NCBI RefSeq assembly: GCF_001592965.1
Contig: NZ_LRPC01000028.1
Span: 310,001-374,000 of the forward strand
Reading direction: 5' to 3'
Source: Roseivirga spongicola
GTDB lineage: Bacteria; Bacteroidota; Bacteroidia; Cytophagales; Cyclobacteriaceae
Length of the DNA: 64,000 nt
The notes beneath the pieces were generated by a model. The model worked only from the letters and a program-made list of their open reading frames with translations, was not told the origin of the DNA and searched no databases. A program made the position numbers and the translations under genes. Of this stretch, positions 1-64,000 are shown one piece after another. Position 1 is the stretch's first letter, and the number at the start of each line of letters is the position of its first letter.

Positions 1-241
1 CGAAACCTGGGTGATTGAAGACTTGCTGGACAACCCGTTCAACCAGGTGAAAATTTTTGCTCAAGGTGGAAAACTCATCTACAGCAAAGTGAACTACTCC
101 AACGATTGGGCAGGGACGTTCAAGGACAATCCGGTGCCAGATGGTACCTACTATTACGAGATACTCATCTTTGAAAACGAGCAATCTACAAGCCCAGCCA
201 GAACCATTAAAGGCTTCCTGACCATCATTAGAAACAGATAA
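1..241 (+). CDS. T9SS type B sorting (CHU_C-like) domain protein, C-terminal end only
   Basis: Only the last 79 codons lie in the window, read in the frame that starts at base 2. The fragment has the pattern of gliding-motility-associated C-terminal (CHU_C, type B sorting) domains: FNQVKIFAQGGKLIY, then NDWAGT, PDGTYYYEI and GFLTIIR just before the stop. Known members are cell-surface or secreted proteins exported by the type IX secretion system, and this domain is the export signal. It ends 11 bp before a PorP/SprF gene, the usual partner of type B substrates. The passenger domain is outside the window, so the function is unknown. Confidence 0.85.
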   Translation, partial: ETWVIEDLLDNPFNQVKIFAQGGKLIYSKVNYSNDWAGTFKDNPVPDGTYYYEILIFENEQSTSPARTIKGFLTIIRNR

Positions 242-252
242 TTATCAAAGTC

Positions 253-1884
253 ATGCATAAGCAAATGAAAAACATCAGAAACAAATTCATCCTTGTCTTT
301 ACTATGGCTTTGATAGCGATAGGCGTAAAGGCACAGCAAGTACCCTTGTACAATCAGTACTTCAATGCAGGCACATTGGCCTACCCTTCGGGGGCAGTCT
401 TTCAGGAGCATCGTTACATAAGTTTGGTGTACCGCGACCAGTTTGGGGGGCTGGTCGGGGCACCAAAGAACTTCGCCCTGGCCTATAACTCTACTTTTAG
501 AAATAAGCTGGCTTTTACAGGAAATGTAACTACAGCCGACATTGGTTTCACCAGTCAGGTCAAATTCTCTGGAGGCATAGGCTATAAACTGTTTGGCGAA
601 GCAAACGATGGACTGAGTATAGGTAGCCAAGTTGGTCTTTCCTTCTTCAGCCTGAACGAAGAAAGAGTGAACCCAGAAAACCCATCGGACAATGTGCTGG
701 TAGACTTACTGGGTAACAATGGAAGCTCCTTGAGTGTAGACTTTTCGGCCAGTTACCGAAAAGGTAGACTGGGCATAGATGTGGCCGTTCCAACGGTAAT
801 CAACCAAAGCCTGTCAGACGATGCCTATATCCGCATTAACGATGACAACGTGCCTGACTTTATAGGTGGAGCAAGATATGGCTTCACCATCAACCCAGAG
901 CTGAGTTTCACCCCATATTTGGGAGTGAGGTTGAGAGAAACCATTGGTGCCGAACTGGATGTAATGGGAGAGTTGGACTTCAAAGACAAGTTCAAAGCCT
1001 CGTTGGGCTACCGCGATAACTACGGACCAACCATTGGTATTGGAGCTCAGCTGTTGCCAAAGCTGTTGTTCACCTACAACTATGATTTTGGACAGAAAGA
1101 CGCCCCGTTCTTGGCTGATGGCTTCAATGAGTTTGGGCTTCACTATCAGCTTAACACCCCGGAAGAAAAGGCCAATGTATGTGAAGAAGAAGGGCTAGCC
1201 GTAGTGAACAGGATCATAGACCAACGCATTTTCGATGAAAACCTGGTGAACCCAGAAGACAAAGAAAAAGCCTTGTGCTACTTGAAGAGCTTGGAAGAAG
1301 GCAAGAAGAAGGAAGTCAATAAGAAAGCAGAAGAAGCCTATAAGGCCCTATTCTTAAAGATTGAAAAAGAAGAGTTGGCCAAGATAGAAGCAGCCAGACT
1401 GGAAGCCTTGCGAGTGGAGAAAGCCAAGCAAGAAGCCGAAGAAGCAGCAGCAGAGCGCAGAAGGGTGGAAGAGATTGAAAGGGCCAAGATGAAAGAGCTG
1501 GAGAGATTGGCTTTGGAGAAGGAAAGGGCGATCAAGAAAGCCTTGAGCCTGGCCACAGAATCAGTCGCCTTTAACTCTGGCAGTGCCAACCTGAAAGAAG
1601 AGTCGTTTGAGTCGCTCAATCAGGTGGTGGAATTACTCAAGTCCAACCCAGAGCTCAGGTTGAAGCTATCGGGCTACACCGACAATAGCGGTAATGCCCA
1701 GTCGAACCTAGCGCTATCCAAACAAAGAGCAGCAGCAGTAAAAGCCTACTTAGTAAGCCAAGATGTAGCAGCAGATAGGTTAGAAGCCGAAGGTTATGGC
1801 ATAGCCAACCCAAGAGCAGACAACAGCACAGCCGAAGGCCGGGCACTCAACAGGAGAGTGGAGCTTTCCATCATAAAGAAATAA
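253..1884 (+). CDS. PorP/SprF-family T9SS membrane protein fused to an OmpA peptidoglycan-binding domain
   Basis: 543 aa. A signal peptide (about residues 1-27, ending VKAQ) is followed by a PorP/SprF beta-barrel region (QQVPLYNQYF start, to about 305). A charged Lys/Glu/Ala-rich coiled coil runs from about 335 to 435, and an OmpA C-terminal domain from about 440 to 543 (SGYTDNSGN, LSKQRAAAV, NRRVELSI). PorP/SprF proteins work with type B sorted T9SS substrates at the outer membrane, and OmpA domains bind peptidoglycan, so the product probably tethers an outer-membrane T9SS component to the wall. It follows a type B substrate by 11 bp. ATG 265 is a possible alternative start. Coding DNA is clearly more G+C-rich than the island that follows. 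Confidence 0.85.
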   Translation: MHKQMKNIRNKFILVFTMALIAIGVKAQQVPLYNQYFNAGTLAYPSGAVFQEHRYISLVYRDQFGGLVGAPKNFALAYNSTFRNKLAFTGNVTTADIGFTSQVKFSGGIGYKLFGEANDGLSIGSQVGLSFFSLNEERVNPENPSDNVLVDLLGNNGSSLSVDFSASYRKGRLGIDVAVPTVINQSLSDDAYIRINDDNVPDFIGGARYGFTINPELSFTPYLGVRLRETIGAELDVMGELDFKDKFKASLGYRDNYGPTIGIGAQLLPKLLFTYNYDFGQKDAPFLADGFNEFGLHYQLNTPEEKANVCEEEGLAVVNRIIDQRIFDENLVNPEDKEKALCYLKSLEEGKKKEVNKKAEEAYKALFLKIEKEELAKIEAARLEALRVEKAKQEAEEAAAERRRVEEIERAKMKELERLALEKERAIKKALSLATESVAFNSGSANLKEESFESLNQVVELLKSNPELRLKLSGYTDNSGNAQSNLALSKQRAAAVKAYLVSQDVAADRLEAEGYGIANPRADNSTAEGRALNRRVELSIIKK

Positions 1885-1949
1885 GTTGATGGCTATTGAA
1901 GGTTGAGGTTAATAGTCAAAATAAAAAGCCACCGAACGGGTGGCTTTTT
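1885..1949. repeat. 65-bp direct repeat, copy 1 (left island boundary)
   Basis: The 65 bases starting right after the PorP-OmpA stop codon are identical to 22335-22399 in the same orientation; the match breaks at 1884/22334 and 1950/22400. Each copy includes a rho-independent terminator. The two copies enclose about 20.4 kb of A+T-rich glycan/secondary-metabolite genes, which marks the edges of an inserted segment. Confidence 0.9.
1923..1949. terminator. Rho-independent terminator, probably bidirectional
   Basis: A perfect 11-bp stem (AAAAAGCCACC with GGTGGCTTTTT) with a 5-nt loop is flanked by A and T runs, so it can work on both strands. It lies 38 bp after the PorP-OmpA stop codon and is part of the 65-bp repeat. 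Confidence 0.9.
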
Positions 1950-2133
1950 TCAAGTGAAGAGCGTTGAGGTGAATGAGTTTTTAAAATGAAAGGAGCTTAG
2001 AATAGGACAATATGAAGAGCTTCGAATTGCGCGACAATTATATTTTGTTTATCGACTTATAAATGAATTAATAGGCTTATAATTAAGGTTTCGGTATCTA
2101 ATTTCTGAACAAGCTGGATAGAGAAAGAGACTA

Positions 2134-2382
2134 ATGGAAATAAAAAAAAGACTAAAAGACTATTTGGTTCAGAATGTTTTGGATCAAAATGAGGCTGGAC
2201 AGCTATCTGATACTACCACCCTGATTTCAAGTGGAATTGTTGACTCAATCACCACTTTACAACTGGTCGAATTCATTGAAACAGAATTTAACATAGAGTT
2301 TGATGCTCATGAGGTAGATAGGGATAATCTAGATACGCTCATCTTGATTGAAAATTTCGTAGAGCGTAAACGTCAAGGATAA
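2134..2382 (+). CDS. Stand-alone acyl/peptidyl carrier protein (PltL-like)
   Basis: 82 aa, the usual size of a free carrier protein. The phosphopantetheine attachment motif is G-I-V-D-S with Ser38, preceded by the helix-1 region and the TLISSG loop. It ends directly before the adenylation gene (2 bp gap) and opens an operon continuing with a dehydrogenase and a halogenase. This matches the free carrier of pyrrole-2-carboxylate pathways (PltL, RedO, CloN5), on which proline is loaded and oxidised. The carrier fold and serine are seen; the proline cargo is inferred from the neighbours. The upstream 184 bp (1950-2133) must hold the operon promoter, but I see no clear consensus match. Confidence 0.88.
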   Translation: MEIKKRLKDYLVQNVLDQNEAGQLSDTTTLISSGIVDSITTLQLVEFIETEFNIEFDAHEVDRDNLDTLILIENFVERKRQG

Positions 2383-2384
2383 AG

Positions 2385-3890
2385 GTGGATAGGCTTTTAT
2401 CCAACATACTTCTAACACCTTTCTCTGATTATCCTGATAATCCAGCATTTGATTTGCCTGGGGTTGAAGAGCTGACTTATTCAGGGATTAATTGGAGATC
2501 AAACCAGTTGTTAGATTTTCTCAATAGCATTGGAATTGAAAAGGGAGACCGGGTAGCTATTTGGTCCGGAAAAAGCATCGATACCTTGGTTGTATTATTG
2601 GGTGCCGTATTAAATGGTTGTGTTTATATACCCGTAGATAAGCTGGCACCATTGGATAGGTTGAAGGCAATTTTAAGTGATAGTTTGCCTCAAGCTTTAA
2701 TCTTGAATAGTGACGATAAGAGCTCATTAGACCTTGAAGGAATCCCTATAGTTGATAAACGACCGATTCCAAATACCTCTTTGCTCATTTTAAAACTGAA
2801 TTGGTGTAAATCAGAGCTAAAACTTCCATCAGATTTAGCGTTTATTCTCTATACATCCGGATCGACAGGTGTTCCGAAAGGAGTTATGATAACGCATAAA
2901 AATGCACTCAGTTTTATCAATTGGGCTTCAATAAATTTTAGTTTTTCAGAAAATGACATCTTCAGCTCTGTAGCACCTTTTCATTTCGATCTGGCGGTAT
3001 TCGACATTTTTGTAGCTATGGTGCATGGTGCTAAGGTGGTACTAATGGATGAACAAACTATTCGCAATCCTCTGTTGCTTGCTCAGCTTATAGAGGTAAA
3101 GGAGATTACGGTTTGGTATTCAACCCCAACAATTCTCATGCTCATGCTTAGGTATGGAAAGTTGAAACGGAGAAATTACAGTTCAATCCGACATGTATTT
3201 TATGCGGGTGAAGTTTTTCCTAAAGAGCAATTAGTTTCAGTAAAAGAAGTATGGAACAAGGCTGATTTTTATAATCTCTATGGGCCGACAGAAACCAACG
3301 TGTGTACTTGGTGGACCATTCCAAAGAATCTTCCAAATGAATTTAACTCCAGGACAATAGGTGTGAATTGTGGTCATACTCAATGCGAAATCCTGAATGA
3401 GGAAGGATTGGAGAGTGAAATAGGGGAGTTAGTGGTAAGTGGCGATTCTGTGAGCCCGGGGTATTTAAATCGGCCAGAATTAAATAAGTCTAAATTTTTT
3501 GAGGATAGTTCTGGGATCACCTGGTATAGAACTGGAGATCGGGTACAAAGACTTCAAAATGGAGGCTTCAATTATTTGGGTAGAATAGACCGCATGGTAA
3601 AAAAGAGAGGCTACCGGATAGAACTCGATGAGATAGAGACGGTCTTAAATAGTAATGAGAATATTTCCAGAGCAGCGGTAATTAATGAAGTTAGTGAAGA
3701 AGGAGAAATAAGTATCATTGCTTTTGTTGTAGCCTTCAATCCGCAGTTTAGCATAGGTGAAATGAAAGACTATGTTAAGCACAAATTGCCATCTTATATG
3801 CTCCCGGATAAGTGGTTTTTTGTAGATGATTTGCCTCTTACAAGTACGCAAAAAGTAAACTATCAAGACCTTAAACTACTAGTGAAGTAA
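2385..3890 (+). CDS. Stand-alone adenylation enzyme, probable L-proline:carrier-protein ligase (PltF/RedM-like)
   Basis: 501 aa AMP-forming ligase without a fused carrier, the size of PltF. Motif A3 is YTSGSTGVPKG (156-166), A5 is YGPTET (299-304), A7 is YRTGDR, and the A10 lysine lies in TSTQKVNYQ. Mapping the GrsA pocket positions gives D202, L203, F206, Y245, F272, A274, L298, V306, C307. As I recall it, the PltF/RedM prolyl code is DLLYLALVC, which this matches at 7 of 9 positions, with Phe for Leu at the other two. It starts at GTG, 2 bp after the carrier stop. The expected reaction is proline + ATP to prolyl-AMP, then prolyl thioester on the adjacent carrier. A DltA-like role is the alternative. 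Confidence 0.85.
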   Translation: MDRLLSNILLTPFSDYPDNPAFDLPGVEELTYSGINWRSNQLLDFLNSIGIEKGDRVAIWSGKSIDTLVVLLGAVLNGCVYIPVDKLAPLDRLKAILSDSLPQALILNSDDKSSLDLEGIPIVDKRPIPNTSLLILKLNWCKSELKLPSDLAFILYTSGSTGVPKGVMITHKNALSFINWASINFSFSENDIFSSVAPFHFDLAVFDIFVAMVHGAKVVLMDEQTIRNPLLLAQLIEVKEITVWYSTPTILMLMLRYGKLKRRNYSSIRHVFYAGEVFPKEQLVSVKEVWNKADFYNLYGPTETNVCTWWTIPKNLPNEFNSRTIGVNCGHTQCEILNEEGLESEIGELVVSGDSVSPGYLNRPELNKSKFFEDSSGITWYRTGDRVQRLQNGGFNYLGRIDRMVKKRGYRIELDEIETVLNSNENISRAAVINEVSEEGEISIIAFVVAFNPQFSIGEMKDYVKHKLPSYMLPDKWFFVDDLPLTSTQKVNYQDLKLLVK

Positions 3891-3892
3891 CT

Positions 3893-5041
3893 ATGAATTT
3901 TTCTTTTTCACCATACCAAGAGGATATTAAAAATGAGGTTTTAGACTTTGCAAAAAAGCATTTGAATGAGGACATAGTTACTAGAGATAAAAATCAATTT
4001 TTTGATAGAAGTCTCTGGAGTAAGCTTGGTGAAATTAAGTTGCCTGGTTTGTGTATTCCTGAAGAGTTTGGAGGCCGAGGACTTGATCCATTAACCACTG
4101 TTTTAGCTCTTGAGGCTTTTGGAGAAGGTTGCGAAGATGGAGGCCTTTGTTTTGCTGTGTCAGCGCATATGTTGGCCTGCTGCGTTCCTATTTGGCTTTA
4201 TGGCAGCAATGACCAAAAGCAGGCCTTTTTACCAAAGCTTTGCGATGGTACATGGATAGCGGGGAATGCCATGACTGAGCCGCATTCCGGTTCTGATACA
4301 TATGATGTAAGAACCACGGCTGTAGCATGTAAAGACAATTATATTTTAAAAGGTCACAAAAGTTACATTTCTAATGGTCCTGTGGCAGATGTTATACTAA
4401 CCTATGCTTTAACCGATAAAGAGAAAGGCTTCTTTGGAGGTATATCTGCTTTCTTGCTCAGCAAAGAAATGCCTGGATTAACCCTTACAGATTCAGTAGA
4501 TAAAATGGGAGTGAGGACATGCCAAATGGGAGAGGCTAGATTTAAAGATTTAGAACTTTCAACAAATAGTGTTCTTGGCAAAGCTGGTGCCGGAGCAATG
4601 ATTTTTAATAAGTCCATGGAGTGGGAAAGAACCTGTTTGGGAGCCATCCATTTGGGCGCTATGAGTCGTGTTTTAGAGAATACAATTGCCTTTGTTAAAG
4701 AGAGGAAATCGGGAGATAAATCAATAGGGAGTTATCAAGCAATAAGTCATCAATTGGCTGACTTAAAAGTTGGATTGGAGGCTTCAAGACTTATGACTTA
4801 TCAGGCTGCCTGGAAACTTGGTAGTTCTAAGATGAGCACGATGGAAGCCTCTGCCAGTAAGCTCTTTGTGAGTGAGTTTTTTAAAAAGTTTGCCACATCA
4901 ATTTTTCAAATTTATGCTGGTAAAGCCTTTAGGGAGAATCATGAAGCAGAACGTCTGTTGCGAGACGCTATGGCCAGTACCATCTATTCAGGTACATCGG
5001 AAGTTCAAAGAAGTGTTATTGCAAAAATGATGAGAGTATAA
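3893..5041 (+). CDS. Acyl-CoA dehydrogenase-family enzyme, probable prolyl-carrier-protein dehydrogenase (PltE/RedW/CloN3-like)
   Basis: 382 aa flavoprotein with the acyl-CoA dehydrogenase fold: N-terminal helical domain, FAD-binding segment NAMTEPHSGSDT, C-terminal IYSGTSEVQR. The medium-chain-type base in YEGT is absent (Ser instead of Glu). A Glu is present at 245 in the segment MEWERTCLG, which aligns with the isovaleryl-CoA-dehydrogenase base also expected in prolyl-carrier dehydrogenases. Sitting between the adenylation enzyme and a halogenase, it most likely oxidises carrier-bound prolyl to pyrrolyl-2-carboxyl. Gaps to both neighbours are 2 bp. An ordinary short-chain acyl-CoA dehydrogenase is unlikely in this context. 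Confidence 0.82.
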   Translation: MNFSFSPYQEDIKNEVLDFAKKHLNEDIVTRDKNQFFDRSLWSKLGEIKLPGLCIPEEFGGRGLDPLTTVLALEAFGEGCEDGGLCFAVSAHMLACCVPIWLYGSNDQKQAFLPKLCDGTWIAGNAMTEPHSGSDTYDVRTTAVACKDNYILKGHKSYISNGPVADVILTYALTDKEKGFFGGISAFLLSKEMPGLTLTDSVDKMGVRTCQMGEARFKDLELSTNSVLGKAGAGAMIFNKSMEWERTCLGAIHLGAMSRVLENTIAFVKERKSGDKSIGSYQAISHQLADLKVGLEASRLMTYQAAWKLGSSKMSTMEASASKLFVSEFFKKFATSIFQIYAGKAFRENHEAERLLRDAMASTIYSGTSEVQRSVIAKMMRV

Positions 5042-5043
5042 CA

Positions 5044-6375
5044 GTGGATAAGGTTTACGATTTTGTCATTATAGGAGGTGGTCCGGCAGGTAGCACTGCT
5101 GCTTCTAATTTAGCCAGAAATGGATTCAAGGTGTTGGTGCTGGAAAAGGAAAAGTTCCCAAGGTTTCATGTGGGGGAATCTTTATTGCCATTTTGTTACG
5201 GGCTTTTCAAAGATTTGGGAGTGCTGGGTCAAATGGAAAAGGAGTTTAAAAGAAAACCGGGTGTTACATTTTCTAATTCCGATAATACCAATAGTTCTAA
5301 CTGGTGTTTTAATCACCTCATTAAGGACGACTCACACTTATCCTTTCACGTGGAAAGGGATCGGTTCGATAAAATTCTACTGGAAAGAAGTCGTGAACTT
5401 GGTGCTGAGGTATTGGAAGCTACACAAGTTTCAAGCGTTGATTTTTCATCAAACAAACATGTGAAAGTCGTTACCAAAAGCGAGGAATGTTTCCTTGCTA
5501 ATTTTCTAATTGATGCTAGCGGGCAAGACGCTTTTCTCGGAAAGTTGCAGGGTACTAAAAGAAATCAACCACAGCTTAGTCAACGCATTGCCCTTTCTGC
5601 TCACTGGGAAAAGGCTAAACTAGACCCAATATTGAAGGAAGGAAACTTGAGGATTGTTTCCTTAGAAGGAAGAAAGAAGGGTTGGATTTGGATGATTCCA
5701 GTTTCTGACCAAAGACTTAGTGTTGGAGTAGTTGTTGAGCTAGATTACTTCAAAAGCAAGAAAAGAAATGAGAAAAGTAGTTCAAGTGATTGGCTGAGAG
5801 ATTTTTATATAAGTGAGGTTAACTCTTGCAGGTTAGGTAAGGAAGTCTTGACGAGTGCTAAAATGGCGATGGAGGTTGCTGTCAATAGTAACTATTCATT
5901 TGATGTTTCACAAAAGTATGGAGATAGGTTTGCCGTAATTGGAGATGCCGCATCTTTTTTAGACCCTATGTTTGCCAGTGGAGTGTTTGTAGGAATGAAA
6001 AGTGCGATGTTGGTAACCAATGCCCTTCTTAATATAAATGAAGGTGAATATGAAAGTGAGCTTATTGATGCTTACTCTCAGATATCTGGGGCATACCAAT
6101 TATTGGAATTAATGATTACAACTTTCTATAACCCAGATGCCATTAAATTTTCAGAATTAGATCATGGGTCTATAAGTGAGTATAAAAAGCTGGATACAGT
6201 TTTTGGCATAATGCACTTAGTTCTGGCAGGAGATTTTTTTTCCAACCATAAGAACTACCTGAAAGCAATAGAGGTGTTGTCAAGTGCAAAAATGGTAGAA
6301 AGGTTTCGTCACCTTACTAATCATACGGATACTCAAACTTCGCAGGTTTGTACAAAAAGTATGTTGTCTATATAG
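5044..6375 (+). CDS. Flavin-dependent halogenase (PltA-like), probable pyrrolyl-carrier halogenase
   Basis: 443 aa, close to PltA length. The FAD-binding motif is IIGGGPAGSTAA (about 9-20), followed by FPRFHVGESLLP. Lys71 in FKRKPGVTF sits at the place of the catalytic lysine of PrnA (K79) and PltA (K73). The halogenase hallmark G-W-x-W-x-I-P is present at 213-219, and GDAASFLDPMFASG closes the FAD site. The reduced flavin reductase partner is not visible nearby. With the carrier, adenylation and dehydrogenase genes upstream (GTG start 2 bp after the previous stop), the likely substrate is the carrier-bound pyrrole ring. A non-halogenating monooxygenase of the same fold cannot be excluded; number and kind of halogens are unknown. 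Confidence 0.8.
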   Translation: MDKVYDFVIIGGGPAGSTAASNLARNGFKVLVLEKEKFPRFHVGESLLPFCYGLFKDLGVLGQMEKEFKRKPGVTFSNSDNTNSSNWCFNHLIKDDSHLSFHVERDRFDKILLERSRELGAEVLEATQVSSVDFSSNKHVKVVTKSEECFLANFLIDASGQDAFLGKLQGTKRNQPQLSQRIALSAHWEKAKLDPILKEGNLRIVSLEGRKKGWIWMIPVSDQRLSVGVVVELDYFKSKKRNEKSSSSDWLRDFYISEVNSCRLGKEVLTSAKMAMEVAVNSNYSFDVSQKYGDRFAVIGDAASFLDPMFASGVFVGMKSAMLVTNALLNINEGEYESELIDAYSQISGAYQLLELMITTFYNPDAIKFSELDHGSISEYKKLDTVFGIMHLVLAGDFFSNHKNYLKAIEVLSSAKMVERFRHLTNHTDTQTSQVCTKSMLSI

Positions 6376-6382
6376 CCGTACC

Positions 6383-6387
6383 GGAGG
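6383..6387 (+). promoter_or_regulatory. Strong Shine-Dalgarno that sets the start of the next gene
   Basis: GGAGG lies 8 nt before ATG 6396 and follows the halogenase stop codon. It supports ATG 6396 rather than the upstream in-frame TTG at 6348, which lies inside the halogenase gene. Confidence 0.7.
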
Positions 6388-6395
6388 TTAAGAAA

Positions 6396-7490
6396 ATGAA
6401 TCTTGCTAAGCAGAAAAATAAGAAAGATAATTCCACAATGAGCTCCTCTATATCAATAGTCATTGCAGCCCATGTGTTGGATTCGAAACTCAGGCGTTGT
6501 TTGAATGCCGTTTCGTCTTACTCTACCGAAAATCTGGCCGAGGTAGTTTTGGTTCTGGATGGAATTGATAGGGCGAACCAGTTTTTCGATAATGTTGACT
6601 CTACTGATTTAAAAGTTATTAGCCTGGATAAATCTTATGGACCTGCTTACGCAAGAAATATCGGAGCTTCTCAGGCAAGAGCAGATGTCTTGTTTTTTCT
6701 TGATTCTGACGTAGAAATAAGTGCCGATACTCTTTCTAAGGTTGCAGATCATTTTTTATCTCCCAACGCTCCTGATGCCCTAATAGGTTCTTATGATGAT
6801 GAACCCGCAGAAACCTCGGTAGTATCCAGATTTCGTAATCTTCTCCATTATTATACTCATCAGCAAGCCTCAGATGAGGCTAGCACATTTTGGGGGGCTT
6901 GTGGAGCCATTAGAAAAGATGCTTTTGTACAAATAGGTGGTTTCAATACGGATTTTTCAAAACCAAGTGTCGAAGATATTGAACTCGGATATCGCTTAAA
7001 ATTGAAAGGATATAGAATTAAGCTTAATAAAGAATTACAAGTTAAACATCTGAAAAAGTGGTCTTTTAAAAGTATGGTTGAAACGGATGTGTTTTTAAGA
7101 GCAAAACCATGGACCGAACTTCTCTTTCAATATAAACAATGGGGAAAGAGAGATTTGAATGTGAAGAATTCCGAACGGGCCGCTGTATTCATACTGTGCA
7201 TGTTGTTGATCAGTCTCGGTTTTGGTTTATTTTACACATACGCGCTTTTTCTTTCTCTTGCTTTCTTTTTAATACTGCTAGTAATAAAGAGAAACGTTTA
7301 CTTTTTCCTTTCTAAACACTTTCGTCAACAGCTTCCTATAGTGATCATTTTGCATTGGACTTACTTAATTAGTGGAGCCTTTGGCTTGGTATTAGGTCTG
7401 GTTTCACACTTTTTCAAGGGACAAAAGCAGAACAGTGTTTCATTTGCCGATTCATCTCTTATCTACGATACAACTAAACCCAAGGTATGA
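6396..7490 (+). CDS. GT2-family glycosyltransferase with C-terminal membrane segments
   Basis: 364 aa. The GT-A fold starts at [10 protein letters not shown], with [12 protein letters not shown], the metal-binding FLDSDVEIS, and [17 protein letters not shown] followed by the acceptor-loop [10 protein letters not shown]. Residues from about 260 to 340 form about three hydrophobic segments, so the enzyme sits on the inner membrane. Family members transfer sugars from nucleotide or lipid-linked donors; donor and acceptor cannot be told from sequence. The stop overlaps the next start by 4 bp (ATGA), showing translational coupling. Confidence 0.85.
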
Positions 7491-9058
7491 TAAACGAGGG
7501 AAATAATACTGTTGTCATAATTGGGGCCGGTCCTGCTGGTTTAACAGCAGCTTACGAGCTTTCAACTAGAAGTTCGAAGCGGATAATTGTCATTGAAGCA
7601 GATAGTCAGGTGGGAGGAATTAGTAAAACGGTAGACTATAAAGGCAATAAAATAGATATAGGGGGGCATAGGTTTTTTTCTAAGTCCGACTGGGTGTTGA
7701 ATTGGTGGCAAAAATTTCTTCCAATTCTGGCTCCTGAAGATGAAGTGGTAGCCACTTATCATAATAGGCAGAAGACTATAAAAATTGATCAAAGAGCAAG
7801 CCCTGATAGGCCTCATATGCTTATTAGGCCTCGAAAGTCAAGAATTTACTACAACAAAAAGCTTTTTGAATACCCTATTAAGTTGAACTTGAATACCCTT
7901 CTTAAAATCGGTTTATGGAAGAGTATAAAGATTCTGTTTTCAATTCTTTACAGCAGGGTATTTCCTAGAAAAGAAGAACAGAGCTTAGAAGACTTTTACG
8001 TGAATAGATTTGGTTACGAGTTGTATTCAACGTTTTTCAAAGACTATACTGAAAAAGTATGGGGCAAAAAGTGCACCGAAATCAGTGCGGAATGGGGGCG
8101 TCAACGTGTAAAGGGACTTAGTTTAAGAAAGATAATAAGGCATTATCTCACCACACTATTCTATCCTTCAAAACAGTCTTTTGCTAGTGAAGAAACTGAG
8201 CAAACCTTAACTGAGTATTTTCTCTACCCTCAATGCGGGCCTGGGCAGTTATGGGAGACCGTTGCTTCTAAGTGTATTGAAAATGGTGTAGAGATTAGGT
8301 TAAATCAAGTAGTTGACTCTATTGATTTTATGAGTGGGCAAGTTTGCGGAGCTACATGCACAAACTTGGTTACTAGAGAAAGGGAGTTGATAAGATGTCA
8401 AGACATTATTTCTACCATGCCTGTAAGAAACCTAGTTCGCAGTATGAATGGTGTTGTACCGAATGCTATTCGCAATATAGCCTCTGACTTAGAGTATAGA
8501 GAGTTTTTGATTGTTGGGTTGTTGCTTGATGAACTTGTACTCAAAGACAAAAATGGTTTGGATGTAAAGGATAATTGGCTATACATTCAGGAAGGTGATG
8601 TCAAACTCGGCAGAGTTCAGCTATTTCATAATTGGAGCCCATATATGGTGGCTGAAAAGGGCAAGTACTGGATTGGTGCTGAGTATTTCTGCCAAAAGGG
8701 GGATGATCTATGGACACTGTCGGAAACCGATTTGACTGCTTTGGCAATCGAGGAACTATCTAGGATCGGAATTATCGATAGGTCGAAAGTATTGGACAGT
8801 ACTGTAGTTAAGATGCCTAAGGCGTATCCTTCTTATGTGGGAAGCTATAACGAATTCAGTAAGGTTAAAACCTACTTTAACTCCATAAGCAACCTCTATC
8901 TCATTGGAAGGAATGGAACCCATCGATATAATAATCAAGATCATTCTATGCTCACTGCCAAAGAGGCTGTAGACAACTTAATAAATAAGGTAACTGATCA
9001 TAGTAATATATGGGCTGTAAATACAGAAATGATATATAATGAAGAATTGGAAGCCTAG
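7487..9058 (+). CDS. FAD-dependent oxidoreductase of the UDP-galactopyranose mutase/amine-oxidase fold
   Basis: 523 aa. The N-terminal dinucleotide-binding motif is [17 protein letters not shown], followed by IEADSQVGG and IDIGGHRFF, and near the C-terminus [19 protein letters not shown]. This long UGM-like family is common in glycan gene clusters and is usually annotated only as NAD(P)/FAD-dependent oxidoreductase. A role in making an unusual sugar (ring contraction or redox) is a guess from the neighbours. It overlaps the previous gene by 4 bp and the next by 20 bp. Confidence 0.8.
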
Positions 9059-10577
9059 TTACGTAGAAGTGCTTATCGGTTTGATAGTTTTTTTATCAGG
9101 GTGCTCTGTAGTTATTGCAGTTATGCCTAATGAATGTTTTTTTTATGGAAATGCTGACGTTGATCTAAGTCCGGTGGGGATGGCTTTGAGTAAAGCGTAT
9201 TTTAATTATTTTGACCTTATCAACTTCAAAAATCAAGGATATATAAATAATGGTGAGTTTCATTTTTATAGAAATTGGCCACCTTTGCACTTTTGGCTTC
9301 TAAGTAAATGGTATGGGATAGTGGGGGTAGAATCAATACAAGCTGCTAGATACTTCTCTGTAATTATTTATGGGATTACCAGTTTGTTTTTCTATTGGTT
9401 ACTTGTTAAAAAACATAGATTATCAATAAGGGTCTCCCTAATTTCCTCGATTGTCTTTATGCTTTTACCTGTTAATCTAGAGTCGTCTTATTACATATAT
9501 TCAGACATCTGGGTTAATCTTTTCTGGCTACTAGCAATTTTACTTCTTGCCAATCCTAAGAAACTCTACTTTGGAGTTTTTGCGGTTGTCTGTGTTATAG
9601 GCTTTTTCTTTCATTGGTTTATCATATTTCTTTTGCCGGCATATATCACTTATCATATTCTTTCTAAAGTGCGGCATGGTAAGGTTAACAGGTTCTTTAT
9701 TTTTTCTTTTTTTTTTATAGTAATCCTTAGTCTTGTTTTTCTCCATTCGATTTCAACAGATAGTACGCTTATTCTTGCATTAGAAGAGCATTCGACACTA
9801 GGCCTGTTTAACGGAAATGCTCCTTATTTATGGATGGGAACCAAACAGATGGTGCTTTTGTTTTTTAGTGTTTTTGTGTTGTTTTTTTTAAAAAGGCAGT
9901 TTTCAAAACTTTCACTCAAATCACTTATCGGATTATTAAAGACTGAGCAATACAGTGGACTTTGGTATTCATTCAGTTTAATCATAATAGCTCTTCTCAT
10001 ACTATTAGTATTCATGTTGCAGTGGTTTGTTGTTCACAGACACGCCTTTATGTTTTTATCTGTTCCTTTGGGCTTATGTTTTGCATATTTTCTATCAATT
10101 ATTGAAGAGAGATCATCAGGAAGTATAATCTTGTTAGGACTAAGTTCTATCATCATATGTGTAGCTCAGTATTTGATATTGTATGGTGTGACTTACTATA
10201 GGCATGGTAAGATTCAAGTTCAAGATGAGAACATCTCAGAGTTTATTGTTCAGAGAAAACCATCCAAATCACTTAAGTCGAATATATTTTTTAATATTAA
10301 TTCAAGTATTAATAATAGAAGAAGAATAAACAAGTTTGCAATTAGAGAAAGAACCGACTCGTATATTTTTGAACTAGACTCATTGTTATTTGTGGATAGA
10401 TTGGATGAACAAATGGTTTTGAGTATTCAAAAGCTTAAAGCCTTAAATGCACTTGGTGCTGATGAGTCTTCTGCGTTCTTGATTACTGAAAGATTAGTGG
10501 ATTACGGAGATTTACGGTTGATCGATTCAGCAGTCTATAACAATATTATAGTCTATCAACTGGATGTAGAAAGGTGA
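9039..10577 (+). CDS. Multispanning membrane glycosyltransferase, GT39/ArnT-like (GT-C fold)
   Basis: 512 aa with about 10 hydrophobic segments and a C-terminal soluble tail (about 380-512). The first loop has [16 protein letters not shown] followed by [11 protein letters not shown], the pattern in which GT39 enzymes carry their PPL/acceptor motif. GT-C enzymes use polyprenyl-phosphate sugars on the periplasmic side. Here it could add a sugar to the exported glycan or a lipid. It starts inside the end of the preceding gene (20-bp overlap). The DNA is very A+T-rich with long T tracts. Family assignment is from motif pattern only. Confidence 0.65.
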
Positions 10578-10581
10578 AGGA

Positions 10582-11448
10582 GTGTTAGTATCAATTATAA
10601 TTCCTACATATAACAGGCCTGACCAATTAAACCGATGTTTGACAGCTCTGTTGAACCAAAGCTACTCAGGTGCTTGGGAGGTAATAGTGGTCGATGATGG
10701 AGGAGAGTTTCCGTTGAAAAGTATTGAAGAGTTCTTCCAACCAGATTTGCGCTGTAGTTTTTTACATCAAGAAAATTCAGGACCTGCTAAAGCAAGAAAT
10801 TATGGTGTTGCTATGGCTAAGGGTGAGTTTATAGCCTTTTTAGATGATGATTGTGAGCCAGAAGAAGACTGGTTGGAGCATTTAATGAATGCAGCCAAAG
10901 AGGGTGTAATGGTTGGGGGTAAAACGCAGAACAAATTGGGTAGGAATCTGTATTCAGATGCCAGTCAAAGTCTTGTTTCTTACTTATATGAATACTTTAG
11001 AGAAACACCTTGGTACTTTTTTACATCTAATAATTTACTGGTCGATAGAAAGACCTTTTTGGCGGTGGGAGGGTTTGATACACACTTCCGAACCTCTGCT
11101 GGGGAAGACCGGGCCTTCTGCGCCAAATGGTTGGCCAGAGGTTTTCAAATGAAATATGAGCAGAAGGCAATTATTGATCATGCGCATGGATTGGGCTTCT
11201 TCTCTTTTTGGAGGTTGCACAGAAAGTATGGAGAGGCAATTGACCAATATAGAGAGGTGCTAACTGAACATGATGTGCCGCCAATGCCGTTTAGGGCTCA
11301 ATTTTATTGGGGCTTATTGAAATGGCCATTTGTGTTCGCGCAATTAAGCTTTTCCAAAAGAATAGCTACCTCCATTCTTTTCAGTATTTCACAATTGGCC
11401 ACATTTACAGCCTTTATTAAAACTCGTTTTGGTTCTGAGAGCAAATGA
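10582..11448 (+). CDS. GT2-family glycosyltransferase
   Basis: 288 aa, GTG start. It begins VSIIIPTYNRPDQL, carries GPAKARNYGVA, the metal-binding FLDDDCEPEEDW, and SAGEDRAFCAKW in the acceptor region, a complete GT-A enzyme. No convincing membrane helix is seen, so it is probably a peripheral cytoplasmic enzyme adding a sugar to the lipid-linked glycan. It is 4 bp after the GT39-like gene and overlaps the next gene by 4 bp (ATGA). Confidence 0.85.
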   Translation: MLVSIIIPTYNRPDQLNRCLTALLNQSYSGAWEVIVVDDGGEFPLKSIEEFFQPDLRCSFLHQENSGPAKARNYGVAMAKGEFIAFLDDDCEPEEDWLEHLMNAAKEGVMVGGKTQNKLGRNLYSDASQSLVSYLYEYFRETPWYFFTSNNLLVDRKTFLAVGGFDTHFRTSAGEDRAFCAKWLARGFQMKYEQKAIIDHAHGLGFFSFWRLHRKYGEAIDQYREVLTEHDVPPMPFRAQFYWGLLKWPFVFAQLSFSKRIATSILFSISQLATFTAFIKTRFGSESK

Positions 11449-13889
11449 ATACCCTAAATAAACATAGAGGCCTCATATTTATATTTGCTCAGCTTGTAAT
11501 TGTAGCTGGCTTTCTATGGCATTTCAATATTGAAGAGGCATTTAATCTTCCACGAATATTTCCTGTTTTTATACTCATAATTTTGTTGAATGCGGTAATT
11601 CCTCTTAAACGGAGGAGACTCTTCAGTACCCTGTCTACCGCGGGAGTTTTATTCCTAATTCTTCCTCCGTTAGAGGCTATATTGTTACTGGTGTTTTCAG
11701 TAGGAATTCTTGCTCTTTGTAATCTAACTCTAGATATAAGATGGAAGAAGGTAATGCTGATATCCATCGCGGTTTGTTTTGCATTGGTTGTAGGTGGTGT
11801 TTGGCGAGTACCTTGGCTAGGCTCCTCAATGCTGGTGATCCTTTCTAGTATGTTCATGTTCAGGTTGATACTGTTTCTTTATGAGATGAAATATCAGAGA
11901 ACTAAGCTTTCGTTTACGGATCAGTTAGGGTATTTCTTACTTCTTCCAAACCTTATTTTTCCTCTATTTCCTGTAGTTGATTACAAGCTTTATCAAAGTA
12001 ATTACTATCAGAGAGATGAATTGGAAATATATAAGAGGGGAGCTGGTTTAGTAGCGAAAGGAGTATTTCACCTATTCGTATACAGAATAATATACTCCTA
12101 TTTATTGCCAGAGATTTCTGAACTTACTACTCAGGTTAATTTGCTTAAATACCTCGTGTTTTCTTATTTATTGACAATCAGACTTTCAGGTATTTTTCAT
12201 TTTTCTGTTGGTGTGTTATGCCTTTTGGGCTATGATTTACCAGATATTTTTAAGAACCATTTTGCTGCTTCCGGCTTTGGTGATTTATGGAGAAGAATCA
12301 ACATTTATTGGAAAGACTTTATTGTCAAGGTTTACTTCAATCCACTGTATTTTAGGCTAAAGAAGTACGGAACTAAAGTGGCTATTTTTTGGGTGACTCT
12401 ACTATCATTTGCTATCACTCTGCTTCTTCATGATTATCAGTTTTTCTGGCTGACGGGTGTTTTTGATGTAGATGTTACCGATGTGATATTTTGGGGCTTC
12501 TTTGGCTTTACTATAGCCTTCGGTACAATTCTTTCATCAAAAAGAGCTTTAGAGAAGAGTGTTGCTAGTAAAGCTTTTGATGCTGCTCTAAAAATCTTGG
12601 GTACCTTTTTAATAATGTCCGTTCTCTGGTCTATTTGGTCCAGCGAAAGCTTATCAAGCTGGTGGTGGTTAATTAGAAATTCATGGTCCAGTCAGACTAG
12701 TGAGATACTAGAACTACTTTTGGTTCTAGTTGTGCCGCTACTTGCCTTATGGGTATCGAATTACTTTCTCCTTCGAAAAAACAATAAAGTAATTTCCGAT
12801 ATAATCATGCCCAACTTGTTTTGGCCAATAGCGATGTTAACCTTAGTATTAGTTTTTAATACTGCTACTTTGAAAGGGTTTTGGAATGAAAGGCTTGAAG
12901 GGAAAAATATACAGGCTCTATTTCACTTCACCCTAAACCCTGATGATAGAGAGGTACAGTTGGCAGGGTATTATGACAATATGTTAGATAATCATAGTCT
13001 GATGAGCCCTATTATCAACGGTAATAATGACTATATAATGTCTGAGTTGTTTAGACAGGAAATCTATGGCAAAAAGGTCTTGCTAAAAACTAACGATGCT
13101 AGATATACAAATTTAGCCGCTTCTAAAACAACTGATGTTACAGGAATAGAAATTGATATTAATCAATGGGGAATGAGGGATGATGATATTGAGAAAACCC
13201 CAATTGATAATAAGTATCGCATAGCACTTGCAGGAGGGTCTGTCGAAATGGGCTGGATGATTCCCAAAGAGCAGAGGTTTGACGATCTAATAGAGTTGGA
13301 GCTAAAAAGCAAAGGATACAATTTCGATATTCTAAATTTTTCTGTGCCTGGACGTCTATTTATCAACTCAGCGTATACCGCTAAAGAAGAGATTTTGGAC
13401 TTTAACCCAGACGTTTTGCTAATGTTTTACCATCCTCACCTAGAATGGATTCACATAAAGAATCGTTTGAGCGGATATGATTTTTCTCTCGAATATGATG
13501 GTGCTATATACGATTTATATGAATCTTCAAATTTGTTAAGGACCAAAGGAAAATCATTAGATAAGCTATTAGATTCGAGAAAGGAAGGGATTTTAAATAA
13601 GATTTTTTTTGAGGTTAAGAAAGCTTGTGACCAGTCGGGAGTAGAACTTTTGATAGTAAATATGCCTGTATTTTCTGAGTACCAATGGGAGGAAAATGAT
13701 TTAGACCTGATGATTGCGGAGGAGTTGGGTATTAATGTCCTAGATATTTCTCAAGCATTACATCCAAATGAAGCAGCCGATTATACTCTAGATTTTGGAG
13801 GGCATCCAAACGTAAAGGGGCATCAATTAATTTTTGATAATCTTTATCCATATCTGCATGATTTGGTTAAGAAAAATGCGAGTAAATAA
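11445..13889 (+). CDS. MBOAT acyltransferase fused to a C-terminal SGNH-like domain (DltB+DltD-like)
   Basis: 814 aa. Residues 1 to about 500 form a polytopic MBOAT region: RRINIYWKDF at 283-292 followed by the conserved membrane His329 in LLHDYQFFW. Residues from about 590 onward form an SGNH/GDSL-like domain with Ser599 in LAGGSVEMG and His787 in DFGGHPN. MBOAT enzymes move acyl groups from cytoplasmic thioesters to extracytoplasmic acceptors; in the Dlt pathway a carrier-bound residue passes via DltB (MBOAT) to DltD (SGNH-like). The same operon supplies a carrier and an adenylation enzyme, so this protein is the best candidate for transferring the pyrrolyl group to the glycan. An O-acetylase is the alternative. 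Confidence 0.78.
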   Translation: MNTLNKHRGLIFIFAQLVIVAGFLWHFNIEEAFNLPRIFPVFILIILLNAVIPLKRRRLFSTLSTAGVLFLILPPLEAILLLVFSVGILALCNLTLDIRWKKVMLISIAVCFALVVGGVWRVPWLGSSMLVILSSMFMFRLILFLYEMKYQRTKLSFTDQLGYFLLLPNLIFPLFPVVDYKLYQSNYYQRDELEIYKRGAGLVAKGVFHLFVYRIIYSYLLPEISELTTQVNLLKYLVFSYLLTIRLSGIFHFSVGVLCLLGYDLPDIFKNHFAASGFGDLWRRINIYWKDFIVKVYFNPLYFRLKKYGTKVAIFWVTLLSFAITLLLHDYQFFWLTGVFDVDVTDVIFWGFFGFTIAFGTILSSKRALEKSVASKAFDAALKILGTFLIMSVLWSIWSSESLSSWWWLIRNSWSSQTSEILELLLVLVVPLLALWVSNYFLLRKNNKVISDIIMPNLFWPIAMLTLVLVFNTATLKGFWNERLEGKNIQALFHFTLNPDDREVQLAGYYDNMLDNHSLMSPIINGNNDYIMSELFRQEIYGKKVLLKTNDARYTNLAASKTTDVTGIEIDINQWGMRDDDIEKTPIDNKYRIALAGGSVEMGWMIPKEQRFDDLIELELKSKGYNFDILNFSVPGRLFINSAYTAKEEILDFNPDVLLMFYHPHLEWIHIKNRLSGYDFSLEYDGAIYDLYESSNLLRTKGKSLDKLLDSRKEGILNKIFFEVKKACDQSGVELLIVNMPVFSEYQWEENDLDLMIAEELGINVLDISQALHPNEAADYTLDFGGHPNVKGHQLIFDNLYPYLHDLVKKNASK

Positions 13890-13903
13890 AGAGTACTTTT
13901 ATT

Positions 13904-14746
13904 ATGGAAATAAGGAAAAGGTATATAGATCTCCTCAAAATGGCTCTTTTGAATGAGCATTATCTTGAAAATGAGTTAAGAATACAAGCCTTGGCTGAAG
14001 GTTGGGTACAGGGCAAGTCTTTACTCAACAGGAGAATCGCTTATGAGAAGCTTCATAATATTAAAAAGTATTATGCCTCCGAGTTCGAACTCATGAAAGA
14101 GAGGAGAAATGAAGGGAGGCACTTAGCTGAGGGGTCTCAACATTTGGTATATGCTCATACTATGATAGGAAGAAAAAGAATGGATAATATTCAGAGATGC
14201 TTTGAACAACTAATTTCAGAGAATATTCAAGGAGATTTAATTGAGTGCGGAGTATGGAATGGTGGTGCCACTATTTTTATGGCAGGTCTTCTTCAGGCTT
14301 ACCAAGAACATGATCGTAAGGTGTGGGTGGCAGATTCTTTTGATGGTGTTCCAGTCCCAGAATTGGAAGAAGACAAAGAGTTCGACATTAGCAAAAAGGT
14401 GTTTCCCGGGTTGGCAGTTGGGCTTGAAGAGGTGAAAAACAACTTTGATAAATATGATTTACTAAAGGAGAATGTTGAATTTTTACCTGGCCTTTTCTCC
14501 AGCACTTTGCCCAATGCACCTATAAATGAAATAGCCGTGCTCCGTCTCGATGGAGATCTTTACGAATCTACCATGGACTCTCTTAACGCTTTGTATGATA
14601 GGGTGGTTTCAGGTGGTTTTGTTATAGTGGATGATTATGGAGTGTTGCCTCCTTGTAAGAAAGCGGTTGACGAGTTTAGAGAAAAAAGAAATATTAGTAA
14701 TAGCTATCAATGGATAGATTGGTCTGGGATTTACTGGAGGAAATGA
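13904..14746 (+). CDS. TylF/MycF/NovP-family sugar O-methyltransferase
   Basis: 280 aa. SAM-binding DLIECGVWNGGATIFMAG, then VWVADSFDGVP, the metal-binding RLDGDLYESTMDSL and VDDYGVLPPCKKAVDEF are the TylF-family signature. Known members (TylF, MycF, NovP) are Mg-dependent enzymes that methylate hydroxyls of deoxysugars. An N-terminal extension of about 80 residues precedes the catalytic core. Its place next to glycosyltransferases and an exporter suggests methylation of a glycan sugar, perhaps as a capping step. Confidence 0.87.
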   Translation: MEIRKRYIDLLKMALLNEHYLENELRIQALAEGWVQGKSLLNRRIAYEKLHNIKKYYASEFELMKERRNEGRHLAEGSQHLVYAHTMIGRKRMDNIQRCFEQLISENIQGDLIECGVWNGGATIFMAGLLQAYQEHDRKVWVADSFDGVPVPELEEDKEFDISKKVFPGLAVGLEEVKNNFDKYDLLKENVEFLPGLFSSTLPNAPINEIAVLRLDGDLYESTMDSLNALYDRVVSGGFVIVDDYGVLPPCKKAVDEFREKRNISNSYQWIDWSGIYWRK

Positions 14747-14758
14747 AATTCTATTAAA

Positions 14759-15583
14759 GTGAAAAAGGAAGAGTTTTTAATTTCTAGTAAGCCTATTCTG
14801 TGGGAAGAGTTACGACTCATTTCTAAATATCGTAATGTTCTATATGTGCTAAGTTGGAGAAACCTCCGGCTACAGTATAATAGCTTTTGGTTGGGTTTAT
14901 TTTGGGGCGTGTTGAACCCAATGATAATGACAGCTATCTTCTTTTTTGTTCTTGGGAATAAGGTTGGTTCTGATTTAGAAAATTACATCCTCTACATCTA
15001 CTCAGGCTTTATTTTTTGGAACGTTTTGGCTGGAAGCACAGGTAGTTCTGCTAGCTGCTTTCAAGATAATTTTAGTTTAATTAAGAAGGTTTACTTTCCC
15101 CGATTTTTAATGCCATTTAGTCATGTGATTTCGAAATTACCAGACCTTGCAATTTCTTTTATGGCGCTTCTTTTTGCATTGTTGTACTTTAATCTTGATG
15201 TTAATATTTATCAGTTTGCATTTTTCACTCTTCTGTCAATTATTGATCTAGTACTTTTTGGGGTAGGATTATGTCTAATTGCTTCTGTGTTAACTGTTCG
15301 GTTTAAGGGGTTTTCTGTAATTCAACCGCTATTGACGCAGGCTTTCTTTTTTGTTTCTCCAATCATTTTTGACATTAATTTGACCATTGAAAATAGCTTG
15401 GTGAGAGCATTAATTAGGCTGAATGTTTTTACGGGGATTTTGGAGATTTTTAGATTTGGTATTTTTAATCACAGTATTTCAACGCATATAGTTGTAATCT
15501 ACTCAGTATGTGCATTTCTCATATGCATATGCGGTTTAGTGCTTTTTAATTATGAGGATGTAACTCTTTCGGATAAAATTTAG
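14759..15583 (+). CDS. ABC-2-type polysaccharide exporter permease (Wzm/TagG-like)
   Basis: 274 aa, GTG start, about six membrane segments. The amphipathic entry RNVLYVLSWRNLRLQY followed by WLGLFWGVLNPM is typical of Wzm/TagG permeases. It pairs with the ATPase gene 5 bp downstream and would carry the lipid-linked glycan across the inner membrane. Its presence places this island in the ABC-transporter-dependent pathway, unlike the Wzx/Wzy cluster at 32-47 kb. Confidence 0.9.
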   Translation: MKKEEFLISSKPILWEELRLISKYRNVLYVLSWRNLRLQYNSFWLGLFWGVLNPMIMTAIFFFVLGNKVGSDLENYILYIYSGFIFWNVLAGSTGSSASCFQDNFSLIKKVYFPRFLMPFSHVISKLPDLAISFMALLFALLYFNLDVNIYQFAFFTLLSIIDLVLFGVGLCLIASVLTVRFKGFSVIQPLLTQAFFFVSPIIFDINLTIENSLVRALIRLNVFTGILEIFRFGIFNHSISTHIVVIYSVCAFLICICGLVLFNYEDVTLSDKI

Positions 15584-15588
15584 ATAGT

Positions 15589-16272
15589 ATGGTACAGGCC
15601 TGCAATATCAGCAAACACTACTTTAAACACTATAATCTGTTGCACGCTAAAGATGGGTTTTATGCGTTAAGAGATATTTCATTTACCGTACATGCGGGAG
15701 ATCATGTCGCTCTAATTGGTGATAATGGATCTGGAAAGTCTACACTCTTGAAAATCCTTAGTCGTGTCACTCGACCATCAGAAGGAAACTTAAGAGTAAG
15801 TGGTCGCCTTGTTTCCATGCTTGAATTAGGAGCAGGATTTCACCCGGATTTAACCGGTGAGGAAAATGTTTATTTCTTAGGTGGTCTTATGGGCCTATCT
15901 AGGACTGAAATTAACTCAAAATTGCACGAGATTATTCGCTTTTCCGAAATGCAAGACTTTATGAGTATGAAGGTTAAGAGTTATTCAAACGGTATGATTA
16001 TACGTTTGGCACTTGGTGTTGCTTTGACAAATAAACCTAAAGTCATATTGGCTGATGAAGTATTTTCAGTATTGGATAAAGGATTTAAGATTAAGTGTAT
16101 TGAAAAAATTGAACGTATAAAGAATGAAGGTGTTGCAATAATCTTGGCAGATCACGATTTTGAGTCATTGCGTTCTGTTTGTAATAAGGCGATTTGGTTG
16201 CGAAAAGGAGAGATATTTAAAACCGGAGAAATCGACTCAATTTTGAGTGAATACGAAGCTTCTAAAAGATAA
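15589..16272 (+). CDS. ABC polysaccharide exporter ATPase (Wzt/TagH-like), no C-terminal glycan-binding domain
   Basis: 227 aa. Walker A GDNGSGKST, the Q-loop region with GAGFHPDLTGEENV, signature YSNGMIIRLALG and Walker B VILADEVFSVLD, then the switch His in DHDFESL. The GAGFHPDLTG segment is typical of Wzt/TagH. The protein ends after the nucleotide-binding domain, so it lacks the C-terminal carbohydrate-binding module used by O9a-type Wzt to recognise capped chains. It ends the plus-strand operon, 1 bp from the end of the convergent operon. Confidence 0.9.
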   Translation: MVQACNISKHYFKHYNLLHAKDGFYALRDISFTVHAGDHVALIGDNGSGKSTLLKILSRVTRPSEGNLRVSGRLVSMLELGAGFHPDLTGEENVYFLGGLMGLSRTEINSKLHEIIRFSEMQDFMSMKVKSYSNGMIIRLALGVALTNKPKVILADEVFSVLDKGFKIKCIEKIERIKNEGVAIILADHDFESLRSVCNKAIWLRKGEIFKTGEIDSILSEYEASKR

Positions 16273-16273
16273 G

Positions 16274-16909
16274 TTACTTAACTAGAACACCTAAACCTCC
16301 CCAACTACCCCAGCCTCTATCGTCATATTCTGGGTCAATGATTTCTACAACAGAGTGTTGTTGTTTCAATTCGTTCCAAAACTTATCGACCTGACAATCT
16401 TTTACCTGATCGTGATGCGCAATATCATGTAAAACAATTAGCCCACCGTTTTTTACATATTTGGAATACCTGTTATAGTCGTCCTTAACACCTTCATAGG
16501 TATGATCACCATCGATAAAAAGTAGGTCCAACTCTTTTTCATTCAAGACTTCACATAATTTAGATTCGGTTTTTGGAGAATGAGAGTTTTTACGAATGAG
16601 GCTTACGGTTTGATTTGGTTTCTTGTAACCTAAAAGAAGTTTTTCATTATATGTTCGACCATTATTGAATCTGCCTAAGGGTAGATCTATGCTGGTTAAC
16701 TGAGCTGTTGAAGAAGCAAGTTGACACCATAGCCAAAATGTTCCGCCACTAGCCGATCCAATTTCCAAAACGTTGTTTAGTTTTGGCTTTTGTTTGAGTA
16801 AATCAACTAGCTGAGTCAGTTCTTTATTCTTTTGAACTGCTCCGTAGAAGATACTTAGTTCAGCTAATTTTTCTGATGTCATAGTTGAAATTCGCCTATT
16901 ATGATTCAT
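16274..16909 (-). CDS. Class I SAM methyltransferase (CmcI/Methyltransf_24-like)
   Basis: 211 aa. The SAM motif is NVLEIGSASGGTFWLW. LLFIDGDHTYEGVKDDY and GGLIVLHDIAHHD carry acidic and histidine residues that could bind a metal, as in CmcI/rhamnosyl O-methyltransferases. It is the last gene of the minus-strand island operon; its start overlaps the previous stop by 1 bp. A sugar O-methyltransferase acting on the island glycan is the likely role, the second one in the island beside the TylF-type enzyme. Confidence 0.78.
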   Translation of the reverse strand: MNHNRRISTMTSEKLAELSIFYGAVQKNKELTQLVDLLKQKPKLNNVLEIGSASGGTFWLWCQLASSTAQLTSIDLPLGRFNNGRTYNEKLLLGYKKPNQTVSLIRKNSHSPKTESKLCEVLNEKELDLLFIDGDHTYEGVKDDYNRYSKYVKNGGLIVLHDIAHHDQVKDCQVDKFWNELKQQHSVVEIIDPEYDDRGWGSWGGLGVLVK

Positions 16910-17928
16910 TATTGATTTGACTGAGGATTGTCACTGCCTAGTCTCTTAACAATTCTTTCCGCCCACTCCGTATGGACGCTTTGAACTGGGTGTCCATCGT
17001 TTTCAATGGTGTTTTCATGAGACAGCGGCACATTACAATCTATATAGGGGATGTCGTTGTGTTGAAAAAAAGAGGTGAGATTGTCTATTTCTTTAGGCTC
17101 CTCGTACAAGATTGCTACTTGAAAATCTATATCATAGGTTTGACACAATTCCTGCATTTTTAAAACAAGCTTTTCAAAAATACCATTTGCATGCTCCACT
17201 CTCTTTTTAGACTGAAAGTTTAAATATGCTACCTGTAAGCTGTAAACAGACACAAGGTGTTTAGCAAGAGGGATTTGATATACTTCAAATGGATCATGTC
17301 TTAAAAGTTCTCCTGAAGCATTCATAGTAACATAGGGGACTTTCACATGTTGAGTGCCTCTTATGTCGTGCATAAGCATTGCCCAATTGCCTTCTGCAAC
17401 ATTTCTTAATTTGTGATGAGCTATATACCCATAGATAACCTGTTTTGGACGATTGCCATTTTTTAACTCATTTTCTAGTACCAAAAGTGACTGATAAGTG
17501 CCATAGGCTCCAACAGCCTTATTTTTTATTTTGAGGTTCTTTACTTCATTCTGAACTTTCCAAGCTACATGTTCTTGGTTGCTTAGACCCCAGCCAAAAG
17601 TGAATGAGCCACCTATAAACAGTAATTCATCTTTGTATTCAACAGTGTTTGTGCTTGTTTTTCTGCTTCCATCATTCGCGATAGTGATATTCACACTATC
17701 TAGAGATGCTGAGTTAGGGGGCAATAGAAATTCTCCCGGAATGTGCTTCCACCCTAATTGCTCATCTAACTGCATTATTGGCTTTTTTCGGACAGGTCTG
17801 GCAGGAGGAAGCTGGTGACCTTTTAATCGTAGAATACATTCTAACAATAACAGTGTGAGAATCACAATTGAAATGAATTGAAGTGTTCTCTTGAAGGCTT
17901 GTTGAATAATATGGTGGCGCTTTGGCAT
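16909..17928 (-). CDS. Membrane-anchored SGNH/GDSL-like protein
   Basis: 339 aa. One N-terminal membrane helix (about 15-33), then an extracytoplasmic domain with FIGGSFTFGWG (Ser108 as nucleophile) and a C-terminal DGHP motif as the Asp/His pair. Such proteins act in glycan O-acylation or deacylation, like DltD or AlgJ/AlgX. It could be an esterase or acyl relay for the decorations on the island glycan, separate from the SGNH domain fused to the MBOAT at 11445. Catalysis has not been shown for this branch. Confidence 0.7.
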   Translation of the reverse strand: MPKRHHIIQQAFKRTLQFISIVILTLLLLECILRLKGHQLPPARPVRKKPIMQLDEQLGWKHIPGEFLLPPNSASLDSVNITIANDGSRKTSTNTVEYKDELLFIGGSFTFGWGLSNQEHVAWKVQNEVKNLKIKNKAVGAYGTYQSLLVLENELKNGNRPKQVIYGYIAHHKLRNVAEGNWAMLMHDIRGTQHVKVPYVTMNASGELLRHDPFEVYQIPLAKHLVSVYSLQVAYLNFQSKKRVEHANGIFEKLVLKMQELCQTYDIDFQVAILYEEPKEIDNLTSFFQHNDIPYIDCNVPLSHENTIENDGHPVQSVHTEWAERIVKRLGSDNPQSNQ

Positions 17929-17941
17929 ATTTTCAGTTAGA

Positions 17942-18844
17942 CTATTCTTGATCTATGTATGCCTCTGGGCTGAGTACCTTTCCGCTTTTTCCCATAAGTC
18001 CGTGTTTGACTCCTTTGAATTGAAACTTTCGAACCTCGTAGTGCTCTGAATTTCTAAAGTATTGAACTAGAAAGTCTTTGAGGTAGTGCAAAAGTATCAC
18101 CTTAGAAGCATGGGTTTTAATTAATCTGAACATGTTTCGATAGGTGTAATATGCTAGTACTTTTTTTAATTGAGGGTGCTTGTTAGAGCTTCCTTTACCT
18201 TCGTGTATAACTTTGCTGCTACCTACCCAATAGGAGTGAATCCCTTTTTTTAATAGCCTGAGGCAATAATCTGTTTCTTCGAAATAGAGAAAAAAAGAGG
18301 TGTCTATAAAGCCATGTTCTTTGATTATACTTAAGGGAATAAGAAGACTGTAGCCGACTAAGTTTGCTACCTTCTGTGTGCCTTCTTTACTTAGTTCTCC
18401 TAGGTTCATTTCTTCAAATGAACAAAGTTCATCCTTGATCCCTTTTAACTTCCATATTACTTCTTTGTTAGCTTGTCCATTTATATCTAGACTTGCACTT
18501 CCAAAGAGCCCTGCACCTTTTTGGCTCCAAGCTTTAAGTAATTCTGCTAGGGTATCTGGTAGGACTGTTAGATCATTATTTAATAGCCAAATGGCATCAT
18601 AGTTTTGTGCTAATGCATAGTTAACGGCTTTTAAGTGTCCATGAGCGTAACCTAGGTTTTCGGTGTTTTCAAAAATTATAATGTTATTCCAAATGCTTTG
18701 AAATTGACTAGGATTAAAGTCTTTGGATGCATTGTCTGTAAGGCAAACCTTTAGTTTGTCGTCTTTGAGGATATATAGCGATTTTAGAAGAGAGGCAGTT
18801 TTACCCTCGCTATTCCAGTTAAGTATGGAAACTAATATTTTCAA
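17942..18844 (-). CDS. GT2-family (rhamnosyltransferase-like) glycosyltransferase
   Basis: 300 aa from TTG 18844. It begins LKILVSILNWNSEGKT, carries LTDNASKDF, NLGYAHGHLKAVNYAL, the metal motif LLNNDL and YFEETDYCLRLLKKG, typical of WbbL-like GT2 enzymes. I chose the TTG that overlaps the preceding stop as TTGA, because starting at ATG 18904 would overlap the upstream gene by 64 bp and add a tail outside the fold. It is probably a cytoplasmic sugar transferase for the island glycan. Confidence 0.83.
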   Translation of the reverse strand: MKILVSILNWNSEGKTASLLKSLYILKDDKLKVCLTDNASKDFNPSQFQSIWNNIIIFENTENLGYAHGHLKAVNYALAQNYDAIWLLNNDLTVLPDTLAELLKAWSQKGAGLFGSASLDINGQANKEVIWKLKGIKDELCSFEEMNLGELSKEGTQKVANLVGYSLLIPLSIIKEHGFIDTSFFLYFEETDYCLRLLKKGIHSYWVGSSKVIHEGKGSSNKHPQLKKVLAYYTYRNMFRLIKTHASKVILLHYLKDFLVQYFRNSEHYEVRKFQFKGVKHGLMGKSGKVLSPEAYIDQE

Positions 18845-19761
18845 GCTTTTATGTTCCTTAGTTTCAAAGACATCATAATATATCCGTAAGCCATCAAGCA
18901 CCATTGAATTGGGGCAAGGAAGTTATTCAATATTACCGATTTGTTGTTTGCAGTAAAGGGTTTAGGAAATTGGTGATCTTTATGATAAAACCTTACCTGT
19001 CTAATGCCTTTTCCATATCTAATGAACCTTTTTACAAAGCCTAGAAAACCATCTTCAAAGCTGTGTACAACTATGCTTTGTGGTGCATAGACTATCTTAC
19101 CATATTTCTTAAGTCTGAGTGAAAGCTCAATATCCTCTCCTCCAGCAAGCTTAAAGCTTTCATTAAAGCCACCTATGTTATCGAAAGCATTTTTTTGGAT
19201 CAATACATTAGCTGTAACTAGGTATTTCGGACTTCCATTCACAACGGGTGGTTGATGAATTTTCTGACTGATATAATATCTAGATAGAACGTCTCGACTA
19301 TTTATTGTGGTGCAGCCTTGATATGCTACGGCTCTAGGATCTGCTTTTTGATATCCCTGAATTAGTAGAGGGGTACAAAGGCAGTCGCTATCAATAAAAA
19401 GCAACCATTCTCCCTTTGCCTGTTTTGCACCCATGTTTCTAGCCGCGGCTGGTCCTGGTTTTTTACATTTGAGTAAGTGTACTTTAAAACCCAAGTCAAA
19501 GCTATCCTTAGGTAGTGATATGGCAGGAGACGAATTGTTATCAATAACAATGACCTCTCTAGGTAATTCTGTGTCTGTTAGGGTTTGTTTAAAAGACTTC
19601 AGGAGAGCTATAATCCCTTCTTGATTGTTTTTTACAGGAATAACTATAGAAATGCCACTACTCTCAATTTGCTTATGCACAGTCGATTGCGTATCCACCA
19701 GTAGTTCTCGACTTCTGTTATGTTGATATTCACCAAGGTTTTTCAAAATCACTCTTTTCAA
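18841..19761 (-). CDS. GT2-family glycosyltransferase
   Basis: 306 aa. After about 35 N-terminal residues comes ISIVIPVKNNQEGI, then VIDNNSS, KPGPAAARNMGAKQAKG, the metal motif LFIDSDC and AGGEDIELSLRL. A complete GT-A glycosyltransferase with no clear membrane helix. It overlaps the SxtJ-like gene by 32 bp upstream and the next GT2 gene by 4 bp. Donor sugar not predictable. Confidence 0.83.
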   Translation of the reverse strand: MKRVILKNLGEYQHNRSRELLVDTQSTVHKQIESSGISIVIPVKNNQEGIIALLKSFKQTLTDTELPREVIVIDNNSSPAISLPKDSFDLGFKVHLLKCKKPGPAAARNMGAKQAKGEWLLFIDSDCLCTPLLIQGYQKADPRAVAYQGCTTINSRDVLSRYYISQKIHQPPVVNGSPKYLVTANVLIQKNAFDNIGGFNESFKLAGGEDIELSLRLKKYGKIVYAPQSIVVHSFEDGFLGFVKRFIRYGKGIRQVRFYHKDHQFPKPFTANNKSVILNNFLAPIQWCLMAYGYIMMSLKLRNIKA

Positions 19762-20083
19762 ATAGATGATCCCTTTTTTTAAAATAGCTTAAATGTTCTT
19801 TTTTAAGGTCTAAGCCAGATCCTGTAAGTGTTCTTTTGAGCAGGGCAATAGGGGTTAAAACAACGAAAAAAATGACTGAGAGTAGAATTCTAGAATTAAC
19901 ATAACCAAGTATGCTGCCAACTCTATACCACCCTCTTACTATAAGATCTGCAATTTTTTTAGATAAAAGTGACAAAGTGCCGATAGCCAGTGATGTATAT
20001 ATCATCCATTCTTTATCGAAGATTATATTCAGAAATAAAAACCCTGTACAGATTGTTAAAATGGAAGAGTAAACCTTGCTCAT
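19730..20083 (-). CDS. SxtJ-family small membrane protein
   Basis: 117 aa with hydrophobic segments at about 6-38 and 68-84 and a charged C-terminal tail. Size, layout and place directly after a carbamoyltransferase and a DUF5989 gene match the SxtJ family, named from the saxitoxin cluster, where it accompanies the carbamoyltransferase SxtI. Its function is not known to me; a membrane anchor or partner for the carbamoyltransferase is a guess from repeated co-occurrence. Confidence 0.72.
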   Translation of the reverse strand: MSKVYSSILTICTGFLFLNIIFDKEWMIYTSLAIGTLSLLSKKIADLIVRGWYRVGSILGYVNSRILLSVIFFVVLTPIALLKRTLTGSGLDLKKEHLSYFKKRDHLFEKSDFEKPW

Positions 20084-20089
20084 GACTAA

Positions 20090-20239
20090 CTAAAAAAGGG
20101 AATAGATGAATGGAGCAGCAGCCGATCCACCACCTAAAACAAGTAAGAGACCTAGTAGCAAAAGAGTGATAATTATGGGGGCGAGCCACCATTTCTTGCG
20201 TTCTTTCAAAAAGTTGAATATGTCTTTTATAGATTCCAT
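20090..20239 (-). CDS. DUF5989-type 49-aa membrane protein
   Basis: A 49-residue protein read from ATG 20239: a basic N-terminus MESIKDIFNFLKERKKWW, one hydrophobic helix rich in Ile/Leu, and the ending GGGSAAAPFIYSLF. This pattern (a charged FLKERKKWW followed by a helix and APFIYxLF) is that of DUF5989, a tiny protein found beside carbamoyltransferases and SxtJ proteins. It lies 4 bp after the carbamoyltransferase stop and 6 bp before the SxtJ start codon. Function unknown. Confidence 0.82.
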   Translation of the reverse strand: MESIKDIFNFLKERKKWWLAPIIITLLLLGLLLVLGGGSAAAPFIYSLF

Positions 20240-20243
20240 TTTC

Positions 20244-22103
20244 TTAGTCTAATATAGAAGGTGATTTAATATTAGAACCTCTGCTCCAATGTGGTTGATC
20301 TTTTTTATGAAAAAGATATTGACCAATCACCAATAGGTCAATTTCAGTATTCATAAAACAACTGTATGCGTCTTCAGGAGTGCAAACAATGGGTTCTCCT
20401 CGTACATTAAAACTTGTATTAATAACTACACTGCATCCGGTTAAAGCTTTGAAAGCACTAATGAGGTTGTGATAATGTTCATTGGTTTCTTTATGAACAG
20501 TTTGAATTCGAGCAGAATAGTCAATATGGGTTATTGCAGGGAGGTCGGATCTTTCAAAATACAGTTTGTCTAGTATAGGTTGCTCATAATAATTGTCTGG
20601 CTTTTTCCTGCATCGTTCCTTTAAAACAGGCTGTGTTTGTAACATGTAAGGACTGGGAGAAGTCAAATCAAAGTATTTGTTGGCATCTTCGGCAAGCACC
20701 GAAGGAGCAAAAGGGCGGAAAGATTCTCTGTTTTTAATTTTTAGGTTCAGTTTCTTTTGGATTTGCGGGTCTCTTGCATCAGCTAATATACTCCTGCATC
20801 CAAGAGTTCGCGGGCCAAACTCCATTCTACCTTGCATCCAACCAACAATAAGTCCAGAGTTGAGGGCTTCAGCAACAGTTTTATAGATTGAATGATAACT
20901 AACCTTAAACCCGATTGCCTCATATTTATTGACCATAGCCAGAATTTCCTTTTCTGAAAAGGATGGTCCAAGGAAAGCACCAAACATTAGGTCTTTATCT
21001 GACTTTTTAGGGTAAACTCTCTCTTGATTGAAATATATATGTTCTGTGGCAAGCGCAGCCCCTAAAGCTCCTCCAGCATCTCCAGCAGCTGGTTGAATGA
21101 AAACATTTTTAAATAACTTTTTACTGAGAAGTTTACCATTACTTACACAATTTAATGCGACTCCACCTGCTAAGCATAAATTTTCTGAATTGGTTAATTT
21201 CTTAGCTTCAACCGCCATTTTCTGAACAACTTTTTCCGTTACTCTCTGAATAGCAAGGGCAAGGTTACAATGTACGAGTTCTATTTTAGTATCAGGTAGC
21301 CTTCTGCTCATGTTGAATAGCTTTTGCCATTGTTTGTCAGACACCATTCTAAGGCCAGTTGTGTAAGTAAAGTACGTTTGATTGAGAAATATGGATCCGT
21401 CTTCCTTCAAGTCAACCAGTTCAGTTAGAATAATTTCTTCGAATAATTGAACTTGAGTACTTACAGGTTTTCCGTAAGGCGCTAAGCCCATCAATTTGTA
21501 CTCTCCAGAATTAACCTTGAAACCTAAGAAATATGTAAAGGCTGAATAAAGTAGCCCCAAGGAATGAGGGAATTTGAGTTCCTTTAACACTTTAATGCTT
21601 CTATCGTTTCCGTAGCATATTGAGGCAGTTGCCCATTCGCCTACACCGTCTATGGTAAGGATGGCAGCTTCTTTAAAACCAGAAGGGTAAAAGGCACTTG
21701 CTGCGTGCGAAAGATGGTGTTCTGTAAAAAGTAGTTTTGGTATTTTTTCAAAACCTATTGCCTTCAACTCAGTTTTAATTTGCCTTTTCAAGAACATTTT
21801 ATCTTTAAGCCAGACTGGTATTGCTGACTGAAAAGAAAACAATCCTTTAGGAGCGAACGAATAATAAGTTTCTAGCAGTCGCTCAAATTTGAGAAGAGGT
21901 TTGTCATAAAATACGATTGCATCTATTTGATGAGGTGAAGTAGCTTGATGGTCAAGGCAGTATTTGATAGCGTTTGTTGGAAAAGAAGCATCGTGTTTTT
22001 TTCGGCTAAACCTTTCCTCTTGAGCAGCAGCTATTGTTAAGCCGTTTATGGTTAGGGCTGCGGCAGAATCATGATAGTATGCTGAAATACCTAGAACCTT
22101 CAT
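20244..22103 (-). CDS. O-carbamoyltransferase, NodU/CmcH/NovN family
   Basis: 619 aa from ATG 22103, where the conserved start MKVLGISAYYHDSAAAL begins; an upstream ATG at 22130 would add nine residues outside the family. The N-terminal Kae1-like domain includes HHLSHAASAFYPSGF, GVALNCVSNGK and GDAGGALGAAL. The C-terminal YrdC-like part has GPRTLGCRSILAD, FRPFAPSVL and NTSFNVRGEPIVCTPEDA. These enzymes move a carbamoyl group from carbamoyl phosphate via carbamoyl-AMP to a hydroxyl, often of a sugar (NodU, NovN). First gene of the minus-strand island operon, so it probably carbamoylates the island glycan. Confidence 0.92.
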   Translation of the reverse strand: MKVLGISAYYHDSAAALTINGLTIAAAQEERFSRKKHDASFPTNAIKYCLDHQATSPHQIDAIVFYDKPLLKFERLLETYYSFAPKGLFSFQSAIPVWLKDKMFLKRQIKTELKAIGFEKIPKLLFTEHHLSHAASAFYPSGFKEAAILTIDGVGEWATASICYGNDRSIKVLKELKFPHSLGLLYSAFTYFLGFKVNSGEYKLMGLAPYGKPVSTQVQLFEEIILTELVDLKEDGSIFLNQTYFTYTTGLRMVSDKQWQKLFNMSRRLPDTKIELVHCNLALAIQRVTEKVVQKMAVEAKKLTNSENLCLAGGVALNCVSNGKLLSKKLFKNVFIQPAAGDAGGALGAALATEHIYFNQERVYPKKSDKDLMFGAFLGPSFSEKEILAMVNKYEAIGFKVSYHSIYKTVAEALNSGLIVGWMQGRMEFGPRTLGCRSILADARDPQIQKKLNLKIKNRESFRPFAPSVLAEDANKYFDLTSPSPYMLQTQPVLKERCRKKPDNYYEQPILDKLYFERSDLPAITHIDYSARIQTVHKETNEHYHNLISAFKALTGCSVVINTSFNVRGEPIVCTPEDAYSCFMNTEIDLLVIGQYLFHKKDQPHWSRGSNIKSPSILD

Positions 22104-22334
22104 TCTTTTTAGAGTCTTATGGTGCACCACTACTTTGATAGTAGAAGCTATGGCTTTAAGATGGGGTGATCTAGGAGGTGAAGATATACAATCTCCTTCA
22201 TCAAAATGGCTAGTCAGAATTAATTCAGAACATTTTTGAAGCTGTTCAGAACAAACTTTTTCTGAAACGCAAAATTTGAGACAAGTTGGGATTGTATTTA
22301 AGCCGAAAAGGTTTTTGTGACAAGGTTATATATT
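22104..22334 (-). promoter_or_regulatory. Upstream region of the carbamoyltransferase operon up to the right repeat
   Basis: These 231 bp must carry the promoter of the minus-strand operon, since no other gene lies between. I see no confident consensus promoter, no gene and no strong hairpin here. The right 65-bp repeat begins at 22335. Confidence 0.4.
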
Positions 22335-22399
22335 GTTGATGGCTATTGAAGGTTGAGGTTAATAGTCAAAATAAAAAGCCACCGAACGGGTGGCTTTTT
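22335..22399. repeat. 65-bp direct repeat, copy 2 (right island boundary)
   Basis: Identical over 65 bases and in the same orientation to 1885-1949. It lies 21 bp beyond the end of the M28 peptidase gene. Confidence 0.9.
22373..22399. terminator. Rho-independent terminator, second copy
   Basis: The same 11-bp stem and 5-nt loop as at 1923-1949, flanked by A and T runs. On the minus strand it serves the M28 peptidase gene ending at 22421. Confidence 0.88.
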
Positions 22400-22420
22400 G
22401 GTTTTATTGGGGTGAGGGAA

Positions 22421-23959
22421 TTAATCTTGGCCTCCGTTTCTTGTTGGTTTTCTTGGTGTTGGCCAAGTCATTTGTCTACCATTCCAAGGGCTTACACCTA
22501 AAACGGCTTTATCTCTCGGGAAGAATTCGGGGTCTTCACAGGCCATGTATACCATAATTGCTGTAAGAATAACATTGTCCCTAACGTCATCGAACACAAT
22601 TTTGTCATAAGTGTCACGGTTGGTATGCCACGTATAGGTGCCATAGTCCCAGCTCAATGAGCTAAGGCTAAAGCCTGGAGCCCCAGCAGCAACAAATGAA
22701 GCATAGTCAGAGCCGCCTCCACCCGGAGTGCCTGGGAAGGTGGTGTTAATCTCGCTTCTGATTTCTCTTGGTACTGGAGCTAACCAACGGTTGATGAACT
22801 CATAGGAATGCAAAAAGCCTTGCCCGCTAATATTTTGAACTCTACCAGTTCCATTATCTTGATTAAAAAGGGCCTGTAAGCCTTTCACCACTTCAGGATG
22901 GTCTTCTACAAACGAGCTTGAGCCATTCAAGCCTTGTTCTTCACTTCCCCACAAACCAACCATAATAGTTCTTTTTGGGTTAGGGTAAACCTTCTTTAGA
23001 ATTCGAAGGGCTTCCATCATTACCAGGCTGCCAGTTCCATTATCTGTTGCACCAGTTCCACCATCCCATGAGTCAAAGTGGGCAGAAAGAAGTACATATT
23101 CATCTGGGTTTGTACCCTTTACTTCCGCTATGGTATTAAATGTTGGTACTGTTCCGTGGTCTACATTAGTAACCTCAACTCTAATTTTTGGAGTGTCACC
23201 ATGCTCAACCATTCTGAAAAGTGTGCCATAATCTTCCAGTCCAATGTCTATGGTAGGAATCGTTTTTGTTCTAGCACCAAATATTTTATTTACTCCGAAG
23301 CCTCTAGACCAGTTAGATATAAGTATTCCCGCTGCTCCTGCTTCTTCTAACACGGCTGGTAATTCTCTAGAATTTGAACCTGTCGCCTGAATTCTTTTAT
23401 TCCAGTTAGACCTAGCTTCTCGAGATTCTCTTTCCATCTTTTCAATGGATTCTTTCTTACCATATTTCTCCCAATTGTAGCTAGGTCTGCCTGTAGGCTG
23501 AGCCATGTCTACTAGTACATATTTACCCTTTACGCTAGAAAGCCATTGCTTAAATTCAGCTTCATTTTCTACCTCAGGAATAACGGTTACATCTCCTTCA
23601 ACAATACCATTAGAAGAAGGGCTCCAAGCCAATTGCATGGCCTCTAGGGTTTTTACTCTTGGCGAAATTAGATCTACGTGGGTGATACCACGTTCCCAAC
23701 CTTTCCATTCTCCCCATTTTTCATTTCGGGCAGAAATACCCCAACCTTCAAATCGGTCAACGGCCCAGTTGTGAGCGCTTTGCATTTGTGGTGTACCTAC
23801 AAGTCTTGGACCATTAAGGTCTAACATTTCATAGGCCAATTGCTCTAATAATGAGTTTTCATTGGCTTCTTTAACAATCTGATCTACAATATCTTGAGAT
23901 ATAGCAGAGCTAGTCCATACCACAAGGGCACAGAACATCAATAGTAGTTTTCTTTTCAT
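22421..23959 (-). CDS. Secreted M28-family aminopeptidase with PA domain
   Basis: 512 aa. A signal peptide (about 1-20, ending AIS) is followed by a PA-like insertion at about 115-265 and the M28 metallopeptidase core. Two-zinc ligands and base can be read: His294 in SAHFDSWDGG, Asp306 in GATDNGTG, Glu340/Glu341 in WGSEEQG, Asp368 in NQDNGTG and the late His in TWHTNRDTYD. The enzyme probably trims peptides in the periplasm or outside the cell. It ends at the right island repeat, and before island insertion would have been convergent with the PorP-OmpA gene. Confidence 0.9.
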   Translation of the reverse strand: MKRKLLLMFCALVVWTSSAISQDIVDQIVKEANENSLLEQLAYEMLDLNGPRLVGTPQMQSAHNWAVDRFEGWGISARNEKWGEWKGWERGITHVDLISPRVKTLEAMQLAWSPSSNGIVEGDVTVIPEVENEAEFKQWLSSVKGKYVLVDMAQPTGRPSYNWEKYGKKESIEKMERESREARSNWNKRIQATGSNSRELPAVLEEAGAAGILISNWSRGFGVNKIFGARTKTIPTIDIGLEDYGTLFRMVEHGDTPKIRVEVTNVDHGTVPTFNTIAEVKGTNPDEYVLLSAHFDSWDGGTGATDNGTGSLVMMEALRILKKVYPNPKRTIMVGLWGSEEQGLNGSSSFVEDHPEVVKGLQALFNQDNGTGRVQNISGQGFLHSYEFINRWLAPVPREIRSEINTTFPGTPGGGGSDYASFVAAGAPGFSLSSLSWDYGTYTWHTNRDTYDKIVFDDVRDNVILTAIMVYMACEDPEFFPRDKAVLGVSPWNGRQMTWPTPRKPTRNGGQD

Positions 23960-24026
23960 ACTTGGTTAGTTATTGAGCTATTAAGATAGCCAAGTAGAAA
24001 GTTAATTTTGAACCGATAAAGGAAAA

Positions 24027-24485
24027 TTAACCGATTCGGCTTTGTTCGAACTTGGTTAAAAGGGAATTGGTCTGCTTTTGAAGCTTGTTTTTAAAGAAGC
24101 CTGTCCAACCTAAAATAGCTCCACTAAATCCCATGGCTTGCTTAGACCACTTATGAAGATCGAAATGGTCTGAGTGTTTAATTATCAGCCCGTCTTTAAA
24201 CTCAAACTTAGCATGGATTTTATTGTGAACCTTGCGGCCGGTTTTGCTGAAAGTGTAAAAGGCTTCCCAATATGCCGAATGATCTGTAACCTCCGAATGT
24301 AAGACTTTGAAGTCTTTGCCTTTCTGACTTTGACAAAGCATTCGCCACATATTCTTTGCTCTTTCGCCTTGTAAAGTACCAAATGCAGGATCTTCGAACT
24401 TAACCTCTTGGTGGTAGCACGAAACCATGGTTTCTGCATCTAATTCATTAAAGGCAGTATAGAATTTATGGATGAGTTCTTTCAA
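24027..24485 (-). CDS. NTF2/SnoaL-like protein
   Basis: 152 aa. It begins with the SnoaL-like helix ELIHKFYTAFNELDAETMVSCYHQEVKFEDPAFG and has the HAKFEFKDGLIIKHSDHFDLHKW strand pair typical of NTF2-like pockets. Members can be isomerases, hydratases or carrier-like folds, so no reaction can be named. It lies 11 bp after a VOC-family gene in the same direction, probably one transcript. Confidence 0.8.
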   Translation of the reverse strand: MKELIHKFYTAFNELDAETMVSCYHQEVKFEDPAFGTLQGERAKNMWRMLCQSQKGKDFKVLHSEVTDHSAYWEAFYTFSKTGRKVHNKIHAKFEFKDGLIIKHSDHFDLHKWSKQAMGFSGAILGWTGFFKNKLQKQTNSLLTKFEQSRIG

Positions 24486-24496
24486 AGCGAGTTCAT

Positions 24497-24865
24497 TTAA
24501 GCGTCTTGTACTATAAAGATGGCATTCTTATTTAAATCGTAAAAACCGAATTCATGGGTTCCCCAAGGCGTATTCATTTTTAGTTTTTCTGGCTGTATTG
24601 TCTTTCTTTCTACAAATTCTTCGAACCAAGGTTTTATGTCTTCTACAAAGATTTTTATTACCGAACCGCCTAAAAGTGGGTCTTCTACATTATTGGCATG
24701 CCATTGTAAATGAATGCATACACCGTCTCTACTGATGCCCGAATACATGTTATCACCAAAGCTGTACTTAAAGCTCGTATGCTTGTTAAACCACTTAATG
24801 TCCCTTTCAATATCTGAACTTGGTAGTACAGGCTCAATTCCTTTAATCTTCCTGTTTTTAGACAT
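24497..24865 (-). CDS. VOC-family (glyoxalase/bleomycin-resistance-like) protein
   Basis: 122 aa. Two beta-alpha-beta-beta-beta units are visible: IEPVLPSSDIERDIKWF, GVCIHLQWHAN, VEDIKPWFEEF and HEFGFYDLNKNAIFIVQD. Without the full set of metal-binding residues in view, the reaction is open (binding/resistance protein or small-molecule enzyme). Followed by the NTF2-like gene. Confidence 0.8.
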   Translation of the reverse strand: MSKNRKIKGIEPVLPSSDIERDIKWFNKHTSFKYSFGDNMYSGISRDGVCIHLQWHANNVEDPLLGGSVIKIFVEDIKPWFEEFVERKTIQPEKLKMNTPWGTHEFGFYDLNKNAIFIVQDA

Positions 24866-25012
24866 AATTCAATTTAGAGCAATTTTTTGTTTTTAAAGGA
24901 TAATGGCTTTTTCGGAGGAATAAGAATTTTACCACTGACAAAATAGCCCGACATTTTCCAGTGAATAGTGATTAGATTAACTGCAAATTCAACCTTTATA
25001 AACTATAATGAA

Positions 25013-26344
25013 ATGAAACGAGTATTAAGTTTAAGCCTTCTGGCGGCCACTATGCTTTGGTCTTGTGGAGCTCAGGAGAGCAAAGAAGAAACAGTGGATG
25101 TTAACAATATGACAGAACAAGAGCTGATGGATTACGCCAAGGGAATCCATGAAAGAGTGATTACGCTGGACACGCATGACGATATTAACACCTCTAACTT
25201 TACGGAGGAGACTAATTATACTCAACGTCTTTCAACTCAAATAAACCTGCCAAAAATGGAAGAAGGTGGTTTAGATGTAGCTTGGTTTGTTGTGTATACA
25301 GGTCAGGGAGAACTTACTGAAGAAGGCTTTGCTAGAGCTTATGAAAATGCTGATGATAAGTTCAAAGCTATTCACAGATTGTGTGAAGAGATTGCCCCAG
25401 ATAAAATTGAGTTGGCTTATACCTCTGATGATGTAAGACGTATTGTTGCTGCAGGAAAAAAGGTGGCAATGATTGGCGTAGAAAATGGCTATCCTATAGG
25501 TATGGAAATAGAAAGAGTTAAGGAGTTTTACGATAGAGGAGCTCGTTACATGTCTCTTTCACACAACGGACATAGCCAATTAAGTGATTCGAATACTGGG
25601 GAAAGAGATTCAGTTTGGTTGCACAATGGTTTGAGTGAGTTGGGTAAAGAAGTGATTGCCGAAATGAACAAATACGGTATGATGATCGACCTTTCTCATC
25701 CGAGCAAAGAGGCTAATATGCAGGCTATGATACTTTCTAAGGCTCCAGTTATTGCATCACACTCTTCAGCTAGAACGTTGAACGATGTTAGCAGAAATTT
25801 AGATGATGAGCAGTTAATGATGCTTAAAGAAAATGGTGGTGTTGTACAGACTGTGGCTTTTAAAAGCTATGTAAATTCTGAAAAGAACAGGGCTAATTCT
25901 GCAAAGTATGGCGAAGTAATGGAAGCTATAGCTGCTGAAGAAAACTTTGAGATGAAGTCTAGAGGAGAGCTTCGCGAAATGAGTTCTGAAGAAAGAGAGG
26001 CTTATTATGAAAGACTTACTGAAATCAGAGAAAAGCATGGAGATAGATTACAGCAAGAAGTAAATGCTAGTGCACCTCCAGTTGATGTGGCTGACTTTGT
26101 AGACCATGTAGATTACCTAGTGAATAAAATTGGCTTAGAGCACGTTGGTATCAGTTCAGATTTTGATGGTGGCGGTGGAGTTGAAGGCTGGAAAGATGCT
26201 TCCGAGACTTTCAATGTAACTTTAGAGCTTGTAAAGAGAGGTTATACTGAAGAAGAAATTAGTATGATGTGGAGCGGGAACCTTCTTAGAGTGTTAGATG
26301 AGTGTCAAGAAGTAGCCAAAAAGATTCAAGCTGGCGAATTGTAG
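25013..26344 (+). CDS. Lipoprotein membrane dipeptidase, M19 family
   Basis: 443 aa from ATG 25013, where a lipoprotein signal MKRVLSLSLLAATMLWSC begins with a lipobox Cys; an in-frame ATG at 24968 only adds residues that break the signal. The M19 amidohydrolase motifs are LDTHDDIN (metal His-x-Asp), MIGVENGYPIG (Glu), MIDLSHPS, VIASHSSAR (His) and GISSDFDGGGG. An insertion rich in Glu/Arg (about 290-345) is longer than in many members. It probably cleaves dipeptides at the cell envelope. A terminator follows. Confidence 0.9.
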   Translation: MKRVLSLSLLAATMLWSCGAQESKEETVDVNNMTEQELMDYAKGIHERVITLDTHDDINTSNFTEETNYTQRLSTQINLPKMEEGGLDVAWFVVYTGQGELTEEGFARAYENADDKFKAIHRLCEEIAPDKIELAYTSDDVRRIVAAGKKVAMIGVENGYPIGMEIERVKEFYDRGARYMSLSHNGHSQLSDSNTGERDSVWLHNGLSELGKEVIAEMNKYGMMIDLSHPSKEANMQAMILSKAPVIASHSSARTLNDVSRNLDDEQLMMLKENGGVVQTVAFKSYVNSEKNRANSAKYGEVMEAIAAEENFEMKSRGELREMSSEEREAYYERLTEIREKHGDRLQQEVNASAPPVDVADFVDHVDYLVNKIGLEHVGISSDFDGGGGVEGWKDASETFNVTLELVKRGYTEEEISMMWSGNLLRVLDECQEVAKKIQAGEL

Positions 26345-26370
26345 ACTATTGACATCTGATAATAAAATTA

Positions 26371-26405
26371 AGACCACCCTTGCTAAGCCAAGGGTGGTCT
26401 TTTTT
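26371..26405 (+). terminator. Rho-independent terminator after the M19 gene
   Basis: A perfect 11-bp stem AGACCACCCTT / AAGGGTGGTCT with an 8-nt loop followed by a T run, 27 bp after the stop codon. Confidence 0.9.
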
Positions 26406-26450
26406 AATTATGGTTAATCAGGCTTCAATAGCCGATTGTCTATATGCTAG

Positions 26451-28364
26451 TTACTTAATTGTACCTATCTCTATTTCCTTTTCAATATACCCACCACGAG
26501 TAGAAAGCACCTTTACTTTTCCTTTGGCTCCGTCTATGCCGTTCAGCTTAATCTCAAAAGTTGCTTCTTTGCTTTCTCCAGAAAGTGTTCTGTCTAGGTA
26601 TATGGTTTTATCAGTTAAGTCAGGGCTTACAATTTGCAATTGAGCTTTTTCACCACCTTTCATGAGTTTGCCATCAAACTGTAATTGTACTCTATCTTCT
26701 CTAACAATTTTCACCAGTTGAGCCTGCTTCAACGCAGTAGGGAGCTCACCAGTATTCTTAATTCGTACCTTAACTTCATAAGTGTTTCGGTTTTTCTTGT
26801 TTATATCAATAGACTCCAATTCTATTTGAGGAAGCTCTAGGGCCATAGCTAGGTTGAATAGTGCTTGCTTTTTTGCCCAGTTCTCTAATTGCCATGGTGG
26901 TCCATTCTGACTGAAAAATTTTGGATGGAACCCACCAATTTCCACCTCACCTAAGGTTGGATGAGTAAACGGTTCCCACTCTCTGAAACCTCTTCCACCA
27001 TTTTCTTCATCGTCCCATCTTAGGCCGTCATAGTCATCGTAGATTCCATTGCCATCATAATCTTTCATAGCCCCATTATTCCAGAGCTCATCGCCATACC
27101 AAATTGAGCCATAGTAGAAATACCCAAAATCTGGTCCGTGCCCAAATAGGGGACTTGGCTTAAGCGGATCGCCAGTGCTAGGATTAACCTTGTAACGAGT
27201 AGCGTAGGTCTCATAAACATCTCCGGCCCATGGATAATTGGTAATAGACAAACCTATGCTGTCATACTTTTTATAGAGGTCTAAATCTTCTGGGTACATT
27301 CTTTCCTCGCTTTTAGATGTAGAAGGCGCCCTCAAGTGCATAGGAACCCTCGTGTCCATAGAGTTGACAACTGAAATATTTGGGTGAGTTAATACCCATA
27401 GTACAATGGACCTTGACTCAGGTTCAGAAGCAGGGTAGGCGCCTGCACCATATTGAGTATAGCCTCTGCCTGTAGCATCTTCGCCAATGTCTGGTCTCCA
27501 GTTTTCAGGGTAGTTCCTATGTAGGTCTAACCCTCCAATGCCGTCTTCATTAAATCGGCCGTCACCATCGTTATCTATACCCTCTGAGTAAACAAAGTGA
27601 GTTCCACCTTCTCTAACCCTTTTCATTAGCCTGCCCTGAGGGTCTCTTGGGTCTATTATATGAGTACCTTCTTCACCGTCTTTGGCTTTAACCCGAATTT
27701 GGTACATAATGCCATCACCATCCAAATCTTCCTCATCATCTTCATCTAATAGACCATCTCGGTCGTTATCATGAGGTCGTACTGTACTTCTGTTTCTTTG
27801 AGCGGTATGCAGGTAAAGATTGCTCCCGTCAGGGTTGTTCTGAGGTCTTAAATAGATAGCCTTAGTGTCTATTAAGTCCGTAATAGCTGCATCGCTTCCG
27901 TAATTCTCTAATAGATGTTGAGTAAGCCAAAGAATTGATTCAGAGCTAGTTATTTCTCCGCTGTGTCTTCCGCCTTCAAAATAGGCTGCAGGTTTGTCTG
28001 TGTCTTTTCCCGTATTCTTATTGGTTATGGTCATTTGTAAAATAGGACGGCCTTCAAAGCTTGTTCCTACTTGGTATAAGTCTACAATCTCAGGGTACTT
28101 TTCAGCCCATAGCTTATACCAATGATACATTACGTCTACTGTATGATAGGTGTCGAAGGTGAGCTGTTCTGAGGGTTCATATTGAACCTCAGCATGCTGG
28201 TGTTGCTTAAAAAAACTTATGCCGTGTCTTTCACCTTTTACGGTGTAGTAGGTGGTGTCTTTGTCAGACTCAGGCCAACTAATTGGGTCTAATTGCCTAA
28301 CCTGAAAGGCATTGGCTTTAATGGAAAACCCACAAATGAGTAATAGTAGAAAAATTCTCTTCAT
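26451..28364 (-). CDS. Secreted M14-family zinc carboxypeptidase
   Basis: 637 aa. The signal peptide ends ANA at about residue 19. The M14 zinc motif H-x-x-E is in GGRHSGEITSSES, the third zinc ligand/substrate region in GLDLHRNYPENW, and a probable catalytic Glu in GEVEIGGFHP. Asp-rich inserts (DNDRDGLLDEDDEEDLDGDG and DYDGNGIYDDYDG) look like calcium-binding loops. The C-terminal 110 residues form a separate beta-rich domain. It probably degrades extracellular peptides. It converges with the M19 gene across the terminator at 26371. Confidence 0.87.
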   Translation of the reverse strand: MKRIFLLLLICGFSIKANAFQVRQLDPISWPESDKDTTYYTVKGERHGISFFKQHQHAEVQYEPSEQLTFDTYHTVDVMYHWYKLWAEKYPEIVDLYQVGTSFEGRPILQMTITNKNTGKDTDKPAAYFEGGRHSGEITSSESILWLTQHLLENYGSDAAITDLIDTKAIYLRPQNNPDGSNLYLHTAQRNRSTVRPHDNDRDGLLDEDDEEDLDGDGIMYQIRVKAKDGEEGTHIIDPRDPQGRLMKRVREGGTHFVYSEGIDNDGDGRFNEDGIGGLDLHRNYPENWRPDIGEDATGRGYTQYGAGAYPASEPESRSIVLWVLTHPNISVVNSMDTRVPMHLRAPSTSKSEERMYPEDLDLYKKYDSIGLSITNYPWAGDVYETYATRYKVNPSTGDPLKPSPLFGHGPDFGYFYYGSIWYGDELWNNGAMKDYDGNGIYDDYDGLRWDDEENGGRGFREWEPFTHPTLGEVEIGGFHPKFFSQNGPPWQLENWAKKQALFNLAMALELPQIELESIDINKKNRNTYEVKVRIKNTGELPTALKQAQLVKIVREDRVQLQFDGKLMKGGEKAQLQIVSPDLTDKTIYLDRTLSGESKEATFEIKLNGIDGAKGKVKVLSTRGGYIEKEIEIGTIK

Positions 28365-28467
28365 AATAGTTTTTAAGGTTGGTAGTGGAAGATAATAATA
28401 AACAGCTTATCGACATATAATGTCATTCATCGAAGCATACTGTTAGCCAACGAAATGGCTCAAATTC

Positions 28468-28486
28468 AAAAGGAATTATTCCTTTT
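28468..28486. promoter_or_regulatory. 19-bp perfect palindrome just upstream of the histidine kinase gene
   Basis: AAAAGGAAT and ATTCCTTTT are separated by one base, ending 18 bp before the kinase ATG. It could be a transcription-factor site, or a weak hairpin with the following T run. No regulator can be assigned. Confidence 0.4.
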
Positions 28487-28504
28487 TTTGACTTCTAAGC
28501 ACTA

Positions 28505-31500
28505 ATGAAACCAAGTATCACTCTTAATAAACGGGGGGAGGTGGTCTCTTTCGATTCCCTATCTTCCAAATTCTACTTTTTCCTTAAAGAGTCAGAATAT
28601 GGCTTGTTAGAAGATATCATCTCAAAATTCACAAGCTCTCCAGAAACAGGAAACAAAGGGGCATTTCAAGTATTTAATCGAAATATTTCTTATTGCGTTA
28701 CATTTTCCAATAACTTATACTCCATAAGCTTTGAGGCTGAAGATTATTCTATGGGAGAAGGACCAAAAGACAACGAGAAGTATAAATTAATAGTAGAGGC
28801 TGCCAACGAGATTATTTACGAGGCAGATGCCAAGGGCCAGTTTACTTATGTAAATCCAAAAACTTTAAAGGTTACGGGCTTTTCTGAGAAAGAGATGATG
28901 CAAAAGTCTTATTTAGACCTTATTCATCCTGACTATAAAGAAAAGCTTAAGCTTTTTTATACCGAGCAAGTAAAGGAGCTCAAAAAATCTACCTACCAAG
29001 AGCTACCTATAGTTACCAAGAGTGGAGAGCAGATTTGGATTGGTCTAAATGTGCAGTTACTAGAGAATGATTTTGCCGTAACTGGCTTTCTAGGAGTTGG
29101 TAGAGATATTACGGAAAGCTATCATAATAGACTTGCCCTACAGCAATCTGAAGAGAAATATAGAGGTATAATTCAAAACCTTCAATACGGATTATTAGAG
29201 GTAGATATAAACGAGAAAATTGTTTACGCCAACGAGGCAATGAGTTTAATAACGGGATATGAACCTGAAGAACTTATTGGAAAAGTAGCTTCTCAGCTTT
29301 TAGTTGACGAAAGAAGCATGGAGGTGCTAGACAGTGAGCATGAAAAGCGAGAAGATGGAAACGCCAGTGTTTATGAGATAAAAATTAAACACAAAGATGG
29401 TGGCCATAGATGGGTAATGATTAGTGGTGCTCCTATTTACAATGTAGATGGTAGTATCAGAGGCTCTATTGGAATCCACATGGATATCACCGACAGAATT
29501 GAATCTGAAGATGAGCTTAAACTTACTCGTTCGCGACTCAAAAAATATAAAGAGGGGATTGAAGCGCTCAATTGGGTCACCTCTAATCTTAAGCTCTCTT
29601 ATGCAGATCAAATTAAGGAGGGTCTAAAGATTGCCTTAGATTATCTAGAAATGGATTTGGGGGTAATTAGCCAAATAGAAGATGAGGTCTATACGGTGAA
29701 GCACTTCGTAGCTAAGAACGAAGGAGTTGAATTGAGTAATGGTGATGAGTTTAAGCTTAGCGATACTTTCTGTGATATAGTTATTGCTAAAGACGATATT
29801 CTCTACATGAAAAATGTTTCAGAGTCTAAGTATTCTGAGCACCCTTGTCACGAACTCTTCGGTGTAGAATCTTACTTAGGAGTTAATTATTCAATAAATG
29901 GGAAAAAGTGTGGAACGGTTAATTTCTCATCGCCAGACCCAAGAAATAAAGAATTCGATAGCTATGACCTAGAGTTTATTAATCTGTTTTCTAAGTGGAT
30001 TGGTTATACTATTACGCTCTATGAGAATCAAAAGAAGCAGTTTGCAGATAAAGAGGCCCTTGCGGCCAAGAATGAGGAGTTAGAGAGAAATCAACAATTT
30101 CTAGGGGCTATTAATGACTTTGTTACTAGCTTATTAGATGATGAAACACTTACAGACATAGCTTGGGAAATAGCAGAGAGTGTAATTGAGAAGTTCGATT
30201 ATGACGACTGCGTAATCTACATTGTTAATGAAGAACAGCAAGTTTTAGAACAGCTAGCTGCCTATGGTTCTAAGCAAACTAAAGATAGAAAAGTATTAGA
30301 CGCCATAAAGATTCCTTTCGGAACTGGTATTGTAGGTGCAGTGGCACAATCTGGCAAAGCGGAAATAATTGCAGACACTTCTAAAGACGACAGATACGTT
30401 GTAGACGATGCTAACCGCATGTCTGAAATTACGGTGCCAATTATTGCCGATGGTAAGGTTATTGGAGTAATAGACTCTGAACACCAACAGAAAAACTTCT
30501 TCAAAGAAGAGCATTTAACCACACTGAAAACAATTGCTAATATAGCTGCCAACCGCCTGAAGAATGCGCTGGCAAAAAGAGAGCAGCAGAGAGCTGAAAA
30601 GGAGCTCCAAGAAAGTGAAGAGAAATTTAGAAAGATACTTCACAATGCTATTGATGCGGTTATTACAATAGATAACAGAGGGGTTGTAAAGGAGTGGAAT
30701 TTGCAAGCTGAAACTATTTTCGGTTATACAGGAGAAGAAGCTATTGGCAAACCATTGACTGCAACCATTATTCCGCCTCATCATCACAAATCTCACAATG
30801 CCGGAATGAGGCATTTTAATGAAACAGGACACGGACCGGTATTAAATCAGAAAATAGAAATAACAGCAGTTAGAAAGTCAGGAGAAGAGTTTCCTATCGA
30901 AATGGCTATAATTCCTGTTGAAGATAAGGGGAGTCATAGCTTTACAGCATTCTTGAGTGATATAACTATTCAAAAACAGGTGCAGGCCGAAATGGAAAAG
31001 GCACTAAACAAGGAGAGAGAACTGAATGAATTGAAATCTAGGTTTGTTTCTATGACTTCTCATGAGTTCAGAACGCCTCTTACCACCATAAAGCAAAACA
31101 CCGACCTTATCAGCTACCAATTAGAAAGCATTATTCCTAATGAATATGCACTCTTTAAGAAATACATTGATAGAATTGATGGAGATGTAAACCGACTTAC
31201 AGGTTTAATGAACGATATTCTAATGCTCGGAAAAATTGAATCTGGTAAGATTCAAATGAATAAGAGTAAGATAAACTTTGTACAATTTATTGAGAAGCTA
31301 GTTACTAAGTATTCAGAAGCAGATAGTGAGCATAGACAGATTGAAATGAAGGTGCAAGGTGTACCTCAAGAACTGGAAATTGATACACAACTCATAGATC
31401 ATGTTGTTTCTAATTTGCTTTCAAATGCTCTTAAATACTCTCCAGGTGCAAAGGCTCCAGAAGTAAACCTGTCATTCAACAAGCTTTCCAGGGTAACTTT

Positions 31501-31714
31501 AAGAGTGAAAGATCACGGTATTGGTATACCGAAGAAAGATCAAAGAAGCTTATTTGAGTCTTTTTACAGGGCTACCAATGTTAAAAATATACAAGGTTCT
31601 GGGCTAGGCCTTTCCATTGTAAAAGAGTTCACAGAAATGCACGGAGGTACTATTGAAGTGGATAGTGATGAAGGAAAAGGCGCTGAATTCATTGTTGAAT
31701 TACCATTATCATAG
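28505..31714 (+). CDS. Multi-PAS/GAF sensor histidine kinase
   Basis: 1069 aa, no clear membrane segment, so probably a cytoplasmic sensor. Order: degenerate N-terminal domain (about 1-90), PAS (about 95-212) and PAS/PAC (about 215-335) joined by coiled coils, two GAF domains (about 355-500 and 530-690), a third PAS (about 700-825), HisKA with His853 in SHEFRTPL, and HATPase with NLLSNALKYSPG, DHGIGIP and GSGLGLSIVKEF. The GAF domains might bind a small ligand; none can be named. A LytTR response regulator follows after 54 bp and is the likely partner. Confidence 0.92.
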   Translation: MKPSITLNKRGEVVSFDSLSSKFYFFLKESEYGLLEDIISKFTSSPETGNKGAFQVFNRNISYCVTFSNNLYSISFEAEDYSMGEGPKDNEKYKLIVEAANEIIYEADAKGQFTYVNPKTLKVTGFSEKEMMQKSYLDLIHPDYKEKLKLFYTEQVKELKKSTYQELPIVTKSGEQIWIGLNVQLLENDFAVTGFLGVGRDITESYHNRLALQQSEEKYRGIIQNLQYGLLEVDINEKIVYANEAMSLITGYEPEELIGKVASQLLVDERSMEVLDSEHEKREDGNASVYEIKIKHKDGGHRWVMISGAPIYNVDGSIRGSIGIHMDITDRIESEDELKLTRSRLKKYKEGIEALNWVTSNLKLSYADQIKEGLKIALDYLEMDLGVISQIEDEVYTVKHFVAKNEGVELSNGDEFKLSDTFCDIVIAKDDILYMKNVSESKYSEHPCHELFGVESYLGVNYSINGKKCGTVNFSSPDPRNKEFDSYDLEFINLFSKWIGYTITLYENQKKQFADKEALAAKNEELERNQQFLGAINDFVTSLLDDETLTDIAWEIAESVIEKFDYDDCVIYIVNEEQQVLEQLAAYGSKQTKDRKVLDAIKIPFGTGIVGAVAQSGKAEIIADTSKDDRYVVDDANRMSEITVPIIADGKVIGVIDSEHQQKNFFKEEHLTTLKTIANIAANRLKNALAKREQQRAEKELQESEEKFRKILHNAIDAVITIDNRGVVKEWNLQAETIFGYTGEEAIGKPLTATIIPPHHHKSHNAGMRHFNETGHGPVLNQKIEITAVRKSGEEFPIEMAIIPVEDKGSHSFTAFLSDITIQKQVQAEMEKALNKERELNELKSRFVSMTSHEFRTPLTTIKQNTDLISYQLESIIPNEYALFKKYIDRIDGDVNRLTGLMNDILMLGKIESGKIQMNKSKINFVQFIEKLVTKYSEADSEHRQIEMKVQGVPQELEIDTQLIDHVVSNLLSNALKYSPGAKAPEVNLSFNKLSRVTLRVKDHGIGIPKKDQRSLFESFYRATNVKNIQGSGLGLSIVKEFTEMHGGTIEVDSDEGKGAEFIVELPLS

Positions 31715-31768
31715 TTTATATTCTAGTTTACCTCAATTGAATTATTAAATTGGCCAAAAATATATTGA

Positions 31769-32497
31769 ATGAGCCAGTTGAAGATTCTAGTTGTTGAGGA
31801 CGATCCGATGATCGCAGAAAGTGTTCAGGATATTCTTGCTATCCTGAAACATGAAGTTATTGGAGTAGCAGAGAATGCAGAAGATGCCATTGCCATTTGT
31901 AACGAAACACTTCCAGATCTAGCCTTGCTAGATATACAAATTGGTGGCGATATTGATGGGGTTGACCTGGCCGATTTACTCAATCAGAATTTTCAGATAC
32001 CATTTATCTTTACTACGGCTTTTGCAGATAATGACACCATTGCTAGAGCAAAGTCTAAAGGACCTTACGGGTACTTAGTTAAGCCTTATGGTATAAAAGA
32101 CATGAATGCTGCCATAGAGGTTGCTATGACGGCTTTTGAACGCTTTAAGAAGGCTAGCGAAACTCCAGCCATGTCTAAAGTTATCCAAGACAGTATATTC
32201 TTAAAAGTTGATTCTAAGCTTATTAAGACTAAAATTGATGACATTCTTTATATAGAAGCTAAGGGAGATTATGCCTTGTTCAAAACTAAAGAGAAGGGGC
32301 ATATTGTTCATACTACTATGAAGAGGGTAGAAGAGCGTCTGAACGATTATAACTTTGCCAAAGTACATCGCTCTTATGTAATCAACTTAGCCAAAATTGT
32401 GGATATAGAAGAGTCTAACCTGCTAATAGACCACAAGGTAATTCCTATTTCAAGAGCCAATAAAGAGGCATTAATTAAGCGACTGAACCTGTTGTAG
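31769..32497 (+). CDS. LytTR-family response regulator
   Basis: 242 aa. The receiver domain (1 to about 125) has the acidic pair in VVEDDPM, phosphoacceptor Asp55 in LALLDIQIGG and the conserved Lys in YLVKPYG. The LytTR DNA-binding domain (about 145-242) has ILYIEAKGDYALFKT, KRVEERL and KVHRSYVINL. It is probably phosphorylated by the kinase encoded just upstream. Its last 27 bp overlap the end of the convergent glycosyltransferase gene. Confidence 0.93.
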   Translation: MSQLKILVVEDDPMIAESVQDILAILKHEVIGVAENAEDAIAICNETLPDLALLDIQIGGDIDGVDLADLLNQNFQIPFIFTTAFADNDTIARAKSKGPYGYLVKPYGIKDMNAAIEVAMTAFERFKKASETPAMSKVIQDSIFLKVDSKLIKTKIDDILYIEAKGDYALFKTKEKGHIVHTTMKRVEERLNDYNFAKVHRSYVINLAKIVDIEESNLLIDHKVIPISRANKEALIKRLNLL

Positions 32498-33655
32498 GGG
32501 AGTCGCTCTTTTTGCTTTATCCCAAGTTACTTGCTGTTTTCCTCTGAAGTATTTTATCCAGCCCAGTACAACACAGTAGTGCATGTAGATGAAATAGTAA
32601 GGGATGTAAAGCGCTTTAATTTTGGTTTCTCCATTTCTCATGGCGTAACCTGCCAAGGCTAGAATAGCAAATATGAGCTCTAATCTCATAATTAGATCAT
32701 AAGGCCAACCTTGTGGAGCCAAGAAAAAGATACTAGTAAAGGCTCCCACAAGGGCTAATGGCATTAACGTCCAGCGTAGCGCTCTGTGAGAAATGTATTG
32801 AAAGGTGAGTTTTCCGTATTTGAAGAGATTTAGAAGAGGCAACAACATAATAACTGCCTGAATGCCACCTGCAGAGATTCTAACTTTTCGCTTTGTTTCT
32901 TCTTCTATGTTAGCAGAACCAGTTTCCATGGCCAATGCCTGTGGCTCATAAGCTACTTTGTAACCCTTTGCCGAAAGCTTCATGGTCATTACAAAGTCTT
33001 CAATTAGTGTATTGGTATCTATGTTTTCATATAAGTGAGTTCTTATTGCGAATAACTCTCCGGCAGAACCTACCAGGGTGTTCCACTCTGCATCTTTCCT
33101 TTTCAAGAACGATTCATACTTCCAATAAAAACCTTCTCCAGAGCTGCTGGCACTATCTTCTTCCTTACTCAACACTGTCTTTTCTCCTGAGACAGCACCA
33201 ACCAAATTGCTCTGAAAGTGTCGGATCATATTTTTTAGTCCATCTTTATTAATCATCACGTTAGCATCAGTAAACACCGTCAAAGCACTTTCAACTGAAG
33301 GCATTACTCTATTTACGGCTGCTATTTTTCCAGCTCTTTCAGGCTTAAAACATAGCTCTGCTTCTGAAAATCTGCTAACAATGTCATTTGTGCCATCATT
33401 TGAACCATCAGTGACAATCTTAATTTTTAGCTTGTCTTTAGGATAGTCTAAGGCCAGAGTATTCTTGATTTTTTCTTCAATAATCTCTTCTTCGTTGTAA
33501 GCGGCTACCAAAAATGTTACTTCTGGCAAATCCTCATCGCCCAGCGTTTCTATAGGTTTGGTGCCTTTTATTTTGGCGAGAATGCTAATGAGCATACCGT
33601 AACCTACAAACACATAAAAGACAATAAATACGCAAGTCCAAAAGAAGATTTCCAT
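32471..33655 (-). CDS. Membrane GT2 glycosyltransferase (cellulose-synthase/hyaluronan-synthase-like layout)
   Basis: 394 aa. One N-terminal helix (1-24), then the GT-A domain: VTFLVAAYNEEEII, IVTDGSNDGTND, metal motif FTDANVMI, GSAGELFAIR and LIEDFVMTMKL, followed by three C-terminal helices (about 265-375). It is the last gene of the minus-strand exopolysaccharide cluster, 87 bp after the previous gene, and overlaps the LytTR regulator gene tail to tail by 27 bp. The product probably adds a sugar on the cytoplasmic side of the membrane. Confidence 0.86.
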   Translation of the reverse strand: MEIFFWTCVFIVFYVFVGYGMLISILAKIKGTKPIETLGDEDLPEVTFLVAAYNEEEIIEEKIKNTLALDYPKDKLKIKIVTDGSNDGTNDIVSRFSEAELCFKPERAGKIAAVNRVMPSVESALTVFTDANVMINKDGLKNMIRHFQSNLVGAVSGEKTVLSKEEDSASSSGEGFYWKYESFLKRKDAEWNTLVGSAGELFAIRTHLYENIDTNTLIEDFVMTMKLSAKGYKVAYEPQALAMETGSANIEEETKRKVRISAGGIQAVIMLLPLLNLFKYGKLTFQYISHRALRWTLMPLALVGAFTSIFFLAPQGWPYDLIMRLELIFAILALAGYAMRNGETKIKALYIPYYFIYMHYCVVLGWIKYFRGKQQVTWDKAKRATPLQQVQSLN

Positions 33656-33742
33656 GACGTTTAATTTTTATTCAATTAAATGAAGTCTGGAGAGTAAAAT
33701 GGAGTTGTTTCGATGAATAGTAAGAAACTGTCGGTGAACGAA

Positions 33743-34621
33743 TTAGATAGGTCGAAAGCCGAATTTTTTCTGAATTAAACCATCCGAAATTCCCTTGTTA
33801 AAAGCATTCAAATGCTTCCACTCTCTTAATAGAAGGTGTTTTAAGAAGTTTTTAGGCGTTGATATAAGAAGGAAGAAGCTAACGAATGTGAACCAGTTTA
33901 ACTTGCCTTTATTTCTCATAAAGTGCAGTCTGTTCCTGGTCTGGTAATACAGTTTAAGAGGACTATTTTTTCCTGTAGAAATGGACTCTTTATGCAATAC
34001 ATGAACAGCGGGGTCTACCAATAGCTTATACCCACCTTGCTTAATAATGTTAGACCATTCTAGCTCTTCGTAATAAAGAAAGAATTGTTCTGGCATAAGA
34101 CCACAGTTTTCAATTACCTCTTTTTTTAGCATTACTGCTGCTCCGTGAAAATAGGGGGTCTCGTAAGGTGAGTTAGATTGCGTGTTTTTTAGTAGTTCAT
34201 TTCTGCCAGTAAGAGAGTTTATAGGGGTAAAACCCGCAAACTGAATCTTATCTGGCTGACTAAAGTATTTAAGCACAGGAGACACGGCTCCAATGGTTGG
34301 TTCGGTGAATCGACTGAGTAATGATTCAATTAGGCCGTTTTCTAACTCCGTGTCATTATTAACCAAGAATAGGTAATCTCCCTTGGCCTTTTCTATTCCT
34401 AAGTTGTTTCCACCGGCAAATCCAAGGTTCTCTTTGGCATTCAGTACTATAGCCCCAGGTAAAATAGACTGATAATTCTGTGTGTCGTCTCCTTCTTGGC
34501 AGTTGTCTACTACAATTACTTCAAGGTTAGGATAGCCTAGTTTGCTAATTGAATGCAACAGCTCGCTAGTAACAGCTTGTTGCTTATAATTGACCGTAAT
34601 AATGGAAACTAAAGGGTTCAT
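33743..34621 (-). CDS. GT2-family (rhamnosyltransferase-like) glycosyltransferase
   Basis: 292 aa. VSIITVNYKQQAVT, VVDNCQ, ENLGFAGGNNLGIEKAKG, metal motif LVNNDTEL and YYEELEWSNIIK give a complete WbbL-like GT2 enzyme. It overlaps the upstream methyltransferase gene by 4 bp (ATGA), so both are co-translated in the exopolysaccharide operon. Confidence 0.87.
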   Translation of the reverse strand: MNPLVSIITVNYKQQAVTSELLHSISKLGYPNLEVIVVDNCQEGDDTQNYQSILPGAIVLNAKENLGFAGGNNLGIEKAKGDYLFLVNNDTELENGLIESLLSRFTEPTIGAVSPVLKYFSQPDKIQFAGFTPINSLTGRNELLKNTQSNSPYETPYFHGAAVMLKKEVIENCGLMPEQFFLYYEELEWSNIIKQGGYKLLVDPAVHVLHKESISTGKNSPLKLYYQTRNRLHFMRNKGKLNWFTFVSFFLLISTPKNFLKHLLLREWKHLNAFNKGISDGLIQKKFGFRPI

Positions 34622-35424
34622 TTTTTCTCTTTTATACCAATTACCTGAATAGCATTACCCCAAGTGTTTACATGAAACATTCTATCGAAATGAATAAGCA
34701 TTTTTGCTAGAGGTAGAGTAAGCATCTGACCAATTACTCCTGCTTTTTTACCTAAGTATGCCAATTCCCAACCAAGTCTTGCATACCATCCGTCTGAATA
34801 GCTTGCATGAACCACTTTGAATCCTTCTTCAATAAATCGGGTTTCTAGTCCATGAAGGTCATAAACTTGGCCAATGTGTTCATCTTCTAACCACTCGTGA
34901 TGGTCTTCAAAATATTTTTCTGGGAATATTGTTCTTTGGGTTACATAGGGGATCTTCACCATGAAATGCCCCCCAGGTTTTAACCTGTCATAAGCGGCTT
35001 TAAAAGGCATTTGTTCAGGGGCAATGTGTTCGAAAACATCTATTGAAAAGATAAAGTCAAATTCTTTTTCCTCAAGATCTTCTGTCAATTTGCAGTGGGT
35101 GTTGATGTTTTCTATACCACTTCTTGAGATAGCCTCGTTCACCGAATTAATTCTCTCTTTGTCTATATCAAGACTGTGTACTTCGCTTTGTGGTAGGGCT
35201 TGAGCAAGACTAAAACTGTACTCGCCATAACCAGTTCCTAGATCTAAGATTTTTGCATCTGCTTTCAAAGGTATTTTCTTGACCATTTCTTTGAAAACAG
35301 TGAATCTGGCGTAGTTACCAACATTTGTATATCCAAATACTTTATGAAAGAGCTTAGCCAATTTTGGCGCTTTTTTCATTCTTTCACTGGTGTAAATCTG
35401 TGCTGTTCCAAATGTCAATTCCAT
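34618..35424 (-). CDS. Class I SAM-dependent methyltransferase
   Basis: 268 aa. SAM motif ILDLGTGYGEYSFSLA, then HSLDIDKERI, FIFSIDVFEHI and LKPGGHFMVKIPY. The substrate is not predictable; within the cluster a sugar or a lipid-linked intermediate is likely. It overlaps the flippase gene by 10 bp and the next GT2 gene by 4 bp. Confidence 0.87.
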   Translation of the reverse strand: MELTFGTAQIYTSERMKKAPKLAKLFHKVFGYTNVGNYARFTVFKEMVKKIPLKADAKILDLGTGYGEYSFSLAQALPQSEVHSLDIDKERINSVNEAISRSGIENINTHCKLTEDLEEKEFDFIFSIDVFEHIAPEQMPFKAAYDRLKPGGHFMVKIPYVTQRTIFPEKYFEDHHEWLEDEHIGQVYDLHGLETRFIEEGFKVVHASYSDGWYARLGWELAYLGKKAGVIGQMLTLPLAKMLIHFDRMFHVNTWGNAIQVIGIKEKK

Positions 35425-36707
35425 GATGAGATATTTTTGTTTTTGAACACCATTTTTGCCGCTTCAACCACTGTGTGTACAGGGTGAAGACTCAATTCTT
35501 TATTTAATTTTAATTGTCCAATAAGAATGGTAATTACAATGGCACTAGCCGTTGCAATGGCACCTCCTATAACTCCATAAGTAGGAATTAAAGTCAGGTT
35601 GAGTACTACGTTAATACCTAAGCTTAATAAGAGCATTAAAAAATTTACCCTCGGCTTACCAACCGCATCAAGCGTTAGCCCGAATACTCTTCCCCATGGC
35701 TTAAATACTGAGGCTATGCTGAGCAGAATGATGATAACAGATGCCTCCTGGAAGCTTTCGTTTCCAAGTATTTGAATAATAGTATGGTTAAAGAAGATCA
35801 ACACAAGGGCTATCGGTAATACAAAAGCAAATAAAGAAAGAACTGATTGACCATATGTTTTCTTTAGATCAGTGCCTGAATTCTGATGACTACTTGCTGA
35901 AATTTTCGGATAAATGACTTGGGATAAAGCTTGCAGTGGAAGCTCTGCATAATTCATGATTTTAGTGGCAAAATGGAAGATAGCCACGGAAGATGGCCCC
36001 AGAAAGTAGCCAATCATTAGAATATCTACACGCTGAAAAAGGAGGGATAAAAGGTTAGTGCCCGAAGCATATTTGCCAAAACTAAATAGTTGAGTAAATA
36101 CTTTTTTACTAGGCAATGACCTGTTAAGCTTTGTCGCAAATAGTAAAATTGAATGTGGTATTGAAGCCAAGCAAATTAGGTTGATCAGCATACTTAAACT
36201 TGGCTGGTTATACAGATAAATGTATCCTAGAAGTAGGCTAACAAAGCTGATTAGGTATATGATGTTGAACGTAAAATACCTTTTGAATCTTTCTTCCGCT
36301 TGGTTAAGAGTATTTGAAAATTGGAGCGTACCCAATGCCCAAAGCACTTTATATCCATTTGCATAAAGTACAGATAGTTCGTTGTTGCTGATAAGACCGT
36401 ATGTTAAAAGCAACAAGCTCAAGATTGTCATTAATCCAAAGTTGAGTGCCGCTCCTGTATTGACCACTGTTTTCTCAAAGCCTGACTGTATAAGTAGTCG
36501 GCTTAATCCGTTTTGAACAAAACCTTGTCTAAAACCATCACAAATGGAGACTGTGGTGATAAAAAGTGCCCAAGTACCAAAGGTAGCCTGATCATAAACC
36601 TTCGCCATGTAAATGAATAGAATGAAGTTGCTCAATAAAAAGGCAATCTGTCCACCAAAAGAAAAGGCGGTATTAGTAAACGATTTACTTTTTAAGATCT
36701 GCTTCAT
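35415..36707 (-). CDS. Wzx-like oligosaccharide flippase
   Basis: 430 aa with about 12 hydrophobic segments, starting FTNTAFSFGGQIAFLLSNF, and RVDILMIGYFLGPSSVAIFHFA in the middle, the pattern of the polysaccharide-biosynthesis/MATE-like superfamily. It would move the lipid-linked repeat unit across the inner membrane for Wzy polymerisation. It overlaps its upstream and downstream neighbours by 4 and 10 bp. Confidence 0.88.
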   Translation of the reverse strand: MKQILKSKSFTNTAFSFGGQIAFLLSNFILFIYMAKVYDQATFGTWALFITTVSICDGFRQGFVQNGLSRLLIQSGFEKTVVNTGAALNFGLMTILSLLLLTYGLISNNELSVLYANGYKVLWALGTLQFSNTLNQAEERFKRYFTFNIIYLISFVSLLLGYIYLYNQPSLSMLINLICLASIPHSILLFATKLNRSLPSKKVFTQLFSFGKYASGTNLLSLLFQRVDILMIGYFLGPSSVAIFHFATKIMNYAELPLQALSQVIYPKISASSHQNSGTDLKKTYGQSVLSLFAFVLPIALVLIFFNHTIIQILGNESFQEASVIIILLSIASVFKPWGRVFGLTLDAVGKPRVNFLMLLLSLGINVVLNLTLIPTYGVIGGAIATASAIVITILIGQLKLNKELSLHPVHTVVEAAKMVFKNKNISSWN

Positions 36708-37864
36708 TGTGCAAGCGAATGGTAAAGTCTTTCAGTTTGTTGGGCAATTTTATCCCAGGTATAATAAGCTTCTACCTTAGATTTACCCTTTAAGCCCATC
36801 ACTCTAGCCTCATTTCTGTTTCTAGAGAGGTAGTTCATGGCATCTATAAATTGCATTGGTTTATTTGTGGCACATAAAAGGCCATTTTCTCCATGCTGAA
36901 TCGTTTCTTTTATAGAATCTAGGTCAGAAGCAATTACAGGAATACCTTCAGAGTTAGCTTCTAAGAGTACAATGCCTTGCGTTTCATAGAAGCTTGGCAA
37001 AACCAAAGCAGTGTAATAGGGGAGCATGCCATGAATTTCTTCATTGCTATACTCCCCAAGCAGTCTGACTCTGGTCTGTAGCCCTTTTTGGGCTATAATT
37101 TTTTCGATGTTTTCTCTCTCGCTGCCATCACCAATAATATCTAAGTACACGCATGAGTCTACCTGATCCATCAGTTCTACAATTCTAGATATGCCTTTTA
37201 CTGGGTGTAAACGACCTACAAAAAGGAATCTGGCTTCGTTTTTATCTTGCTTAAACCTAGAGTGTCCTAAGCTCTTTACTCCGTTAGAAATTACTTTGAT
37301 GGGTTTTTGAATAGCACGGGCATTTGATAAGTCGTGTTTTAAAGAATTACTAACTGCAACCAAACCGGCAGCACTGTTATAAAGTCTATCTTCTACCTTT
37401 TTTGTAAATGAATGATGAAGTTTATGATTGAGTTGATACCACTTTTTGCCTTTGTTTTCGATGTCAATAAGACCATGAACAGTGTTAACGAGCCTAGACC
37501 TAATGTCTCTGTTGAAGCTTAGCAAATAGCCACTTCTGCCTTGAGCATGGATGATATCGAATGTTTGATGATTCTTTTTAACCCACTTGAAGGCGTACCA
37601 ATTAAAGCTGAACTCTTCGGCAACAATATTTATGGGCTTGATGTAGCGGCCTGGGAAATAAGGGACTTGAATAACGTCTATTCCTTCAATGTTTTTGGTG
37701 TTTACCTTAGAACGGTATGGTCCGCCATTTAGAATGGAAACCTTATGTCCAATAGCAGCTAGGCCTTTAGCCAGCTCCCAAGAGTGGGTCTGAATACCTC
37801 CTTTAAACTGCCAAGGCAAGGTTTTAGAGATAAGTAGAATATTTAGCGACTTATTCGGTTTCAT
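36704..37864 (-). CDS. GT4-family glycosyltransferase
   Basis: 386 aa GT-B enzyme. The N-terminal domain has KTLPWQFKGGIQTHSWELAKGL and the C-terminal domain RFLFVGRLHPVKGI, then GLLCATNK and ETQGIVLLEANSEGIPVIAS, with the retaining-GT4 E-x7-E motif. A cytoplasmic enzyme building the exopolysaccharide repeat unit. Its ATG overlaps the stop of the small membrane protein gene (ATGA). Confidence 0.9.
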   Translation of the reverse strand: MKPNKSLNILLISKTLPWQFKGGIQTHSWELAKGLAAIGHKVSILNGGPYRSKVNTKNIEGIDVIQVPYFPGRYIKPINIVAEEFSFNWYAFKWVKKNHQTFDIIHAQGRSGYLLSFNRDIRSRLVNTVHGLIDIENKGKKWYQLNHKLHHSFTKKVEDRLYNSAAGLVAVSNSLKHDLSNARAIQKPIKVISNGVKSLGHSRFKQDKNEARFLFVGRLHPVKGISRIVELMDQVDSCVYLDIIGDGSERENIEKIIAQKGLQTRVRLLGEYSNEEIHGMLPYYTALVLPSFYETQGIVLLEANSEGIPVIASDLDSIKETIQHGENGLLCATNKPMQFIDAMNYLSRNRNEARVMGLKGKSKVEAYYTWDKIAQQTERLYHSLAQ

Positions 37865-38010
37865 GACTTTTTTTGTTTTTTGAGCTTTTTCAACTCTTTT
37901 AACCTCTTATCTACAGCCAGCTTTTCTTCCCTTTTCGAGAGCATTATACCATATACCAAGGCCATTATGGCTATAGGTAGTACGGCAGGCCATGGCATTC
38001 CCTGAAACAT
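37861..38010 (-). CDS. 49-aa single-helix membrane protein in the exopolysaccharide operon
   Basis: Read from ATG 38010 to TGA 37863: a short N-terminus MFQGMPWP, one helix (about 8-24), then a very basic tail rich in Lys (KELKKLKKQKKS). The start overlaps the preceding glycosyltransferase stop (TAATG) and the stop overlaps the next start (ATGA). Such tight double coupling argues that it is a real gene. No known family recognised; a small accessory or scaffold subunit for a membrane glycosyltransferase is a guess. Confidence 0.7.
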   Translation of the reverse strand: MFQGMPWPAVLPIAIMALVYGIMLSKREEKLAVDKRLKELKKLKKQKKS

Positions 38011-39188
38011 TAGGCTTCTATTAATTCGTGTTTCGTATGAATGAACTCTTGCTTAGACTTTTTCATTTGACTAAGCGATTTAATGGCAGCCCAACCAATT
38101 TTTGGGATGCTCACAAGAATTTTAAGCGATTGCTTAAACAACTGGTCTGTAGGTAGTACAAAAAGATATGAGAGGCTAAGACCTACAAAGGCAATAGTAG
38201 CGGTTACTCCTAAAAACGAAGAGTTCAATAGTATACCGCAAACAACCAAAAGTAATATGGCAAAGGGCGCTACTGCACGCGGGGGTAGCGCTAACTGCAT
38301 AACTTTATGAAAAAAGTCTACATTTCCCTCTGCCAAATTACTTAAGCTTTCACCAAACGATTTTTTGAAGAAGGTATATTGGGCTTCTAGCCATCTTCCT
38401 CTTTGTTTAGTAAAGGCATTGGTCGAGGTTACTTTTTGGTCTAAAACCGCCATATCGGCAGTATAATCTATGAACTCACGCTTTCTGGTGAGAATTAATT
38501 CCATTTCTTTATCGAACCCACCTATGGCTTCGCATTGATTAATTGTAGTCTTGAATAATTCAAAATTGAAAACCATGGCCGAACCCGAAAGCTTAGAAGA
38601 TAAACCTAAACTGTTAGCTCCTTTACAAAGCATTTCGGTATTGGCTGCTTCGGAAAGGCCATCCATTAACGCAGTAGAAGTATTGTTATTGGCTGCTTTT
38701 CTTAACCCCTGAATTGCTCGAGCTCCAGACTGAATCCACTGGTTGGCTTTGAATAAAAAGCCTTTCTCCATTACGTTGTCAGCATCTAATACTACCACCG
38801 CATCGTACCCCTTATCGTATGCTTTAATAGCGCTCTGAAGCGATTTCACCTTGGTGCTTTTTTCGAAACTTACTGAATGGACTTTCGCCCCAAGTTGCTT
38901 CAGCTCCTTTTTGGTTTCATCCTTAAGTTGATCTGCAATAACCACCAAATCGAACTGACCTCTTGGGTACTCATATCTGAGCGACATGTTCTTAGCAGTA
39001 CTATATTTTATAATAGCATCCTCTTTGTAAGCAGGGACTAATACCAAGAAGCGCGTCAAACCATTTTGTACTGGTTGAATATCTTTTGTTTTGTACTTAG
39101 AAGCTACAGCCAATACAAACTGATAGAGTGCTGAAACTGTGAGGTAGATGAGTACTGGAGCAAGTAAGATTTCGAAGAGGGTTTTCAT
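38010..39188 (-). CDS. Membrane GT2 glycosyltransferase
   Basis: 392 aa from ATG 39188, where the membrane helix starts (MKTLFEILLAPVLIYLT); an ATG at 39206 would add six residues. The GT-A domain has FLVLVPAYKEDAII, VVVLDADNVME and KQRGRWLEAQ, the Q-x-x-R-W-type motif of processive-type enzymes. Two to three C-terminal helices (about 300-355) follow. It probably elongates the lipid-linked chain on the inner face of the membrane. Confidence 0.85.
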   Translation of the reverse strand: MKTLFEILLAPVLIYLTVSALYQFVLAVASKYKTKDIQPVQNGLTRFLVLVPAYKEDAIIKYSTAKNMSLRYEYPRGQFDLVVIADQLKDETKKELKQLGAKVHSVSFEKSTKVKSLQSAIKAYDKGYDAVVVLDADNVMEKGFLFKANQWIQSGARAIQGLRKAANNNTSTALMDGLSEAANTEMLCKGANSLGLSSKLSGSAMVFNFELFKTTINQCEAIGGFDKEMELILTRKREFIDYTADMAVLDQKVTSTNAFTKQRGRWLEAQYTFFKKSFGESLSNLAEGNVDFFHKVMQLALPPRAVAPFAILLLVVCGILLNSSFLGVTATIAFVGLSLSYLFVLPTDQLFKQSLKILVSIPKIGWAAIKSLSQMKKSKQEFIHTKHELIEA

Positions 39189-39362
39189 GATCTTATTTTT
39201 AATCAAATGTACCCTGCAAACAGCCCTCTTTCAGGGTATTAAGATGAATGGGAGAAAATCAACGATGAATGAAAAAGGGTAGGCGTTGATTAGTTTATAG
39301 TTCAAAGTTTAACGTGAGCCTTAAGGCCAGCTAATCAGATTGTTATTAAAAGATAGGAGGAA

Positions 39363-40844
39363 TTATGATTTAAGCTTGGATGCTTTTTTTACCGACTTCA
39401 GCCATTCTTTTTGGTCACGTTCGGCAATCAGGAAAATGAAAGGAATGGCAAAATTGAGGATAATCCCTGTTGGCATTTGAATAAGCACCTGATTACCATA
39501 GCTAGCCAGTATGGCACCAGCGAACATAGCATATAATGCCGAGGCTTGTGTTCGATGTTTCTCGCTCCTCATACTCATTATTTTATGACCTCCATAGCCA
39601 AGTGTAAAGCCCAAAATAACTAAGTGAAAAGTGAGCCCGACAGGTCCGGTCTCTGCCCATATTTTTACAAACCAGCTATCTGTGGCAGTATTGGCCATTA
39701 GCGAGTCTGGGTTGAATCTTGCACCCCAAAAACCTGCTGTTCCAATACCTCCGCCAAATGGTCTAGAAGCCAGGTAGCGGGCAAAAGTCTTTTGGTTTTC
39801 TAGCCGAACGCTGAGTGATTTGTTTTCAGGATCTAACGCTGTTCTCATACGCCTCACTTGTTCCACTCCCTGAAACATAAAGGTGTATTTCAGAATTACG
39901 AACACTAAAATCATTCCGCTAAAGCCAGCGACCAGAATTCTAAAGTTTTTAATGAGAATTAGGTAGGCAATGCCACCGGCTAACGGTACGGCTAATGCAC
40001 CTCTAGTGCCTGAAATGGCGAATCCGAGCAAGAAGATAACTGCGAAAACGAGGTATTTGAATTTCTTTATTCCTTTGTATGGGCCCATGAACATGATGGC
40101 GCACATTAATGACATCATGGCCTGCGATGCACCGAAACTTCCTGCATCTGAATAAAAAGAAAATACCCTGAGTACTCCGTGTAGTACATGTTCCTCGTGA
40201 TGTTCTTCAGCATAAAGCCAATGATCTTCAGCGGCATCGGTACCCAAAATCTGCTGCTTAAAGCCCCAAATAGTGCCTATTAATGAGAAGTATATTAATA
40301 ATCTAATGAACTTCTCTAGATCTTCTTCTTCTCTGAAAAAGAGAAAAATTAACGGGATGGTAAGTGCTTGGTAAAAACCAATACCGCGCATAGCATAAAA
40401 CCATGCAATCAGTCCGTTGCCACTTGGGTTGACTATCTCAAACACTAAAAACAGCATCCAAGCTGTATAGAGAATAGCAATTGGGTTTCTGAGGTATTTC
40501 CAATTAGGATTAACTTTTTTATTAAGAATTACGCTGAGCCAAGAAAGAGCAAGTAAAATATCTACCAAAAGCCCCCAAGGGCCAGGTACATATCGAGCTA
40601 TGCCAGCGCCAAAAAACGCTATTATAATATTACCCCAAACTCCGAGCTTAGGGTTGTTCCAAATAATGGAAAGCACAACTAGAGAAATGGGTAAACCAAG
40701 AAGGAGTGCTCCTCCAATAATTCCTAAAAACTTGAACAGCAGAAAGCTTACACCCAGAATACCAATCATTAGTATCCAGCCTACTGGCGTAGATAAAATG
40801 GAAGCACCGCTAAATTGTGCAGTTATGGTTTCCTTGCTATTCAT
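39363..40844 (-). CDS. Wzy-like polysaccharide polymerase / O-antigen-ligase-family protein
   Basis: 493 aa with about 11 hydrophobic segments and a large loop at about 325-400, the layout of the O-antigen ligase/Wzy superfamily. Loop residues such as ARYLASRPFGGGIGTAGFWG resemble the R-P-x-G-x-G pattern of this family. It would polymerise flipped repeat units in the periplasm. It is separated from the downstream gene by 174 bp and from the upstream gene by 321 bp, so it may have its own promoter. Confidence 0.83.
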   Translation of the reverse strand: MNSKETITAQFSGASILSTPVGWILMIGILGVSFLLFKFLGIIGGALLLGLPISLVVLSIIWNNPKLGVWGNIIIAFFGAGIARYVPGPWGLLVDILLALSWLSVILNKKVNPNWKYLRNPIAILYTAWMLFLVFEIVNPSGNGLIAWFYAMRGIGFYQALTIPLIFLFFREEEDLEKFIRLLIYFSLIGTIWGFKQQILGTDAAEDHWLYAEEHHEEHVLHGVLRVFSFYSDAGSFGASQAMMSLMCAIMFMGPYKGIKKFKYLVFAVIFLLGFAISGTRGALAVPLAGGIAYLILIKNFRILVAGFSGMILVFVILKYTFMFQGVEQVRRMRTALDPENKSLSVRLENQKTFARYLASRPFGGGIGTAGFWGARFNPDSLMANTATDSWFVKIWAETGPVGLTFHLVILGFTLGYGGHKIMSMRSEKHRTQASALYAMFAGAILASYGNQVLIQMPTGIILNFAIPFIFLIAERDQKEWLKSVKKASKLKS

Positions 40845-41165
40845 CGAAGCAAAGGTGCCAAGTCTGGAGCGTAGTTTTTTTTAGAATCGGTGAATTGACA
40901 AGGATCTTCGATGAGTAACCGCTGAATCAGATAATTGGTGAATCAGAAGTTCTGGAGGGTAGTAGGCTTATTTGGCGGCATTCAGGGCGAAGAATCTTCT
41001 GATTAACTTTTATCTCTGGAGATTCTTCGGTCGTATATTTCTGATTATCATCAAAATATACTTCCTCCGAATGATGGTTAAGAGGCAATCACCTTTAATG
41101 CTGAAAGGATTTTGAATACATCAGTTACCAAAATTTATGGTTGAGGTATAATCTATTCTTTGTAA
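40845..41165. other. 321-bp intergenic region with a palindromic repeat core
   Basis: No gene seen. A 10-bp inverted repeat CGAAGAATCT (40988-40997) and AGATTCTTCG (41020-41029) closes a 22-nt loop. The same core occurs in the element at 61803-61925, so this looks like a fragment of a dispersed intergenic repeat. The region probably also holds a promoter for the Wzy gene. Confidence 0.55.
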
Positions 41166-42293
41166 TCAAATAGCCTCAGCAAACTCTCTTGCTCTGTTTG
41201 CCCAAGAATTTTGTTTGGCAAACTCAACTCTCTTCTGAGTTTTTATTCTAGAATTATATCTGATGGATCTTTTAATGGCTTTTAGGAATTCTTCTCGACC
41301 ATCGGCTATTTCTGCAACTTTAGAAAAGTCAGATAAATCGGAGAAGTTGGAGGCCACCACAGGTTTACCCATGGCCAGATACTCATTGATTTTCAATGGA
41401 TAAATGGCTGCAGTAAGCTTAGATTTTACAAATGGAATAAGCCCTACATCAAAGTTCTGAATTTTGTCTGGGAGCATGTGTTGCTCTATCGAACCCAAGA
41501 AACTGACATTGTTTGGCAGGGGAGGAAGCTCCGTTCTTACAGGGCCGTAAAACTCAAAATTATACTCAGGTAAATTTTCTGCGCAGTAGCTGATCAACTC
41601 AAAGTCTATTCTTTTGTCTACTGCTCCAACATAACCAATAGTGTTACCTTTAGACTTCTCGTTATGAGATGCCAGAAATATATCGAGATTCACTCCATTT
41701 GGAATAAACTTTACTTGCTTGGCCAGTGGTAACTTGTTGCTCTGTAAAGTTGTACTTGTGCAAATAACTTCGTCTACCAAAGGCATGTAAATTTCTTCAT
41801 AGTGCGTTCCATGTTTTCCTGACCAATCAGTGCCAGAAATTTCATCGTAGCAATAATAGATGCTCTTCTTAGGACTGAAGAATTTGCGAGTATGATAACC
41901 GAAAATAGGGTTAAATGCATTGATAAGCGTGTACTCCTCAACGCCTAACTTTTTGAGCTGAGATTTAATGCTGCGGCCAACAATTCGGCTGTTCAACTTA
42001 GCTGCCCAGTCATATAGTTTTGCAGATTTTATCCAGTTAATAGGAAGCACAGGAGGGGTAGAAATCAGCTCTATTTCTCCATGATCTGTTATTTGATTTC
42101 TTATTCGGCTGCCTGTGCCTAAAATGTTTTTTACTGGAGCAAACTTATTGAAGAAGAGGTCTTTGATAGTATAGTGATAATCTATCATGATGACCCTGTG
42201 GTCTTTACTGAGCTGCTTTAACAGCTCAATAGTAGATTTGATGTAAGGCGTGTCCCAGGCAGGAAAACTATGACAAACTATTACCTTCTTCAT
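41166..42293 (-). CDS. GT4-like glycosyltransferase
   Basis: 375 aa GT-B protein. N-terminal VIVCHSFPAWDTPYI; C-terminal domain with VKFIPNGVNLDIF, IGYVGAVDKRIDF, FDVGLIPF and LKINEYLAMGKPVVAS. The latter is the acceptor/donor site region of GT4-like enzymes. It overlaps the Wzc-like gene by 4 bp, so both are co-translated. Confidence 0.85.
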   Translation of the reverse strand: MKKVIVCHSFPAWDTPYIKSTIELLKQLSKDHRVIMIDYHYTIKDLFFNKFAPVKNILGTGSRIRNQITDHGEIELISTPPVLPINWIKSAKLYDWAAKLNSRIVGRSIKSQLKKLGVEEYTLINAFNPIFGYHTRKFFSPKKSIYYCYDEISGTDWSGKHGTHYEEIYMPLVDEVICTSTTLQSNKLPLAKQVKFIPNGVNLDIFLASHNEKSKGNTIGYVGAVDKRIDFELISYCAENLPEYNFEFYGPVRTELPPLPNNVSFLGSIEQHMLPDKIQNFDVGLIPFVKSKLTAAIYPLKINEYLAMGKPVVASNFSDLSDFSKVAEIADGREEFLKAIKRSIRYNSRIKTQKRVEFAKQNSWANRAREFAEAI

Positions 42294-44353
42294 ATCGATG
42301 CTGGTTTGAATCCTTGAGTCAAAAGTCTTTTTACAAACATTCTGAGCTTGCTTCGCTTCTTTGGAATATCTCCAACTATTTCTTCCATTACCTCAGTAGT
42401 AACAGCGTTTAAGAAGAGTATAGGCTTTTTGCCAGCTAGTTTTTTATACACCTTTAAACTGTGCTTATCTGAAGCTGTCCATTTTCTATTAGCTCTGGCC
42501 ACCAAAATGTGTACATCGCCTTCAGTTACCACTTCTTCTTTGTATGGTTTGAAGATAATTGGCCCTAATTCTTCAAAAATGAACTCTGGGTCATTCTCAT
42601 CCATTATGGTAGGGAAGTGCTTCTTGATTTTTTCAATGATGTAAGATTTACCTTCTCCATATTGAGTGCTGAAAAGTATAATCTTTTTAGGTCTGCTTTC
42701 TCCCTTAACCTCAGCCCTTAATTCTTGAATAAAGTGATTAAGTGCATGTTTGTTCAAACCTTCGAAGTTGATTTTATTGATCTGCTTTTTTCGAACTCTA
42801 GGCAAAATTCCGCCTAGTTTAAGGCCTGTTTGGTCACAAGCTCTTTCAGGTCTTTTTAAGGTGCTGTCTAGCAATTCCATTCCTACAATTACCGCAGTAG
42901 GTAAAATGGCTCCCACCATGAAGGCAAGAATCACCATCATCATTCGCTTAGATTTCTCTGGCTTAATAGGGTAGTACGGAGCGTCTATCACTTTAATGTT
43001 GGAAGACATCATCATACTGTACTTATGTAGCCGGGCTTGGTTAAAGCTATGTAGGTTCTCTAAATACTCGCTTTCAGCAACATCTATTTCTCTTTCCAAC
43101 CGGCTTAAGGTTGAGCCTAGTGGAGCAAAGCGATCGTAGATTCTTTCATATTCTTCTTGTCTGGCTTCCATAACGGTAAGCTTTGCAGCAGACTCTTCTT
43201 TGATAATGGTGTAATTGAGCCATTGAGTAAGGATGTCTCTAGTTTCTACACCTTCTGGAGTTTGGTTTACAAAGAAAAGATCGCTTGCAGTGTTAGACAT
43301 TTGCCCCTTTAAGGAGTCTATTTTATTGTTCAGAATAGCTTTTTGAGTAATAACCTCAGGACTAGGAATGGAGTCCGTAATTAACTCTAAGCTGGCCAAT
43401 TCTGCACTGTATTTAGAGATTACCTCTCGGCTATCGGCCAATTTTGTTTGGAGGCTAGCCAGGATTGACTTGTCGGCAACATCGTTTTCAATTTTAACTA
43501 ATGCCGATTTTGCACCCGCTAAAACTTTTAGTTCTTCTTGATACTGTTTGTCTAGCTCCTCCTTATTACCAGAGATAAATCTGGTTTGCTCATAGTAGTT
43601 AATGATTTTGTTGTTTACTCTGAATTTTAAAAGTGCGTCTTCTGCTTCTTGCAACTTTGCGGAAGATTTGTTTACCGCAGACTGGAAAAATTCAATTACA
43701 GAATCGCTTTGACCTTCTTTAATATTCTTCTGCTTCGACATAAATATGCCGGTTAGCAACTCTAACGTTTTCTGGCTTAAGTATGGATCTACCGAAGTGT
43801 ATTCCATACGGATCATATCACTATTACCTTCTCTGGTTACTATTAGGTTTTCTAACTGCTCTATGCCAAAGAATTCATTTTTAGAATTGGCAATAAGGTA
43901 TACCTCGTTGAACTGATCTTTTTCTCTCATTCTTACGAGCTTCTCGTAAATCGAGATCTCAGAGTCGGCATCAGTAATGTTAATATCTAAATGTTCAATA
44001 GTCTCCTCAAAGTACTCTCTGTTATCAGGTAGTATTCTGAGTTCTTCATTTCTTTTAGCCAATAATAAGTGAGCCATTAACTTGGCAGATAGCTCTTTAT
44101 TGGTCTCGTAAGAGGTGGCTAAGTTGATAAGGTTTTCAAGCTCGTTGTTGGTCTTTGCATAATCTACTCTTCCACTTGAGTTACTCTCTATGCTGTAGCC
44201 CGAAATTAAACCAGTATTCAGGAGGGTATGAGTGTTATACTCCTTCTTGCCATCCTTAGTGCTGTAGAAAACCAAGCAAGCAAGTACTATGGCTGTTCCG
44301 GCAATAAAGTGGAAGTAGCGAACCAGCAGTCTTACAATTTCTACGATAGTCAT
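42290..44353 (-). CDS. Wzc-like polysaccharide copolymerase with a degenerate tyrosine-kinase domain
   Basis: 687 aa. Helix 1 at about 13-30, a long periplasmic coiled-coil region (about 200-445), a second helix at about 465-488 after PIKPEKSKRMMM, then a cytoplasmic domain of about 200 residues. That domain keeps a Walker-A-like STQYGEGKSYI, but I find no Walker A' (LLVDxD-type), no clear Walker B and no C-terminal tyrosine cluster. Wzc proteins set chain length and link to the outer-membrane exporter; this one probably lost autokinase activity. Between a GT4-like gene and the TolC-like gene. Confidence 0.82.
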   Translation of the reverse strand: MTIVEIVRLLVRYFHFIAGTAIVLACLVFYSTKDGKKEYNTHTLLNTGLISGYSIESNSSGRVDYAKTNNELENLINLATSYETNKELSAKLMAHLLLAKRNEELRILPDNREYFEETIEHLDINITDADSEISIYEKLVRMREKDQFNEVYLIANSKNEFFGIEQLENLIVTREGNSDMIRMEYTSVDPYLSQKTLELLTGIFMSKQKNIKEGQSDSVIEFFQSAVNKSSAKLQEAEDALLKFRVNNKIINYYEQTRFISGNKEELDKQYQEELKVLAGAKSALVKIENDVADKSILASLQTKLADSREVISKYSAELASLELITDSIPSPEVITQKAILNNKIDSLKGQMSNTASDLFFVNQTPEGVETRDILTQWLNYTIIKEESAAKLTVMEARQEEYERIYDRFAPLGSTLSRLEREIDVAESEYLENLHSFNQARLHKYSMMMSSNIKVIDAPYYPIKPEKSKRMMMVILAFMVGAILPTAVIVGMELLDSTLKRPERACDQTGLKLGGILPRVRKKQINKINFEGLNKHALNHFIQELRAEVKGESRPKKIILFSTQYGEGKSYIIEKIKKHFPTIMDENDPEFIFEELGPIIFKPYKEEVVTEGDVHILVARANRKWTASDKHSLKVYKKLAGKKPILFLNAVTTEVMEEIVGDIPKKRSKLRMFVKRLLTQGFKPASI

Positions 44354-44356
44354 GGC

Positions 44357-45073
44357 TTACTTAAGGATTTCTTCTCCAACAATGGTTTTCAAGGTAGTGT
44401 AGGCTAACCAAGCTTCATTCTTAGCTTTTTCGAACTCTAGCTTTGAAGAGAAGTTCGATTCGATGGCCATTCTGTATTGCTCTAGCGGAAGTTTTCCGGA
44501 CTTAAAGTAGCCTTCGGCAACGGTTAGAGACATCTCGTTAGACTCTACCACTTCAGCCTGCAATTCAATAGATTTAATGTAGTGTTTTAGGTCTGAGTAG
44601 AGCTTCACAATCTCTTTTTTGATCAGCTCTTCTTCAGACTCTTGTTCGTAGTCTAACTTTTCGATTTCAAGTTGTTGAATCTTGATCTCGTGTTTTCTTG
44701 AACTTACTTCGGTGAAAGGAAGTCTTAAATTTAGTCCTACATTATATGTTACGTTTTGTCTAGATAAGTAAGTAACTCGTGTACCACTTTGGTCGCCCAC
44801 AAGTTGGTCAGACATAATGCCGTTTCCATAATTTACTCCGGCAGCTAATGACACATGCTGTAACCACTTTTTTCTTTTCATGGCTATCTCCTGGTCAGTT
44901 TGCAACTGAGAAATTTCTAAAGCCTTAATTGAAGAAGACTTTCCAATGGCCACGGCCATCAGCTCCTCAACTGGTCTAAGGTTTTCTACCTTAAGTTGAG
45001 TTGCCGTTGTCTGCGAAAAACTCAGCCCTGTGAAGGACATTAGCGCGATAAGGATTGTGGTTAACTTTTTCAT
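44357..45073 (-). CDS. Half-length TolC/outer-membrane-efflux-like protein
   Basis: 238 aa, about half the normal TolC length of 400-480. Signal peptide about 1-20 (LSFSQ), then one outer-membrane-factor unit: helix VEELMAVAIGKSSSIKALEISQLQ, a beta part with GVNYGNG and NVGLNLRLPF, then a long helix SSRKHEIKIQQLEIEKLDYEQ and GYFKSGKLPLEQYRMA. It sits 3 bp before the Wzc-like gene where a Wza gene would be expected, so it may form or help form the outer-membrane exit. No frameshift signs; the gene ends cleanly. Confidence 0.75.
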   Translation of the reverse strand: MKKLTTILIALMSFTGLSFSQTTATQLKVENLRPVEELMAVAIGKSSSIKALEISQLQTDQEIAMKRKKWLQHVSLAAGVNYGNGIMSDQLVGDQSGTRVTYLSRQNVTYNVGLNLRLPFTEVSSRKHEIKIQQLEIEKLDYEQESEEELIKKEIVKLYSDLKHYIKSIELQAEVVESNEMSLTVAEGYFKSGKLPLEQYRMAIESNFSSKLEFEKAKNEAWLAYTTLKTIVGEEILK

Positions 45074-45074
45074 C

Positions 45075-46235
45075 TTACTGTTCTGTTTTCACTAACCTTT
45101 TACTGATTCGGCTCTTGATTTTTTCAAGGATTTGCTGAAAGCCGTCTTTCTTCATAAAAGGTCTTTCGATGACCGTGTAAAAGATTATACTGCTAAGTAA
45201 GATGATAGGCAGGGTAATAATGAGTGATATCGTTAGACCTGAGAAATATGTCGTTGAATAACCAATTCTATCGATAAGTGAATAAATGAGTTCTAGTAGA
45301 GGAAGGTGGGTTAAGTAGATGGTATAACACATACCACCGATAACTGGTATCCATTTATAAGACAGTATTTGAGGTACAATTTTCCCTTTTAGGGTACTTA
45401 TAAAGAAGCCCATTAAGGCCGTAGAAAAGAGCAATGCTTTTTCAAGATCGTCTGTCCAGGTGAACATCATCATAATAATAGTTGCCACTCCAAGAATGTC
45501 GTATAAGTAGGCTTTTTTGTTGACCCAATTTTTAGAGTGAACGAATAGATCTGCGGCCAATAGCCCCACTAAAAAGTGCTGAAGTTGCCCTAAGATTGAC
45601 GCTCTGAATGGCTGGTATTGAAAGCCAAACACATGCTGGAATACTATGAATAAAATGATAAGGGCGGCTAGAAAAATTCTTCTGAATGAAAGGTCTTTCT
45701 GGTTGAAGTATAGAATAGCTAGAAAAGGCGCTATAATGTAGTATTGAATTTCAACTTCAAGCGACCAGGCCACCGGATTGATTACAGGGAATTCAGCGTA
45801 TACAATATTGTGAACATAGAAAATACTGCTGAAGTAATGGCCTGCCATTTCTCCAACACCCATACCCGATTTAATAATAAAGATGATGGCAAAAAGGCTC
45901 ATCCAGAAAATGTAAGGAGGCTCGAGCCTTTCTAACCTCCTTGTGAAGTACTTTTTATAACTGAAAGTATAGCCACTTTTAGCAAAAGGAAGTGCTAGAA
46001 CAAAACCACTTAGTGCGAAGAAAATCATAACTCCAATGGCGCCTCTACTAATCAGATAGTTGAGTTGTTCATTGAGTCCGGTTAGGTTTTCTTCTCCATA
46101 AACATACCTGAGAAATCTTTCATTGGCATGTAGAATAACCACAGGTAAAATGGCCACAAACCGTATTCCGTCTACAAAAGGTATGTAAGAACGGCCCGAA
46201 TTGGGTCTTTTTAGGTTTTGTAACAGCTTTTTCAT
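45075..46235 (-). CDS. Acyltransferase-3-family membrane protein
   Basis: 386 aa with about 10 membrane segments. It begins YIPFVDGIRFVAILPVVILHANERF, containing the conserved His of the family, and has FFALSGFVLALPF, RRLERLEPPYIFW and NPVAWSLEVEIQYY. Such enzymes O-acetylate or otherwise acylate extracellular polysaccharides. One base separates it from the TolC-like gene; 3 bp from the sugar transferase upstream. Confidence 0.9.
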   Translation of the reverse strand: MKKLLQNLKRPNSGRSYIPFVDGIRFVAILPVVILHANERFLRYVYGEENLTGLNEQLNYLISRGAIGVMIFFALSGFVLALPFAKSGYTFSYKKYFTRRLERLEPPYIFWMSLFAIIFIIKSGMGVGEMAGHYFSSIFYVHNIVYAEFPVINPVAWSLEVEIQYYIIAPFLAILYFNQKDLSFRRIFLAALIILFIVFQHVFGFQYQPFRASILGQLQHFLVGLLAADLFVHSKNWVNKKAYLYDILGVATIIMMMFTWTDDLEKALLFSTALMGFFISTLKGKIVPQILSYKWIPVIGGMCYTIYLTHLPLLELIYSLIDRIGYSTTYFSGLTISLIITLPIILLSSIIFYTVIERPFMKKDGFQQILEKIKSRISKRLVKTEQ

Positions 46236-46238
46236 GGC

Positions 46239-46997
46239 TTAAACGTTTTGGTGTTGAAGCGCTGCGATAGGTGTCTTAACTAAGATTTTTAAATCCATCC
46301 ACAAGCTGTGGTTCTGTGCATATTCAATGTCTAGCTTTACTCTGTTTTCTGGGTCTACATTGTCTTTACCTCTTTCAGTTACCTGCCACAAGCCAGTGAG
46401 TCCTGCAGGGCCTAGAAAACGTCCTACACGCTCGTCAGTAGTAAGCTTTTCTGCTTCATATAAAGGCAGAGGGCGGTTGCCTACTACAGACATATCGCCT
46501 TTAAGAATGTTGAAGAGCTGAGGTAATTCATCTATACTCGTATTTCTGATGAACCTACCAATTCTCGTTATTCTTGGGTCGTTCTTAAACTTCACAAAAG
46601 AGTTGGCATTGTCTTTACTCTTATGGTCCTCAAAGCGATTCACATCAGCATACTTCTCATCAGTGATCATCATTGGGTCATTAGCATAATACGCAATGGC
46701 ATGTCTGTCTAATTCGTACTCTTGAAGTTCTACCTGATCTTCAATTTCGTACTGATTCAAATGCTTCATGTTTTCTACGAGCTTATCAGCGTCTGTTCTC
46801 ATAGATCTGAACTTGTAGAACTTAAAGATTTTGTAGTTCTGACCCACTCTATATGAATAATAGAAAATAGGACCTCTGGAGTCTAATCTGATGGCGATTG
46901 AAACCAAAATAAGGATTGGACTGATGAGCAAAATCAAGATACCAGCAAAGGCGATATCGAATGCTCTTTTGATGATTAATGTACTTCGCTTGTTCAC
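46239..46997 (-). CDS. Polyprenyl-phosphate sugar-1-phosphate transferase, cluster-initiating
   Basis: 252 aa. One N-terminal helix, then LDSRGPIFYYSYRVGQN, FKFYKFRSM, RIGRFIRNTSIDELPQLFN, GDMSVVGNRPLP and GPAGLTGLWQV, the WcaJ/PglC-type catalytic domain without the extra N-terminal helices of WcaJ. An insertion of about 60 acidic residues lies between FRSM and the RITRIGRF motif. It would move a sugar-1-phosphate to undecaprenyl phosphate, the first step of the Wzx/Wzy cluster, and is the first gene of that minus-strand operon. Confidence 0.92.
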   Translation of the reverse strand: MNKRSTLIIKRAFDIAFAGILILLISPILILVSIAIRLDSRGPIFYYSYRVGQNYKIFKFYKFRSMRTDADKLVENMKHLNQYEIEDQVELQEYELDRHAIAYYANDPMMITDEKYADVNRFEDHKSKDNANSFVKFKNDPRITRIGRFIRNTSIDELPQLFNILKGDMSVVGNRPLPLYEAEKLTTDERVGRFLGPAGLTGLWQVTERGKDNVDPENRVKLDIEYAQNHSLWMDLKILVKTPIAALQHQNV

Positions 46998-47151
46998 TTG
47001 TCTGTCAGTTTAAATACATATCAAAAGTAAACCCTCAGAGGTGTTTTAACGGGTTTATTAGACGACTGAACAAAAACTGAAGGTGAATGAAATGGGAGAG
47101 GTGATGGGGTTGAAAGGTTGGGAAGTTCTGATGTTATTAAGTCAAGATGTT

Positions 47152-47578
47152 TTACCAGTCATAGCCAAGGCTTACTTTTAGCCTAATTGCCTCTTCAGTT
47201 TCTACAAAAATTGAATCATCAAGTGTATAGTAACCAACAAATTGAGCAGACATGATAACGGTTAGCTGGAATATGTTCAAAACAGAAGTAGCCATTCACA
47301 TCAGAACTTATTTCGAAAGTGTCATCACTGATCGATAGTCGTATTTAGGCTTCTGCGGTTTTTTACTTGATATAGGCATCTAGCACGATCCCCGAAATGT
47401 TTACGGTTAAAGTGTCCATCATCCCGGTTCTATCAACAACCAATGAACTTCTAAAATGCTTCTTTGGGAAAACGCTGCAGCTACTAATTAAGCTAAAGAG
47501 TATTGATAATAATATTACATTTCTTAGTCTGCTTAAGTTGGTTTTCAATTGAGGATTATGTGTCAGTTGTAACCTCAT
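47152..47578 (-). pseudogene. Decayed lipoprotein gene with a carboxypeptidase-regulatory-like domain
   Basis: A lipoprotein start (LISSCSVFPKK) leads into NISGIVLDAYIK, then an in-frame TAA (47363-47365), another TAA (47345-47347), and a continuing readable frame: ISSDVNGYFCFEHIPANRY. A frameshift at about 47255-47262 moves to SAQFVGYYTLDDSIFVE and ends SLGYDW at 47152. Together these read like one small protein with a CarboxypepD_reg-like beta-sandwich, broken by two stops and one frameshift. Its 5' end overlaps the upstream DUF4272 gene by 23 bp. Confidence 0.7.
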
Positions 47579-48269
47579 CCCAATTGTCTTGATAGCAGGT
47601 TACCCAGTTTAAAGCATAATGACGTTCATAAATAATACTTGGGTTATAGTCGTGGGGAATTTTAGCATTATTGAAGACTGAGCTTCTAACCGAATTATGT
47701 AAACGATAAATGAAATCACATTCGTCCAGTATTTCCTCACGATTTCTCAATTCAACCGAGTTGAAGAATTGTTCTTGAGATTCGAAGGAACTGATTATTC
47801 GGTCTTGAACATCGTGCAGATTTATCGTTTGGTTTGGCGAAGGAAGTTCTTTAATCAAACCCAATGACCAATACAGGGTATAACATGCTTCGATTCTCCA
47901 TGAGATACTAACTATATTTGAATGACTTGGCTCGTCATGAAGTAAGTATGCTTTCTCTTCTGGTGAAACTTGATTCCAAATTTGGAGTTTCTCGAGGTAT
48001 TCTTTGCACTCTGACCTAGAGAAATCAAAGGCTGTTTCAGTCAGGGCACCTAAAATTTGAGTTCTAACCACAATATTTCTAGCACTTTGAAATTTGGCAA
48101 TTTTGGAATCTTCAATTGTTGGCAAATATGGGTTTACTTTGAATTTCATAGACCGCAGATAATTTTCAGATTGTTTTTTTCGTTCCTCTGAAGTTTTCAC
48201 TAGTCCATAATGAGACAAATCATTAATGCTGTAAGAATTTGTCTTGTTAAAAAAGTCAAAAAGTCCCAT
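47556..48269 (-). CDS. DUF4272-like protein
   Basis: 237 aa, no signal or membrane helix. RSEERKKQSENYL-like start followed by ARNIVVRTQILGALTETAFDFS, WRIEACYTLYWSLGLIKELPSPNQ and a C-terminal RHYALNWVTCYQDNWDEV fit the DUF4272 family pattern. The function of the family is not known to me; such proteins are often found as single cytoplasmic genes. The downstream lipoprotein gene overlapping its end is broken. Confidence 0.7.
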   Translation of the reverse strand: MGLFDFFNKTNSYSINDLSHYGLVKTSEERKKQSENYLRSMKFKVNPYLPTIEDSKIAKFQSARNIVVRTQILGALTETAFDFSRSECKEYLEKLQIWNQVSPEEKAYLLHDEPSHSNIVSISWRIEACYTLYWSLGLIKELPSPNQTINLHDVQDRIISSFESQEQFFNSVELRNREEILDECDFIYRLHNSVRSSVFNNAKIPHDYNPSIIYERHYALNWVTCYQDNWDEVTTDT

Positions 48270-48329
48270 TCAAGTGTATTAATCAATTTTGCTTATCTAA
48301 TATAGGCTCTATTAATTCTGAATTTAATA

Positions 48330-48353
48330 AAAAAGCACCCCTTTCGAGGTGCT
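48330..48353 (-). terminator. Rho-independent terminator after the LruC-domain gene
   Basis: On the minus strand AGCACC pairs with GGTGCT around an 8-nt loop, followed by a T run; it lies about 28 bp after the stop codon at 48381. Confidence 0.75.
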
Positions 48354-48380
48354 CTTTAATCACAATTCAACCTAACACTA

Positions 48381-50414
48381 TTATTTCTTGAAAAGGAAGT
48401 CTAAATCTCTATATCCTTGCTGGTCTCTGTACCAGTCCATGTAGCTAAAGCCTAGGCTTTGTGCCCAATCTTTGAATCTTAAGTGAACGCTTCTAATGTC
48501 AATTTTCTCTTGAGGGTAATCGAAGCTTTCAGGTAAATGGATAGCCCAAGGTAAATCTGTCTTCGATCTATAATAAACGCCACTTTCTACATCTGTATTG
48601 TCGTCTAATGTGCCGAAGAATTCAGTGTTTACTAAGTTAGTAGGGGCATAACCTGGTAAGTGTACCTCTCTACCTCTTTCCTGACCAACAATCATGAACG
48701 GATTGTATGGGGCATTGCCAATTTGGGCATACGTTTTAGGACTATTAAATACAGTGTTTAGAGTAATGGTTTGTACATCGTGCTGAGGCTTATCTTCTTC
48801 AGTATTGATGAACCCATTAGTATCGAATAGTGCGTGTACGTTGTCTGCTACAATAAATACTGCATTATCTTGACCGCTTTCGGTTCCGTTGGCGCTTAAG
48901 TTTACGCTAGAGCCAGTTATGCTTTGCCCTGTGCTAGTCTGCACTTCAGAAGGAAGTAAGTCTGTAGCAAAACCGAAGCCGTTTCTGTATCCTGCTCCTG
49001 CAGCTCTAACCTTAAAGTTGGATTCCATTTCCACGATTTGGTTGTTGGCATTCAAATAATGCTTGAACTGATAGTCAACTACTAAATCATTGAAATCGTA
49101 ATCTCCATAATCTGGCCATTTATCTTCAAAAGCGAATGTTCCATAGGTAGAAGAAGATGGGTAATGACTAGCGTAAGCCTTAGAAGCATCGTTAGGATAC
49201 TCGTCCAAAATATCGTTGATGCCGTCTCCGTCAGAGTCTAATGTTCCTGGCTTGTCTATTGGACTAACATTTTCAATACTAATGGCCTCTACCGGGTTTG
49301 AAGTCACAAACATAATTGCATCATTAAAGTCTTCATCAGACCAAGAGTCTTCACGTACCACGTCTTCAAAACCAAGAAGGAATAACTCGTTCTCTTCGTC
49401 CCAAAGCAATACGTTATGTTGTTGTAAATTAGGGTCAGACTCTGGGTTTAAGCTTTTATCTGAGAAAATAAGGTAATTGTAGCTTTGTGAATTCCATCCG
49501 TTCCAGCCATCGGCTAATAAGACTACTCCAATTGAAGTGCCTGCTTCAAATCTTCCAATGTTTACTTTATCTCCAGAGCGTAGTCCACCACCAGATCCGT
49601 AATAAGAGAGGTTAGGGAAAGCAATGTTGATTACATCAATATCATCTATAGACTGTGGCGGTGTACCAGTAGGGTAAGTATAGAACCCGATAGCGTTTTT
49701 CCATCCAGCTCCTTCATGCACGAAGGTAATCCACACGTCTGCTGTTTCAAGAATATCTAAAGTAGTTTTCTTGCCATTGGCCAAGTAAGTTGGGTGATAT
49801 TCTGGAACTGGCTTGGCCTCTGGAAGCGATGCATTGATATATTCTAGAAGAGTAGCGCTAATTACATCTCTGTTAGGCTCAAGGTTTCTTGGTGTTCCAT
49901 ACCAGAAGCTGTAGTTTGCTAAGTAATTGAATGTAATACCATTAATACCATTTGAAGTATTTGCAGCACCAGCATCTGAATTATTTTGCTCTTCTTCCTC
50001 CTGAACAACTACAGAAGTTACTTCACCTTTCTCATAGGTCAATTCTATAGTATTGTTCAGAATTGGTACTTCTACGTTGTTAGGAATACCAATAAAATTC
50101 GTTTGAATCAATACGCTTTCGTAGTATGTAGGCAGGTTAAAACTTTCGTTCAGTTGACCAGAGTTGTTGGTAACTGCGGTAAATAACTTTCTGCCTGCTG
50201 TATCGCCAGCTACTTCAAATACTGAGACTTTAACTCCTGTAAAGGGATCTCCTGAAGCATCTGTAAGGCTAACTGCTAAAGAAACGTCATTTGTGGTTAC
50301 AAAGTCGAAGTTAGAAGTTTCGTTAATGGTTTCTTCTAATTCTACTACAGGCTTTTCTAAACATCCGTTTAGGATTAATAGAGCCAACGCTATTAAAGCT
50401 GTCTTTTTCATCAT
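48381..50414 (-). CDS. LruC/DUF4114-domain cell-surface lipoprotein
   Basis: 677 aa. Lipoprotein signal with lipobox Cys in ILNGC. A DUF4114-like region (about 215-375) contains LLADGWNG and FLLGFEDVVREDSWSDEDFNDAI. A calcium-loop DSDGDGINDILDEYPND (about 393-410) follows, and then the LruC domain with FAFEDKWPDYGDYDFNDLVVDY and RAAGAGYRNGFGFA. Such proteins are surface-exposed in Bacteroidota; the role is unknown, perhaps adhesion. The degenerate receiver gene lies 63 bp upstream in the same direction. Confidence 0.82.
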   Translation of the reverse strand: MMKKTALIALALLILNGCLEKPVVELEETINETSNFDFVTTNDVSLAVSLTDASGDPFTGVKVSVFEVAGDTAGRKLFTAVTNNSGQLNESFNLPTYYESVLIQTNFIGIPNNVEVPILNNTIELTYEKGEVTSVVVQEEEEQNNSDAGAANTSNGINGITFNYLANYSFWYGTPRNLEPNRDVISATLLEYINASLPEAKPVPEYHPTYLANGKKTTLDILETADVWITFVHEGAGWKNAIGFYTYPTGTPPQSIDDIDVINIAFPNLSYYGSGGGLRSGDKVNIGRFEAGTSIGVVLLADGWNGWNSQSYNYLIFSDKSLNPESDPNLQQHNVLLWDEENELFLLGFEDVVREDSWSDEDFNDAIMFVTSNPVEAISIENVSPIDKPGTLDSDGDGINDILDEYPNDASKAYASHYPSSSTYGTFAFEDKWPDYGDYDFNDLVVDYQFKHYLNANNQIVEMESNFKVRAAGAGYRNGFGFATDLLPSEVQTSTGQSITGSSVNLSANGTESGQDNAVFIVADNVHALFDTNGFINTEEDKPQHDVQTITLNTVFNSPKTYAQIGNAPYNPFMIVGQERGREVHLPGYAPTNLVNTEFFGTLDDNTDVESGVYYRSKTDLPWAIHLPESFDYPQEKIDIRSVHLRFKDWAQSLGFSYMDWYRDQQGYRDLDFLFKK

Positions 50415-50477
50415 TTGGTTTTTTGTTGAACAGATTTTTCATGGTTGGCTTTGTTTTGTTGTTGTTGGTATTTTGAA

Positions 50478-50873
50478 TTAAGCGACTCGCTTCATTTTAT
50501 CTCGGCCCTTAAGACCCATTGAGCTCATAATTCTAAGCTGAAGCTCTACAGGGTTAAATGGCTTACTTACGGAATCTTTAGCGCCTAATTTTAAAGTCTC
50601 AATGCGCTGGTCACTTTTGTCTTGGTCGGTTAGCACCAATAAAGGAATACCTCTACCTTCTAATTCGGCAATAAGGTCTACAAATGGTTTTCTCTCCAAG
50701 CTTTTATTTCCATAAAAGTTAGAGATGACCGCATCTGGTCTCCATTTCTTTTCAAGCAATTCATGTGCTTCAGTAGGGCTTTCTACAGCTGTTACATCAA
50801 AGTTTTTGTCTAGATAGTTGATGAGGAAAAGTCTCATCATATAGCTGCTTTCGATTACAAGTATTGATTCCAT
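50478..50873 (-). CDS. Stand-alone receiver-domain protein without the phosphoacceptor Asp
   Basis: 131 aa, a complete receiver fold: ILVIESSYMMR, DAVISNFYG, GIPLLVLTDQ and VSKPFNP (Thr/Ser and Lys switch residues kept). The phosphorylated Asp is replaced by Asn52 in VISNF, and the first acidic pair is reduced to one Glu (E8). It should not be phosphorylated in the normal way and may work as a binding adaptor. It precedes the LruC-type lipoprotein gene by 63 bp; divergent from the PepSY-like gene. Confidence 0.85.
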   Translation of the reverse strand: MESILVIESSYMMRLFLINYLDKNFDVTAVESPTEAHELLEKKWRPDAVISNFYGNKSLERKPFVDLIAELEGRGIPLLVLTDQDKSDQRIETLKLGAKDSVSKPFNPVELQLRIMSSMGLKGRDKMKRVA

Positions 50874-51217
50874 GTCGCTTTTTTTTCTTCAAATCTGTCA
50901 TGAATTGCCATGGTTTTCAGGCATAAAAGACGAATGGTATCTATTCTTCGATAACTGGAATAGGATTTCGGTTAACTGTTTTTGGTCAATTGGTGTATTA
51001 CATTTCTCGGATCGTTTACCTGTTGATATTGAAGGTGATAGGTGGGTTATGGGTGGCTTATTTTTATATCCTGTATATGTCGGCAGATGCGTGTATAAGA
51101 TCAATTTCAGAATATATATAGTAGGGGGTAGGGTAAGTTTTACTGAGCAGTATTCAAAAGCAGAAAACTCAAATCTGAGTAATAGCAAAATTGAATTCGA
51201 AACTTAATCTTACAAAA
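50874..51217. other. 344-bp divergent intergenic region
   Basis: It separates the minus-strand receiver gene from the plus-strand PepSY-like lipoprotein gene and must hold both promoters. I saw no confident promoter consensus, terminator, RNA gene or extra protein gene here; open frames inside it look random. Confidence 0.4.
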
Positions 51218-52042
51218 ATGAGAAACTTGAGAAACCTATTATTAATGATGCTTCTAGCTTTTGTTGCAGTATTTACCTCATGCGAAAACGAAGATAATGA
51301 CCCTGTTTTTGAAGAGGAATTGACCATTGCCGCAGGTATAGTAGATAGCACGGCTTTTGCAGGTTCCGATGTTTCTACTTGGACAGAAATTGATGAAGCA
51401 GACTTACCAGACAATGTGCTGGATTACCTAGAGCAGAACTATACGGATCTAAATGTTCGCCAGGCATGGGTAGATGATAGTGGTGGTTACGTGGTCCTGT
51501 TGCAGGGGAAAACAGCTGTTAGGTTCGATAATCTAGGGGTATTTGTTGAGGCTATTGACAACGCGGTTAAGAAAAGAGCAAAAGATAGGCCTGAACTCAC
51601 GGAGATTGATACGGCCAGCTTGTCCACGTCTATAACCGATTATATTGTAGACAACTACAGTGATTACATTATACTAAAAGCATCTACCGATGAGAATGGC
51701 GCATTTTACATTAAACTGGTTGATGGACCCACTCTAATATTTGATTCTAAAGGAAATTTCACTGAAGAGATAGATTCTGAAGGTCACAGAAAGAGAAGAA
51801 ATAAAGGTAAGAGAGGAAAGTCTAGAGCTAGTGATCAATGGACTGCCATAGACTTAGAAAGCTTACCCGAGTCAGTCTCAGATTACATTGCAACCAATTA
51901 TACAGATGCAGCTGTAGAGAAAGCGGCTGTAGCAGCTGATGGTAATTTCAAGGTTTGGCTAGACTCTCAGGTAGTGCTCTTGTTTAAGGAAGATGGAAGT
52001 TTTTTATCAGAAAAAACAGCCAAGGGTTCTACTGAAGGGTAG
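51218..52042 (+). CDS. Lipoprotein with three PepSY-like repeats
   Basis: 274 aa from ATG 51218, where the lipoprotein signal begins (LAFVAVFTSC, Cys22). Three similar units at about 55-112, 127-186 and 207-265 each read L-P/S-x-x-V/I-x-D-Y-I-x-x-N-Y, then a strand with a G-x-F/Y-x-V turn, then a D/E-G/K-x-F ending. This is the PepSY-like pattern of Bacteroidota surface/periplasmic proteins, thought to bind or inhibit. A basic linker (RKRRNKGKRGK) lies between units 2 and 3. Function not known. Confidence 0.8.
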   Translation: MRNLRNLLLMMLLAFVAVFTSCENEDNDPVFEEELTIAAGIVDSTAFAGSDVSTWTEIDEADLPDNVLDYLEQNYTDLNVRQAWVDDSGGYVVLLQGKTAVRFDNLGVFVEAIDNAVKKRAKDRPELTEIDTASLSTSITDYIVDNYSDYIILKASTDENGAFYIKLVDGPTLIFDSKGNFTEEIDSEGHRKRRNKGKRGKSRASDQWTAIDLESLPESVSDYIATNYTDAAVEKAAVAADGNFKVWLDSQVVLLFKEDGSFLSEKTAKGSTEG

Positions 52043-52112
52043 TAAAAACTTAACAGAATTCCATCATGAGTCGAGTAGTCCTATACTCGGCTCTAATTTT
52101 TCCCAATTAATA

Positions 52113-52709
52113 CTATTGCTCTGCAGTCATAAGCTTTCTAAACCTTCTCGTATTGTAATTTGCCATCCCTGTTTTCTTAACAACTATTTCGCCTTCGGCT
52201 GAAATTACTACAGTGGTAGGAACCACATTGGTCTCGTATTCTTCTGGTAGTGCCGTGGCTAGTCGGTATATAGGGAAGTCGAACTCTTTTTTCTTAACCC
52301 ACTCAATGGCTTTTTTAAAGTCTCGATCTTCAGAAATCATCAGGAATACCGCATTTGGGTTGTCTTTAACGTCAGCATAAAGCTTATTAATGCTCGGCAT
52401 TTCGGCCACACACGGTGCACACCAAGTAGCCCAAATATTAATAAAGATGTTCTTACCTTTTAAGTCTTTTGCATCTAAAATATTACCGTTAACATCAAAG
52501 AGTTTGAAGTCATAGTTAGCGGGTTTTTGAGAAGACTCGTCTAGTTCATTTGCATTCATTACACCCGTGTAAAGTACAGCTTGCTGAACTTTGCCAAACA
52601 CTTCTGCTTGTGAGCCAGTGAAGTAAATAATAGCAAAAACCGCTATTATAATGCTTAGTTCAATGATATCTCGTTTTCCGGGCTTGGCCTTTCTGCTATT
52701 CATCGTCAT
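52113..52709 (-). CDS. TlpA-family thioredoxin-like protein
   Basis: 198 aa. One N-terminal helix (about 15-32) anchors it to the membrane; the periplasmic thioredoxin fold has the active site WATWCAPC followed by VAEMPSINKLY, and the cis-Pro loop VVPTTVVIS. Such proteins reduce or oxidise disulfides of envelope proteins, for example in cytochrome maturation. No obvious partner gene nearby. Confidence 0.88.
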   Translation of the reverse strand: MTMNSRKAKPGKRDIIELSIIIAVFAIIYFTGSQAEVFGKVQQAVLYTGVMNANELDESSQKPANYDFKLFDVNGNILDAKDLKGKNIFINIWATWCAPCVAEMPSINKLYADVKDNPNAVFLMISEDRDFKKAIEWVKKKEFDFPIYRLATALPEEYETNVVPTTVVISAEGEIVVKKTGMANYNTRRFRKLMTAEQ

Positions 52710-52867
52710 AATGATGTTACAAATTACTCACAAACTAAGTTCAGTTAAATTTAGAGGAAGGTAATATAGGTTACAAATGCTTATATAATCTATAATTCTC
52801 AGTTACAAAACTATCATCACCAAATGAACCATTAATCGTTGTCTTAGGAAGTGGTTTTAGAGTCAGA

Positions 52868-52906
52868 TTTGCTTTTCTAATTTTATTAGTTATAACTTTG
52901 TATAAC
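52868..52906 (+). promoter_or_regulatory. Bacteroidota-type promoter with overlapping palindrome (probable PadR operator)
   Basis: TTTG at 52868-52871 and TAACTTTG at 52893-52900 match the TTTG / TAnnTTTG consensus of Bacteroidota with a 21-bp spacer. A palindrome GTTATA-N6-TATAAC (52889-52906) overlaps the -7 element, and more TA-rich half-sites follow up to the ATG at 52924. This is where an autoregulating PadR protein would bind; binding is inferred. Confidence 0.6.
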
Positions 52907-52923
52907 ATACAACATTGTAACTA

Positions 52924-53253
52924 ATGAAGAATAAGGGTCTCGGTGAATTCGAAGAGTTGGTGCTACTAGCGGTTTGTATTCTTAAGGGTGAAGCCTATGG
53001 CATTAATGTAAAGCAAGAGGTTGAAAAGCACTCTGGCCGCTCTGTGTTACTGGGAGCTGTGCATATCACACTTTACCGCCTTCAGGATAAAGGTCTGTTG
53101 AAGTCTGAAATGGGTGGCAACACTGAGAAAAGAGGAGACAGGCGTAAGCGTCTTTTCGAGATCACTACTCAGGGAATGAAGCAACTTGAGGCAGCTCAAG
53201 ATGTGCGTCAGAAAATGTGGTCACTTATCCCTCAGCTAAACTCTGGACAATAA
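52924..53253 (+). CDS. PadR-family transcriptional regulator
   Basis: 109 aa. FEELVLLAVCILKGEAYGINVKQEVE is the PadR winged-helix start, followed by HITLYRLQDKGLLKSEMGG and RRKRLFEITTQGMKQLE. PadR proteins repress their own operon. It overlaps the FtsX-like permease gene by 1 bp (TAATG), a pairing common in Bacteroidota, so it probably controls that transporter gene. Confidence 0.92.
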   Translation: MKNKGLGEFEELVLLAVCILKGEAYGINVKQEVEKHSGRSVLLGAVHITLYRLQDKGLLKSEMGGNTEKRGDRRKRLFEITTQGMKQLEAAQDVRQKMWSLIPQLNSGQ

Positions 53254-55970
53254 TGTCATCAAAGAATCCACCAAATTTGGCAAATTGGCTGCTTTCCAAA
53301 ATGGTCGGAGAGGAGTTGCAGGAAGAGTTCTTAGGAGATTTGCAAGAAATCTATGAAGAGCGTCTTTCTGAAAAAAGTCGGTTTTTAGCCATGTGCATGT
53401 ATTGGGTCGATACACTGCACTTACTCTTTGGCTTTACTTCATTCAAAATTTTTAAAACTCAAAACAACAACACTATGATGCTAAAATCTATGTTCACTAT
53501 TGCCTGGCGCAATGCCATTAGGCAAAAGCAATTTACATTACTCAATATTCTAGGACTTACCATAGGAATCAGTATTTCCCTGATAATTGGTCTTTATGTC
53601 TATCACGAAAAGAACTATGATAATTTTCTAGACCAAACCAATAATATTTATAGAGTCAACCAGCCAAACATTTGGGGAGATTGGACTGAAATGAGTTCTA
53701 CAACTGGTCCGAACGTGGCAGATGCTTTGCGCGAAGAAGTACCAGAATTCAGAGAGGTAACCCGCATTTTGAATCAAGGTTCTCAGTTTACTAGCTACAA
53801 AACTAAATCGGGGCAGGTACTTTCATTCAAAGAGGATCAACTCTTTTGGGCTGAGAAGAATTTCTTTAAGGTTTTTGATTATGAAATGCTTTTGGGTAAT
53901 CAAGAAACGGCCTTAGAGGCAGCTAACAGCATGGTTCTTACGGAGACTGCTGCTCAACGCTACTTTGGTTTAGATGAAGCGCTGGGTCAAACTATAGAGA
54001 TGCGAGAATGGGATGGAAGCTCAAAGAGTTATGTGGTTACAGGTGTTTTAAAAGATTTACCAACGCAGAGTCATTTACAGTTCGATGTTCTTACTTCTTT
54101 AACCAGTGCCAAGGAACAAATGGATATGCATGGCTGGAAGTGGATTTGGACCGCTTTTTCAACCTACGTTTTGGTAGATGATGGTGCAGATGTTGCCCTA
54201 ATAAATGACAAGCTACAGGCCATTCCACCTAAATATGCCCCACCAACAACAAAAAGAATCTTTAACCAGAGTTTTGAAGAATTTACAGCAGGCAACCCAT
54301 GGAAGCTCGATTTACAAGCGTTACCTGATATTTACCTGTCATCAGACCCGCCATTCAACTCATTTGGTCCTATTGGAAATAAACAATTCGTTCAGGTTTT
54401 TATGGCCATAGGTCTTGTAGTGCTGACTTTGTCTTGTATTAACTTCATGAATCTTTCAACAGCCAAGTCGTCTAGTAGAGCCAAGGAAGTTGGGGTTAGG
54501 AAAGTGCTTGGGTCGCTGAGAAATTCATTGATTAGACAGTTTGTATTTGAATCAGTACTGTTCGTTTCTGTGAGTACAATATTGGCACTTGTTATTGTGA
54601 GTGCTTCACTCGACTGGTTTAACCTATTGGCACAAAAGGAGCTAACGCTCGAGCCTGTCTTGATGAATCCAGTAGTATGGCTGGTGTTAATTGGGTTTGT
54701 ATTGACTTTAGGGCTATTGTCAGGAGGCTACCCAGCGTTCTATCTGTCTTCCTTTAGACCAATAGAAGTTATTAAGGGGAAAATCAGCAAAGGACAGCAG
54801 GGAAAAACTTTAAGGAATGGACTTGTGGTTTTTCAATTCTCAATTTCAATTTGCCTCATCATTTGCTCCTTATTTGTCCAAAAACAGCTGAGTTACACTT
54901 CCAAAATAGACCTTGGGTTATCGGATGAAAACGTACTTCAAATTCATAATATCGAGCAATTTGGCTTCAATACAGAGGTTATCAAATCTAAATTGGAAGG
55001 TATTGCTGCAGTCACTCAAGTAGGCAAGTCTTTTGGAGTACCTCCTAATGTAATGACTGGAGATAGGTATAGGTCTACAGAACCGGATGCGCAGGTATTT
55101 CAACTCAATAACCTACGAGTAGATGATGACTATTTAAACGTGTTAGATATTGAATTTCTTGCAGGTAGAAACTTTGAGTTTGAGCGCCCAACCGATCAGT
55201 ATTCAGTTATTCTAAACCAAGCTGCGGTAGAGCTCCTAGGCTGGACAACTGAAGAAGCCGTAGGTAAACACGTGGCTGTAGCTTCGGGTAATGAGGATGA
55301 ATTTGAGGTAATTGGAGTGGCTAAAGACTTCAATTATCATACTACACGACAAGCAATTGGCCCACTGATTCTAATTAGCGATAAGAATGATAAGGTTTGG
55401 GATTATGGAGCTGGTTTGTCTTTCCTATCAATGAAGTTGAACCCCCAATCAATACAAACCAGTTCAGATTTGAAAAGGGTTTTAGATCAAGCCGAGTCAG
55501 CACTTAATGAAGTAGATGCATCCATTCCATTTGAGTACAGCTTTATGGATCAAGCTTTTGAGGATAACTTCAGAACCGAACAGCGCATGGCTACAGTTTT
55601 GAACTTCTTTACGCTAATGGCAATGATAATCGCATGTCTAGGGTTGTTCGGGTTAGCTGCCTTTTCTGCTGAGCAACGAACCAAAGAACTTAGCATTCGC
55701 AAAGTACTTGGTGCAAATACAGGTCAGCTTACCTATTTGTTTAGCACTGGCTTTGTAAAATTGGTAGTAGTGTCAATCCTTATTTCCGCTCCATTGGCTT
55801 ATTGGTTAGTTAGTTTGTGGTTAGAAGGTTTTGCGTACAGAACTCCGATGCAGCTTGGCGTATTTGTTTTAGCTTCATTGATTAGCCTAGTAGTAGCAAT
55901 TTTAACCACTGGCTATCAATCTCTTTATGTTGCTAGCCGAAATCCGGTGGATACACTGAAAGGAGAGTAG
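53253..55970 (+). CDS. FtsX/MacB-like ABC transporter permease with N-terminal prefix domain
   Basis: 905 aa from ATG 53253, which overlaps the PadR stop. The first about 75 residues (ANWLLSKMVGEELQEEFLGDLQEIYEE) form the permease-prefix domain found in PadR-linked permeases. Then come two MacB-type units: helix SMFTIAWRNAIRQKQFTLLNILGLTIGISISLIIG, a periplasmic MacB_PCD domain, and FtsX segments with SRAKEVGVRKVLGS; the second unit ends RTKELSIRKVLGAN. No ATPase gene is adjacent. It probably exports or reacts to envelope-active compounds. Confidence 0.9.
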   Translation: MSSKNPPNLANWLLSKMVGEELQEEFLGDLQEIYEERLSEKSRFLAMCMYWVDTLHLLFGFTSFKIFKTQNNNTMMLKSMFTIAWRNAIRQKQFTLLNILGLTIGISISLIIGLYVYHEKNYDNFLDQTNNIYRVNQPNIWGDWTEMSSTTGPNVADALREEVPEFREVTRILNQGSQFTSYKTKSGQVLSFKEDQLFWAEKNFFKVFDYEMLLGNQETALEAANSMVLTETAAQRYFGLDEALGQTIEMREWDGSSKSYVVTGVLKDLPTQSHLQFDVLTSLTSAKEQMDMHGWKWIWTAFSTYVLVDDGADVALINDKLQAIPPKYAPPTTKRIFNQSFEEFTAGNPWKLDLQALPDIYLSSDPPFNSFGPIGNKQFVQVFMAIGLVVLTLSCINFMNLSTAKSSSRAKEVGVRKVLGSLRNSLIRQFVFESVLFVSVSTILALVIVSASLDWFNLLAQKELTLEPVLMNPVVWLVLIGFVLTLGLLSGGYPAFYLSSFRPIEVIKGKISKGQQGKTLRNGLVVFQFSISICLIICSLFVQKQLSYTSKIDLGLSDENVLQIHNIEQFGFNTEVIKSKLEGIAAVTQVGKSFGVPPNVMTGDRYRSTEPDAQVFQLNNLRVDDDYLNVLDIEFLAGRNFEFERPTDQYSVILNQAAVELLGWTTEEAVGKHVAVASGNEDEFEVIGVAKDFNYHTTRQAIGPLILISDKNDKVWDYGAGLSFLSMKLNPQSIQTSSDLKRVLDQAESALNEVDASIPFEYSFMDQAFEDNFRTEQRMATVLNFFTLMAMIIACLGLFGLAAFSAEQRTKELSIRKVLGANTGQLTYLFSTGFVKLVVVSILISAPLAYWLVSLWLEGFAYRTPMQLGVFVLASLISLVVAILTTGYQSLYVASRNPVDTLKGE

Positions 55971-55974
55971 ACCT

Positions 55975-56042
55975 CACTCTTTTATCCATGTCCATATAGA
56001 GGATAAAAGAGTGCTAGAGTGGACGTCAACTGTCCACTCTAG
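55975..56042. terminator. Two tandem perfect hairpins after the permease gene
   Basis: Hairpin 1: CACTCTTTTATCC (55975-55987) pairs with 56001-56013, a 13-bp stem and 13-nt loop. Hairpin 2: CTAGAGTGGAC (56014-56024) pairs with 56032-56042, an 11-bp stem and 7-nt loop. They abut with no gap. Neither has a T run, so they may act as mRNA stabilisers or processing sites rather than classic terminators. Confidence 0.6.
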
Positions 56043-56178
56043 CAGATATCAATCTCCTTATGAGTGAAAGGCGTTGGCCTTTAGGCTGGGGGATTTACTT
56101 CACATTCGCAACAGACAACGCCATTTATGAAGAGATCAGGTATTTCTCTTCAGTTGAAGTGACTTTCTAGTAAGTTTA

Positions 56179-56619
56179 CTACTTGAACCCTAAATCACAA
56201 ATCCATTCTGTACTTTCAATGGTTGCACCTCTGCTTTTGTAGAATTCTTGAGCCTTTGTGTTCCAATCAGAAACCAACCATTTCATTTTAATACAGCGGT
56301 TAAACTTACCAATTTCCATTACAGCATCGAAGAGCTGATTTCCAATATTTTGGCCACGATAAGCAGACTGAACATAAAGGTCGTCTAAGTAAATAACCTT
56401 GCCTGTCCACGAGTGATAAGCAAAGTAGTAGCTTGAAAACCCAATGACTTTATCTTTATCTACAGCTACTAAACACTTAAAGTCATTTTGGTCTTCAATC
56501 ATTTGCTCCAGTGTGATCTTCACCTTTTCAGGAGTCTTTTGAAAGATTGAAAATTCCTTGATTAAGGCGTAGATAGATGGCAGATCGGCTTCAACTGACG
56601 GACGAATTTTTATACTCAT
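56179..56619 (-). CDS. GNAT-family N-acetyltransferase
   Basis: 146 aa. KIRPSVEADLPSIYALIKEF is the GNAT start; the acetyl-CoA-binding loop is in LYVQSAYRGQNIGNQLF, followed by WNTKAQEFYKSRGA. The layout resembles the spermidine/amine N-acetyltransferase branch, but the substrate is not certain. A single gene. Confidence 0.88.
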   Translation of the reverse strand: MSIKIRPSVEADLPSIYALIKEFSIFQKTPEKVKITLEQMIEDQNDFKCLVAVDKDKVIGFSSYYFAYHSWTGKVIYLDDLYVQSAYRGQNIGNQLFDAVMEIGKFNRCIKMKWLVSDWNTKAQEFYKSRGATIESTEWICDLGFK

Positions 56620-56705
56620 GTCGCAATCTAATTGATTCTTGCGCTCACGCGTAAAGAGAGTCTATCTTTTGAGTATGCTCGTAGAGTAATTGTGAACTGG
56701 TGCAG

Positions 56706-58022
56706 TCAGCTATCTAAATCCACCTTTAAACTTTTCTGGCTCAAAGGCGCAATACTCTTCAGCACTGCCTGAATATTCTTCATATCTATAGAATTGGTAA
56801 TATGCTCTTTGCAAGACTCTGCAATGCTTTCAATATGCTCTATAATTACTGAATGATGTTGGCACTGTTGGTCGGCATGTAATATGTTTTTTAGGCAATT
56901 GAGTAAAGTGATCATTACCAAAGCATCTGTTTTTCCATACTCTCTTATTGAGGTAAGGTTCTGATAAAGTAGGTCATTCAATTCTATAGGTTCGAAGAAA
57001 AGCCGTGGTTCATTGTTATCATTTGTCACAAAGTACTTGTCAGTAATTTTCATTTTCTGAATGAATAGAACCGAGAGCAGATTAATTGCTTTTACCGCTG
57101 TTCCGGGGTCATTAATTCCTGGGCTAAGGGCTTTAACTGCAATTTCAGAGATTTGCTTAAAGCCGAATGAATAATGATCGTCTAGCCACTCTTGCGGATA
57201 CGATATAAAGCAGTTATGAATCTCTTGTTCTACTTCTTTGTCAGTCTGTTTATTGATTTTCAAATAGGGATAGCCTTTCACTAGAAAGTATCCTATAGGT
57301 ACGTCTAGCTTTATTTTCAGCTTGTGTTTTTTAGCCATTTTCAGCAGCTCCTTAACTTTAATTTCTTTAATGTAGCCAGCGTCTGGTGACTTCAAACTAA
57401 GCCATTCTTCCGTTTCAGGCATCTCAATTAAATCCTCATCATCGGTCAGAGAGAGACTTTCCATTCTACGCTCAGTTTTGCCTTGTATTCGTTTTAGAAT
57501 ATTATCTACCTGAATGGATTGGCTTATTGAGTGAATAAAAAACATAAAGAAGCCCAGACACATAATACCAAAAATCATGGCCATGAGAATGCCAAAGTCT
57601 GGTATGCTGTTACTTCCTTCAGACTGTATATTCACAATTAGTGTGAGGCAGTAGACAATAGAGCCTAGGTAAAAGCCCAAGACGGTCTGGTTAGACTTGT
57701 GAGTAATAAGGCCCGGAATAACTCTCGGAGATAATGTGGCTGAAGCTCGGTTAAGCACCACCATTACCATTGAGAAGCTAAATACCATTAGGGAAATTAT
57801 GCTGCCAACTAAGGTTCCTAAAACTAGTCTAGCATCTTCTTTACTCTTCACCAAGATGAAGGAAAGGGTTTCTTTCAGATCCATCATCCATGGTCTATAT
57901 TCTATCAGGTTTATGATGATTGAAAAGCCAAAAAAGCCCATGGTTATAATGGTGGGGTAGAAAGCAATGCTTCCAATGATTAGTCTATAAGACTTAAATA
58001 ACCAATCGTTTATTTTTTTCAT
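56706..58022 (-). CDS. DUF2254-family membrane protein
   Basis: 438 aa. Four N-terminal membrane segments (about 15-165) with VFSFSMVMVVLNRASATLSPRV, the family hallmark, then a cytoplasmic region of about 270 residues with the conserved AVKALSPGINDPGTAVKAIN. The function of the family is not known to me; an ion-channel-like or stress role has no support from this sequence. Confidence 0.85.
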   Translation of the reverse strand: MKKINDWLFKSYRLIIGSIAFYPTIITMGFFGFSIIINLIEYRPWMMDLKETLSFILVKSKEDARLVLGTLVGSIISLMVFSFSMVMVVLNRASATLSPRVIPGLITHKSNQTVLGFYLGSIVYCLTLIVNIQSEGSNSIPDFGILMAMIFGIMCLGFFMFFIHSISQSIQVDNILKRIQGKTERRMESLSLTDDEDLIEMPETEEWLSLKSPDAGYIKEIKVKELLKMAKKHKLKIKLDVPIGYFLVKGYPYLKINKQTDKEVEQEIHNCFISYPQEWLDDHYSFGFKQISEIAVKALSPGINDPGTAVKAINLLSVLFIQKMKITDKYFVTNDNNEPRLFFEPIELNDLLYQNLTSIREYGKTDALVMITLLNCLKNILHADQQCQHHSVIIEHIESIAESCKEHITNSIDMKNIQAVLKSIAPLSQKSLKVDLDS

Positions 58023-58285
58023 GAGGTGCGAGCTAGATGTATTGAGTATAACACCATTATTAGGCCAGAGTTATTTGGGAGTTCTTTTGTCCTCATATTA
58101 TAGCCCCATCCTTCTTACCGCAGAGCTATGAGCCTATAGATCGAAATCCATCTTTATCTTTTTGAGAGAGATTTATTCAATTTTAGAGTTGTGCCGAAAT
58201 GAGAAAACGCTGTTTTGGGTGTTTTAGGGCATATTTCACAAGGGCACTATTCATGTAATAAAAAGTGAAACCATAACCTTAGAAC

Positions 58286-58774
58286 ATGATAGATATTGCC
58301 GAACTAGAGATATTGATGAACACCGCAGCAGCCACTATTCTTTGCGGGTTTGTGGGGCTAGAGCGTGAGAAAAAAGAAAAGCCTGCAGGACTCAGAACCA
58401 ATATGATTGTTGGAAGCTTCTCCTGCCTCATTGTGTCATTAGCCATTCCTTTAATTGACCTAATTCAGAATTCTGAGCTTAAAGATGCCGTAGATTCCGA
58501 CCCAATCAGAATGCTGCAAGCTTTGGTGGTGGGTATCAGTTTTATAGGAGCGGGTACCATCATCAAGAAAAAAGAAGAAGGGGTTGAAGGTTTAACAACC
58601 GCTGCGACACTGCTCTACTGCTTAGGTATAGGAATTTCAGTAGCATTAGAAAAGTTTGTGATTGCGGTAGGTATCACCATTCTTATTCTATTGATCAATA
58701 ATGTCTTTGGTGGTGTAAAAAAAAGAATTGTTAATAACCCAGAAGAAAAGTTAACCACCAAAAAGAGCTCTTGA
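58286..58774 (+). CDS. MgtC/SapB-family membrane protein
   Basis: 162 aa with about four membrane segments. AATILCGFVGLEREKKEKPAGLRTNMIVG and VVGISFIGAGTIIKKKEEGVEGLTTAAT are the MgtC/SapB signature. It has only the membrane domain and lacks the C-terminal ACT-like domain of the longer virulence MgtC proteins. Some family members take part in adaptation to low magnesium or inhibit ATP synthase, but for this short form no role can be assigned. Confidence 0.9.
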   Translation: MIDIAELEILMNTAAATILCGFVGLEREKKEKPAGLRTNMIVGSFSCLIVSLAIPLIDLIQNSELKDAVDSDPIRMLQALVVGISFIGAGTIIKKKEEGVEGLTTAATLLYCLGIGISVALEKFVIAVGITILILLINNVFGGVKKRIVNNPEEKLTTKKSS

Positions 58775-59188
58775 ATGAGTCTTACCAGCCCTCAGAAATC
58801 GTGGTGTAAAAAGCCACGGTTTCACCTTTTCTGCTTCTAATCAATAGCAGAAAACCCGTTAAATCATTGCCTGAGACCCACCTAAGTCCATCCACCTCGC
58901 TTTTGCCAGTTTAGCAGTTAGTCGCACCAATAGAATACAGGGCTATTGATATGTTATTTTTAAAAATGATCTTCTGTATTTCATTATAAAAGTTTCAGTT
59001 CAATTAGCATTTATAATAATCAGTGTTGGTTTTAACTATCCATTTGATATTCAGCCAAATAATCGGTTATCAAAGTTTAGTTCTAGAATGAATGAATCAG
59101 TTCTTACAATTTCTGTGGTCTGGTTTCCACCTTATTCCTTAAATTAAGCGATTACTTTACTAGACTTTTAACTGATTTAACTCATCCT
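58775..59188. other. 414-bp intergenic region, nothing recognised
   Basis: Between the MgtC-like gene and the GMC oxidoreductase gene. It is A+T-rich in its second half. I see no gene, no RNA gene and no strong hairpin; it presumably includes the promoter of the GMC operon. Confidence 0.4.
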
Positions 59189-60910
59189 ATGCAAATCATT
59201 GAATCTTCAAAAACCTATGATGTTGCCATCGTAGGTTCTGGTGCAGGAGGCGGTATGGCTACCAAAATACTCTCCGAAGCCGGATTTGATGTGGCTGTGC
59301 TTGAAGCCGGTCCATTTTTCGATCCCGCCAAAGACGAAGACAGAAACCAACTTCGTTGGCCTTATGAATCTCCAAGAAGGGGAGCCAGTTCAAACCGCAG
59401 GTCTTTTGGCGACTTTGACGCAGCTTACGGAGGCTGGAATATTGAAGGCGAGCCTTTTACCAATGCGCCTGGCACCAATTTTTGGTGGTTCCGTTCTAGA
59501 ATGCTTGGTGGTAGAACTAACCACTGGGGAAGAATTTCGCTCCGTTTCGGTCCTTTAGACTTTAAACGAAAAAGCGTTGATGGCTTAGGCGATAACTGGC
59601 CAATTGGCTATGACGATGTAAAACCTTATTACGATAAGGTAGATAAGCTCATTGGCGTTTTCGGTAGTAGAGAAAACATCCACAATGAACCTGACGGATT
59701 CTTCTTACCACCACCCAAACCGCGTTTACATGAGCTTTACTATGTAAAAGGTGCCAGAAAAGCGGGAATTCCTGTTATTCCGTCACGTCTTTCCATTCTT
59801 ACGAAAAGAATAAACGACCAAAGGGGAAGCTGTTTCTACTGTGGTCAATGTAATAGGGCCTGTTCTGCCTATGCAGATTTTTCAGCAGGTACTTGCCTCA
59901 TCTTCCCAGCTCAAAAAAATGGTGGAAAAGTTCAGATTTTCACTGAAGCCATGGTTAGGGAAGTAACCACCGATAAAAATGGTAAGGCCACTGGCGTTAA
60001 TTACATTAATAAGGCCGATAGAAAAGAATATCACCTCAAAGCTAAGGTGGTTGTTATGGCTGCTTCTGCATGTAGTACGGCAAGAATTTTACTTAACTCC
60101 AAAAGCAGCGTTCACCAAAACGGACTCGGTAATAGCAGCGGCTTAGTTGGTCGTTACTTACACGATTCTACAGGCGCTAGCCGTTCTGCCTTTATTCCTC
60201 AATTAATGGATAGGAAAATCTATAATGAAGATGGAACAGGAGGAATGCACGTTTACACACCTTGGTGGTTGAACGATAAAAAGCTCGATTTTCCACGTGG
60301 CTACCACATAGAAGTTTGGGGTGGAATGGGAATGCCTAGCTATGGCTTTGGCTTTAACCCGAATGACCTAAATAAGGTAACAGGAGGTGCCGTGGGTGGC
60401 TATGGAGACTCCTTGAGAGATGATGTGAAGCGCTATTACGGTGCTACTTTAGGAGTTTCTGGACGAGGAGAGAGTATTCCTCAACGCGATAACTATTGTG
60501 AGATAGACAATGATGTGGTTGACGAGTGGGGTATTCCGGTGCTCAAATTCAACTACAAGTGGACAGAGCATGAGGTAAATCAGGCTAAGCATATGCAAGA
60601 TACTTTTGAGGAAGTGCTTGATGCTGCAGGGGGTATACTGCTAGGAGATAAACCAGGGGCTGACCGAGACTATGGTTTAACTGCTCCAGGGCAGATTATT
60701 CACGAGGTAGGAACTACCAGAATGGGTAACGATAAAAGAGAGTCTGTTACCAATAAGTATAATCAGTTACACGACTGTGAAAATGTATTTGTAATGGATG
60801 CTGGACCATTTGTTTCTCAAGCAGACAAGAATCCAACCTGGACTATATTGGCATTGGCTTGGAGAGCATCAGACTATTTAGTAGAACAAGTAAAACAAAG
60901 AAATATCTAA
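59189..60910 (+). CDS. GMC-family oxidoreductase with a CxxCxxCxxxC motif (gluconate/glucose dehydrogenase large-subunit-like)
   Basis: 573 aa. FAD-binding VAIVGSGAGGGMATKIL, the GMC loop MLGGRTNHWGR, and C-terminal HEVGTTRMG with VMDAGPFVSQADKNPTWTILALA. Cysteines 215, 218, 221 and 225 form C-x2-C-x2-C-x3-C, the spacing of an iron-sulfur site; related FAD-glucose dehydrogenases carry a cluster that passes electrons out. Followed after 2 bp by a subunit-3 gene, the usual maturation or export partner. It probably oxidises a sugar or sugar acid in the periplasm, with Tat export via the small subunit. Confidence 0.88.
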   Translation: MQIIESSKTYDVAIVGSGAGGGMATKILSEAGFDVAVLEAGPFFDPAKDEDRNQLRWPYESPRRGASSNRRSFGDFDAAYGGWNIEGEPFTNAPGTNFWWFRSRMLGGRTNHWGRISLRFGPLDFKRKSVDGLGDNWPIGYDDVKPYYDKVDKLIGVFGSRENIHNEPDGFFLPPPKPRLHELYYVKGARKAGIPVIPSRLSILTKRINDQRGSCFYCGQCNRACSAYADFSAGTCLIFPAQKNGGKVQIFTEAMVREVTTDKNGKATGVNYINKADRKEYHLKAKVVVMAASACSTARILLNSKSSVHQNGLGNSSGLVGRYLHDSTGASRSAFIPQLMDRKIYNEDGTGGMHVYTPWWLNDKKLDFPRGYHIEVWGGMGMPSYGFGFNPNDLNKVTGGAVGGYGDSLRDDVKRYYGATLGVSGRGESIPQRDNYCEIDNDVVDEWGIPVLKFNYKWTEHEVNQAKHMQDTFEEVLDAAGGILLGDKPGADRDYGLTAPGQIIHEVGTTRMGNDKRESVTNKYNQLHDCENVFVMDAGPFVSQADKNPTWTILALAWRASDYLVEQVKQRNI

Positions 60911-60912
60911 TC

Positions 60913-61623
60913 ATGGACAGACGCGATTCATTAAAATCACTATTGGTTGGGTCGGTTGCTGGTGGACTACTAGTAACAGGATGTGCGCCCGGTTCAGAAA
61001 ATGCTGAAGTACCAGAAGTAGCTTCCAATGATCTTCCTGGCTATGGCCGAACAGAAAAGGAAAAGGAACATGATAGAAAAGTTTTAGCGCAAGAGTTCTT
61101 AAATGAGCACGAGCTAGAAACTATAGCTGTGCTGGTCGATATTATTCTGCCTTCTAATGCGGACTTTGGGTCGGCATCAGATGCTGGGGTTGTGGACTTC
61201 ATTGATTTTATAGTCAAGGATATGCCGAACAATCAACTGCCGATAAGAGGTGGAATAGCATGGTTAGATTCACATTCCAACAAGCTGCATAACAAGGTAT
61301 TTAAAGACTTGACATTGGAAGAACAAAAAGCTATTTGCGATACTATAGCCTACCCAGGTAAAACAGCTCCTGAGTTAATGGCAGGCGAACGCTTCTTTAC
61401 TAGAATGCGCAACCTAACAATGACGGGCTATTTTACCTCAGAAATGGGAATAAAAGACCTAGGCTACCAAGGAAATCGTCCGGGAGTTTGGGATGGAGTA
61501 CCTGCAGATGTATTGGCCGAACATGATGTAGATTACGAACCAGAGTGGTTAGCGAAATGTGTAGACCAAAGCAAACGAATGAATATTGCAGAGTGGGATG
61601 AAGAAGGAAACCTTTTGAATTGA
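60913..61623 (+). CDS. Gluconate 2-dehydrogenase subunit 3-family protein
   Basis: 236 aa from ATG 60913, 2 bp after the GMC stop. The N-terminus MDRRDSLKSLLVGSVAGGLLVTGC combines a twin-arginine (Tat) pattern with a lipobox Cys. Then comes the family body: FLNEHELETIAVLVDIILPSN, VVDFIDFIVKDMP and TGYFTSEMGIKDLGYQGNRPG. Small subunits of this family escort the folded FAD subunit through the Tat system. The pair forms one operon. Confidence 0.9.
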   Translation: MDRRDSLKSLLVGSVAGGLLVTGCAPGSENAEVPEVASNDLPGYGRTEKEKEHDRKVLAQEFLNEHELETIAVLVDIILPSNADFGSASDAGVVDFIDFIVKDMPNNQLPIRGGIAWLDSHSNKLHNKVFKDLTLEEQKAICDTIAYPGKTAPELMAGERFFTRMRNLTMTGYFTSEMGIKDLGYQGNRPGVWDGVPADVLAEHDVDYEPEWLAKCVDQSKRMNIAEWDEEGNLLN

Positions 61624-61682
61624 TCTGGATTTTTCAAATTTTCCCTTTGATCTAAAAAATAAACCCCTCACTTTTGAGCAAC

Positions 61683-61739
61683 ATGAAACAAGTAATCAAT
61701 ATCCAAACCATTATTACCATTGTGATCGAGTCACAATAA
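61683..61739 (+). CDS. Leader peptide 1 for branched-chain amino acid attenuation
   Basis: ATG 61683 encodes 18 residues, MKQVINIQTIITIVIESQ: six Ile, two Val and two Thr codons. It is followed by an antiterminator-like GGGAGG and a terminator, and by ilvD about 0.9 kb downstream. This is the layout of a ribosome-mediated Ile/Val attenuator. Too short to be a normal protein gene; recognised from codon content and following hairpin. Confidence 0.72.
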   Translation: MKQVINIQTIITIVIESQ

Positions 61740-61800
61740 GGGGAGGATATTGAGTAAAATATAAACTGAAAAGCCTTCCTTAACCGGAAGGCTTTTTTTT
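61740..61800 (+). promoter_or_regulatory. Attenuator 1: antiterminator segment and terminator hairpin
   Basis: The terminator stem AAGCCTTCC (61771-61779) pairs with GGAAGGCTT (61786-61794), followed by a T run. GGGAGG at 61741-61746, right after the leader stop, can instead pair with CCTTCC of the left arm (one G-U pair), which would block the terminator. Ribosome stalling at the Ile codons would decide between the two. Confidence 0.68.
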
Positions 61801-61802
61801 GT

Positions 61803-61925
61803 TTCAGACCCCGTCATTCAGAAGGAGGACATTTCGATGTAATCAGAAATGTGCGACTGAAGAATCTCCAACTATATGCAAGATTCTAGGAGATTCTTCC
61901 CCCGATGAATCGGGGTCTGAATGAC
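61803..61925. repeat. Nested palindromic intergenic element
   Basis: Outer inverted repeat TTCAGACCCC (61803-61812) / GGGGTCTGAA (61912-61921), with an alternative GTCATTCAG (61813-61821) / CTGAATGAC (61917-61925). Inner perfect 11-bp repeat GAAGAATCTCC (61859-61869) / GGAGATTCTTC (61889-61899). The inner core also occurs at 40988-41029. Probably a small non-coding dispersed repeat sitting between the two attenuators. Confidence 0.65.
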
Positions 61926-61952
61926 GCGGTGCCGAAACATTGAACTTAAAAT

Positions 61953-62009
61953 ATGAAACTGAATAACATAACCATTACAGTAGTCATTATTACCGGCCCA
62001 ACGGGGTGA
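61953..62009 (+). CDS. Leader peptide 2 for branched-chain amino acid attenuation
   Basis: ATG 61953 encodes 18 residues, MKLNNITITVVIITGPTG: four Ile, two Val and four Thr codons. Its stop TGA overlaps the antiterminator segment, and a terminator hairpin follows. It is a second, independent Ile/Val/Thr leader upstream of ilvD. Confidence 0.75.
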   Translation: MKLNNITITVVIITGPTG

Positions 62010-62072
62010 GGGAGCGACTTCTGTATGCATAATTGAAGGCCTTTCTCACTCAGTGGGAAGGGCCTTTTTTGT
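62006..62072 (+). promoter_or_regulatory. Attenuator 2: antiterminator segment and terminator hairpin
   Basis: Terminator: the left arm from about 62036 (AAGGCC then TTTCTCAC) pairs with GTGGGAAG then GGCCTT, followed by six T. The segment GTGAGGGAG (62006-62014), overlapping the leader stop, can pair over nine positions with CTTTCTCAC in the left arm (two G-U pairs) and so prevent termination. A typical leader-peptide attenuator layout. Confidence 0.72.
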
Positions 62073-62088
62073 TGCGTGAAACTCCAGA

Positions 62089-62212
62089 GGCTATCTCAAA
62101 AGCCACTAAGGTCGTCATTCCCGCGTAGGCGGGAATGACGACCGGCCTTGGTGACCAGTTTTAAGAGATTCCCGATCGGAGTCGGGAATGACGGTTAGCT
62201 TTTGAGATAGCC
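62089..62212. repeat. MITE-like element with perfect 15-bp terminal inverted repeats
   Basis: GGCTATCTCAAAAGC (62089-62103) and its exact reverse complement (62198-62212) bound 124 bp without coding capacity. Inside are a perfect 14-bp hairpin (62111-62124 with 62129-62142, GTCATTCCCGC core) and an 8-bp hairpin (62168-62175 with 62182-62189). The shape suggests a small mobile or dispersed repeat inserted between the attenuator and ilvD. Confidence 0.72.
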
Positions 62213-62653
62213 CCATAAGCATCCTGCCAGTTTAAACTGATTCGGTCGAATCTGGCAGAATGTAAAGCCTTCCCCCTTGGGGGAAGCCCCGAAATATCGG
62301 GGGTGATGGGGGCTCAAAAACCGAAGAAGTTTCCACTCCAACCCTAAAGGGTGACTGATGAAGTTACTGCCCTGATTCAAAGTCCCCTTTAGGGCCCCGA
62401 AGCATCGGGGTTAGGGGTGAAAGACTGAGGTGCAATCCGCGGGAGATTCTTCGCCCCGAAGTCTCGGGGCGTTGTATTTCGCTCAGAATGGCGAGGTACT
62501 GGAGACTGTAGTTGAAACAACTTAAAACTGTAATAAAAATTGATTAAATATCTGAAAAACAGATAGATAAATAAAAAACGAATTGGATTTAAAACTGTAG
62601 CAAAAATGATTTTCGGGCTGCCTCAGGGGGCTCAACTTAATACCTTCAAACTA
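62213..62653. repeat. Repeat-rich region between the MITE-like element and ilvD
   Basis: It holds several short palindromes: CTGCCAG/CTGGCAG (62224-62230, 62251-62257), CTTCCCCC/GGGGGAAG (62269-62276, 62279-62286), CCCCGA..TCGGGG near 62287-62302, a further CCCCGAAGCATCGGGG near 62395-62410 and GCCCCGAAGTCTCGGGGC near 62453-62470. The last 130 bp before ilvD are A+T-rich and may carry a further promoter. No gene is seen. Confidence 0.6.
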
Positions 62654-64000
62654 ATGGAACTGAATAAATACAGTAAGAGATTAACACAAGATCCTTCGCA
62701 GCCGGCCTCACAGGCCATGTTGTACGGGATTGGCCTCACTGAGGAAGACATGGCTAAAGCCCAGGTGGGCGTAGTCAGTACGGGTTACGATGGCAACACC
62801 TGTAACATGCACCTGAACAAGCTCGCAGAGCAAGTGAAGGCGAGTATTTGGAAGGAAGATTTGGTAGGCCTGATGTATCATACCATCGGAGTGAGTGATG
62901 GTATATCCAATGGAACCGAAGGCATGCGCTATTCTCTGGCCAGCCGTGAGATCATCGCAGATTCCATAGAAGCGGTGGCAGGTGCTCATTACTATGATGG
63001 ACTGGTTACCGTTGTGGGTTGCGATAAAAATATGCCCGGAGCGCTCATCGCTATGGGGCGTTTGAACAGACCGAGTATTATGCTCTATGGAGGCACTATT
63101 GCTTCAGGCTGTTTCAAGAACCAAAAACTTAACATAGTCTCTTCGTTCGAGGCACTGGGGCAGAAGTTTGCGGGCACTATATCTGAGGAGGATTATAAGG
63201 GCATCATCAAAAACTCATGTCCTGGTGCGGGAGCCTGTGGTGGAATGTATACTGCCAACACCATGTCTTCGGCCATTGAGGCCTTGGGAATGTCATTACC
63301 TTATAGTGCATCTAACCCTGCTGTTAGTACTGACAAAACTCAAGAGTGTGAAGAGATAGGAAAAGCGATAAGAAAGGTTTTAGAACTAAACTTAAAGCCT
63401 CGTGATATTATGACGAAGAAATCGTTTGAAAACGCCATTCGTTTGATCACCGTTTTGGGTGGTTCTACCAACGCAGTAATGCACCTAATTGCCATTGCAC
63501 ACAGCATTGATATAGATTTAACCCTTCGTGATTTCCAAAGGCTTTCTGATTCAACCCCTTTCTTGGCCGACCTAAAACCAAGCGGTAAGTATTTGATGGA
63601 AGACCTTCATGAGGCTGGTGGAGTTCCTGCTGTGATGAAATGGATGTTAGCTGAAGGAATGCTGCATGGTGACTGTATGACCGTAACCGGTAAGACAATT
63701 GCCGAAAACCTGGCCGATGTGCCAGAATTAGACAATAGCAAAGGGATTCTCAAACCAAAAGAGGCTCCAATTAAGCCTTCAGGACACTTGCAGATGCTAT
63801 TCGGCAATCTGGCTGAAGAAGGGGCTGTAGCTAAAGTCACAGGTAAAGAAGGAGAGAGATTCGAAGGAACAGCCATTGTTTTCGATGATGAGTTTTCTGC
63901 TATTGAAGGTGTTAGAAATGGTTCAGTAAAGGACGGGCACGTGGTAGTCATTCGTTTCGAAGGTCCCAAAGGCGGACCAGGAATGCCGGAAATGCTGAAG
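62654..64000 (+). CDS. ilvD: Dihydroxy-acid dehydratase, 3' end beyond the window
   Basis: 449 codons without a stop up to the window end. Iron-sulfur cysteines Cys50 (GNTCNMH), Cys123 (GCDKNMPG) and Cys195 ([10 protein letters not shown]) are all present at the family positions, with [14 protein letters not shown] further on and [11 protein letters not shown] near the end. The enzyme converts dihydroxy-isovalerate and dihydroxy-methylvalerate to the keto acids of valine and isoleucine. Two Ile/Val leader-peptide attenuators lie upstream, and further ilv/leu genes probably follow outside the window. About 100-120 residues are missing. Confidence 0.95.

Follow-up and report, generated by a model that had tools for sequence, protein, structure and literature searches.

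The locus analysed here, an operon of Roseivirga spongicola, encodes both relatives of the enzymes that build pyrroles from proline on a carrier protein and a predicted membrane acyltransferase of the kind found in Dlt systems, and the question is which acyl group it makes and where that group is delivered. It lies in a 64,000-nucleotide stretch of contig NZ_LRPC01000028.1 (the window). On balance we favour, with some confidence, an operon that makes a pyrrole-2-carboxyl thioester, probably halogenated, and passes the acyl group through the membrane (likely as a tyrosine ester) onto an extracellular glycan. All steps of this mechanism are inferred from protein family, residues and genomic context. 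L-proline would be adenylated and loaded onto the phosphopantetheine of the carrier, an FAD dehydrogenase would convert prolyl-carrier to pyrrolyl-carrier by a four-electron oxidation and, in this MBOAT clade, a flavin halogenase would halogenate the carrier-bound ring. The MBOAT part of a fusion protein (through His329) would then take the acyl group off the carrier and place it on Tyr509 or Tyr510, C-terminal to two extra membrane helices, from where the fused SGNH domain (Ser599/His787) would accept it and esterify a sugar hydroxyl of a glycan that GT2 enzymes build and the Wzm/Wzt pair exports.

An earlier, sequence-only reading had proposed this gene set as one operon; an ORF check confirmed the genes it named as open reading frames on a single strand and left their coordinates unchanged (Table 1), with a spacing of 2 bases between each of the first four. 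The methyltransferase and exporter assignments are likewise backed by Pfam, and no NRPS or PKS genes were found by Pfam among the operon proteins. A scan of the operon for sigma-70 promoters and terminators yielded no more than shuffled sequence did. Two of the three glycosyltransferases claimed by that reading are GT2 enzymes, but the third, the multi-pass membrane protein, lacks family support: neither Pfam (at E ≤ 0.001) nor NCBIfam matches it, a word-limited protein search retrieved the protein itself alone, and a three-sequence structure model was poor (pLDDT 42). The PRK07208-family FAD oxidoreductase, absent from the earlier gene list, has a weak likeness to UDP-galactopyranose mutase. 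The locus probably extends on the opposite strand to about 20083, because L001 and L002, two related loci, contain homologues of GT2c and GT2d, and L002 also one of the SGNH-like protein, itself without a Pfam match; no homologue of the intervening methyltransferase was seen in L001 or L002.

Table 1. Genes of the operon and its probable opposite-strand extension (positions counted within the window).
Product	Coordinates	Strand	Basis
Free carrier protein (ACP/PCP)	2134..2382	+	PF00550 E 2.6e-4; phosphopantetheine Ser38 in GIVDS
Proline-type adenylation enzyme	2385..3890	+	PF00501/PF13193; code DLFYFALVCK
Prolyl-carrier dehydrogenase, acyl-CoA dehydrogenase fold	3893..5041	+	Glu245; NCBIfam and PDB matches
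PltA-related flavin-dependent halogenase (predicted)	5044..6375	+	Pfam; PDB match PltA; WxWxIP
GT2a, GT2 glycosyltransferase	6396..7490	+	PF00535; homologues in L001, L002
FAD oxidoreductase, PRK07208 family	7487..9058	+	NF005546, 707 bits (cut-off 418)
Multi-pass membrane protein, at most glycosyltransferase-C-like	9039..10577	+	Homologues in L001, L002
GT2b, GT2 glycosyltransferase	10582..11448	+	PF00535 E 1.1e-32; homologues in L001, L002
MBOAT-SGNH fusion	11445..13889	+	Predicted-structure matches; conserved residues
TylF-type O-methyltransferase	13904..14746	+	PF05711 E 1.9e-92
Wzm-like ABC exporter permease	14759..15583	+	PF01061; homologues in L001, L002
Wzt-like ABC exporter ATPase, 227 aa	15589..16272	+	PF00005; homologues in L001, L002
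Methyltransf_24 methyltransferase, possibly of the same glycan locus	16274..16909	-	PF13578
SGNH-like protein	16909..17928	-	L002 homologue, 40% identity; SGNH motifs by eye
GT2c, GT2 glycosyltransferase	17942..18904	-	Pfam; homologues in L001, L002
GT2d, GT2 glycosyltransferase	18841..19761	-	Pfam; homologues in L001, L002

The free carrier with its phosphopantetheine serine is a feature of Dlt systems, and the serine equivalent to Ser38 is kept in 54 of 54 related carriers; the protein scores under the cut-off of the NCBIfam DltC equivalog model. In the adenylation enzyme the specificity region is matched best by the L-proline ligase 6o6e (E 6.4e-25), followed by the DltA-type 7vhv and the proline ligase 7thn, and the pattern of the specificity code recurs in 43 of 44 neighbouring orthologues [adenylation matches below 200 bits, such as those of L013 and L056 at 77-80 bits, being excluded]. 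The enzyme reaches 308 bits against the DltA equivalog TIGR01734 (cut-off 559.85) and so does not qualify as a D-alanine-specific DltA; it is predicted to be proline-specific, as in thiotemplated pyrrole biosynthesis. For the carrier, the adenylation enzyme, the dehydrogenase and the halogenase, no equivalog among the models listed (the best 25 for two of the four) reached its cut-off.

The two flavoenzymes would decide which group is formed. The dehydrogenase has the prodigiosin enzymes PigA and RedW as its best NCBIfam models (PigA on top with 403 bits, below the cut-off of 500) and the prolyl-ACP dehydrogenase 4irn as its best PDB match (E 2.6e-97), and all 37 related rows keep Glu at the position of Glu245; a prolyl-carrier dehydrogenase with its catalytic Glu, as known from thiotemplated pyrrole pathways and as proposed earlier, is thus predicted. 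The enzyme of 4irn belongs to anatoxin biosynthesis and is a two-electron oxidase there, which would fit an enzyme that halts at the pyrroline and a transferred group that is dehydroprolyl instead of pyrrolyl. This outcome appears very unlikely given the PigA and RedW matches and the PltA relative, from a family acting on carrier-bound pyrrole, which this operon shares with 8 of the 36 other full sets. That relative finds its best PDB match in PltA (5dbj, E 3.6e-45), with 3e1t and CmlS close behind, so that among solved structures the predicted halogenase is closest to the PltA type, in line with the original assignment. Monooxygenase and reductase models match it too, and position 311 is Ala in the window but Ser in 9 of 10 relatives, both of which would suit a flavoprotein that hydroxylates or otherwise oxidizes the ring without adding halogen. 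We regard halogen-free oxidation as distinctly improbable, since halogenases lead its PDB matches (PltA, then an unnamed one, CmlS and others) and the WxWxIP letters (W214, W216, I218 and P219) are retained in 10 of 10 related rows.

Pfam MBOAT (PF03062) gave no match across the whole genome, the fusion protein included, and for this reason the fold was assigned from an AlphaFold model and structure comparison; a PDB sequence-profile search with the MBOAT alignment had no MBOAT entry among the matches listed. The model matches DltB over residues 31-412, with the conserved His329 of such MBOAT proteins (a further Dlt-system feature, present in the predicted structure), and SGNH esterases over about residues 544-810, which upholds the proposed MBOAT-SGNH fusion. 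Between these parts lie two more membrane helices and a Gly-Tyr-Tyr sequence at 508-510. In the SGNH domain Ser599 is found in 77 of 77 rows and His787 in 76 of 77. The FXYXXF motif of DltX/PatA has no match within the protein, and the invariant Tyr509/Tyr510 pair is a candidate acyl-shuttle site in its place.

Related loci came from the best 80 of 222 stretches, so that the 77 loci counted are the closest ones; 42 of these have less than 5 kb on one side and many end at contig ends. Full sets occur in seven phyla, with Mesorhizobium, Lewinella, Neolewinella, Pseudothauera and Paraglaciecola among the named genera; Mesorhizobium temperatum and Neolewinella aurantiaca are two species with the cassette. 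A gene set that likely makes a pyrrole from proline is thus present, joined to MBOAT-SGNH, in at least seven phyla. What is conserved is the combination of MBOAT-SGNH, carrier, adenylation enzyme and dehydrogenase, whereas the halogenase and the glycan genes accompany it in certain lineages. The sequence-only reading had taken dehydrogenase and halogenase alike as regular members of such operons. This holds for the dehydrogenase, which is not regularly absent, but the halogenase (counted at ≥ 250 bits, which excludes a 112-bit match in L069) is found in the flanks of 10 of the 77 loci and is absent from most. Of 31 genomes that carry an MBOAT of this kind, 13 showed no dehydrogenase at E ≤ 1e-70, most of them, by title, metagenome bins of unstated completeness; L019, L023, L046 and L070 were excluded from this count and are unlabelled in the tree. 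L005 was scored as dehydrogenase-less in the locus count, its flank ending too early, and its genome has a dehydrogenase on contig 84, adjoining a halogenase.

Several kilobases separate the MBOAT and pyrrole genes in L022, L067 and L072, as might be expected if they were chance neighbours from separate pathways. The recurrence of a compact cassette, the full sets in seven phyla and co-occurrence at genome level leave this idea a negligible probability, and we rejected it on recurrence and co-occurrence; the link of thiotemplated pyrrole chemistry to a Dlt-like acyltransferase is well supported and recurs in unrelated bacteria. The surroundings of the cassettes are less uniform. An exported glycan, as first suggested, suits the window, its two nearest relatives and most Mesorhizobium loci, but we can only infer it because some cassettes sit among non-glycan genes. 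In a limited BLAST set partly taken from the loci themselves, glycan genes occur in 18 of 36 long loci and 0 of 13 control regions, and in 13 of 27 cassette loci (including L037, whose adenylation frame is below threshold) or 8 of 21 when only one Mesorhizobium is kept; eight cassette loci were positive for glycosyltransferases, and six of them belong to a closely related Mesorhizobium group. The Wzt query proved too general and was omitted. Since the window, L022, L030 and L055 supplied several of the queries, the matches of L022 and L030 include their own sequences. The flanks of L028, L057, L061 and L074 (10 genes scanned) hold non-glycan genes (GGDEF, chemotaxis, transporters, lon) and, with the BLAST counts, rule out that every cassette lies in a glycan locus; L054 is flanked by rho and also a polysaccharide deacetylase. 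No characterized pyrrole-from-proline pathway is known to serve anything but small molecules. For some this is described in the accessible text of PMC10849742, and the noviose of clorobiocin bears a pyrrole-2-carboxyl ester (PMC11218499, in part), so the pyrrolyl group could instead decorate a natural product of low molecular weight, a glycoside or glycolipid secreted through Wzm/Wzt, and not a surface polymer. We consider such a product unlikely: the transferase is a membrane MBOAT fused to SGNH, and MBOAT and SGNH pairs acylate envelope polymers (PMC12148441, sections available), the operon proteins include no NRPS or PKS, and the Mesorhizobium cassette of L030 lies inside a polysaccharide locus with a flippase, a pyruvyl transferase, a sugar-phosphate transferase and a sulfotransferase.

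With an extracellular glycan as the preferred acceptor, the system resembles the Dlt system (DltA/B/C/D/X; D-alanylation of teichoic acids) in its adenylation enzyme, free carrier, DltB-fold MBOAT, SGNH domain and probable acyl-Tyr shuttle (Dlt mechanism: PMC12148441 and PMC3783018, in part). It differs in a proline-type instead of a D-Ala code, in having a dehydrogenase and a halogenase whose predicted substrate is the carrier-bound group, in the fusion of MBOAT and SGNH, in Gly-Tyr-Tyr replacing FXYXXF and in its occurrence mostly in Gram-negative phyla. Proline adenylation, carrier, dehydrogenase and PltA-type halogenase are shared with the thiotemplated pathways to pyoluteorin (Plt), prodigiosin (Pig/Red), clorobiocin (Clo) and bromopyrroles (Bmp) (PMC10849742, in part), but a transmembrane acyltransferase stands where those have an NRPS/PKS hand-off. 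PatA/PatB and AlgI-type polymer acetylation also pairs an MBOAT core with an SGNH transferase, and PatA has two extra membrane helices with a Tyr motif (PMC12148441, PMC9487903, accessible portions); PatA, however, takes acetyl-CoA and works as one of separate proteins, in contrast to the carrier and fusion here. AlmEFG, which places glycine on Vibrio cholerae lipid A, is likewise a Gram-negative adenylation, carrier and acyltransferase set moving an amino acid to a surface glycolipid (PMC3783018, in part), but AlmG is described as LPLAT-type whereas an MBOAT fold is predicted here, and AlmEFG lacks ring oxidation and halogenation. The antibiotics clorobiocin and coumermycin share with our proposal a pyrrole-2-carboxyl group esterified to a sugar hydroxyl. 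Coumermycin carries its pyrrole ester on noviose, and both are small molecules made by soluble enzymes with no known transmembrane step. For clorobiocin the noviose ester is documented in PMC11218499 (in part). Literature searches in a collection with few papers of subscription journals gave, among the matches listed, no work joining pyrrole chemistry with such acylation, and 'pyrrol' is not mentioned in the accessible parts of PMC12148441 and PMC9487903.

The evidence leaves evenly balanced the broader proposal of a transmembrane acylation family, in at least seven phyla, in which a proline-derived pyrrole-2-carboxyl group on a Dlt-like carrier is installed extracytoplasmically by a one-protein MBOAT-SGNH with its own Tyr shuttle, one clade halogenating beforehand to give halopyrrole surface glycans, and in which the acyl group can be swapped, as where, in Roseivirga, a changed adenylation code accompanies loss of the ring-forming enzymes. 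Full sets in named strains of the five genera above make it directly testable. If true, it would unite carrier-bound pyrrole formation, familiar from antibiotics and pigments, with the Dlt-type acylation of envelope polymers, chemistries that have so far been known separately. The acyl group of Dlt-like systems would prove exchangeable, transmembrane acyl transfer would gain a single-protein model (MBOAT, shuttle and SGNH), and the substituents of bacterial surface glycans would come to include an aromatic, possibly halogenated, one.

The genes that the sequence-only reading had listed for the operon are present, as judged from open reading frames and family matches; the first four are given in the table. 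3' of the halogenase-like gene the order is GT2 enzyme, PRK07208-family FAD oxidoreductase, unclassified membrane protein, another GT2 enzyme, MBOAT-SGNH protein (814 aa), TylF methyltransferase and the two Wzm/Wzt-like proteins. Three glycosyltransferases had been claimed: two are the GT2 enzymes, and the third (9039–10577) resists classification by family searches, protein search and structure model. A phosphopantetheinyl transferase family match is found in the genome outside the operon. Positions 253–1884 encode a PorP/SprF-like type IX secretion protein fused to an OmpA domain. On the minus strand, where the glycan locus ends (19730–22130), a small membrane protein of the SxtJ family, here a family name only, adjoins a large carbamoyltransferase.

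Predicted pyrrole-pathway genes at the start of the operon (window positions)
Feature	Position	Spacing
Carrier	2134–2382	first of four genes spaced by two-base gaps
Adenylation enzyme	2385–3890	two-base gap to each neighbour
Dehydrogenase	3893–5041	two-base gap to each neighbour
Halogenase-like flavoprotein	5044–6375	last of four genes with two-base gaps

The specificity region of the adenylation enzyme matches best in the PDB to an L-proline–[prolyl-carrier] ligase (PDB: 6o6e, E = 6.4e-25), followed by a DltA-type enzyme (7e-18) and another proline ligase (7.5e-16); with the whole protein, two-module gramicidin synthetases come on top and 6o6e after them. At the nine alignment columns taken as the code positions, the printed alignments give DLFYFALVC for the window, DLLYLALVC for 6o6e (seven alike) and DLMVFCTVA for the DltA entry (four alike). 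The pattern DL.Y.ALV[CV] is kept in 43 of the 44 adenylation enzymes (at least 200 bits) that neighbour an MBOAT. The nearest matches of the dehydrogenase are prolyl-ACP dehydrogenases (NCBIfam models and PDB), and its Glu245 aligns with a position occupied by Glu in 5zw0 and by Ala in 6af6. Among solved structures PltA is nearest to the flavoprotein, which retains the motifs GGGPAGS, GESL and WIWMIP.

Its genes predict that the system works like Dlt. Both D-alanine specificity and the DltX/PatA acyl-shuttle motif FXYXXF were looked for and neither was found, so that it is not classed as a Dlt member. Judging from the sequence, it contains a thiotemplated pyrrole pathway. AlmEFG (PMC3783018), the known analogue in Gram-negative bacteria, uses a different transferase; among small molecules, clorobiocin provides an example of a sugar esterified with a pyrrole-2-carboxyl group (PMC11218499). 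The words Bacteroidetes, polysaccharide and MBOAT do not occur in the main text of a published survey of flavin halogenases from bacteria (PMC8269204), and none of the papers listed by the literature searches joins, in its title or the opening of its abstract, pyrrole formation to an MBOAT or Dlt system.

One scan of genome contigs with the MBOAT alignment gave, in the best 80 of 222 stretches, 77 distinct loci, a sample selected independently of the pyrrole genes but representing the nearest part of a larger family. Carrier, adenylation enzyme and dehydrogenase occur together in 28 loci and with a halogenase in 8 more; the remainder hold carrier and adenylation enzyme (8), carrier only (9), carrier and dehydrogenase (1), halogenase only (2) or none of these genes (21). 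Where at least 5 kb is available on both sides, the three genes are present in 26/35. The 36 full sets among these best stretches span seven phyla, as assigned from record titles (Pseudomonadota 19, Bacteroidota 7, Candidatus Hydrogenedentota 3, Verrucomicrobiota 2, Gemmatimonadota 2, Acidobacteriota 2, Rhodothermota 1). The order MBOAT-carrier-adenylation enzyme-dehydrogenase is contiguous in 16 loci, in three further loci with a halogenase, and also in seven Mesorhizobium loci whose carrier scores under threshold; in the Arenicella locus L001 the order is carrier, adenylation enzyme, dehydrogenase, halogenase, MBOAT. The association of pyrrole genes with MBOAT-SGNH is real and wider than could be told from the one sequence; the pyrrole chemistry and the acceptor are predictions. 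Several loci, L006, L010 and L021 among them, contain from two to five open frames or fragments of MBOAT-SGNH. An amino-acid-kinase-family protein adjoins the cassette in two proteobacterial loci (L054, 16633–17661; L062, 7372–8385); in L054 another AMP-binding protein is also present, as is a polysaccharide deacetylase.

In the 32 genomes behind 37 loci (those lacking a full set, plus L001) the dehydrogenase (E ≤ 1e-70) is found in 19, or 18/31 omitting the genome of L001 and 17/30 omitting also G316, a positive genome that holds the full-set locus L034; some of these matches may sit just past the examined flank, as in L005. Of 295 genomes sampled from the class, the window's own included, six have the dehydrogenase (E ≤ 1e-70), nine the MBOAT (E ≤ 1e-40) and five both. 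Excluding the window's genome, four have both, four the MBOAT only, one the dehydrogenase only and 285 neither (Fisher p = 1.1e-6, uncorrected for kinship, three of the four double positives being from one family). The MBOAT (E ≤ 1e-40) was found in 0/6 other sampled genomes of the window's family, where the locus is therefore patchy.

Halogenation looks like an addition to a broader pyrrole cassette, since in a quickly built MBOAT tree of 78 rows, many with flanks ending at contig ends, a halogenase (at least 250 bits) flanks 11/21 rows of the window's clade and 0/57 others. In two protein searches several top MBOAT and halogenase relatives lie on contigs of equal size (e.g. 86,346; 24,156; 399,387; 110,645), which suggests linkage without proving it. 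Three different halogenase relatives (P0125, P0126, P0134) and the MBOAT relative P0009 are all on 110,645-base contigs, a hint of multiple halogenation.

Whether the acceptor is a glycan was approached through neighbouring genes. GT2 enzymes and an ABC exporter are common to the window, L001 and the Roseivirga locus L002; in Mesorhizobium, locus L030 combines a flippase and GT4 enzymes with a pyruvyl transferase, a sugar-phosphate transferase and a sulfotransferase. A limited set of BLAST queries, drawn in part from the surveyed loci themselves, detected glycan genes in 18/36 loci of at least 17 kb versus 0/13 control stretches, which came from six of these genomes, and in 13/27 cassette loci (8/21 with one Mesorhizobium kept). 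Against a glycan setting as a general rule stand Pfam scans of 20 flanking genes at seven loci (only two genes at L062): the genes beside the cassettes of L028, L057, L061 and L074 are unrelated (GGDEF, chemotaxis, transporter and lon genes), L054 has rho, yet also a polysaccharide deacetylase, and at L059 a PEP-CTERM protein occurs together with one of the beta-lactamase family. Stand-alone cassettes must modify something made elsewhere, a glycan being one option among others. The window itself has a second polysaccharide locus (33743–46235, minus strand; GT2, Wzx-like flippase, GT4, AT3 acyltransferase), which could be an acceptor source.

Nearest to the window in the MBOAT tree are L001 (Pseudomonadota) and L002 (Bacteroidota), which provide a natural control and have many glycan-export genes in common with it. 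The gene beside Wzm, at the place of TylF in the window, is sulfotransferase-like by eye in both (L002, 12427–13077; L001, 19409–20047); such genes also turn up at other loci, with or without a halogenase. L001 retains the full set including the halogenase. At L002 the carrier, the adenylation enzyme and the MBOAT are present, but the code, ALFYCAQVCK, lacks the amino-group-binding Asp; no dehydrogenase (E ≤ 1e-70) or halogenase (E ≤ 1e-30) was found in the genome of L002, a metagenome bin. This single case, L002 against the window and L001, suggests that the acyl group can be swapped and the acyltransferase and glycan retained.
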